From a virus, in the IMG/VR virus record IMGVR_UViG_3300023184_000386, positions 1 through 30,085 of that record: DNA of 30,085 nt. One strand, given 5' to 3'. The notes beneath the pieces are model-generated. The model had not been told where the DNA came from. It saw only the letters and a list, made by a program, of their open reading frames with translations, and ran no database searches. Position numbers and translations under genes: made by a program. Positions 1-30,085 of this stretch are shown here, piece after piece. Position 1 is the stretch's first letter, and each line of letters opens with the position of its first letter.

Positions 1-144
1 GGGGGCAATTAACTTGAATATATCGGCGTTATCAACAACTGGATCAAACAGCCCAACGCACATTACCACTACCATCGACAACAAGATCAAGCAAAGAGTT
101 ACGCTAACCATCAAAATCACAATGAATAGCGTGTGTTCTTTCAC
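1..144 (-). CDS. Small membrane protein, truncated by window edge
   Basis: The reading frame starts at a GTG at 144 that overlaps the TGA of the preceding gene (GTGA) and stays open to base 1, giving 48 residues with no stop. After a short charged start (VKEH) comes a long hydrophobic stretch rich in V, L, I and M, residues about 5-33, then FDPVVDNADIFKLIAP. I infer one transmembrane helix. The gene is translationally coupled to the 56-aa protein before it. Its function is unknown. Its place among other tiny membrane proteins downstream of the fibre genes would suit a lysis (holin or spanin) role, but no sequence motif proves this. Confidence 0.6.
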   Translation of the reverse strand, partial: MKEHTLFIVILMVSVTLCLILLSMVVVMCVGLFDPVVDNADIFKLIAP

Positions 145-311
145 TTGTTACCCGGATCTGCCCGTCCAGCCGCACCCAGACCCAGTGCAGCCGCCAGACC
201 TTGCGCCAGCATTTGATACTGCGGCGGCACCATCGGGATGCCAACCGCAAACAGAATCCCCAGACCAGCAAGCGTCGAGGGTTCGCCAAACCGTTTCCTG
301 AGAAAGCCCAT
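141..311 (-). CDS. Small hydrophobic protein, possible holin-like
   Basis: This 56-aa protein starts MGFLRKRFGEPSTLAGLG at 311, with an AGGAG ribosome site six bases upstream that lies just after the TAG of the exported protein gene. Residues about 13-31 (LAGLGILFAVGIPMVPPQY) and 34-48 (MLAQGLAAALGLGAA) form two short hydrophobic segments after a basic N-terminus. That would suit a tiny phage membrane protein of class II holin type, which is an inference from size, charge and position. Its TGA overlaps the GTG start of the next gene. A longer shadow frame (104-334) lies over it but lacks a ribosome site and such a profile. Confidence 0.6.
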   Translation of the reverse strand: MGFLRKRFGEPSTLAGLGILFAVGIPMVPPQYQMLAQGLAAALGLGAAGRADPGNK

Positions 312-320
312 AATAGTCTC

Positions 321-845
321 CTAGAAGTTTCCACCTACGGGATTCAATACTCCAACTGGAGCATCGGTAATTATTGTAGTACCCGGCTTGATATGTCCAT
401 TTGTGAAGGGCGATTCGTTGATCGGGCCGTAGCAGGACGCAAGCTGTACACCGTTGGTTTTCTTCGCTTGCTTGTCGCAAATGAAACTCCACATATTGCT
501 CATGCCTTCTGTCTTGCTCAAGACAAAAGTCCGGTGAACCAACGGAGCCACGGCCCATGTGGGGGCTTGCGGGGCTTCTGTCACGGTAGAGAACAGACTC
601 CAGACCTTGCCGGGAGGCGCATCACAGGACTTATTCATCAACGCGCCATTCGCCACGCTGCGGCCCGTAAGTACCGGGCAGACTGCCATCCCCTCTTGAA
701 ACACTTTGCCCTTCACCGTTATCGTCTTGCCAGTAGGTGTGGAGCCAGACGCAGCGCAGAGCGCATATTCGCCATTACAGATCATCAGTTCTGTGGCAAA
801 TACGTTGACCGGAAGCAGCAAGAGGAGGAGCAGCTTTTTCATCAT
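321..845 (-). CDS. Exported six-cysteine phage protein of unknown function
   Basis: The 174-aa product begins MMKKLLLLLLLPVNVFATEL, a clear Sec signal peptide with a basic n-region, a poly-Leu h-region and a likely cleavage after VFA (about residue 17). The mature part of about 157 residues holds six cysteines (23, 30, 56, 74, 123, 138), an even number that could form three disulfides in the periplasm. There are no further membrane segments. I do not recognise a named domain. The start lies at two tandem ATGs that overlap the TGA of the upstream membrane protein gene, with an AAAGGA site. A phage protein sent to the periplasm could act in lysis, superinfection exclusion or envelope modification; the sequence does not decide between these. 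Confidence 0.8.
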   Translation of the reverse strand: MMKKLLLLLLLPVNVFATELMICNGEYALCAASGSTPTGKTITVKGKVFQEGMAVCPVLTGRSVANGALMNKSCDAPPGKVWSLFSTVTEAPQAPTWAVAPLVHRTFVLSKTEGMSNMWSFICDKQAKKTNGVQLASCYGPINESPFTNGHIKPGTTIITDAPVGVLNPVGGNF

Positions 846-1012
846 AGTCCTTTGATCGTCAGGTGGAGCAGCATGAGGATGATTGCACCCGCAATGCTGA
901 TGCCGATCTGTTCAATCCGCTTCAACCGGGCGCTGATAGATTCATACCGCAGTTCGCATACCGCCTCATGGGAGGTCAGGCGAACGTCGAGTTCGTTGGT
1001 GGTCGCCATCAT
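842..1012 (-). CDS. Small coiled-coil plus transmembrane protein (holin/XhlA-like architecture)
   Basis: This 56-aa frame starts at tandem ATGs (1012 and 1009) that overlap the TGA of the preceding gene, with a purine-rich AAAGAAGA just upstream. Residues 7-36 are charged and heptad-like (LDVRLTSHEAVCELRYESIS then ARLKRIEQ), and residues 37-53 (IGISIAGAIILMLLHLT) form one transmembrane helix near the C-terminus. Short N-terminal coil plus C-terminal helix is the layout of XhlA-type haemolysin/holin accessory proteins, so a lysis role is plausible but inferred. Its stop overlaps the start of the exported six-Cys protein, so the two are probably co-translated. Confidence 0.7.
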   Translation of the reverse strand: MMATTNELDVRLTSHEAVCELRYESISARLKRIEQIGISIAGAIILMLLHLTIKGL

Positions 1013-1167
1013 TCTTCTTTGACTACGGGTTTGGTCAGTTCTTCAATCCTACGCCCAGCCGCAGCCAGCAGCGCACGGAGATGCACGACCTCATTCAATG
1101 CTGTGTCCCGCTGCATCTGGACGGCTTGCACAATGTCCTGCGGCTCAGTCTTCAGTTCTTCGCTCAC
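1009..1167 (-). CDS. Small coiled-coil protein, unknown function
   Basis: This 52-aa protein starts at GTG 1167 (VSEELKTEPQDIVQAVQMQR), with a GTAAGGA site eight to nine bases upstream, and ends in a TGA that overlaps the ATG of the next gene. The composition is helical and acidic/polar. Residues 12-46 show a heptad pattern (IVQ, VQM, ALNEVVHLRALLAAAGRRIEEL) suggesting a coiled coil. There are no cysteines and no hydrophobic membrane segment. I do not recognise a function. Its tight coupling to the coiled-coil/TM protein downstream suggests the two products might interact. Confidence 0.65.
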   Translation of the reverse strand: MSEELKTEPQDIVQAVQMQRDTALNEVVHLRALLAAAGRRIEELTKPVVKEE

Positions 1168-1176
1168 GGTGTGTCC

Positions 1177-1359
1177 TTACGGGTGGGAGGATTTGTAGGC
1201 TTGGAAGTCGGCTTGCAGGGAGGCTACTGCTGAAAGATAGATAGACTCATCAACAAACTCAGGTACAAGCCCTTGCTCTGTGAGCATCGCTACGATGGTT
1301 TCTTGGCTCATGCCTTCGTAGGAAACAAGCCTACCGTCAAACCTAACAAACGATTTCAT
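1177..1359 (-). CDS. Small protein coupled to fibre gene, unknown function
   Basis: This 60-aa product begins MKSFVRFDGRLVSYEGMSQE. Its ATG overlaps the fibre gene stop in an ATGA arrangement, and the AAGGAG ribosome site lies inside the last codons of the fibre gene, which strongly supports the start. The sequence looks like a small mixed alpha/beta domain with a helical C-terminus (ESIYLSAVASLQADFQAYKS). There are no cysteines, signal peptide or membrane helix. No family is recognised. Coupling to a fibre gene would suit a fibre-assembly or virion accessory protein, but that is only context. Confidence 0.7.
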   Translation of the reverse strand: MKSFVRFDGRLVSYEGMSQETIVAMLTEQGLVPEFVDESIYLSAVASLQADFQAYKSSHP

Positions 1360-2993
1360 CGCCGTCTCCTTGCGCTAATTCTGCCAAAGGCTGTTGCTGT
1401 AGATATTGAAAAAGAAGCGTATCCGATTAAATAGTAGGTGGTAGTAGACGCAATTGACACTCTTGTCGTTGGGAACGTAAATGTGATGACGTTGGCTGGA
1501 ACTAACCCAGCCGCCCCATATGAAAATCGGGTCTCCTCTTCATATAGTCCGTTTAGAGTGTCATTTGTTGTACTTATGCCACCAGCAATAGCGGTAAACT
1601 TGGTTGTTGCCGCCATGTTAATTCCAACTATTCCGTATACGTCCCAATCACCGGCAGTAAGAGAAATGCTGGTAATTGTTTTTCCTGTAAATGCGCCTGT
1701 AGCATCGGTAAGTGAAACCGCAGAAACTACGTCAACAGATGAAGAAATTACTTCACCAACGCTCCCCGCTTGAGCATTATTATTAGTAGTTGTTCCCACT
1801 ATGCCGGTGGTTTGCCCCGGTGTGATAGTTCCCGTCACGCCGAGGGTGCCGGTCAAACTGGTGGATGCTGCGCCGAACAGGGCTACGGCCGCATTCGCTG
1901 CGGCTATAGTTACGGTATCAGCAGCGTTGCTGCCGAGGATCGCGTTGCGCGAACCGTTGAAATAAAGCCCCCTGTTGTCCGCGCCAGTCTTGAATCCGTT
2001 ACTTCCGCTCCCGGTTATGTCCCCCGTCACGCCGAGGGTGCCGGGGATGGTTACGGCACCTGCGGCGCTAATGGATAGTGCTAATAGATCAGCATCGCCC
2101 GTGGTGTGGACGTAGTTCGCGTATGTCGCCCCTGTCGCTTTATAGGCCCGGTCGATTACGTTGCCGCTGGCGTCGATAGATCGCGTCATCGACGCAGTGC
2201 TTGCCGCGTTGGTAAGCGTGTGCGAATAGCCAGTCGAAAGTGTGCTTGCTGGGCTTGATTGGGAAATGTTCCCACTCGCATTGATCGCCGCCATCGTGCT
2301 GGTGCCGGTCACGGAGAGGCCGGTACTGTTAATGACGACGGTGTTCGCATTTGCATTATTGGAGAATGTGAATGCTCCAGCATTAGTTAACGCGAAAGGA
2401 AAATAATACCCCCCGCTATTCATCCTAATTTTTAATGCGGTGGCCCCGCTATCCAGCCCGATTGACCCAACACTTGCGGCTTCTCCGTTTAGCCCAGCGC
2501 CTAAAGTAATTCCCGTTGTGCCGTTGTTAAACACCCCCGTTGTGCCAGTAAACGCCCCACTCGCGTTGATCGCCGCCATCGTGCTGGTGCCGGATGCGCT
2601 GATCGTCGTGAACGCGCCAGTATTAGCAGTGGTTGCCCCAACCGTTCCGTTGATGTTGATGCTGGCCGTGCCGGTCAGATTGGTGACGATTCCGGATGCA
2701 GGTGTGCCTAGAACGGGGGCAACAAGCGTCAACGTTGTACCGTTGGTTGTGGCTCCAGTAATGCCCGCCAATACCCCCGCATTGTTGTATTGAACCTGCG
2801 TGGTAGACCCTCCCGCTGGCCCAGCAGTTGCCCCAGCCAACAAGGTCACAACGCCCGAACTGTTCTTGTAATACAGTTTCCCGTCGTTTGTATTTAGCGC
2901 CAACTCGCCAGCGACAAGGTTCCCCGCAGAAGGAACGGCAGCGCCAGTGGCTGAATAGTACAGAGATATAGGTGTAAATCCACTGGCGGCCAT
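1356..2993 (-). CDS. Tail fibre-like protein with putative C-terminal receptor-binding domain
   Basis: This 545-aa protein is low in charge and rich in G, A, T, S and N. The N-terminal part (residues 1-55) carries GELALNTNDGKLYYKNSSG, typical of the attachment domain of phage fibres. Residues 95-110 (LGTPASGIVTNLTGTA) match a segment in the other fibre gene. TSTMAAINASG occurs twice (about 136-146 and 230-240) and GTLGVTG recurs (about 318 and 382), pointing to a repetitive shaft. Residues about 405-545 are different: a denser, beta-rich globular block (TSISLTAGDWDVYGIVGI and later STATAFGRISARR) that I take to be the distal, probably receptor-binding, tip. The ribosome site (AAGGAG) lies inside the end of the upstream homing endonuclease gene. 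Confidence 0.85.
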   Translation of the reverse strand: MAASGFTPISLYYSATGAAVPSAGNLVAGELALNTNDGKLYYKNSSGVVTLLAGATAGPAGGSTTQVQYNNAGVLAGITGATTNGTTLTLVAPVLGTPASGIVTNLTGTASININGTVGATTANTGAFTTISASGTSTMAAINASGAFTGTTGVFNNGTTGITLGAGLNGEAASVGSIGLDSGATALKIRMNSGGYYFPFALTNAGAFTFSNNANANTVVINSTGLSVTGTSTMAAINASGNISQSSPASTLSTGYSHTLTNAASTASMTRSIDASGNVIDRAYKATGATYANYVHTTGDADLLALSISAAGAVTIPGTLGVTGDITGSGSNGFKTGADNRGLYFNGSRNAILGSNAADTVTIAAANAAVALFGAASTSLTGTLGVTGTITPGQTTGIVGTTTNNNAQAGSVGEVISSSVDVVSAVSLTDATGAFTGKTITSISLTAGDWDVYGIVGINMAATTKFTAIAGGISTTNDTLNGLYEEETRFSYGAAGLVPANVITFTFPTTRVSIASTTTYYLIGYASFSISTATAFGRISARRRR

Positions 2994-2994
2994 A

Positions 2995-3693
2995 TTAGGC
3001 TCCTTGCTTGAGTTGTTTGCGCTTGGCCCAACTAGCTGCCACAGCCAATGAAAGTTTTGCTCTTGTTTCTAATTTGACAGGAGGCATTTTTTTTCCTAAG
3101 TGTGCTTTTGATAATTTTAATTTTGATTTGTCGGTATGTTTGTGACCAACGCGACCAATTAACGCATTTGAAATCTTTTTTCGAGTTTCAATGGATCTTT
3201 CCTTGCCCTGCCACGGCCCAGAGCAACCATTCTTAGTCTTTGAAATTTTCTTCTTTGTTTCTTCGCTATGAACTTTACCAAAGAAGTGATTCTTTTCACC
3301 AAGATGGGCATCATGCATTTTTTGTCTGGTTGCTTCTGAATGTTTAACGCCGCGCTTTAAATTTCCGTTGCGTTTTTTTTGTTTGTCAGATTGCTTGTAC
3401 CCAAAGACTCCATCCCCGCCCATAGTCAAGTTGTACCCTGACGGCACAATGGTGTTGTGCTGAATAATCAATTGCTTTTCAAGTTCTTTAAGGCTGTCAA
3501 CATCGGCAATTGCGGATGCTAAAACCGTAATTTCAAAGGACTCTTCCCCATACTTCTGAATTGCTTTTGCCAAAAGCTTGCCACAGCTATTTTTAGAAAA
3601 ACGATGCTCATACCAACGACGATTAACAGATCGTGTTGTTATCCCAATGTAACCCTTGCCATTGGACTTATTTTGAATCAAATATGCTTCCAT
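2995..3693 (-). CDS. GIY-YIG homing endonuclease with NUMOD3 repeats
   Basis: With the start at ATG 3693, overlapping the upstream fibre stop as TGATG, the protein is 232 aa. Residues 4-19 (YLIQNKSNGKGYIGIT) carry the GIY-YIG nuclease core, R25/R26 and the Glu in ELEKQLI (about 70-72) fit the catalytic Arg and Glu, and YNLTMGGDG (87-95) ends the domain. The rest holds repeated Lys-rich NUMOD3-type DNA-binding motifs (about 117-133, 142-156, 168-180, 185-200) with the SEETKKKIS pattern. The gene is visibly AT-richer, with long A/T runs, than both flanking fibre genes, a sign of independent mobility. It leaves the ribosome site of the downstream fibre gene in its own last codons, so expression of that gene survives. 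An upstream in-frame ATG at 3723 lies inside the fibre gene and is less likely. Confidence 0.93.
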   Translation of the reverse strand: MEAYLIQNKSNGKGYIGITTRSVNRRWYEHRFSKNSCGKLLAKAIQKYGEESFEITVLASAIADVDSLKELEKQLIIQHNTIVPSGYNLTMGGDGVFGYKQSDKQKKRNGNLKRGVKHSEATRQKMHDAHLGEKNHFFGKVHSEETKKKISKTKNGCSGPWQGKERSIETRKKISNALIGRVGHKHTDKSKLKLSKAHLGKKMPPVKLETRAKLSLAVAASWAKRKQLKQGA

Positions 3694-6074
3694 CAAAAAG
3701 TTCCGCCTGATATTCCTGACCAAACAGGCGCAGATGCACCTGCTGAAGTTAATACCTGCCCAGCAGTTCCTGCCGCAGTGAACGCAAAAGCCGTTCCAGT
3801 TCCATACGCGGATCCGCCAGCGGTGGCAGTGGCCGTGCTGTTCGTCCCGCCGTTTGCAATTGGCAGAACACCCGTAACCCCGGTGGTTAGAGGCAGACCA
3901 GTTGCGTTGGTTAGAAGGCCAGCAGAGGGCGTACCAATATTCGGCGTGGTCAGCGTAGGGCTGGCCTGCATGACGAACGTAGAACCCGTCCCCGTCTGGG
4001 CGGCTACAGAGGTCGCGTTGCCAACTGATGTGATTGGGCCAGTCAGGTTTGCGTTTGTCGTGACGTTTCCAGCGGTAAGTCCTGCCGCTGTTCCTGTCAA
4101 GTTCGTAGCGACACCACTTGACGGCGTGCCAAGAGCGCCACCGTTGACTACAAACGCTCCTGCGGTTCCGGTATTAACTCCAAGCGCGGTAACTACGCCA
4201 GTTCCTGTGGTCGTGGTGCTTGGCGCGACGCCAGCGCCGCCCCCAATCATCAAAGCATTCGCCGCCAGCAATGCAGATGAGGCCAGCGTCCCTGTGGCGG
4301 TGTAAGCCAGAATACCGCCAGAGGTTCCTGCGGTAAGCCCTGTCCCGCCATTAGCCACAGCCAAGGTTCCCGCAACAGTCACCGCGCCCGTAGTCGCCGT
4401 TGCTGGAGTCAGCCCCGTTGTGCCAAAGTTGATCGAACTCACCCCAGAGCCTGCACCTGAGAACTGCGCCCATGTGATTGCTGTGGTGCCTAACGTACCG
4501 CCAGCGTTAGATGTGCAAACCCAACCCGTATCGGCTAACGTGGTTCCGGTCTCAACGAAGACGTAGGCTCCCGGAACCTGCGCCCAAGTGTTCATGTCCG
4601 TTGTTCTTGTCCACGCACCAGAAGCACAAAGGTAGATGCCATTGTTTTGGGACAGCGTTTGGTTCTTTACCAGCACGCGGTCAGCCGCAACGATTGATAT
4701 GCCGTCAATCGTCTGCGCTCCAGACAATGTGATATCCACAGTCGTAGCCGCTACAACAGAGGCTTTGGTGTCCAACCCCTGCGCTATGGTGTCAACATAG
4801 CTCTTGTTGGCGATGTCGGTGGAACCAGAAGGCGTGGTGGAAATAGTCCCGGCGGTGACTGACAGGCTGGCAATCGTGCCAAGGCTGGTCAGCGAGGAAG
4901 CAGTAACCCCAGACGCCAAGGTATTCCCAGAAAGGGTTCCCGCTGGCGCAACGACTACCGCCGTGGTGATGCTGGTTGTCAAGCCTTTGGCATTGATGGT
5001 AATGACAGGAATCGCTGTGCTAGACCCTGTAGAGCCTGCCGAAGCAACTGTGGCAAGCGTAGTTGCGTTCCCTACTGACGTCACATCACCAGTCAAGTTG
5101 GCGTTTGTTGTTACCGTCCCAGCCGTCAGCCCTGCCGCAGTTCCCGTGATATTCGTTCCAACCAAAGCACTTGGAGTGCCTAGGGCGGGGGTTACTAAAA
5201 CGGGGGAGTTTGAAAGAACTACATTTGTTGTGCCAGTGCTTGTTGTAACCCCAGTGCCTCCGTTGGCCACCGCCAAGGTTCCAGCAACGGTGACAGCCCC
5301 AGTGGTCGATGTGGCGGGGGTCAGGCCAGTTGAACCAAAAGAAATTGAACTTACACCCGCGCCGCTGACAATTGAACCCCATGAGCCGTTCGCGTAGCCC
5401 TCAAATGTCGATGTGGTGGTGTTGTAGCGCAGCGTGCCGTTAGTGCTGGATCCCCGTTGCCCAGTAGTTCCTGCGGGAATAACTATCCCACCGGCTCCGG
5501 GTACAGTCGGGTCGCTGGAAATCGCGATGACGGGCGAATTGACAAAGTTTCCGTCCGTAACGTCAATCTGGCTCGTTGTCCCAAGTATTGTTCTAGTCGC
5601 GATGGTCGAGGAACTGTTAAGCGCCAGCACCCCTGTCCCAGTTGCCCCGGCAACCGCCAAAGCAACCCCAGTCAACGCAAAAGCAGGCGCACCCGTTACC
5701 CCGTCCCCGTTAGTGACGGACAATCCAGCGGTAGACGACGTCATCGTCCTTGCCGCAACCGTGTTGCTGGCGGTCTTGGCAATCATGCCCGTCCCAGCCG
5801 CTTCTAGGCTCCCAGAGGCTGCGTTGAGAGTTACCTGCAGGTATGACTGCGCCCCGCCATCCGTAAGCCCTACGCCCGTCCCTCCGGACAGCCTGCGGCT
5901 GTTTGCCAGCGTAGGCTCTTGGTTCAGCGTCAGGAAGGTCTGCGTCTGTATCGGCGACCCAGCAAGCGCCGCTGTGGTCGTCCGAACCGTGATGCCATTC
6001 TGCACCACGGGAACCAATTCTGTGCCCGTAATGGCCCCGGCAGAGGGGAGGTCGTTGATCGTTACGTTAGCCAT
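3693..6074 (-). CDS. Large tail fibre-like protein with internal repeats
   Basis: This 793-aa protein starts MANVTINDLPSAGAITGTEL; such an N-terminus is typical of fibre or tail-appendage proteins in podovirus-like environmental phages. It is nearly devoid of Cys and rich in T, G, A and S. Residues about 41-78 hold TQTFLTLNQEPTLANSRRLS and GTGVGLTDGGAQS, a recurrent fibre segment. Two blocks are duplicated: 240-278 with 544-582 (TTGAVTVAGTLAVANGGTG) and 298-340 with 648-690 (TGTAAGLTAG.VTTNANLTG). A distinct insert at 420-540 (ANKSYVDTIAQGLDTKASV, then DRVLVKNQTLSQNNGIYL) is a known recurring fibre module. The ATG overlaps the upstream stop as TAATG. The role is probably host attachment. Confidence 0.88.
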   Translation of the reverse strand: MANVTINDLPSAGAITGTELVPVVQNGITVRTTTAALAGSPIQTQTFLTLNQEPTLANSRRLSGGTGVGLTDGGAQSYLQVTLNAASGSLEAAGTGMIAKTASNTVAARTMTSSTAGLSVTNGDGVTGAPAFALTGVALAVAGATGTGVLALNSSSTIATRTILGTTSQIDVTDGNFVNSPVIAISSDPTVPGAGGIVIPAGTTGQRGSSTNGTLRYNTTTSTFEGYANGSWGSIVSGAGVSSISFGSTGLTPATSTTGAVTVAGTLAVANGGTGVTTSTGTTNVVLSNSPVLVTPALGTPSALVGTNITGTAAGLTAGTVTTNANLTGDVTSVGNATTLATVASAGSTGSSTAIPVITINAKGLTTSITTAVVVAPAGTLSGNTLASGVTASSLTSLGTIASLSVTAGTISTTPSGSTDIANKSYVDTIAQGLDTKASVVAATTVDITLSGAQTIDGISIVAADRVLVKNQTLSQNNGIYLCASGAWTRTTDMNTWAQVPGAYVFVETGTTLADTGWVCTSNAGGTLGTTAITWAQFSGAGSGVSSINFGTTGLTPATATTGAVTVAGTLAVANGGTGLTAGTSGGILAYTATGTLASSALLAANALMIGGGAGVAPSTTTTGTGVVTALGVNTGTAGAFVVNGGALGTPSSGVATNLTGTAAGLTAGNVTTNANLTGPITSVGNATSVAAQTGTGSTFVMQASPTLTTPNIGTPSAGLLTNATGLPLTTGVTGVLPIANGGTNSTATATAGGSAYGTGTAFAFTAAGTAGQVLTSAGASAPVWSGISGGTF
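4005..4133 (-). repeat. Fibre repeat B, copy 2
   Basis: Residues 648-690, core TGTAAGLTAGNVTTNANLTG then PITSVGNATSV. Here repeat A and repeat B are about 65 residues apart, so an extra segment lies between them. Confidence 0.85.
4329..4445 (-). repeat. Fibre repeat A, copy 2
   Basis: Residues 544-582 of the large fibre protein, the partner of repeat A copy 1. Flanking residues differ only slightly (SINFGTTGLTPATA against SISFGSTGLTPATS). Confidence 0.85.
5055..5183 (-). repeat. Fibre repeat B, copy 1
   Basis: Residues 298-340, core TGTAAGLTAGTVTTNANLTG then DVTSVGNATTL. It follows repeat A copy 1 after about 20 residues. Confidence 0.85.
5241..5357 (-). repeat. Fibre repeat A, copy 1
   Basis: Residues 240-278 of the large fibre protein. 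The core TTGAVTVAGTLAVANGGTG is identical to copy 2 in protein, while the DNA differs at many third positions. Confidence 0.85.
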
Positions 6075-6424
6075 TACGTCGAAGAGGGCGTGACAAGCAC
6101 CCCTTCCAAGTTGCCATTATTCTGAACAATCCCACCACTCGTGTCGGTCGAGATAATTGCACCTCCGTAACCTCCGGTTATCAGGTTATTCGGATTCGTC
6201 GCAACGCTTACGTCAGGACGAGGGAACCGAATCGTAATCCTTTCGGTCGGCCTCGCAGGGAGCCTGTACGGATCTTTTTCGTCAGCGCACCCTTGACCAC
6301 AGACTCTCAATCCGGGAAAGTTTGGGTCGTTTCTCGCTTCGGCGTGCGGACGTTTCATTTTGCATCGGTCACAAATAAATATTGCAATGTCCGAAAATCC
6401 AAGCGTGTCAAGAAATCTTGGCAT
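6074..6424 (-). CDS. Small virion-region protein with zinc-knuckle-like cysteines
   Basis: This 116-aa protein lies between the adaptor and the large fibre gene. Residues 14-50 contain ICDRC (18/21) and VCGQGC (42/46), two Cys pairs that could bind zinc, followed by DPYRLPARPTERITIRFPRP (51-70). The C-terminal half is Gly/Asn/Thr rich and beta-like. I recall proteins of this plan beside fibre genes in other phages, but no function is established that I can name. Its ATG at 6424 abuts the adaptor stop and its TAA overlaps the fibre ATG (TAATG), so the three are likely co-translated. A tail or neck structural role is inferred from context. Confidence 0.75.
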   Translation of the reverse strand: MPRFLDTLGFSDIAIFICDRCKMKRPHAEARNDPNFPGLRVCGQGCADEKDPYRLPARPTERITIRFPRPDVSVATNPNNLITGGYGGAIISTDTSGGIVQNNGNLEGVLVTPSST

Positions 6425-7509
6425 TATCGTGTGTAAACTGAAATATTCGGAGCGTAGTAGATCGGACTTTTGTCTCTTTCTTCCTGCTCCGCGTCGTACA
6501 AATACTTTGTTGCTTGGCCTTCCAGATAAGTGATCCTATCGGTTGCAACTCCCGGCATTTCCATGCTCATCTGGTGAGCCAACATCGATTGAATTGCCAG
6601 AAACCAACGTTGTGGTATCTCCAAAGAGTCTTGCAAAGCACCAACGTCTTGAATCTGCCTTGAATACCACACCGTCATCTGAACAAAAGGGTCAGAAGGC
6701 ACAGGCCACAGATACATGGTCGGCTGAGGAATTGTCCGATCAAACCAGAACTGGAAAGGCTGGTTTGCCGTGAAGTTCTTGTTTGGCAAGTTGGTGTAGT
6801 CGTCCCTGTTTAGCCGGGACATGGTTATTTCTGTACTGTTGTTGCCAACGTAAAACTCACGCAACGCCAAAGTCGTTCCGCCAGAAGCCTGAATGCGGTA
6901 ATACTGAACGTTTTGACCGGGGTCAATGTCATACCACAGCCACTGATTATCAGTAACGGTAACGGTTCCGACATTGTTAAGGGTCAGCCAAGTCGCCCCA
7001 TCAGTGGAGTATTGAAGCGAGAAAGTCCAAGACGCGGATCCTTGACTTGCAACGTAAGGCAGAACGCCAATCGATCCGGCATAGACCGGATTGTTGGAGC
7101 CGTAATTGACCGAGATAGAACCGTTTGCGGACGTCTGCTGGCAAACAGTGTCCGTATCACTGTCAAACGCATTGGCAATTACACCGCCAGCAGAGGTCGA
7201 GTAACTTCCAGTGGAACTAACAGAAGGACGACTCAGTTTCCTGTACAGTGCATTCAGAACATCAATAGAGCCTACTGGAAGGCTGTAGATGTACTTATTA
7301 GCCGTCATGCCTATGACAGCCTTGCTGATCGCCCAATACTGAATGCCACGGTTGGCAAGATTCGACAGCAGATAGAACAAACTCTCCCTTGCAGAGAGTT
7401 GTTGTTCCGAGGTTAGTTCTTCAGCCAGCTTGCCGCAACGCCTCGCACCATGATCAATCAGTGTTTGAACATTGATTACGGTTTGGCCGACAGTCCCTGA
7501 TGTAGACAT
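6424..7509 (-). CDS. Head-tail adaptor-like protein (P22 gp4 / tail tubular A-like) with discoidin-like insert
   Basis: This 361-aa protein appears to be a split adaptor. Residues 12-92 (LIDHGARRCGKLAEELTSEQ, then YIYSLPVGSIDVL) and 230-361 (MYLWPVPSDPFVQMTVWYSR, then IPQRWFLAIQSMLAHQM) resemble the N- and C-terminal halves of the podoviral adaptors that extend the portal ring. Between them, residues about 95-225 form a beta-rich block (AFDSDTDTVCQQ, WTFSLQYSTDGATW, VQYYRIQASGG, LREFYVGNN) with the look of an F5/8 type C (discoidin) carbohydrate-binding fold. That assignment is from pattern only. The gene precedes the fibre genes, as expected for the neck. Family naming is tentative. Confidence 0.65.
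   Translation of the reverse strand: MSTSGTVGQTVINVQTLIDHGARRCGKLAEELTSEQQLSARESLFYLLSNLANRGIQYWAISKAVIGMTANKYIYSLPVGSIDVLNALYRKLSRPSVSSTGSYSTSAGGVIANAFDSDTDTVCQQTSANGSISVNYGSNNPVYAGSIGVLPYVASQGSASWTFSLQYSTDGATWLTLNNVGTVTVTDNQWLWYDIDPGQNVQYYRIQASGGTTLALREFYVGNNSTEITMSRLNRDDYTNLPNKNFTANQPFQFWFDRTIPQPTMYLWPVPSDPFVQMTVWYSRQIQDVGALQDSLEIPQRWFLAIQSMLAHQMSMEMPGVATDRITYLEGQATKYLYDAEQEERDKSPIYYAPNISVYTR
6835..7227 (-). other. Putative F5/8 type C (discoidin-like) domain inserted in adaptor
   Basis: This covers codons 95-225 of the adaptor gene. It shows the 'A.D.D..T' start (NAFDSDTDTVC), a central YSTDGATW and a late YYRIQASGG ending LREFYV, the order expected for a galactose-binding-like sandwich. 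Sequence-to-fold assignment is an inference. Confidence 0.45.
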
Positions 7510-7522
7510 TTATTGATTCCCT

Positions 7523-7933
7523 TTACCAACCCGGACAATCCCAACGTCTAAGAGATGCTTTTGCCCTAGGTGCGTCGCCTGAAGCGTTCTTCACGACACC
7601 TGACATCCGGGCGCAGAATGAATCTTTTCTGGGGCCACCTTGCGGCTGCGGAGCCTTGAGGTTGCTTCCAGTTTCTCTATTGTACTTCTCGCGACCCTTC
7701 TGAGTAAGCCCAGCGCCGCGCTCTACAGAGAGCTTTTCACCCCTCCCGACTGAAAGAGAAACGCCACCCTTTTTCAGTTTCTTAGCTAGAAATAACTTAT
7801 CCACCATTTCCAAACGCTGAGGTTTGGTTGTAACGTTGTTGATGATGCTTATCCGTTCTGGTTTCTTTTTCTCTGCTTCATAAAAGCCAGCTTTTTTCAA
7901 AGATTTAGCTACTGACGTATTATTCTTTGTCAT
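7523..7933 (-). CDS. Basic virion-region protein with GLT.KGR..YN.ETGSNLKAP motif
   Basis: This 136-aa, strongly basic protein has two parts. The N-terminal 70 residues are Lys-rich and helical (SVAKSLKKAGFYEAEKKKPE, LAKKLKKGG). The C-terminal part carries GLTQKGREKYNRETGSNLKA (75-94), DSFCARMSG (104-112) and ASLRRWDC (126-133). I recall this second motif set as a small conserved family of unknown function (DUF6321-like) found in many phages; the exact accession is from memory. It lies in a run of three basic proteins ahead of the adaptor. DNA binding inside the capsid or a head-completion role is possible, and nothing in the sequence settles it. Confidence 0.75.
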   Translation of the reverse strand: MTKNNTSVAKSLKKAGFYEAEKKKPERISIINNVTTKPQRLEMVDKLFLAKKLKKGGVSLSVGRGEKLSVERGAGLTQKGREKYNRETGSNLKAPQPQGGPRKDSFCARMSGVVKNASGDAPRAKASLRRWDCPGW

Positions 7934-7935
7934 AG

Positions 7936-8175
7936 TTAAAACCTGTACTTGGCTGTTTTCTTTGCAATGTTTTTGGGTTGAGCTACAAACTGTTTTCCCG
8001 CTGACTTACCCTGCCGTTTAGCCTTTGTAGTCGCAGCGTATTCCTGCGGGCTGAGGGCTTTAATTGCCTTCTCTGGAAGGTATCTCTCCCCCGTCTGGGA
8101 CGATGGCTTACCAGACTTTGTACGCCATTTAGCGGCTCCCCAGTCTTTAAGGGACTGCTGGGGAGCTTTAATCAC
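7936..8175 (-). CDS. Small basic protein, DUF5872-like
   Basis: The product is about 79 aa, beginning VIKAPQQSLKDWGAAKWRTK from GTG 8175; a GTG at 8187 in the same frame would give 83 aa. I prefer 8175 because GGTGGG lies seven bases before it. The core WRTKSGKPSSQTGERYLPEK followed by AIKALSPQEYAATTKAKRQG matches my memory of the DUF5872 family, which occurs in phages, bacteria and large DNA viruses. The protein is rich in Lys, with no Cys and no membrane segment. The 5' end overlaps the last codons of the preceding gene. Function is unknown; a nucleic-acid-binding virion protein is a guess from charge and place. Confidence 0.72.
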   Translation of the reverse strand: MIKAPQQSLKDWGAAKWRTKSGKPSSQTGERYLPEKAIKALSPQEYAATTKAKRQGKSAGKQFVAQPKNIAKKTAKYRF

Positions 8176-8473
8176 GGTAAGACCCACCAGCGTCTTTATA
8201 TCGCTTGGCTACTAGCTGTGCTTTTCTGGCGCTCCATTGCCCTGCCCCAGTGCCTTGAACCGCAGCCGCTTTGACGCTGCTAACAATACGCTTACGCATC
8301 TCAGGCTTGGTGTAGTTGCCAGCAGCATTTACACCTCCGCCGTCACCCATCTTTTTATCAGCACGCACAAACTCTTTCCCCACCTTGGCAGGAATTCCAA
8401 CCTTCTTGGCGAACGCAGGGTTATGCGCAACCGCCGCCATCAAACGATGCTGAGAAGGGGATTTGCTTGGCAT
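8168..8473 (-). CDS. Small basic two-part protein, unknown function
   Basis: This 101-aa protein is Lys/Arg rich (MPSKSPSQHRLMAAVAHNPA at the start). It looks like two short conserved blocks joined by a Gly hinge. Residues 1-42 end in FVRADKKMG, the hinge is DGGGVNAAGN, and residues 53-101 (YTKPEMRKRIVSSVKAAA, then GQWSARKAQLVAKRYKDAGG) form a second block that I associate with stand-alone phage proteins. The fusion idea is from memory of family layout, not a computed result. It overlaps the following gene by a few bases. It is part of a cluster of basic proteins between the head genes and the adaptor, perhaps internal head proteins. Confidence 0.72.
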   Translation of the reverse strand: MPSKSPSQHRLMAAVAHNPAFAKKVGIPAKVGKEFVRADKKMGDGGGVNAAGNYTKPEMRKRIVSSVKAAAVQGTGAGQWSARKAQLVAKRYKDAGGSYRD

Positions 8474-8475
8474 GA

Positions 8476-8895
8476 TTAGGATGTTGGGTTGACGTAGTGC
8501 TTCTGCATCTCAAGAATAACCGTGTAAGCATCCCCAGCAGAACCATCCAACGTGGTGAAAGAAATCACCCCAGTCTTTCCTGTGCCTGAATTATTTGTCA
8601 AACCGCCAATTGCAGCAAAATCTTGCGTGTAAGCGCTATTCTGCGGAATTGTCTCAATGACAACCGGCGTAGATGCAACCCAGTTCATTTGAACTTCAAG
8701 ACCGTGCGTCAATGCGGTGCATTTCAAAATACTTACCCCGTCGCAAGCGCCGCCCGCGTTTGAGGGCAACAGCGCGGAGGGAGTCACTTTGGCGACAGCA
8801 GACTCATTTTCAGTCGTGCTCATCGAAGCATTAAACTTCATGATGGCAATCCGTTCACCATCAAACAGTGTTTGTGATGTGGCTGTGATAGTCAT
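8476..8895 (-). CDS. Putative virion structural protein
   Basis: This 139-aa protein begins MTITATSQTLFDGERIAIMK, with an AGGAGA site directly after the terminator hairpin at 8907-8930, so it may be the first gene of a new transcript or a read-through one. It is beta-rich and rich in T, S, A and N, with two Cys (50, 59), no signal peptide and no membrane helix. The opening 'S.TL.DGER.AI.K.N' resembles small conserved structural proteins in phage head-tail regions, but I cannot name a family. The low charge and length (about 140) would suit a decoration or neck protein. Confidence 0.68.
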   Translation of the reverse strand: MTITATSQTLFDGERIAIMKFNASMSTTENESAVAKVTPSALLPSNAGGACDGVSILKCTALTHGLEVQMNWVASTPVVIETIPQNSAYTQDFAAIGGLTNNSGTGKTGVISFTTLDGSAGDAYTVILEMQKHYVNPTS

Positions 8896-8904
8896 AAATC
8901 TCTC

Positions 8905-8931
8905 CTAAAAAGACAGGGGCCGAAGCCCCCG
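8905..8931 (-). terminator. Rho-independent terminator with UUCG tetraloop
   Basis: On the minus strand the sequence reads GGGGC-UUCG-GCCCC (stem 8916-8929) followed by UGUC and a run of five U (8911-8907). The C(UUCG)G loop is exceptionally stable. It sits directly after the stop of the Lys/Gly-rich gene and before the ribosome site of the next gene, so it can end or attenuate the head-gene transcript. Confidence 0.82.
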
Positions 8932-8938
8932 CTTTATT

Positions 8939-9985
8939 TCAGCAATTAGCCATTCCGCCGCCACGCCGCTTTGGAACGATAGTTGTAGACTCCCTAGTCT
9001 TCGTCACCGCACCGGGTGCATCAGCAGAGCCAAACATCCCCTTCACCTTATCCACAAGAGGACGGATGTAGTTCATGGGATTCATGGCTTCACGATCAGC
9101 TAGATTTTCAGCCTTCTGGGTGGTGTAGGTGCCCTTATAGCCTTTTGTCTCTTTATCAGACTGAGCATCACCACCATCATTGAGCCTTTTAACACTGCCG
9201 CCCTTCTTGAATGTGCCAGAAAGTTGGTTGATGCTCACAGGAGCCGAAGGCTTTTTACGTCCTTCAGGCATCGCCACGGGACGGCCAGAATCAACAAGCC
9301 CCCCCGTGGCGTAGGCTTTTTTTGCGGAGCCACCTTTTTTAAAGCCACCAGCGTTGCCTTTCTTAACTCCGCCAGTAGTGGTGTTGGTCTTGCCCGGAGG
9401 CGTACCAGCCACATTCCCGTCAACGTAGCTCATCACGCCGCCATTGGCTTTGCGATTGACTTTGCCGCCTTTTTTGAATCCGCCGCCGTTGCCCATCTTC
9501 ACGCCACCACCCGCAGAATACCCGGCAGCGCCCATCGCAACGCCACCCGTCTTCAGCGCCAGCTTGGTGCCTTTGCCGCCTTTATGCTCTTGCGTGTCGT
9601 GCTGCTTGAAGGCTTTTTTGAGCATCGCTTTGTCTTGCGACTCGTCCATCTTTCCGCCTTCAGCCTTGCCGCCTTTTTTCATAACCGGAGCGGGCATGGC
9701 TTGAGCAGCTTGGCGTTGTTTCATCATCTGCGCCATCATCATCGCCTTCCGACGATCATTCATCGACGGACGACCCGGAGCAGCTACAGGTGCGTTAAGC
9801 GCAGGACGGCCAACCAGAGCCGGTGTCCCCGCCAACGCCCCCATCACTCCGCCGTCCATCTTCCTCATCGGCTTGTGACCTTCTTCGCCCTTAGACTTCA
9901 TGGCAACGTGACCACCTTTCTTCAGTTTAAGAATCACCGAAGGCTCAGTGGTCTCCATCTTGACCATTGGTTTGAATTGACCCAT
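8939..9985 (-). CDS. Lys/Gly-rich KKGG-repeat protein
   Basis: I place the start at ATG 9985 (MGQFKPMVKMETTEPS), which has AAGGAG eight bases upstream; the longer frame to 10045 runs into the preceding gene. The 348-aa product is low-complexity and very basic. KKGG occurs five times, and the block GGVK.GN.GGFKKGG occurs twice. GG dipeptides recur throughout, often as GG-V. A Met-rich helix lies at about 85-100 (RRKAMMMAQMMKQRQAAQAM). There are no enzyme motifs. Its place among structural genes and its charge suggest a DNA-associated internal virion protein or an assembly substrate. Its FKKGGKVN is close to KGGAVN in the giant protein encoded upstream. Confidence 0.78.
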   Translation of the reverse strand: MGQFKPMVKMETTEPSVILKLKKGGHVAMKSKGEEGHKPMRKMDGGVMGALAGTPALVGRPALNAPVAAPGRPSMNDRRKAMMMAQMMKQRQAAQAMPAPVMKKGGKAEGGKMDESQDKAMLKKAFKQHDTQEHKGGKGTKLALKTGGVAMGAAGYSAGGGVKMGNGGGFKKGGKVNRKANGGVMSYVDGNVAGTPPGKTNTTTGGVKKGNAGGFKKGGSAKKAYATGGLVDSGRPVAMPEGRKKPSAPVSINQLSGTFKKGGSVKRLNDGGDAQSDKETKGYKGTYTTQKAENLADREAMNPMNYIRPLVDKVKGMFGSADAPGAVTKTRESTTIVPKRRGGGMANC

Positions 9986-9995
9986 TTCGCTCTCC

Positions 9996-10970
9996 TTAAG
10001 CTTGTGTGACGCCAAGAGCGCCAAGACGGGTTGCATTCGGCCCAACAGCCAACGCCGGGAGGGAGATATTCATAATCAGCCGCTTTTGACCGTCGGTTGC
10101 ACTGGACGGCACATACGTCCCGCGCACGTCGCCAGTGGTCGTCGTTGCCGGGTTGGTCGTAACAGCCACCGCCAAAGTGCCAGCGTCCTCAGCCAACGTG
10201 TTGTCCCACCCCGCCCTCGAAATATAGCCGCGATCAATCACGCGAACCGGGAGGCCAATCAGGTCAGTCGTTCCAACCGCTACTGTGACCACAGCACTGC
10301 CAGAAATCGTGATCCCACTGATCTGGAAGAACGCTTTCTTGCCGTTCACAGTGGTCGAAGCAACAGCGCCAGTCGCAATCACTTCGCTCATGGCCTGACC
10401 GTAGTAGTCGTAGCCAGAGATGGTGACGTTCCGGGTGGTCGGCGAACCTGCACCCGTAGTCGTCGCAACAGCACGAGCGCAGTCCAACTGAACAACCGTA
10501 GTTCCATCAGCACGCACCACAGAGCGCGTTCCAGCACCGGCGGTCAGAGTGACTGCGGAGGTGTAGACGCTTGCCGTAGCGATGTTGGTGGTGGACTTTA
10601 CTTCCGGGATCACATCGAACACATAAACACGACCCAACGGGCCAATGCCAACGTCCATGTTCGAAGGGTCTGCAATCGCCGCATTGCCAGACGCATACAT
10701 AGTGGTGCTGGACGCGGTGGACGAGGCGCTCACGGTGTAAGTGCCGGTGGTTCCAGAACCAGTTCCAAAAGCCGTGATGTAGCTCCCAACGGTAACGCTG
10801 GAGCCGGTGATGAATTGACCAACGTACAGAGGGTCTCCGCTCAACATCGCGGTGACCGTCAAAGTGGTGGTGGCGATGGAGCCGGTGAACGTGGCGTTTA
10901 CCGGATTGTTGCCCACGCCCATGTAAGTTTGCGCTGGGCCTAGGTACAGGTCATCTGAAAATTGAGGCAT
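9996..10970 (-). CDS. Putative virion structural protein (beta-rich)
   Basis: This 324-aa protein starts MPQFSDDLYLGPAQTYMGVG after an AAGGAGA site. It is rich in T, S, A, V and G with few charges, and has repeated short beta-like stretches such as TLTVTAML and YTVSASSTASSTTMYA (residues about 30-95), then a more regular domain with DCARAVATTTGAGSPTTRNV and DYYGQAMSEVI (170-210), and a C-terminal part with NISLPALAVGPN. Similar proteins occur just downstream of the capsid gene in environmental phages, as far as I recall. It may be a head decoration, head fibre or neck component. No catalytic motif is visible. Confidence 0.72.
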   Translation of the reverse strand: MPQFSDDLYLGPAQTYMGVGNNPVNATFTGSIATTTLTVTAMLSGDPLYVGQFITGSSVTVGSYITAFGTGSGTTGTYTVSASSTASSTTMYASGNAAIADPSNMDVGIGPLGRVYVFDVIPEVKSTTNIATASVYTSAVTLTAGAGTRSVVRADGTTVVQLDCARAVATTTGAGSPTTRNVTISGYDYYGQAMSEVIATGAVASTTVNGKKAFFQISGITISGSAVVTVAVGTTDLIGLPVRVIDRGYISRAGWDNTLAEDAGTLAVAVTTNPATTTTGDVRGTYVPSSATDGQKRLIMNISLPALAVGPNATRLGALGVTQA

Positions 10971-11002
10971 TTCGTCTTCTCCTTGAAAAGCTTGACGAAT
11001 AC

Positions 11003-11084
11003 ATTAAAAAGGGTGGGGCTGGTTGTGTGGTAACGGGCTTATCGTTCCTGTCCACACTCCAGTTGCTGCCGGATTACCAGCCCC
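11003..11084 (-). terminator. Large branched terminator-like hairpin after the capsid gene
   Basis: On the minus strand a perfect 9-bp stem GGGGCUGGU / ACCAGCCCC (11076-11084 with 11015-11023) encloses about 52 nt. The enclosed part can form GUGUGG / CCACAC with an inner AACG / CGUU, plus a weak CCGG / CUGG hairpin, so a three-way junction is possible. After the outer stem comes ACCC and U5 (11010-11006). It fills most of the 123-bp gap between the capsid gene and the next structural gene. Termination or attenuation after the capsid message is the simplest reading. RNA processing or stabilisation is the alternative. Confidence 0.62.
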
Positions 11085-11093
11085 AATTCACTA

Positions 11094-12008
11094 CTAGACG
11101 CCCGGAGTGCCGTACATGGCACGCGGGTCGGTGAAGCCAACTTGGTAACGCTCCGTGGCCTTGTAGCGCATGGAGTCCGTCTCAAAGTCGCCTTCCATCG
11201 TCTTCTCCAGCGCACGCCGCATCAGCAGCTTCATCCCTTCCGGCGCGTCGGTCTGAACCCACCAAGCGGTCGGCGAGGTCAGGCGCGAAAGCACTGCAGC
11301 ACCTTCATCAAGCAGACCAATCGACTTGATCGGGTTGACGTCGTTGTTGGCGGTGCCCGTGCGCAACACACTCTTCAGCAGAACTTCGGCTTGGAAGATG
11401 TTGCCCGGAGCCACAACCAATTGACGCGGAACCAGACGGATCTTCTTACCGTTGTTGTCAACGGCTTGACGGATCTGGATCAGCATCTGCTCAAGCGAGG
11501 TCTGCGACAGGTTGGCAGCGGTGGTCAGCAGGTTGCTGAACGTGCCGTTGACAATCGGATGCGAGGCGCTGTTAAGAGCCACGCCGTCGCCGCCGGTATA
11601 AGACGAGTTGAAAGCGCGGTTCAGCACGTTGGCTGACAGCGTTTCTTTCGTCTCAATCAGCGACTGAGCGAGGTGCTTTGCGTACACCTGACCGATACGG
11701 ATGTGGTCGCCGTCCTCTACCAGCACTTTCGTCAGAGCAAACGCCAGACCAAAGACGTTGTAGACGTAGCGCTGGAGGAACAGCACACCACCCTGCTGGT
11801 ACGTTACCGGCGTGCCGTCAGGCAGTTGCGGTGCAGCACCAAAGCCGTAAAGCACCGGCTCTTCGTGGTAGTTGCGCGGGATACCTGTTTGCTCACGGAA
11901 AACCCGTGACCATTCGTCGGTACGTTGATCGTAGACTCCGTCGAAACACTCGTTGAGGATTGGCTCAACAATCGAACGGAAGTCTGTACTACGCATCGGA
12001 GCAGCCAT
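11094..12008 (-). CDS. Major capsid protein
   Basis: This 304-aa protein starts MAAPMRSTDFRSIVEPILNE after a clean AAGGAG site. The order of parts suits an HK97-fold shell protein: an N-terminal helix, an E-loop-like section (residues 50-75, EPVLYGFGAAPQLPDGTPVT), a central helix-rich P-domain (TKVLVEDGDHIRIGQVYAKH, then SLEQMLIQIRQAV) and a C-terminal half with LVVAPGNIFQAEVLLKSVLR and RYQVGFTDPRAMYGTPGV. The last segment is, from memory, typical of capsid proteins in this group of phages. The size, the place after the scaffold candidate and the strong terminator behind it support a highly expressed capsid gene. Other HK97-like shell paralogues are not seen in the window. Confidence 0.87.
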   Translation of the reverse strand: MAAPMRSTDFRSIVEPILNECFDGVYDQRTDEWSRVFREQTGIPRNYHEEPVLYGFGAAPQLPDGTPVTYQQGGVLFLQRYVYNVFGLAFALTKVLVEDGDHIRIGQVYAKHLAQSLIETKETLSANVLNRAFNSSYTGGDGVALNSASHPIVNGTFSNLLTTAANLSQTSLEQMLIQIRQAVDNNGKKIRLVPRQLVVAPGNIFQAEVLLKSVLRTGTANNDVNPIKSIGLLDEGAAVLSRLTSPTAWWVQTDAPEGMKLLMRRALEKTMEGDFETDSMRYKATERYQVGFTDPRAMYGTPGV

Positions 12009-12020
12009 TATTTATTCTCC

Positions 12021-12593
12021 TTAAATTGCGTTAATGGTTGCCACGAATTGGCTGCGGCTAACTTGCACGCGGACAATCGGGAATGCGTCTCCCCATGCAT
12101 TATCTGCATAGGGGGCTATGTCGAGGATTCGGAAATCCCCAACGGCGGAGCTACCTGCCAGCGAGCTTGAAAGAGTCGCCGCAGACAGACCAGTGGTGGT
12201 GCTACCGGCAGTCGCGTTGCTCATGTTCGCTTGATCGCCAATCGAAGTCTGAGCCAGAGTGGCGTCGACTTGGACTTCGTAGACGATCAGCGGATCGCTG
12301 TAGTAATAAGCGATACACGAACCGGCTTGAAAAGCCGTATTGGCAAGAAACTGGTTGTTGATCTGGCGACGACCCGAAGCATCGGTATACTCCACGCCAG
12401 CAAACGAACCTTGAAAAGCACTTCCGGCGGTGGCAATAACCAGCACACCGCTGGAGTTCAAGGCAACGGGTTGATTCTTGAGGATTCCAGTGTTGTAACC
12501 ACTGGCAATACCGTTTGCAAGTGCAATTGCCCGATCCAGCCCAGAGGGATGGAAAACAGGGCGAAAGCCAAACGGAGCGCTAGTTGCAGACAT
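12021..12593 (-). CDS. Putative capsid decoration / head structural protein
   Basis: This 190-aa protein begins MSATSAPFGFRPVFHPSGLD, with AGGAG five bases before the ATG. It is beta-rich with few charges; GVEYTDASGRRQINNQFLA (residues about 66-85) and YYYSDPLIVYEVQVDATLAQ (about 95-114) are the most regular parts. It sits 12 bases upstream of the capsid gene in the same direction, the usual place for decoration or stabilising proteins, and is likely made in comparable amounts. I recognise the overall pattern from other phage genomes but not an experimentally named family. There are no signal peptide or membrane parts. Confidence 0.72.
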   Translation of the reverse strand: MSATSAPFGFRPVFHPSGLDRAIALANGIASGYNTGILKNQPVALNSSGVLVIATAGSAFQGSFAGVEYTDASGRRQINNQFLANTAFQAGSCIAYYYSDPLIVYEVQVDATLAQTSIGDQANMSNATAGSTTTGLSAATLSSSLAGSSAVGDFRILDIAPYADNAWGDAFPIVRVQVSRSQFVATINAI

Positions 12594-12623
12594 AAGTACT
12601 CCTAAATTTTAGAGGTTTCCGCA

Positions 12624-13160
12624 TCAAAACATTGGTGCGGGAATTGTTTTGTCCAAAGACTCAATGCCATCACCCTCTATCTGGCCAAGGCGTTTGCCTG
12701 AACTGTCACGCGCAATTTGCTGCTCCGCTTGAATGCGAATTTTATTCGCTTCTTCCAGAGGCTGCTCATGGTGAAAGTGTGCCATAATTTCCTGATACTG
12801 CTCCATCGGGATTTTATAAAGCAACATTTCGTTGCACGCAATGTACCCAGTTTGTTCGCCAGCTTTTACACGGTAATTGTCAAACCCCGGCAACTCATCC
12901 GCTTTCACGGGAACGTAACCAAGGCGAATCCGTTTATCAATGCTGTCGTAACTATTGGTGGTCGATAACCAGCAAAGGTGCCATCCGGAAATTCCCGGAA
13001 CATTTGGCAGAGCACTTTGTGTCCATTCGTCCTTCCACATCTTTCGACGTTCTTCAGACGAGGCGAATTGATTATCAGGCGATTTTCTCTCCAAGTCAAC
13101 AGACGAACGATTTTCGCGTCCACCTGCGTAAAGATCTTTCCGTACACGAGTATTTTGCAT
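12624..13160 (-). CDS. Conserved head-region protein, unknown function
   Basis: This 178-aa protein begins MQNTRVRKDLYAGGRENRSS. The central part holds GWHLCWLSTTNSYDSIDKRI and RLGYVPVKADELPGF, a compact aromatic-rich domain (about 55-95) that looks well conserved. The C-terminal 50 residues are helical and charged (EQPLEEANKIRIQAEQQIAR). The start has AGGAA eight bases upstream, inside the last codons of the scaffold gene. Its place between scaffold candidate and head protein argues for a head assembly or internal head role. No enzyme motif is seen. Two Cys only. Confidence 0.72.
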   Translation of the reverse strand: MQNTRVRKDLYAGGRENRSSVDLERKSPDNQFASSEERRKMWKDEWTQSALPNVPGISGWHLCWLSTTNSYDSIDKRIRLGYVPVKADELPGFDNYRVKAGEQTGYIACNEMLLYKIPMEQYQEIMAHFHHEQPLEEANKIRIQAEQQIARDSSGKRLGQIEGDGIESLDKTIPAPMF

Positions 13161-13161
13161 T

Positions 13162-14142
13162 TTAGTTGTTCCTATTTTGACGAGCTTCTTGGGCGTATCG
13201 ACGGATCATTCGGGCGCGTTTCTCGTTGTCATCCCACATACCGGCGTCTTTCATCGCCCTGACTTGATCTGGATTTAGCGTGAAGGTGTTTCTGCCTCCG
13301 CTGGAAGAGGAATTTTCACGCCCACTGCCGACAATGACGCTTTTTGGCCTTCTGTTTGCGGGCCTGTCCACTTCTGAATCTTCGGAGTAGCGGTGAGGCA
13401 GCTTTTTCTGAAGACGGGCGTCCAATTCATCCCAATAATCGGCATCTTTTGGATCCCACCCCTCTTTGGCCATGCGTTTGTCGATGGTCAAAGCAATATC
13501 AGAGTCCTCATCCCCGCCGCTTGGGTCGTACCACGAGTTCCTGTCCATCCAAGAAGCCGCCAGACGCTGTACATCTCGGTCTGGAGCAATCGCCTGTTCC
13601 CGTGGATAAGAAGCGCGGTTTTTCAAGTCCTGCAAAGACTCCGCAGCACGCCTTGCCTCAAACCACATCTCCTGAGCGTTCGCCATGCCCTCGCCATCCG
13701 CCGCCTGTGCCGCCTCGGCAATTTTCATCTTGGCGTATTGGATCCGGACGTTTTGGTCTTCGATTGCTTTGTCGATACGGGCCAGTTCTGAGCCGTGGGT
13801 TTTGACCTCCACAACCGACAACCGCGCCAAAAGGTCTTGGTTCTGACGCTGAAGCTGCTGGAACCGGACGTCTTTCTCCTGCTGCTGTTGACGGTGGTAA
13901 ATTTTTTTGGCTTTTCGTTTATCGCGCCGCGCAGTACGAATGGCCTCGGTGTCGTCTGGGTGGTCTACGCCGCCATCTTCAGGAACAGAGCCACCACCGG
14001 CCATCTTCTCCGTTGAATCCTCCTGAGAGGCGTTCTGGGAGTCCTCCGGAGGCAGATCCATGCCCTCCACCGTCACGCTGCCGTCTTTTTGCTCGTCTAC
14101 AATTAGATTTGGCTCTTCAGCCTTAATTTGTTCGTTGCTCAT
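13162..14142 (-). CDS. Putative scaffolding protein
   Basis: This 326-aa protein is highly charged. The first 75 residues are acidic and disordered-looking (DGSVTVEGMDLPPEDSQNAS). Residues about 80-180 form long helices with coiled-coil character (KRKAKKIYHRQQQQEKDVRF, LQRQNQDLLARLSVVEVK, LARIDKAIEDQNVRIQYAK). The C-terminus is basic and helical (DNEKRARMIRRYAQEARQNR), as in scaffolds that bind capsid subunits through a C-terminal basic helix. Position directly before the capsid genes and directly after the GroES-like gene fits. The ATG overlaps the upstream TGA (ATGA). Assignment rests on composition and gene order, not on a catalytic motif. Confidence 0.72.
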   Translation of the reverse strand: MSNEQIKAEEPNLIVDEQKDGSVTVEGMDLPPEDSQNASQEDSTEKMAGGGSVPEDGGVDHPDDTEAIRTARRDKRKAKKIYHRQQQQEKDVRFQQLQRQNQDLLARLSVVEVKTHGSELARIDKAIEDQNVRIQYAKMKIAEAAQAADGEGMANAQEMWFEARRAAESLQDLKNRASYPREQAIAPDRDVQRLAASWMDRNSWYDPSGGDEDSDIALTIDKRMAKEGWDPKDADYWDELDARLQKKLPHRYSEDSEVDRPANRRPKSVIVGSGRENSSSSGGRNTFTLNPDQVRAMKDAGMWDDNEKRARMIRRYAQEARQNRNN

Positions 14143-14573
14143 ACAAACGCCCTCACTTCTAGTGGGTTGCCGGTAATTTTGGCAATGACTTCATGGTCGT
14201 TGATGATGATGAATTCCACCTTTTCCTCGGTTTCGGGGGTGTTGGGAAGCCTGACCTCCCATCGATCACCCGTCCACTTCGGCACGCGGAGGTAATCTCC
14301 AATCTCACACCACGACCCTTCGGGCCACGGCTCCATCGTGTCGCGTTTTTTGAACGCCAAAGGGCCAATTCCCACCACTTTCCCCACCGGATTCTGCGCT
14401 TTCTCAGTATCTCGGGTTTCTTGAGCCAAAATAATCCCAGAAGCAGTGACTTTTTTCTTTGTCATCCGCAATTGAAGCAGGATCCTAGCTCCAAGAGGTT
14501 TAGCACCGGGGTCTACAGCAGGGAATGCACCCGCCAAATCAGCTTCGTAAGAAGCTACCGGAGTTTCACTCAT
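14139..14573 (-). CDS. GroES-like co-chaperonin (viral Cpn10)
   Basis: This 144-aa protein carries the Cpn10 pattern: PLGARILLQ (26-34), a mobile-loop segment MTKKKVTASGIILAQE (37-52) that includes the hydrophobic IIL tripeptide used to bind GroEL, GKVVGIGP (64-71), IGDYLRVPKW (91-100) and a C-terminal NDHEVIAKI (125-133). It is longer than the usual 95-100 residues because of an N-terminal extension of about 25 residues and a tryptophan-rich insert (WPEGSWCE). T4 gp31 sets the precedent for a phage co-chaperonin used in capsid folding with host GroEL. Its coupling by ATGA to the scaffold gene fits that use here. Whether it closes the chamber alone or helps a host GroES is unknown. Confidence 0.8.
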   Translation of the reverse strand: MSETPVASYEADLAGAFPAVDPGAKPLGARILLQLRMTKKKVTASGIILAQETRDTEKAQNPVGKVVGIGPLAFKKRDTMEPWPEGSWCEIGDYLRVPKWTGDRWEVRLPNTPETEEKVEFIIINDHEVIAKITGNPLEVRAFV

Positions 14574-14745
14574 TTTCTTCCTTCAATAAGTCGTTGAGAA
14601 TCTGCAGGGCTTCTTCCAGCCCCGCGTATTGACCCACCAAACGCTGGTACGTCTCAAAATTCACTACATGACCCGCAGTGAGAGACACAGCTATATCAGC
14701 TTGCCGTACCTTTATTGCGCTGATGAAGTCGCTTTCATATTTCAT
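14566..14745 (-). CDS. Small helical protein, unknown function
   Basis: This 59-aa frame begins MKYESDFISAIKVRQADIAV. Its ATG overlaps the stop of the preceding gene (ATGA) and its own TGA overlaps the start of the GroES-like gene, so it is held in a coupled chain. The sequence is nearly all helical, amphipathic and acidic at the end (GLEEALQILNDLLKEENE), without Cys. It is probably a helical hairpin of about two helices, residues 4-22 and 29-58. The consistent coupling and the absence of a better frame support a real gene. A partner role for the co-chaperonin or the scaffold is only suggested by place. Confidence 0.68.
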   Translation of the reverse strand: MKYESDFISAIKVRQADIAVSLTAGHVVNFETYQRLVGQYAGLEEALQILNDLLKEENE

Positions 14746-14885
14746 TTGCGTTTTTTGGCTTGCGATAGTCCTCCTTGTGACGGTTGTTTAGTCTTTGCTT
14801 GCGCCCCGTTGACAGGAGCGCCTTGCGCAAGACGCTTGTGCTGAGGGACTAGCTCGCTTTGCTGCTCTTTGTCGCTTGTTGCCAT
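14742..14885 (-). CDS. Tiny polar protein between portal and co-chaperonin genes
   Basis: The 47-aa product starts MATSDKEQQSELVPQHKRLA at ATG 14885, with GAGGAG seven bases upstream; a longer frame to 14933 would run into the portal gene and has no ribosome site. The composition is polar and basic at the C-terminus (SQGGLSQAKKRK) and it is likely disordered. LVPQHKRLAQGAPV is the only segment that looks conserved. There is no recognised function. It is coupled to the next gene by ATGA. It could be a small portal-associated or assembly peptide. Confidence 0.62.
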   Translation of the reverse strand: MATSDKEQQSELVPQHKRLAQGAPVNGAQAKTKQPSQGGLSQAKKRK

Positions 14886-14886
14886 G

Positions 14887-17400
14887 TCAAACTCCTCTGT
14901 TAAGGTTCCGTTGCAATTCATTCTGCAGGTCAATCGCTGATTGAGACTGCTCTTTCTTCAATTTCGCCGTTTCCAACGTCAGATCCAGCGTCTGCATCCG
15001 TTCTTTCGTAAGGTTGTTTTCGGTGTTCATTGCCGCCTTGAATTGATCCTCGCGGTTCTGATCTTGTTGATCTTGCGCCATCTGAGCTTGCTTGAACTGG
15101 ATGTCAGCCTGATCTCTGGCGGCACGCCGTTGGGTCTCGGCCATTGACGCTTGGAGCACCGCTTGCGCCTCGCCATCCATTGCAGCGGGTTGCGGTTTGT
15201 TGAACTGCTGCGCCGCCTGAACAAGTTGCTGGATCTGCGGAAGGATCTGGGCAAACTCCTGCGGCGTGTCCATTTCCATGTGTTTCGCCGCAACAGCCAT
15301 AGCACGATCAATCTCCGGAGCGAGCTTGGAGTCTTCGTACTTTTGTACCTTTACCTTCGCAGGGATCAAAGTGTATTGGTTCATCTTCTGCGTGTACCAC
15401 AGCATCATGTGCTGCTTGATATGTGCAAGCACCTGCGGAATGAACATGGGAGCGATGATCGGGTTCATCCCCAATGCCGGATCCTTGGAGAAGGAAAGAT
15501 GCGACGCAATGTGCGCTAGATGATCCTGACGCGGATACGCAACCGCCATCCGCCCCATCGACATGGCCGCGTTCTCGTCCGCCGAGTGCATCTCCTGCGG
15601 CTTGGCGTACTGAGGCATTAACTCCTGAATGTTGGGGATCTTCATCTGTTTCAACGCACGCCCCAGAACAGCCCGCGCATCAAACATATTCGGGTACTTA
15701 TCAAGGTACGCAATCACCGCTTGCGTCTGAGCCATACGCTGCGTTTCAGAGAAAATGTGCGGATCCGACACCGGCATAATGTCGCTGTTGCGCTTGAAGT
15801 CTTCGCGCTTGACCGGCAACTCGGCAACAATGTCGCCCTTTTTTTGCTCGTCCAGATACCAACGATTCAACCTCTGAAGCACCATCAGCACTCGACGCTG
15901 CGAGTTGTGCAGACGAGCGTGAATGGCGCTGAATACCACCGCCCCTTGCTCAATCAGGGCTTGCGTTGTGCCGACAGGAGCCTGACTTGAAATGTCGGCG
16001 ATTTTTTCTTCTGAGGTTGTGACAACGCCTTTGGCAGCGGTTTCCAAAAATCCCATCAAGGAGAACAGCACTTGCGAAGGAGGATTGAACGGCATGGGGA
16101 AGGCGATCTTCTTAATGTCATCAACCCCCGGAGCGCCCTCAATCTCAACCACCTGAGTGACGTCAACTTGTTGGCTCTGACCGCTGATTCGCGCCCCTTT
16201 GAGCTTGAGCATGGTGGGGGCGTTGTTGATATGAGCCGAATCAAGCAGCGCCCGCAAAGCGCCAGTAAGCGCCGCAGAAAGACCACCAATAAGGTGCGGT
16301 AAGCCAATTGCATACGCACCACGCCACGGGATGAACTTGAATTCAATAAGCCAGTCCAGCTTGGTCAGGGTTTCGTCGCCCTCTTCCCAGTTGCGGTACA
16401 GACCAAGAACTTCGCCCTCCAATTCGTCGATCATCATGATGTACGGGGCCGATTCCCCGTCAGACTTTTTATCGTCCTCAAGCTCCAGCCATGTGTAGAT
16501 GTGAAACACACGACGCAAACCATCCTCACCGTCTTGGTATTGTTTGCCCTCAATCTTGTTGTTGGCTTTCTCAGGGCCGGTGGGTTCTGGCTCCATCGTC
16601 GCCCGGATCACCTCTACGTCCCGGTACAGCCCGCGAGAGATTCGGTTCTTAAATTCCCACTCCGAGATGTTATGAACCTCGGTCACCCGTTGCGCCGTGT
16701 AGAAATTCACCGCACTGAACGGCAGGTACACGTTGTCGATTGGAACGAACTCAGCGCAGGGACGTTTTTTCTGATCATCCCACCACATTTTCAGGAACTG
16801 ACTGCCGCCCAGCGGCAACTGCGCCAGCAACTGCTCCTGCTCGTCGCGGAACTCTTCAATCTGTTCCGTTAGTTGCCAGTTCATGTAGTCGCGTTTGCGC
16901 TCCGCAATATCTGTTTTTTGGTCGGTCACCTCGCCAAGGATGTTTGTCCGCGTCGGGCCATCCGGCGGAAACAGTTCTTTGATTGCGCGAGCGGCAAAGT
17001 CCACGCACGCCTCTGCCATGACCGGGTGAACGACCTTGGACGCGCCCATGAACGTTGCCCCACCCGGAGCGTCGTTGCCAAGACCCGTCCGCCTCAGCCC
17101 GTCCTCGTACTGCTTGTCGCGTTCCTTGCGAGCTTCCTTGTCCTTGCTGATCATGTCCAAGTAACGGGTGGCAATGGAGTTTAGATCGTTGATCTCCAGA
17201 ACGTCCGCAAGGTTCTCGTAGAAGTCGGCGTCCTCTTCTGGCCCCTTTGTCTTGTCCAAAGTTACAACCGCAGAGCCGTCTTCCATCTCCTCTACGTCAG
17301 GGACGTCTTCGTCGAGCATTACCTCCGCACCACCATCCGGCGTCATCTGCAGACCGTCAATGAAACGGTCTGACTCTGGGTCAATTGGAAGTTGTTCCAT
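14887..17400 (-). CDS. Portal protein
   Basis: The 837-aa product has the size and layout of P22-like portal subunits, larger than the 450-550 aa of siphovirus portals. An acidic N-terminus (residues 1-60) precedes the core. Helices at about 85-115 and the segment ARAIKELFPPDGPTRTNIL (136-154) are typical, as are DNVYLPFSAVNFYTAQRVTE (221-240) and WIEFKFIPWRGAYAIG-type residues near 350-365. A long C-terminal tail (about 700-837) is helical and Gln/Lys rich with coiled-coil character, matching the barrel extension of P22 portals. The subunit forms the dodecameric DNA gate and binds the terminase. It starts two bases after the giant gene's stop with only a weak ribosome site, so re-initiation is likely. 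Confidence 0.9.
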   Translation of the reverse strand: MEQLPIDPESDRFIDGLQMTPDGGAEVMLDEDVPDVEEMEDGSAVVTLDKTKGPEEDADFYENLADVLEINDLNSIATRYLDMISKDKEARKERDKQYEDGLRRTGLGNDAPGGATFMGASKVVHPVMAEACVDFAARAIKELFPPDGPTRTNILGEVTDQKTDIAERKRDYMNWQLTEQIEEFRDEQEQLLAQLPLGGSQFLKMWWDDQKKRPCAEFVPIDNVYLPFSAVNFYTAQRVTEVHNISEWEFKNRISRGLYRDVEVIRATMEPEPTGPEKANNKIEGKQYQDGEDGLRRVFHIYTWLELEDDKKSDGESAPYIMMIDELEGEVLGLYRNWEEGDETLTKLDWLIEFKFIPWRGAYAIGLPHLIGGLSAALTGALRALLDSAHINNAPTMLKLKGARISGQSQQVDVTQVVEIEGAPGVDDIKKIAFPMPFNPPSQVLFSLMGFLETAAKGVVTTSEEKIADISSQAPVGTTQALIEQGAVVFSAIHARLHNSQRRVLMVLQRLNRWYLDEQKKGDIVAELPVKREDFKRNSDIMPVSDPHIFSETQRMAQTQAVIAYLDKYPNMFDARAVLGRALKQMKIPNIQELMPQYAKPQEMHSADENAAMSMGRMAVAYPRQDHLAHIASHLSFSKDPALGMNPIIAPMFIPQVLAHIKQHMMLWYTQKMNQYTLIPAKVKVQKYEDSKLAPEIDRAMAVAAKHMEMDTPQEFAQILPQIQQLVQAAQQFNKPQPAAMDGEAQAVLQASMAETQRRAARDQADIQFKQAQMAQDQQDQNREDQFKAAMNTENNLTKERMQTLDLTLETAKLKKEQSQSAIDLQNELQRNLNRGV

Positions 17401-17402
17401 AA

Positions 17403-20400
17403 CTATCTCGCTAATTGGTTAGGCTTGCGTTGACGCAAACTAGTTCTTGTTAGGGCAAGCCCACCTGCGCGTTTATTGCGCTCAAGGATGTTCAGGTTCT
17501 TTGGATCGAATACGACGAAGTTGCTAGTGCCTGCACCGCCAGCGCGGGAGCCTTGGTCTAGGTATTTGATGCCGGGGATGCCTGCTTCGCGCATTGCTTC
17601 AGAAGCGTATTTGGCACCCCTGATTCCCGCCAACCGTTCATAGGCCCATTGTCCGTTCATATTTGAGTCAACCGATATTCCTGTTGGACGACCCAAAACA
17701 TCTGTTTTTACCAAATCTTGCAGAGTTTTTTGTATTTCAGGATTTTGATCTTTTAATGGTTTATTAAAATCCAGCATCTTGGCTATCTGCTCGTCGGGGA
17801 GGTCTACTTTGTAGAGGTTGCCTTGTTTAGATTCTTTATAGTCTTTGAACAATGTAGCTAATTTGTTTTGGTCAAGGTTTCTAGCTTCAATGTTGGCATA
17901 TTGAAAACTTTTAGCTGCTTTTTCTGGCGAAACATTTGCTCTTGATTGCCGCATAAACTCTATTTGAGCTTCACGGTCAAACGGAATTCCTCGTTTAGCA
18001 GATTCATATTCAAGATCTAAAGCGCCTTTGTGCGCCAAAGTATCTCTGAAACCTGTTGCTGTACTTTTATTCTCAGCCAGATACAAGCCATGCCCGTAAG
18101 CCTGCGCCCCTTCGCCAGTACCGATCTTGCTTGAGTCAAACTCACCTAACGGGTTTTTGGCAGTCGGCGGGAAACGGTGCGGAGAGCCATGCCATACATC
18201 CATCGGCAAGATGCCGCCAGATTTCACCATGTAGTTCTCAAGCCCACGCGCCAGAATTTCAGGCGCAGACTTAGCTGTTGCAATAACGCCTTTCGCTAAC
18301 GGGCCAACAAAAGGGGCCACGCTGGTCGCCATGTCCGCCCCAAGCAAGAACAGATCGGCTTCATCTTGCGCCTTCTTCGACGCAGGATAACGCTCATCCA
18401 TAATGCTTGTTGGCGCAGTCATGTTCTGCCGTTGAGCGGCAAACTTTTTTGCCATCAACGGATTGACGGTGGCGGGGAGCATCGCTGCTTCAATCTCTGC
18501 CTGCGTTGGCTCGCCTCCTTCAGCTTTCTTTACCGGCTTGCCCCACACCGCCATCTGCATTGCGTCTAGGTTGACGGGGCCACCGCGCTTCATTCCAGAA
18601 TCAGGATCTCCGCCAATGATGTTGCCGCGTGCATCGTATTTCAGGCGCTTGCCTTCAGAGTTAATTACATTGTGCAGCCGCTGGATGTCTTCTCCAGTCA
18701 GCCATTCGTGATCAGGAACATATTCTCCCGTAGCCTCAATACCGCGCTGTTCGTTGACGTTGAATACGTCCCCGTAGCGGCGTAGGCCAGCATTCTGAGG
18801 ATCACCTACACTACTCCACTTGCCTGACTTCACGAAGTCCTGCACATAGGGCAGGTACGCCTCGTTGGGGGCGCGGTTGGACTTGCCTTTGATTTGGGTG
18901 ATTCTTTGCATAGTTTCTGACTCTGGGTATATCTTTGCCGCCTGCTGTATAGCTTGCTCTTCAGGCATTCCTTCGCCCAGCAAGCGTTGAACAAGGAAAC
19001 CCATTTGGGCTTCTCTTTTTTCTGGAGTAAGCGTTTTTGACGCCCCAACCTCTATCGTTGCATGAGGTTCATTCTTCGCGTCACGCAAGGAATAAACCTC
19101 GGCATCGCCCGATTTAATTGCATCCCAGCCACCCAGACCATATCCGCTTGAACCGCCGCCCTCTGTAGGCTCGTAGCCCCGGACAGAGTGGCCCATTGCG
19201 TCAGACTCTGCCTTGAACTGTCCCGGCTTGTTCAACAGCACCCAGCGCATCCCTGTGTCTTTGTATTCCTTGTGAACATCTGTATTCGCCGCATCTGCAA
19301 GACGAGCCTGCTTTATATTGCCCGTCCTCCACTCATTGATCTTGGCCACCCGCTCTACAGCCTGCGGGACGGACAGCCTAGCCAACGCTTCGGGCTTGAG
19401 CAGCAGTTCTCGCGGCAGGCCAGACGCCGGGTTAGTCGCGTTGCGCAGTTCGTCAATAAGGTGGGGGAAGCCCAGCGTAGAAATATGCGGGTCATTATTA
19501 AAACCCGGCTGAGTAGAATTGTTGAGGCCATACAACGGAGTGTCAGGGGATAATTTATTTATAAACTCAAATCCCGGCTTGCCGGTCATGTTGCTGGAGC
19601 CAAAGTTCTGAAATTTCTCAGCCGGGATGGAGTTGATCATTTTGTCAGAGGCATCTTCCCAGTTCTGCGCTAACCGGCTTTCTCCATAGCCCCATTTTTC
19701 ATTATTGCCCGCAGCAAACTCTTGGCGCTTCAGATCAAGTGCATCAGTTGGATTAACTTGCGGTGCGTCAAAATGCAGCGTCCCCCTCTCAGCCAATGCC
19801 CTGATTGGGTCTTCTGGCGTGCCCATCTCGTTCTTGACGTAGCGGGTTAGCTGCTTGTCGATGAAGTTGTTAAATGCAATGTTACGATCCATCTCGGCAA
19901 TAGATCCCTGAACCACCGGGATACGAGCAGCATGACGCCCCGGAGTTCTTGCCTCTTGCTCCATCAAATCAGCCAACTCTGCCTCAAACATCTTCTTGTC
20001 ATCAGCGGCATATCTGTTCGACTTCAATTGATCAAGCGCCTTCGTCCCTTCAGGCAGAAAGTTTCCGCCCTTGTTCTTGACTACCGGCAGCATCATGCCC
20101 GTACTCATCATGTATTCTTCAAACAACTTTGCAGCGGTTGGGGTTAGCGACTTTGCGCCACTAACAGCCGCTCCAGCTATCTTTGGCACGCCCTTGACAA
20201 TCCCCTTGGCCAACGCGGGAAGACTTGTTATGCCCTGAGCAATAGCCACCGCATTTCCGCCAGTCATCCCAGCACTAAACTCTGGCGAGTCATTAATATG
20301 CTCGCGCAGCAGATTTTGTATGTCGTCAGTCGTTGGCAATGCCTGAATACCAGCAGGAAGATCCACAAACGAATTAGGCTTAAACTCTTGATATAAAGAC

Positions 20401-23400
20401 GCCACATCCCCAAACAACCCCGGAATCTGCGAGCCATACCCAGCCAACGCACCAGCAGCGCCCTGAGCCATCCCTTTTAGGCTTCTATCACTTATGACCC
20501 TTCGGCGGGCTTCCTGTTCAGCCGCCAACCGGGCACGGAAGTCCCGCTCAAACTGACTTTCGGGCGGCATATTGCCGTATCTTGGCAACCCTGCCGTTGA
20601 CGGCCTAGTCTGGGCTTTTGATTGCGCTATAACGTCAAGGATATCCGCGTTAGTGCCTGAAGCCGCCCCTCCGTCGGCAAAACGAAACTTGATGTTTGCG
20701 CCACCCCCGCCTTGAGGTTTCCCAAAGCCAGCCTTCGATATTCCGCCAAACTGTTTGTGCTGAACCCTCTTGTTCAACACAGCCATCTGCATGGCATCTT
20801 GGTTAACAGCGCCGCCCTTTGCATAATTCTTCATGGCGTCGATCAGATCCTGATGCGTTGTCTTCTCTCCGCCCAGCGCATCCCATATTGCATGGTGGGT
20901 CAGGTGCTGGTAATGCGGATCAAGCGAAGGATCAATTTTTAGATCCATGTTCTTTTGACGCGCAGCAAGACGGTCTACAGCCTCTCGTCCACCCAGACCC
21001 TTGCCACGACTCAGCATTGCTCCAGCAGACGCCGTAGGCATGGGCATTCCGCTCGTATGCAACCCAATCTGGCGAGCATCGAACGTGGGCAGATCCCCTC
21101 GGCCAAGCAAGGATCCAATGAAGCCAGACTTGGCGGCGGCAATCCCTTTCAACCGTTCAGCAAAGTCCCTGTAGTCGTTTGCATTTCCAGAGATTGCAAG
21201 ATTTAATTCTGGCGTCATTGAAGGAATTGTTGTGACCGCGTTTGTCATCTGGTCAACAAGTTGGTTCTGCTTTCCAAACGGAGCAAACTTCTGACGAAGG
21301 TCTTCTAGAGACTTGGGATCTATCTCCCCCTTCTGCGCGGCGTCAAGATACCGCTGGCCAGCAGGCGAGCCAAGCCATGTAGCAAACGCGCCCTCTGGCC
21401 TCACCTCTTGCGCGTTGGGAACCTTCAGGCCAGTCTTGGTAGCGGTTGAATGGGACAGCCCTCCGCGACCAATGCTCGACTGGGTGATGAGATAAGCCTT
21501 AATCAGATCACGATCATTAAGGTCACCGGCAGCAGCCCTCTTCGCCTGCTCCTTCATGAACTGGCCATACCCAGCCTGCACATAATCAGGAACAATCGTT
21601 ATCGGAACGTCTTTCTTGACGTCCTGCAAGGCTCGCCATTCCCAATCAGATATCTTGGTGGCGACTGGATCAATATACTCAACAACAGACTTGACCGCCT
21701 TTTTAATATTTCCACCCTTGCCACGTTTCTGAATCTTCTGGCCCATCACAGCCATGTTCATTGCGTCTTGGTTAACGTAGCCGCCGTGAGCCTTGCTGAG
21801 GTCTGGCTGCGAGATGTCGTAAGTGCCTTGGTTGCCAATCGCGCTCTTCACAGCGTTGGGATTGTAGGACACCACCTCAGACAACTCGCCGTCACGGTAC
21901 TGCATCAGCCCGTCATAGCCCTGCGCCTGTGCGCGGCTCTGAACCTGCTTGCCTATGTAGCCCTTCTCCTCATAAGCCTTCTCAACCATGCGGAGGGCTT
22001 TGTCTTCATCCATCCCAAGCTTGGTCAGCGCCTCAACCATCGGGTCGCCATGCGTCCCCTCAATGATCAGCGGGTTCTTTATCTGGGCGTAGACGGGAAG
22101 CATATTGCCGCCCTCTTGGCCGGGGAGGACGTTGCCCGCCTGCCGGTTGCGCAAGAACTGCTGACCCGTGTCAGCTTGGTAATCGCTGCGCAGCATCGCG
22201 GCAATCGCCTCATCGTTGGGCGAGCCGCTGTAGCCGCTTGCGTTGGCCGTGCTAGGCGTCAGGTACGTCCCAGAGCCAAGTGCGCCCTCTTTGCTAGGTT
22301 TGAAGCGGCGGATGGCCTCAACACCCTTCCCGCCCTCAGTCGCAGTCGTGCCGTGGTACAGGCGCATCGGCGCTTTGCTCGGCTCAAGGAACTTGGCAAG
22401 GTTGGCTTCGCGTTCTAACGCAGGCAAGCTGCTGTCAGCCATTATTCGCTTACCAATGTTTATTGCGCCCTTGACAATCTTGCCACCACCGGCCTTCTTC
22501 TCAGGCTCCGCAGCCAGCAAATCTGGTGCAGCAACCCCCATCAATGCGGCAGTGGCAGCGTCCCTGCGGAATGGGTCAAAGGCAGCAAAGCGGGAGCGAA
22601 TGTTGTCGGGGTTCATGCTGATTGTGTGTTCTTTGCCAATGTTTAATTCATGGCTTCTAAACTGAGGCGTGTGGCGAATCTCATCAATCCCAAAGTTCTT
22701 CATGAAGTCACCAGCGGCTACACCACCAGAAACGATGTCTCCAGTAAATGGGTCGTACAAGCCACTTTCGCTGCCCGTCTTCTTGACGGCGTTGAACACA
22801 TCACGCGCAGGTATGGCGTCGCCGTAATATTGAACAGCTTCGTATACTGGATTTGCATCACCGCCAAGTTCTCTGAACTCATCGAGCGCTTCATTGAACT
22901 TTGCGGTATACGGTGTATCCACATAAGCGTCAGTCGCCTCGTCGTAACGCTCAAAGGGGCCAATCCTCACAGGGTTTGACTCAGGAGCATCAAGGTGAAT
23001 GGACTTGTCGGAGCGAACTTTCAAGGGGTAGACAACGCCAAGATTGTCAGCGTCAACCGTGTTTCGCAGAATAATTTCCTGCTGGCGCGGAGTTAGCGTC
23101 TCATCCCTCATGCGACTATGAATCTTGCGAAAGTCTTTATCTCTTGCCTCCATGCCGCGCTCAACCCTACCAAGCGGGTCGGGGCCATAAATGCTTGCGT
23201 AGTTGCGACTTGCGTCCTCTGCTGAATCAGTTGAGTAGATGCCTTTGCCTGCATGACTCTCGGTTGAGCCAACGCTTGGGTCAAGTTTCTTGATGTCGCG
23301 AAATGACCCGTGATAGGTGTCGCGGTCAAAGCCCATTGCCTTTGCTCGTTGCTCGGAAGTATTGTTCTTGGGAAGGCCCAGCCCACCCTTGGCTGGAGGT

Positions 23401-24584
23401 AGAGCGGCACGTTCTTGCGCCAGCTTGAGAGCCTCGGCTTGGGGTGCGTCAGCAAACAGCATCTTGACGCCAGCCTTGATGCCCTTGGCCAGACCGCCAC
23501 CACCGAAGCCCTCGACGGATCCGCCGTCCCTGTAACCCTCACGCGACAAATGGCGGATGTAGTCGTCGGTCAAATCTTGGCTGGGAAGACCTTCTCCCTT
23601 TACGCCCAAAGCGAGATCGTAGTATCCCGGCCCTTGGCGCTCCGGGTTGTCCTTCTTAAATTTCTCGTGCCAGTCAGGCAAGTACACCTCATTGGGCGTG
23701 GGCTTCATATTCACACCCAAGTCCTTGCCCTTAATGAGGGTAGGGAACCCCGGATGCAGGTCGGGCCTAAACTCCGACTCCTTCTCCAACTGGAACAGTC
23801 GCGGGCCAGCCGCAAACGTTGGGACATCGCCACCATGCTCGGTGTGCAACAACGTTGGCTCTGTCTCGCGCTTGAGGATGTTAGTAGGCTTGAAGATGAC
23901 ACCCTTGCCACTCTTCTCGCCACCAAGCGCTACGCCGCCTTTGCTGGGAGCAGTTCCCTGCCCCATCATTACGTCAGCCAGTGCGGCACGCTTCTCAAAC
24001 GTGTCCGCCTCTTTCCATATCTTGGGGTCGCGGATGTCAACGCCAGCCCCAAAGGTCAGTTCAAGGTTGCGGTTGATCTTGCCAGCCAGTTCCTCAGACA
24101 GGTTGCCTTGCTTCATGGCGTCAAGGAACCCGCGCTTCAGTTTATCGAACACCACAGGATTGGTCTTGAGTTGGTTTGCGGAACCAAGCATCGTTGTCCA
24201 CGCAGTGTCAGGGGCCGTCAGGTTCTTGAGTCGAGCCGCCGTGCCCTCGTCCATCACGCCCCACACCTTGCCCGCGTAGGCAGGGTCGGCCTCGCTGATT
24301 GCCGAGAAGGGAGCGCCGCCAATATTGCCTCCGCCCACACGGGTGCGGTCAGCCTGCGTGGTGGTCGTGCGCCTCATGCCCTTCTCGCGCATTCGGCCTA
24401 ACGCCTCAGACGCCTTCATCTGCTCTTGGGACTTGATGAGTTCAGCCGCCTTGCGACCAGCCGCCGCACGTTCAGCAGCCGTCAACTCCTGCGACGCCAG
24501 AGATGCATTGCGCATCATACCGAGACCGCCCTCAATTGCAGCGCCAACAACTTTGCCAACTTTTGTTATTGTGCCCATGATCAC
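17403..24584 (-). CDS. Giant polyvalent protein with three ADP-ribosyltransferase-like domains
   Basis: This 2393-aa protein (GTG 24584; ATG 24578 is also possible) is an array of modules. Residues 1-350: unrecognised, helical start. 420-671: ART-like domain 1 (TYHGS 423-427, GKGIYSTDSAEDASRNYA 446-463, NIRSRFAAFDP 661-671). 739-920: ART-like domain 2 (RLYHGT, GSGTYLTPSTANASGY). 965-1255: unknown module (AYLITQSSIGRGGL, DPHYQHLTHHAIWDAL). 1570-1990: PcfJ-like module (GMRWVLL, EVYSLRDAKNEPHATIEV, RITQIKGKSNRAP). 2128-2370: ART-like domain 3, the clearest (VWHGSPHRF, KIGTGEGAQAYGHGLYLAE, GIPGIKYLD). Hydrophobic Gly/Ala-rich stretches (about 1370-1396, 1437-1478, 2078-2110) separate them. Polyvalent proteins of this kind are thought to be packaged and injected to disarm host defences. 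Placement between terL and portal agrees, but injection is inferred. ART assignment is by the H-Y motif pattern; the catalytic Glu cannot be fixed by eye. Confidence 0.8.
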   Translation of the reverse strand: MIMGTITKVGKVVGAAIEGGLGMMRNASLASQELTAAERAAAGRKAAELIKSQEQMKASEALGRMREKGMRRTTTTQADRTRVGGGNIGGAPFSAISEADPAYAGKVWGVMDEGTAARLKNLTAPDTAWTTMLGSANQLKTNPVVFDKLKRGFLDAMKQGNLSEELAGKINRNLELTFGAGVDIRDPKIWKEADTFEKRAALADVMMGQGTAPSKGGVALGGEKSGKGVIFKPTNILKRETEPTLLHTEHGGDVPTFAAGPRLFQLEKESEFRPDLHPGFPTLIKGKDLGVNMKPTPNEVYLPDWHEKFKKDNPERQGPGYYDLALGVKGEGLPSQDLTDDYIRHLSREGYRDGGSVEGFGGGGLAKGIKAGVKMLFADAPQAEALKLAQERAALPPAKGGLGLPKNNTSEQRAKAMGFDRDTYHGSFRDIKKLDPSVGSTESHAGKGIYSTDSAEDASRNYASIYGPDPLGRVERGMEARDKDFRKIHSRMRDETLTPRQQEIILRNTVDADNLGVVYPLKVRSDKSIHLDAPESNPVRIGPFERYDEATDAYVDTPYTAKFNEALDEFRELGGDANPVYEAVQYYGDAIPARDVFNAVKKTGSESGLYDPFTGDIVSGGVAAGDFMKNFGIDEIRHTPQFRSHELNIGKEHTISMNPDNIRSRFAAFDPFRRDAATAALMGVAAPDLLAAEPEKKAGGGKIVKGAINIGKRIMADSSLPALEREANLAKFLEPSKAPMRLYHGTTATEGGKGVEAIRRFKPSKEGALGSGTYLTPSTANASGYSGSPNDEAIAAMLRSDYQADTGQQFLRNRQAGNVLPGQEGGNMLPVYAQIKNPLIIEGTHGDPMVEALTKLGMDEDKALRMVEKAYEEKGYIGKQVQSRAQAQGYDGLMQYRDGELSEVVSYNPNAVKSAIGNQGTYDISQPDLSKAHGGYVNQDAMNMAVMGQKIQKRGKGGNIKKAVKSVVEYIDPVATKISDWEWRALQDVKKDVPITIVPDYVQAGYGQFMKEQAKRAAAGDLNDRDLIKAYLITQSSIGRGGLSHSTATKTGLKVPNAQEVRPEGAFATWLGSPAGQRYLDAAQKGEIDPKSLEDLRQKFAPFGKQNQLVDQMTNAVTTIPSMTPELNLAISGNANDYRDFAERLKGIAAAKSGFIGSLLGRGDLPTFDARQIGLHTSGMPMPTASAGAMLSRGKGLGGREAVDRLAARQKNMDLKIDPSLDPHYQHLTHHAIWDALGGEKTTHQDLIDAMKNYAKGGAVNQDAMQMAVLNKRVQHKQFGGISKAGFGKPQGGGGANIKFRFADGGAASGTNADILDVIAQSKAQTRPSTAGLPRYGNMPPESQFERDFRARLAAEQEARRRVISDRSLKGMAQGAAGALAGYGSQIPGLFGDVASLYQEFKPNSFVDLPAGIQALPTTDDIQNLLREHINDSPEFSAGMTGGNAVAIAQGITSLPALAKGIVKGVPKIAGAAVSGAKSLTPTAAKLFEEYMMSTGMMLPVVKNKGGNFLPEGTKALDQLKSNRYAADDKKMFEAELADLMEQEARTPGRHAARIPVVQGSIAEMDRNIAFNNFIDKQLTRYVKNEMGTPEDPIRALAERGTLHFDAPQVNPTDALDLKRQEFAAGNNEKWGYGESRLAQNWEDASDKMINSIPAEKFQNFGSSNMTGKPGFEFINKLSPDTPLYGLNNSTQPGFNNDPHISTLGFPHLIDELRNATNPASGLPRELLLKPEALARLSVPQAVERVAKINEWRTGNIKQARLADAANTDVHKEYKDTGMRWVLLNKPGQFKAESDAMGHSVRGYEPTEGGGSSGYGLGGWDAIKSGDAEVYSLRDAKNEPHATIEVGASKTLTPEKREAQMGFLVQRLLGEGMPEEQAIQQAAKIYPESETMQRITQIKGKSNRAPNEAYLPYVQDFVKSGKWSSVGDPQNAGLRRYGDVFNVNEQRGIEATGEYVPDHEWLTGEDIQRLHNVINSEGKRLKYDARGNIIGGDPDSGMKRGGPVNLDAMQMAVWGKPVKKAEGGEPTQAEIEAAMLPATVNPLMAKKFAAQRQNMTAPTSIMDERYPASKKAQDEADLFLLGADMATSVAPFVGPLAKGVIATAKSAPEILARGLENYMVKSGGILPMDVWHGSPHRFPPTAKNPLGEFDSSKIGTGEGAQAYGHGLYLAENKSTATGFRDTLAHKGALDLEYESAKRGIPFDREAQIEFMRQSRANVSPEKAAKSFQYANIEARNLDQNKLATLFKDYKESKQGNLYKVDLPDEQIAKMLDFNKPLKDQNPEIQKTLQDLVKTDVLGRPTGISVDSNMNGQWAYERLAGIRGAKYASEAMREAGIPGIKYLDQGSRAGGAGTSNFVVFDPKNLNILERNKRAGGLALTRTSLRQRKPNQLAR
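18195..18314 (-). repeat. Inter-module spacer copy 2 in giant protein
   Basis: Residues 2091-2130 (PFVGPLAKGVIATAKSAP, then RGLENYMVKSGGILPMDVW), leading straight into the VWHGS motif of ART-like domain 3. It is a diverged copy of the spacer at 20082-20222. Confidence 0.6.
18531..18590 (-). repeat. Boundary motif copy 3 in giant protein (GGPVNLDAMQMAV)
   Basis: Residues 1999-2018, closing the PcfJ-like module before the spacer that leads to ART-like domain 3. It has Leu for Gln at one position and is followed by KPVKKAEGG. Confidence 0.8.
20082..20222 (-). repeat. Inter-module spacer copy 1 in giant protein
   Basis: Residues 1455-1501 (LPALAKGIVKGVPKIAG, then KLFEEYMMSTGMMLPVV), preceding the PcfJ-like module. 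It pairs with residues 2091-2130, which have the same order: hydrophobic 'LAKG', a gap, then an 'L..YM...G..LP' helix. Confidence 0.6.
20763..20819 (-). repeat. Boundary motif copy 2 in giant protein (KGGAVNQDAMQMAV)
   Basis: Residues 1256-1274, closing the unknown module and opening the spacer before the PcfJ-like module. It differs from copy 1 at several synonymous codon positions, so the protein motif is kept while the DNA has drifted. Confidence 0.8.
21726..21788 (-). repeat. Boundary motif copy 1 in giant protein (GGYVNQDAMNMAV)
   Basis: Residues 933-953 of the giant protein, between ART-like domain 2 and the unknown module. This is copy 1 of three GG-x-VN-(Q/L)-DAM-x-MAV blocks, each followed by a short basic stretch and another GG. 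Confidence 0.8.
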
Positions 24585-26068
24585 ACCGCGTAAGGGTTCT
24601 CCCGCTTCGGGCGGGTGTCGTAGAAGTCGTCGTCATCATAACGAGGCTCCGGGTTGATGTCGAGGAAGCTCATGTCCTTCAATAACCGAATCGCTTGCGT
24701 TGCGCTATCGACATAGTCATCGTTCGCCGAATCAGGGAACGCGCAGATCTGGCTCAGGAAGCCCTCGCACCAGTCCTTGACGAAGCCCTTTCGCTTACTC
24801 GACTCCGGGAGCCAGACGCGCCCAGTCGCAAAGATGGACGCGGTTATCTGGAGCCGTTGCATCTTGTCCGCCCTTCCGGGGTTGTACCCACGCACAGGCA
24901 GATGAGCCGAACGCAGTTCCTGAATCAGGGAGATGCCTGCCGCCTTGTCCTCGACCAGTATCAGGTCTGGGCGCTTGGCGTCCTTGCCCTCGCCATACGA
25001 CACCTTCCACTCCTCTAGAACCTTTGGCTTGAGCAGGGGGAAGGTCAGGTGTTCAGCCCAGCAGTCGATGAGCAGGACAGACATAGGCCCGTCCATTGGC
25101 TTGAAGACGCCCCATGTAGTCATGGCAGTCGGGTCGTTGTACTCCTTCTCGCTGAAGGCGCAGTCGTAGGACTGGACGATGAACTCAAACTTGGGGAATG
25201 GCCGGTCATGCGGGTACAGCTTGAACATATCGCGGGACACGACCTTGCCGTCCTCCAGATCGACCAGTTCGCCCATCACCTCCTGCTGGTACAGCTTTGA
25301 CCCCTTGTACTGCTCCAACTGCCCCTTGAAGGTCGGCGCAAGGTTTGCAGCGTTGTCGTGCGTGGTGGCGCGGTCAATAACCACATCGTCCCCCTCCCGT
25401 CCAACGAGGTCGAGGATCAGGTCTTTCGGTCTCGGCGTCGTAGTGACAATGACCCTCGGCTGCTTGCCTAGCCGCAGGCCCATCATCATCATGTCCCACG
25501 CCTCGCCCTCGCCCAAGTACTGGAAGGCCGCGAGTTCGTCGGCCCAGCACCAGTGGAACTGCGGCCCCCGCAGCCGCTCGTAGGCGTCGGCGCTGATCCC
25601 CCGGATGATGGATCCGTTACTCAGCCTGATCTGGTGGTCTTGCTTGTTGTAGTCCACGACCAGATCCTTGGGGATGCAGGCCAGCAGGCCAGACTGCCCC
25701 TCAAAGCAGGTGTGCTTGATGTCGTTAGATGTTGGAGCCAGTACCAGTCCCCGCGTCTCCGGGTGCGTCCAGCACCACCACCACAAAGCCTCAGCGGCGC
25801 TGCGGGTCTTGCCCGCTCCCCGGCCTGCCAGCATCATCCAGATCAGGTAGTCCTGCTCAAGCGGCGGCGGGACTTGATAACGGTGGGCGGTCGCCAACCA
25901 TTTGGTATGTGCCAGTATCGCAAGGCGCGAGTGCAGTGGCTGGCCATCGAACGCCTTTGCCATCTCCGCATCAAGGAACTGGCCTAAACCACTAGATGTA
26001 GTGTCAGTGTCGGTTAAAACCCGTGTTTTGGGAGACTTGCCACTACCGGTAGTGGTTTCAGCCAACAC
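24581..26068 (-). CDS. terL: Terminase large subunit
   Basis: The 495-aa motor of DNA packaging. Walker A is AGRGAGKTRS (81-90), Walker B FHWCWADELA with D177 and E178 (171-180), and the coupling motif TTTPRP lies at 209-214. The nuclease domain shows QSYDCAF (D302), LILVEDKAAG (E373/D374) and a late acidic cluster DDYVDSATQA (450-459), the three metal-ligand regions of the RNase H-like fold. It translocates DNA through the portal and cuts concatemers. The start at 26068 is a GTG inside the end of terS (a 'GTGTTGGC' context). The gene ends at a TGA overlapping the GTG start of the giant gene. All key residues are present, so it should be functional. Confidence 0.97.
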   Translation of the reverse strand: MLAETTTGSGKSPKTRVLTDTDTTSSGLGQFLDAEMAKAFDGQPLHSRLAILAHTKWLATAHRYQVPPPLEQDYLIWMMLAGRGAGKTRSAAEALWWWCWTHPETRGLVLAPTSNDIKHTCFEGQSGLLACIPKDLVVDYNKQDHQIRLSNGSIIRGISADAYERLRGPQFHWCWADELAAFQYLGEGEAWDMMMMGLRLGKQPRVIVTTTPRPKDLILDLVGREGDDVVIDRATTHDNAANLAPTFKGQLEQYKGSKLYQQEVMGELVDLEDGKVVSRDMFKLYPHDRPFPKFEFIVQSYDCAFSEKEYNDPTAMTTWGVFKPMDGPMSVLLIDCWAEHLTFPLLKPKVLEEWKVSYGEGKDAKRPDLILVEDKAAGISLIQELRSAHLPVRGYNPGRADKMQRLQITASIFATGRVWLPESSKRKGFVKDWCEGFLSQICAFPDSANDDYVDSATQAIRLLKDMSFLDINPEPRYDDDDFYDTRPKRENPYAV

Positions 26069-26633
26069 GCTTGGTCATTTCCATGTTGCGGATGAGGTCG
26101 AAAAGCGCTTCAGACCTTGCATCCGCCGTCAGGATTGGTGCCGCGCCGTCCACCCCATGCAGGCCCAGCTTGTCACCGTACTTGGTCGGGTGAAACTTCG
26201 CCAGCAGCTTCAGGCGGGTCTCTACCTGCAAGCGGCGGGCGTTGACGTCGTCAGAACGCACCACAGAGCGCACCAGCGCCCCCGTAGCGGGGTTCTCAGC
26301 CTCAGTCACCCTCTCTGTCATCGTCTGCGTGTCCGCGATGTACAGGCACTCCTCAGCGATGGCGTCATAGCCAATGTCGCGTGCGCGTGCGATGGATGCG
26401 GATAGGCCGACGCCCCCACCAGCAGCAGCAGCGGCATCGTCCTTGGCCATCCAATCGTAGACTGTCCTCCATGCGGGGAAGCCGGGGTTCTCTCTGCATA
26501 TCTGGCGTAGGGGGATTCCCTCGCTGAGTTGCTCGCAGATGATACGGGCTATTTCGGGGGTGTACTTCGACGGCTTGCCCGTGGGCCTTTTTGCGGCTTT
26601 CTGCCCTTTGGGCTTTGCGGCGGTTTTCGGCAT
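26058..26633 (-). CDS. terS: Terminase small subunit
   Basis: The 191-aa protein has a basic disordered start (KPKGQKAAKRPTGKPSK) and then an HTH DNA-binding domain, residues 22-62 (YTPEIARIICEQLSEGIPLR, ending WRTVYDWM). A central helical region (78-145) would form the oligomerisation core. LKLLAKFHPTKYGDKLGL (141-158) is a motif common in terminase small subunits of this type. It recognises the packaging site and loads TerL. It overlaps terL by 11 bases and is preceded by a 194-bp spacer with a folded element that is a candidate binding site. The start is ATG 26633, with AAGGGA upstream at somewhat long spacing. Confidence 0.88.
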   Translation of the reverse strand: MPKTAAKPKGQKAAKRPTGKPSKYTPEIARIICEQLSEGIPLRQICRENPGFPAWRTVYDWMAKDDAAAAAGGGVGLSASIARARDIGYDAIAEECLYIADTQTMTERVTEAENPATGALVRSVVRSDDVNARRLQVETRLKLLAKFHPTKYGDKLGLHGVDGAAPILTADARSEALFDLIRNMEMTKRVG

Positions 26634-26660
26634 TACCCGTAGTCCCTTGAGTAGGAAGGT

Positions 26661-26726
26661 GGGGGCTGCGCGTGATTGTCTAGATCAATCCCTCGCGTCG
26701 AGTCAAACGACTGCGATGCAGCCCCC
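26661..26726 (-). promoter_or_regulatory. Strongly folded leader / candidate packaging-site element upstream of terS
   Basis: A perfect 9-bp inverted repeat, GGGGGCUGC / GCAGCCCCC, encloses 48 nt. In the minus-strand RNA the interior forms UCGC(A)GUCG / CGACGCGA (8 bp, one bulged A, 7-nt loop UUUGACU) and GAUUG / CAAUC (loop AUCUAGA), giving a three-way junction. It ends 27 bases before the terS ATG and starts just after a putative promoter, so it would be the 5' end of the packaging/head mRNA. As DNA it could instead be the TerS recognition (pac/cos) region. It shares its arm sequence with the element after the capsid gene. Confidence 0.65.
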
Positions 26727-26734
26727 GAAATAGG

Positions 26735-26765
26735 ACTGTAGCACCTAGCGTGAGGTCGCGTGCAA
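26735..26765 (-). promoter_or_regulatory. Putative sigma70-type promoter for terS and head genes
   Basis: On the minus strand TTGCAC (26765-26760) is followed after 19 bases by TACAGT (26740-26735), preceded by TGC as in an extended -10. The spacer is longer than the ideal 17, so activity may rely on the extended -10. A transcript would begin at about 26728, at the first base of the folded leader. Confidence 0.42.
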
Positions 26766-26796
26766 CTATTTCATAACCGCACCCTTTTGCCGCTGT

Positions 26797-26809
26797 AACC
26801 GTTTCGGTT
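26797..26809. repeat. Short palindrome AACCG-TTT-CGGTT
   Basis: A perfect 5-bp inverted repeat with a 3-base loop, in the spacer just after the stop of the 57-aa gene, next to a GGTTC direct repeat (CGGTTCAGGTTCGG, 26805-26818). It could be an operator or a weak terminator without a U-tract. Low certainty. Confidence 0.3.
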
Positions 26810-26827
26810 CAGGTTCGGCGTCGTTTC

Positions 26828-27001
26828 TCACAACCTTCGGATTCTAGCCTGCTGGTAGTCCCGTTCGATTTGCTCCTTGCTGATCCCCAAATTAACAACC
26901 CGGGTGTGCTTGGTTTCTGGCGGGATCAACTTGGGGGGGTAGAGCCATGACGGCATCGCCTCCATACCCAGCTTGATTTTTGGTGGCTTTCTTTTAGGCA
27001 T
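26828..27001 (-). CDS. Small basic protein, unknown function
   Basis: This 57-aa product starts MPKRKPPKIKLGMEAMPSWL at ATG 27001, which overlaps the preceding stop as TAATG; the longer frame to 27058 lies within the upstream gene. It is Lys/Arg and Pro rich (WLYPPKLIPPETKHTRVVN) and ends in a helical basic tail (SKEQIERDYQQARIRRL). There are no Cys and no membrane part. I do not recognise it. It is the last gene of the early-type cluster before the promoter/leader region of the packaging genes. Confidence 0.62.
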   Translation of the reverse strand: MPKRKPPKIKLGMEAMPSWLYPPKLIPPETKHTRVVNLGISKEQIERDYQQARIRRL

Positions 27002-27162
27002 TATTTTCCCGTGATCCAACTCGGTTGTTTTCTTTCCAGACACGCTTGGCAGCGCCACGATTTGATCCTCCCGCCTCGACCCTTGGAAACTAGCTTCACG
27101 CCCTCAGTAATCTGGCATGACCCGCACAGTCCCGGTTTCCTTTCTTTCGGTTCTTTATTCAT
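27001..27162 (-). CDS. Tiny zinc-ribbon-like protein
   Basis: This 53-aa product starts at ATG 27162 (MNKEPKERKPGLCGSCQITE), overlapping the previous stop as TAATG with GGAG seven bases upstream. Two CxxC pairs (13/16 and 38/41), spaced 22 residues apart, give a classic zinc-ribbon layout with a basic middle (KGRGGRIKSWRC). It may bind RNA polymerase, nucleic acid or a protein partner; the sequence does not tell which. It is one of four such proteins in this cluster. Confidence 0.7.
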   Translation of the reverse strand: MNKEPKERKPGLCGSCQITEGVKLVSKGRGGRIKSWRCQACLERKQPSWITGK

Positions 27163-27305
27163 TACCATGCTCCCGTAAGTATTCCAACCACGACCACTCC
27201 CGCTCCGGTCAGGATTCCCTGAACCCACATCCAAGTTTTCCACATGAGGAAATCCTTCTCCGTGTACACGCGGCACTCGCCCTGCACTGCATTTTTTTTA
27301 GTCAT
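27162..27305 (-). CDS. Tiny membrane protein
   Basis: This 47-aa frame starts at ATG 27305 (MTKKNAVQGECRVYTEKDFL), overlapping the upstream TGA as ATGA. An internal ATG at 27245 has a better ribosome site (AAGGA, eight bases) and would give only the 27-residue MWKTWMWVQGILTGAGVVVV-type helix. Either way the C-terminus (WVQGILTGAGVVVVGILTGAW) is one transmembrane helix. Two alternative products from one frame are possible, as in dual-start holins. Function is unknown. Confidence 0.55.
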   Translation of the reverse strand: MTKKNAVQGECRVYTEKDFLMWKTWMWVQGILTGAGVVVVGILTGAW

Positions 27306-27385
27306 GTGAACAGAGAAAGATAACTTATGATTGTTAGGCACAGGACAAACATAGCCCAGAGCGCCCAGTCGGGCCACGGTTTCAC
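27302..27385 (-). CDS. 27-residue membrane peptide
   Basis: Starts at GTG 27385 with GGAG eight bases upstream and is coupled at both ends: GTGA with the gene before, ATGA with the gene after. The peptide opens with KPWPDWALWAMFVLCLTIIS and continues YLSLFT, essentially a single transmembrane helix with Trp at the interface. It is too short for standard gene calling, but the ribosome site and double coupling make it credible. Role unknown. Confidence 0.52.
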   Translation of the reverse strand: MKPWPDWALWAMFVLCLTIISYLSLFT

Positions 27386-27702
27386 GCGGCGCTCTCCTTT
27401 GCAATAAGAGCGCTTAGGCGTTGCGCCGACACATTCTCGCCGTCCACGATTTCGCCTTCAGCTTCCTTGATGGCCTTCTCCAGCGCTTTAACTGCGGCGC
27501 GAACATAGGTCGGCACATTTGCTGCCTCTTGGTATGACTCGACAAGCCGCTTGACCCCGCCGTCGCTGATCGGCCCTATCTTTTGGCTGAGTTCATTCAT
27601 CATGTTGACCATTTCCTTAGGCGACTGCCATATTTCGCAGCGCACATAGCCAAGCAAGCGCCGTAGGTGATTGACATCGGATGTGGAAAGGTTAGTTGCC
27701 AT
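27382..27702 (-). CDS. Helical cytoplasmic protein, unknown function
   Basis: This 106-aa protein begins MATNLSTSDVNHLRRLLGYV. It is almost wholly helical and charged (SPKEMVNMMNELSQKIG, then VRAAVKALEKAIKEAEGEIV), with one Cys, no membrane segment and no catalytic motif. The upstream GAGGG lies six bases before the ATG. I do not recognise a family. Its TGA overlaps the GTG of the tiny membrane peptide, so it heads a coupled group of five genes down to 26828. Confidence 0.68.
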   Translation of the reverse strand: MATNLSTSDVNHLRRLLGYVRCEIWQSPKEMVNMMNELSQKIGPISDGGVKRLVESYQEAANVPTYVRAAVKALEKAIKEAEGEIVDGENVSAQRLSALIAKESAA

Positions 27703-27747
27703 CGCTGCCCTCGCGTAGGGGGGCGTTCCCTTTCAGGGTGGGGCCGC

Positions 27748-27957
27748 TCATGCCGGAGTCACCGGCTGGCAGAACTTGCGGATCATTTCTTTGTAGCAGG
27801 TCATGCAGTAATACTCGTTCGGTTTCCCGGGTTCGTAGAATGTCACGGTGCTATTCACTACTCCGTGGATTGGGCAGTTGTACTCGGGCAACTTGAATGT
27901 CTGAACCCCAGAACTGCTTATGGCAAACTTGTCGCTGCCCTCCAGAGTCGCAACCAT
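27748..27957 (-). CDS. Small zinc-ribbon-like protein
   Basis: The 69-aa product begins MVATLEGSDKFAISSSGVQT. Ligand candidates are C28 and H31 (CPIH) with C51 and C54 (CMTC), separated by a 20-residue beta-like loop, a zinc-ribbon layout. The start has GGAG eight bases upstream and overlaps the preceding stop as TAATG. The last residues (RKFCQPVTPA) add one more Cys. Its function could be protein-protein contact or control of transcription. No family is recognised. Confidence 0.7.
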   Translation of the reverse strand: MVATLEGSDKFAISSSGVQTFKLPEYNCPIHGVVNSTVTFYEPGKPNEYYCMTCYKEMIRKFCQPVTPA

Positions 27958-28163
27958 TAGCCGCGCTCCTTCATCATCACCATCACTTCAAGCCACGCTC
28001 GGTGCGCCTCGCCAGCATCCTCAATCCGCTGGCCCTTGTAGATCATGCCGTCTTTGTCCAGCACAAGCACCGGCTCCGGTGCGCCGCAATTGAAGCAGAT
28101 GCGGTTTGAAGGCTCAATGTTTGCCCAAAGACTTGTTCCTTCCCGTTCCATTTTCTCGCTCAT
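27957..28163 (-). CDS. Small protein with single CxxC
   Basis: Starts at ATG 28163 (MSEKMEREGTSLWANIEPSN), overlapping the HNH gene stop as ATGA, with AGGAG six bases upstream. The 68-aa product holds one CxxC (residues 23-26, CFNC) followed by a beta-like stretch (PVLVLDKDGMIYKGQ) and a helical end (EAHRAWLEVMVMMKERG). With only one Cys pair it would need to dimerise or use other ligands to hold zinc. Function unknown. Confidence 0.66.
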   Translation of the reverse strand: MSEKMEREGTSLWANIEPSNRICFNCGAPEPVLVLDKDGMIYKGQRIEDAGEAHRAWLEVMVMMKERG

Positions 28164-28696
28164 GGTTTCTCCTGTGTGGTGGGGGAGAGCCAAGAGTATC
28201 TTTTCCCAAGTTTGATTTTGCTCACGACCGTTGTAGACAGGCCGAGTTCTTTCGCAATCTCAAGCTGAGATATTTTCCCAAGGCGCTCCCGTACTGCCTG
28301 AACCTTGTCTGCGGGTAGCAGGCGCGGATCTCTGTGCTTTTTAACTTTGTCCATCATGTTGTCCGCGTCCGTACCTAGAAACAGGTGGGCCGGGTTAACG
28401 CAGGGCGGATTGTCGCAACGATGGCACACGCGCATTTCTCCGGGTTCTCCGTTGGCAACAATCCAAGCGGCTCGGTGGGCTTGCATATGCCGCCCTAGAT
28501 ACACCGCATGACCATATCCAGCGCGGTACTTTGTGCCCTTCCATAGCCAGCAGTCCCCCGTCCTGTCCACCTTGCTCCAAAAGTAGTCTGCGGCCTTCAT
28601 GCACCAAGGTAGATGCGCTGCCTTGCCGCCACGGTTCATAACCCGCTGACAACTTGTGCAAGTCCACGGCTCCCTAGTCCACGCCGTATTTTTCAT
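28160..28696 (-). CDS. HNH endonuclease with C-terminal HTH
   Basis: This 178-aa protein has three parts. Residues 13-32 (CTSCQRVM...HLPWC) form a Cys/His zinc-binding start. Residues 46-118 are an HNH_3-type nuclease: CWLWKGTKYRAGYGHA, AHRAAW (73-78), CHRCDNPPCVNPAHLFLG (91-108) and the closing N113 of the HNH triad. Residues 143-164 (SQLEIAKELGLSTTVVSKIK) are a helix-turn-helix for site recognition. This is the plan of free-standing phage homing endonucleases; HNH proteins near terminase genes can also aid packaging, but about 2 kb separate it from terS. The ATG overlaps the previous stop (ATGA). Confidence 0.92.
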   Translation of the reverse strand: MKNTAWTREPWTCTSCQRVMNRGGKAAHLPWCMKAADYFWSKVDRTGDCWLWKGTKYRAGYGHAVYLGRHMQAHRAAWIVANGEPGEMRVCHRCDNPPCVNPAHLFLGTDADNMMDKVKKHRDPRLLPADKVQAVRERLGKISQLEIAKELGLSTTVVSKIKLGKRYSWLSPTTQEKP

Positions 28697-29211
28697 GGCT
28701 GTTTTGCGTCACGATAGCGATCCACCAGATCATCGAAATTGTCAGCCGTACCGTGCAGCGCCTCGTCGTAAAGCGCGGCGAACTGGCGCGGGTTGAGTGT
28801 TCGCAGGTACTCGTACCGGGCGTGTCCGATGGCTGTTTCTTCCACGGGGGGCGCTGCCGTTGCGGACGGTGCCTTGTTGACCTCGGCGGTCAGGCTTTCG
28901 GTCAGGCGCTCAATGTCATGGCGCAGGTCGGCGTTCTCGCGCTCGGCCCGTTCAGCCCGTCCCGCGAATTGCGGCAGGAGGCGCTGCTTGAGGTCGGCGA
29001 GTTCGGCAACAGCAGAGCAACTGCCCGGTGTCGGACAGCCCCTCGGCTCAAGGCCAATCGCCCCCATCTCCGACGGCAGCGCGTCGATCTGCCGAATGAA
29101 GTCGCTTATCAAGCCGTCTTCGCCCCTCATTTCCTCGCTGCCGTCTATCCTGTCCATCAGCCAATCGCGCAGATCGGCAAGGCGGTGTTGTGGAGCAGGG
29201 GGGGTATTCAT
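28693..29211 (-). CDS. Coiled-coil protein, unknown function
   Basis: The 172-aa product begins MNTPPAPQHRLADLRDWLMD after a strong AAGGAG site. Residues about 67-112 are heptad-rich and charged (VAELADLKQRLLPQF, then AERAERENADLRHDIERLTE), a likely coiled coil. Two Cys flank a short loop (CPTPGSC, 59-65). The C-terminal part (LRTLNPRQFAALYDEALHG) looks like a small helical domain. There is no catalytic motif. It is coupled to the HNH gene. A possible role in host takeover is only inferred from the early-type gene neighbourhood. Confidence 0.7.
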   Translation of the reverse strand: MNTPPAPQHRLADLRDWLMDRIDGSEEMRGEDGLISDFIRQIDALPSEMGAIGLEPRGCPTPGSCSAVAELADLKQRLLPQFAGRAERAERENADLRHDIERLTESLTAEVNKAPSATAAPPVEETAIGHARYEYLRTLNPRQFAALYDEALHGTADNFDDLVDRYRDAKQP

Positions 29212-29420
29212 TTTTTCTCCTTGGTATCGTAACGATAATTGGCTTTCCAGAGCACGTTGTTAAGATCGTCCTCATCTTTAGGTTGCTTCCACGGTGTATT
29301 CCAGCTTCCCTTAACGACAGCACAACCACAGATTTGGCAGTGGGCGTATTGATCTCCTGAGCCTCTATCCGTTTTTGTTAGTCGGATTAGATGCCCCGTC
29401 TTTTCGCACAATGAAGTCAT
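29208..29420 (-). CDS. Small Cys/His protein, zinc-binding candidate
   Basis: The 70-aa product starts MTSLCEKTGHLIRLTKTDRG. C5 and H10 with CQICGC (28, 31, 33) give a set of possible zinc ligands in a ribbon-like layout. The C-terminus is polar (DDLNNVLWKANYRYDTKEKK). An AAGGA site lies nine bases upstream and the stop overlaps the next start (ATGA). It is one of four tiny zinc-binding candidates here. No family is recognised. Confidence 0.68.
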   Translation of the reverse strand: MTSLCEKTGHLIRLTKTDRGSGDQYAHCQICGCAVVKGSWNTPWKQPKDEDDLNNVLWKANYRYDTKEKK

Positions 29421-29442
29421 GTTGTTTTTTCCTTGAGTTTAT

Positions 29443-29655
29443 TTATTTCTTCTCCTTTATCAAAGCGTGTAAACGGTCTTCAATGTTCGGGCCTACCGCG
29501 CCGCGTCCCCACATATCGTTACGCCTGACATCAATAGTCAGGTCACCGTTGATGCTGTGCTTGAGCAGTCGTCCTATCTCAGCGCACGATGCTGTGAATT
29601 GTTTCGGTGCCTCGTCTGGTGGGCAGACTGTGAATGTGTAGGGTAATTTAGCCAC
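29443..29655 (-). CDS. Small protein, unknown function
   Basis: I choose the GTG at 29655, which gives 70 residues (VAKLPYTFTVCPPDEAPKQF at the start) and has AAGGAG seven bases upstream inside the previous gene; the longer TTG start at 29676 lacks a site. The middle (SCAEIGRLLKHSINGDLTID) and end (NIEDRLHALIKEKK) look helical. Two Cys (11 and 24) are present without a clear zinc pattern. Function unknown. It overlaps the upstream gene by eight bases. Confidence 0.65.
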   Translation of the reverse strand: MAKLPYTFTVCPPDEAPKQFTASCAEIGRLLKHSINGDLTIDVRRNDMWGRGAVGPNIEDRLHALIKEKK

Positions 29656-29878
29656 CGTCCTTCTCCTTATCGCCAATCTTCACAGACTCCAGAAACTCCG
29701 CCAGCAGATAAACGCTGGGCAATATCAGGTCGCGGCAGATCGCATCGTGTACATCAGACTCCGTTTTGCCTACGGTTTGCGCGTAGATTTTCAACGCACC
29801 GAGTCGCTCGCTAACCAGCATATCAAGGCGGTCGAAGTCGAGACGTTTCACTTTTTTAATGTTTTCGTATTCCATCAT
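29648..29878 (-). CDS. Small helical protein, unknown function
   Basis: The 76-aa product starts MMEYENIKKVKRLDFDRLDM with AAGGA four bases upstream. It is largely helical (LVSERLGALKIYAQTVGKTE, then VYLLAEFLESVKIGDKEKDG) with a single Cys. No motif is recognised. Its ATG overlaps the stop of the HTH gene (ATGA), so the pair may be regulated together. Confidence 0.66.
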   Translation of the reverse strand: MMEYENIKKVKRLDFDRLDMLVSERLGALKIYAQTVGKTESDVHDAICRDLILPSVYLLAEFLESVKIGDKEKDGG

Positions 29879-30009
29879 TTGTTCCTTTTTAGGGCACGAT
29901 AAATAGTTGATAAAGCAATGCCCGCTTTCTTGGCGGCAGCGTAGGGAGTCATGCCCCGCGAAATTAATTTCAGCGCCTTGAGGGTGTCGCCTGAGATCTT
30001 TCCTGTCAT
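29875..30009 (-). CDS. Mini helix-turn-helix protein
   Basis: This 44-aa protein starts at ATG 30009 (MTGKISGDTLKALKLISRGM), with AAGGA eight bases upstream. Residues 10-42 form a compact HTH: a first helix (TLKALKLISRG), a turn (MTP), then AAAKKAGIALSTIYRALKR, where the last part is a recognition helix like that of resolvase/transposase-type HTH domains. Such lone HTH peptides may act as repressors or as DNA-site adaptors. It is coupled to its neighbours at both ends (ATGA). Confidence 0.68.
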   Translation of the reverse strand: MTGKISGDTLKALKLISRGMTPYAAAKKAGIALSTIYRALKRNK

Positions 30010-30085
30010 GTCAAGAATCCTTGTTGGGTTTGCTCTTCAAGCCAGACCTTTGCGTCGAACTCGGATGCGCCAATCTCGTAGACCT
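30006..30085 (-). CDS. C-terminal fragment of a gene cut by the window edge
   Basis: The frame is open from 30085 and ends at TGA 30006, overlapping the ATG of the HTH gene. The visible residues begin VYEIGASEFDAKVWLEEQTQ and finish QGFLT, polar and acidic. Too little is present to assign a function. It shows that the coupled cluster continues beyond the window. Confidence 0.55.
   Translation of the reverse strand, partial: VYEIGASEFDAKVWLEEQTQQGFLT

What the first reader, a model, noticed from the sequence alone, without database searches (positions are those of the whole stretch)
17403..24584. A 2393-aa multi-effector (polyvalent) protein carrying three separate ADP-ribosyltransferase-like domains, placed between terL and portal
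Seen: three distinct 'x-(Y/W)-H-G-(S/T)' entries followed by 'G-x-G-(I/T/L)-Y' and later motifs, at residues about 423, 742 and 2130, plus a PcfJ-like module and an unknown module. Known: polyvalent proteins of phages and conjugative elements combine such domains and are thought to be delivered with the DNA to neutralise host defence. Inference: this phage packages one giant protein that delivers several different effectors at once. Three ART-type domains of different subtype in one chain are unusual, and the position among head genes argues for packaging.
Basis: partly seen in the sequence, partly recalled or inferred. Interest (0 to 1): 0.78.

Follow-up and report, generated by a model that had tools for sequence, protein, structure and literature searches.

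The report
Shuffled phage effector string, conserved connectors
A phage, probably from freshwater, carries one giant protein made of several probable host-acting modules strung together, and its relatives carry the same modules rearranged around short, conserved connector peptides, which suggests a plug-and-play cargo system whose connectors were not described in the papers I could search.

Summary
The 2393-aa ORF lies on the minus strand between terL and portal and carries three ADP-ribosyltransferase-like (ART) regions plus a PcfJ module. ART2 passes Pfam ART-PolyVal. ART3 matches ART-PolyVal by fold among predicted viral structures, with no solved-structure match. ART1 is supported by sequence only. 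Several ARTs per chain are already known (up to 12, Iyer 2017), so that part is ordinary.

The new part lies between the domains. Among 80 portal relatives, every locus that reaches upstream of the portal has one or two long ORFs in this slot, with very variable module content. Modules meet at short basic Gly-Gly connectors. One, [KR]GGxVNxDAMxMAV, occurs three times here. Across relatives it has 18 internal copies in 18 different contexts, and it also ends many cargo ORFs. Copies differ mainly at synonymous sites. Sharp homology edges cluster at Gly-Gly connectors (56% versus 23%, z=11). In the relative L073, DNA blocks of mostly 88-98% identity are rearranged, with breakpoints at or near connectors.

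Best reading: a polyvalent effector string, probably packaged and injected, built by cassette shuffling at standard connectors. Whether connectors are cargo tags, tolerant linkers or recombination joints is open.

The parts
17403..24584 (-). polyvalent cargo ORF, 2393 aa
   Evidence: slot conserved in relatives
23535..24536 (-). module N (residues 17-350), unknown family, in 32 of 72 slot ORFs
23445..23531 (-). GG junction with basic head, residues 352-380 (RDGGSVEGFGGGGLAKGIKAGVKMLFAD)
22515..23372 (-). ART1 (residues 405-690), probable ART
   Evidence: fold not confirmed (73, 78)
22425..22496 (-). GG junction with head KIVKGAINIGKRIM, residues 697-720
21795..22412 (-). ART2 (residues 725-930), ART-PolyVal
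21711..21791 (-). connector A copy 1 (residues 932-958)
20823..21713 (-). module M4 (residues 958-1254), unknown; 95% DNA-identical and transposed in L073
20742..20822 (-). connector A copy 2 (residues 1255-1281)
20091..20588 (-). module M5 (residues 1333-1498), Gly/Ala-rich, unknown
18669..20084 (-). PcfJ-family module (residues 1501-1972)
18513..18590 (-). connector A copy 3 (residues 1999-2024)
18210..18512 (-). module M7 (residues 2025-2125), unknown
17472..18206 (-). ART3 (residues 2127-2371), ART-PolyVal-like fold
17406..17477 (-). C-terminal GG tail, class D (residues 2370-2393), 98.7% DNA-identical in L073 behind a different module
24581..26068 (-). terL, upstream border of the slot
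14887..17400 (-). portal, downstream border of the slot

Best explanation
This is a phage polyvalent protein: a single chain of effector modules (three probable ARTs, a PcfJ-like module and several unknown modules) made from a cargo slot between terL and portal. It is probably packaged in the head and injected with the DNA to act on host targets. The string is assembled in evolution from exchangeable modules joined by short basic Gly-Gly connectors, and recombination preferentially joins modules at these connectors. Shown here: module content, slot position in relatives, shuffling, enrichment of breakpoints at connectors, and protein-level conservation of the main connector. Inferred: packaging, injection, enzymatic activity, host targets, and what the connector peptide does.
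For: Slot filled by one or two long ORFs in relatives. 35 arrangements of the window's modules among 72 non-redundant slot ORFs. Protein homology edges within 25 aa of basic GG connectors 56% versus 23% in shifted controls, z=11; DNA breakpoints 25% versus 12% within 12 aa, z=5. Window versus L073: blocks of mostly 88-98% DNA identity rearranged, with breakpoints at or near connectors. Connector A: 18 internal copies in 18 contexts, dN 0.22 against dS 1.8. Tails occur with the slot, not with the ART3 domain: 3 of 6 versus 0 of 50. Domain evidence. Precedent: PMC5512222, PMC9503650.
Against: No virion, activity or infection data. About half of breakpoints are not at connectors, and the unfiltered edge test was weaker (29% versus 22%). 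Motif and filters were set after seeing the data, and the proteins are related. ART1 fold unconfirmed. Order inversion at high DNA identity was seen in one pair only.
Confidence: 0.72

Rival explanations
1. The connectors are cargo-loading tags. Each module kept its own head-binding peptide when genes fused, giving several contacts with capsid or core protein per chain, as with encapsulin targeting peptides.
For: The same motif sits between modules and at extreme C-termini. Its core is conserved as peptide in unrelated contexts. Only one other window protein, the Lys/Gly-rich P0009 encoded after the capsid gene, is rich in KGG motifs over a comparable length. Encapsulin cargo precedent with a motif between domains and at the C-terminus (PMC8346489); P1 anchor-protein precedent (PMC12810830).
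Against: No interaction evidence. 12 of 72 slot ORFs have no GG in the last 45 residues, and tail sequences differ between classes. The last residues of classes A, B and E are explained by overlap with the next gene's start. Tag A is not significantly amphipathic.
Confidence: 0.22
2. The connectors are only recombination joints or relics. Exchange near the portal start left copies of old C-termini inside the chain, and the peptide itself does little beyond being a tolerated linker.
For: Connector DNA itself moved as a 90-nt block at 95.6% identity. Breakpoints cluster at connectors. Short boundary sequences are a proposed route to phage mosaicism (PMC3029335).
Against: Connector A copies are near synonymous saturation yet conserved in protein, which a pure DNA-level relic would not keep. 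RecT, ERF and YqaJ families were not found in 12 relatives, although other recombinases were not tested.
Confidence: 0.3
3. The connectors are proteolytic maturation sites, so the chain is cut into separate effectors in the head or the host.
For: Repeated Gly-Gly at module borders; polyvalent proteins are predicted to be processed, often by their own metallopeptidases (PMC5512222).
Against: No peptidase domain matched in this chain. No Peptidase_S78 or Clp protease in 12 related records (the Peptidase_S77 search had no working control). C-terminal copies have nothing to release. Host or unknown proteases are not excluded.
Confidence: 0.1
4. The ORF is a structural head protein, such as a core or scaffold, rather than cargo.
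For: Constant position beside the portal gene.
Against: Very different length and module content between relatives with similar portals. Caulobacter phage RW and Roseobacter phage CRP-901 have no long ORF between terL and portal.
Confidence: 0.06

Closest known systems
Phage polyvalent proteins (Iyer et al. 2017, PMC5512222)
   Same: Very long multidomain protein beside head genes, with ARTs and other effector-type domains combined in one chain
   Different: No metallopeptidase domain matched here; portable GG connectors at module borders and chain ends, which a text search of that paper for 'linker' and 'repeat' did not turn up
ART-PolyVal (PF18760)
   Same: ART2 is a member; ART3 and ART1 families match it
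   Different: Window copies of ART1 and ART3 score below the curated cut-off on their own
PcfJ-like proteins (PF14284), e.g. phage DSL-LC04 slot protein
   Same: Same slot and about 37% identity over the module
   Different: The window copy is divergent and has HSV where the family consensus has HCV
Encapsulin targeting peptides (PMC8346489)
   Same: Short motif at C-terminus and, in one cargo family, also between domains
   Different: Different sequence; no evidence of shell binding here
Phage P1 Dar proteins (PMC12810830)
   Same: Large head-packaged anti-restriction proteins recruited through anchor proteins
   Different: No Dar homologs identified; connectors not described there
Boundary sequences at phage mosaic junctions (discussed in PMC3029335)
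   Same: Short conserved sequences at module junctions proposed to promote recombination
   Different: Here they lie inside one reading frame and are conserved as peptide

Membership tests
Polyvalent protein | several domains of disparate predicted activity in one chain | tested here: met
   ARTs plus PcfJ plus unknown modules
Polyvalent protein | encoded beside virion/packaging genes | tested here: met
   between terL and portal
Polyvalent protein | delivered into the host with DNA | not testable with these tools
   needs virion proteomics or injection assay
ART-PolyVal (PF18760) | profile match above curated cut-off | tested here: met
   ART2 59.6 bits against cut-off 31.2
ART-PolyVal (PF18760) | ART3 belongs to the same fold family | tested here: met
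   26 of 41 family members match; Foldseek to ART-PolyVal models; window copy alone below cut-off
ART-PolyVal (PF18760) | ART1 belongs to the same fold family | tested here: inconclusive
   4 of 9 members match, hhalign E 1.8e-6 to ART2; model poor, no fold match
ART-PolyVal (PF18760) | NAD+-dependent transferase activity | not testable with these tools
   needs assay
PcfJ (PF14284) | profile match | tested here: met
   9 of 11 family members match, best 3.4e-11; window copy itself does not
Encapsulin-type cargo-loading peptide | peptide directs cargo into an HK97-fold shell | not testable with these tools
   works-like hypothesis only; no sequence relation claimed
Self-processed polyvalent protein | peptidase domain in the chain | tested here: not met
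   no peptidase match in the window protein

The most novel reading that the evidence does not exclude
The GG connectors are a standard cargo-loading code: any effector module that gains the head and tail peptides is packaged, so a phage clade swaps injected effectors like cartridges in one slot between terL and portal.
Probability: 0.2. Interest if true: 0.87.

Novelty: new variant of a known kind. Interest (0 to 1): 0.6.

Why it matters
How phages choose which large proteins to pack and inject is little known outside a few models such as T4 and P1. A conserved portable peptide that marks module borders and chain ends in a hypervariable cargo slot gives a direct handle: fuse it to a reporter and ask whether it is packaged. 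It also gives an anchor for finding new anti-host effectors in environmental phages without relying on domain homology.

Tried and rejected
Three ARTs as the novelty: rejected, since up to 12 per protein are known. PDB profile searches for ART2, ART3, M4, PcfJ and N: no meaningful hits. Foldseek of the ART1 model: no match. tblastn of the connector in isolated phages: no match. Prohead and Clp protease families in 12 relatives: none, with the Peptidase_S77 control failing. RecT, ERF and YqaJ: none. C-terminal KQLRKRHG, EERPL and RRRYG as peptide tags: not accepted as such, because these residues overlap or encode the next gene's ribosome-binding site and start. The first homology-edge test with unfiltered edges gave a weaker effect (29% versus 22%); edges were then restricted to sharp non-collinear ones, so the size of the effect depends on that choice. 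Host assignment: only four MAG contigs, labelled Opitutae (two), Thiobacillus and beta proteobacterium, too weak to use. Freshwater origin is my impression from relatives' sources, not established for this record.

Full report
What was checked. The window is a whole 30,085-base IMG/VR virus record. The ORF at 17403-24584 on the minus strand is real and uninterrupted, 2393 aa, between terL and portal. Downstream come GroES, capsid and tail-type genes.

Domains. ART2 is a clear ART-PolyVal. ART3 is supported by its family (26 of 41 members), by a confident model (pLDDT 89.6) and by Foldseek matches to ART-PolyVal proteins in the predicted viral library; it has no significant solved-structure match. 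ART1 shares YHGS and GxYxTxSxxDAS with ART2 (hhalign E 1.8e-6), and 4 of 9 relatives match ART-PolyVal, but its model is poor. The PcfJ module is supported by its family (9 of 11 members). Modules N and M4 were searched as families without a match; M5 and M7 gave no convincing family match from the window sequence. Multiple ARTs in one polyvalent protein, and ARTs beside terminase and portal genes, are already described (PMC5512222, PMC9503650).

The slot. A portal-based scan found 281 relatives, of which 80 were fetched. Each locus that reaches upstream of the portal carries one or two long ORFs there; where terL is also held, they fill most of the terL-portal interval, up to 2597 aa. Isolated relatives differ: Caulobacter phage RW and Roseobacter phage CRP-901 have no long ORF between terL and portal, phage DSL-LC04 has a PcfJ-like protein there, and Pelagibacter phage HTVC027P has two hypothetical proteins there.

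Shuffling. Among 72 non-redundant slot ORFs the window's own modules occur in 35 arrangements. In the closest informative relative, L073, terL is about 93% identical in protein sequence, while the aligned block that holds the portal is only 67% identical in DNA. Inside the slot, blocks of mostly 88-98% DNA identity are rearranged: window residues 954-1261 match L073 1980-2287, the connector at 1257-1286 matches L073 924-953, and the last 25 codons match at 98.7% behind a different module. This is the only pair in the set with order inversion at that identity.

Connectors. A motif [KR]GGxVNxDAMxMAV occurs at residues 934, 1257 and 2001 and in relatives, both between modules and at C-termini. 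A DNA pattern scan of 2.9 million viral contigs gave 19 hits: 18 lie in slot-type ORFs and one (L093) looks like chance. Ten contigs not seen before carry the motif at the C-terminus, nine of them with the portal directly downstream by homology (L088 matched terL only); their DNA there is nearly identical, so they count as few independent events. The 18 internal copies sit in 18 different contexts (12 upstream and 13 downstream families). Replacement divergence is low and synonymous divergence near saturation (dN 0.22, dS 1.8), so the peptide is conserved rather than recently copied. A second element, KIVKGGLxxxKKLL, is found at the N-terminus of some slot ORFs (10 of 68) and inside others, where 20 of 22 copies closely follow GG. 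Three of four heads tested are amphipathic at nominal p<0.05; connector A is not.

Breakpoints. Sharp protein homology edges lie near basic GG connectors far more often than in shifted controls (56% versus 23% within 25 aa at 60% identity or more; unfiltered edges 29% versus 22%). DNA breakpoints show the same trend (25% versus 12% within 12 aa). The motif and filters were set after seeing the data and the proteins are related, so z-scores are indicative.

A deflationary point. The last residues of tail classes A, B and E overlap or encode the ribosome-binding site and start of the next gene. Their conservation is at least partly translational coupling, not a peptide tag. The GGxVNxDAMxMAV core lies upstream of this overlap, and class C tails end before the portal's start region.

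Control. ART3 homologs are common in other phages, often as stand-alone proteins. Of 56 complete, non-redundant ART3 ORFs, 50 show no portal or terL of this kind nearby and none of these carries a recognised tail; 3 of the 6 near such genes do. Many loci are fragments, so absence of a neighbour is not proof. Within that limit, tails follow the slot, not the domain.

Mechanism. Best supported: a polyvalent effector string, probably packaged and injected, evolving by module exchange at standard connectors. Why the connector peptide is conserved is open. A cargo-loading role is attractive by analogy with encapsulins, where one cargo family has a motif between domains and at the extreme C-terminus (PMC8346489), and with P1, where anchor proteins are needed for packaging of the other Dar proteins (PMC12810830). 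Cleavage is less likely, since no peptidase matched in the chain and no Peptidase_S78 or Clp protease was found in 12 relatives. None of these functions is shown.

Novelty. The protein is a member of a known kind. The portable connectors and their link to module borders were not found in the papers searched, a limited library. Overall: a new variant of a known kind.

Noticed in passing
window 8939-10045 (-): P0009: Lys/Gly/Met-rich, probably disordered protein with 11 KGG motifs, encoded after the capsid gene and found in about 40 relatives; a candidate internal head protein.
   Followed up: partly
L001:2642-5572, L002:7422-10463: Slot ORFs with a module containing HSHPADSGRAFSxSPSSxD, which looks like a JAB/Mov34-type metallopeptidase by eye; Pfam gave no match for L001.
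   Followed up: partly
L003:2083-7488: C-terminal module with VPGLGTKTAS...DLHMIR, reminiscent by eye of helix-hairpin-helix DNA glycosylases; Pfam found only ART-PolyVal in this ORF.
   Followed up: partly
window 2995-3723 (-) and 28160-28696 (-): Homing endonuclease (phrog_314, 5.5e-40) in the tail region and HNH endonuclease (phrog_59, 2.7e-26) upstream of terS.
   Followed up: no
window 14139-14573 (-): Phage GroES co-chaperonin (phrog_3188, 2.6e-10), also annotated downstream of the portal in related isolates.
   Followed up: no
window 18669-20084 (-): The PcfJ module here lacks the Cys of the family's HCVG motif (it reads HSVRG), so it may be catalytically altered.
   Followed up: no
L108:7615-11746 (Pelagibacter phage HTVC027P): The two slot ORFs carry a different repeated Gly-Gly motif (DGGRIGYS, VGGRVGYADG), hinting that other lineages have their own connector dialects.
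   Followed up: no
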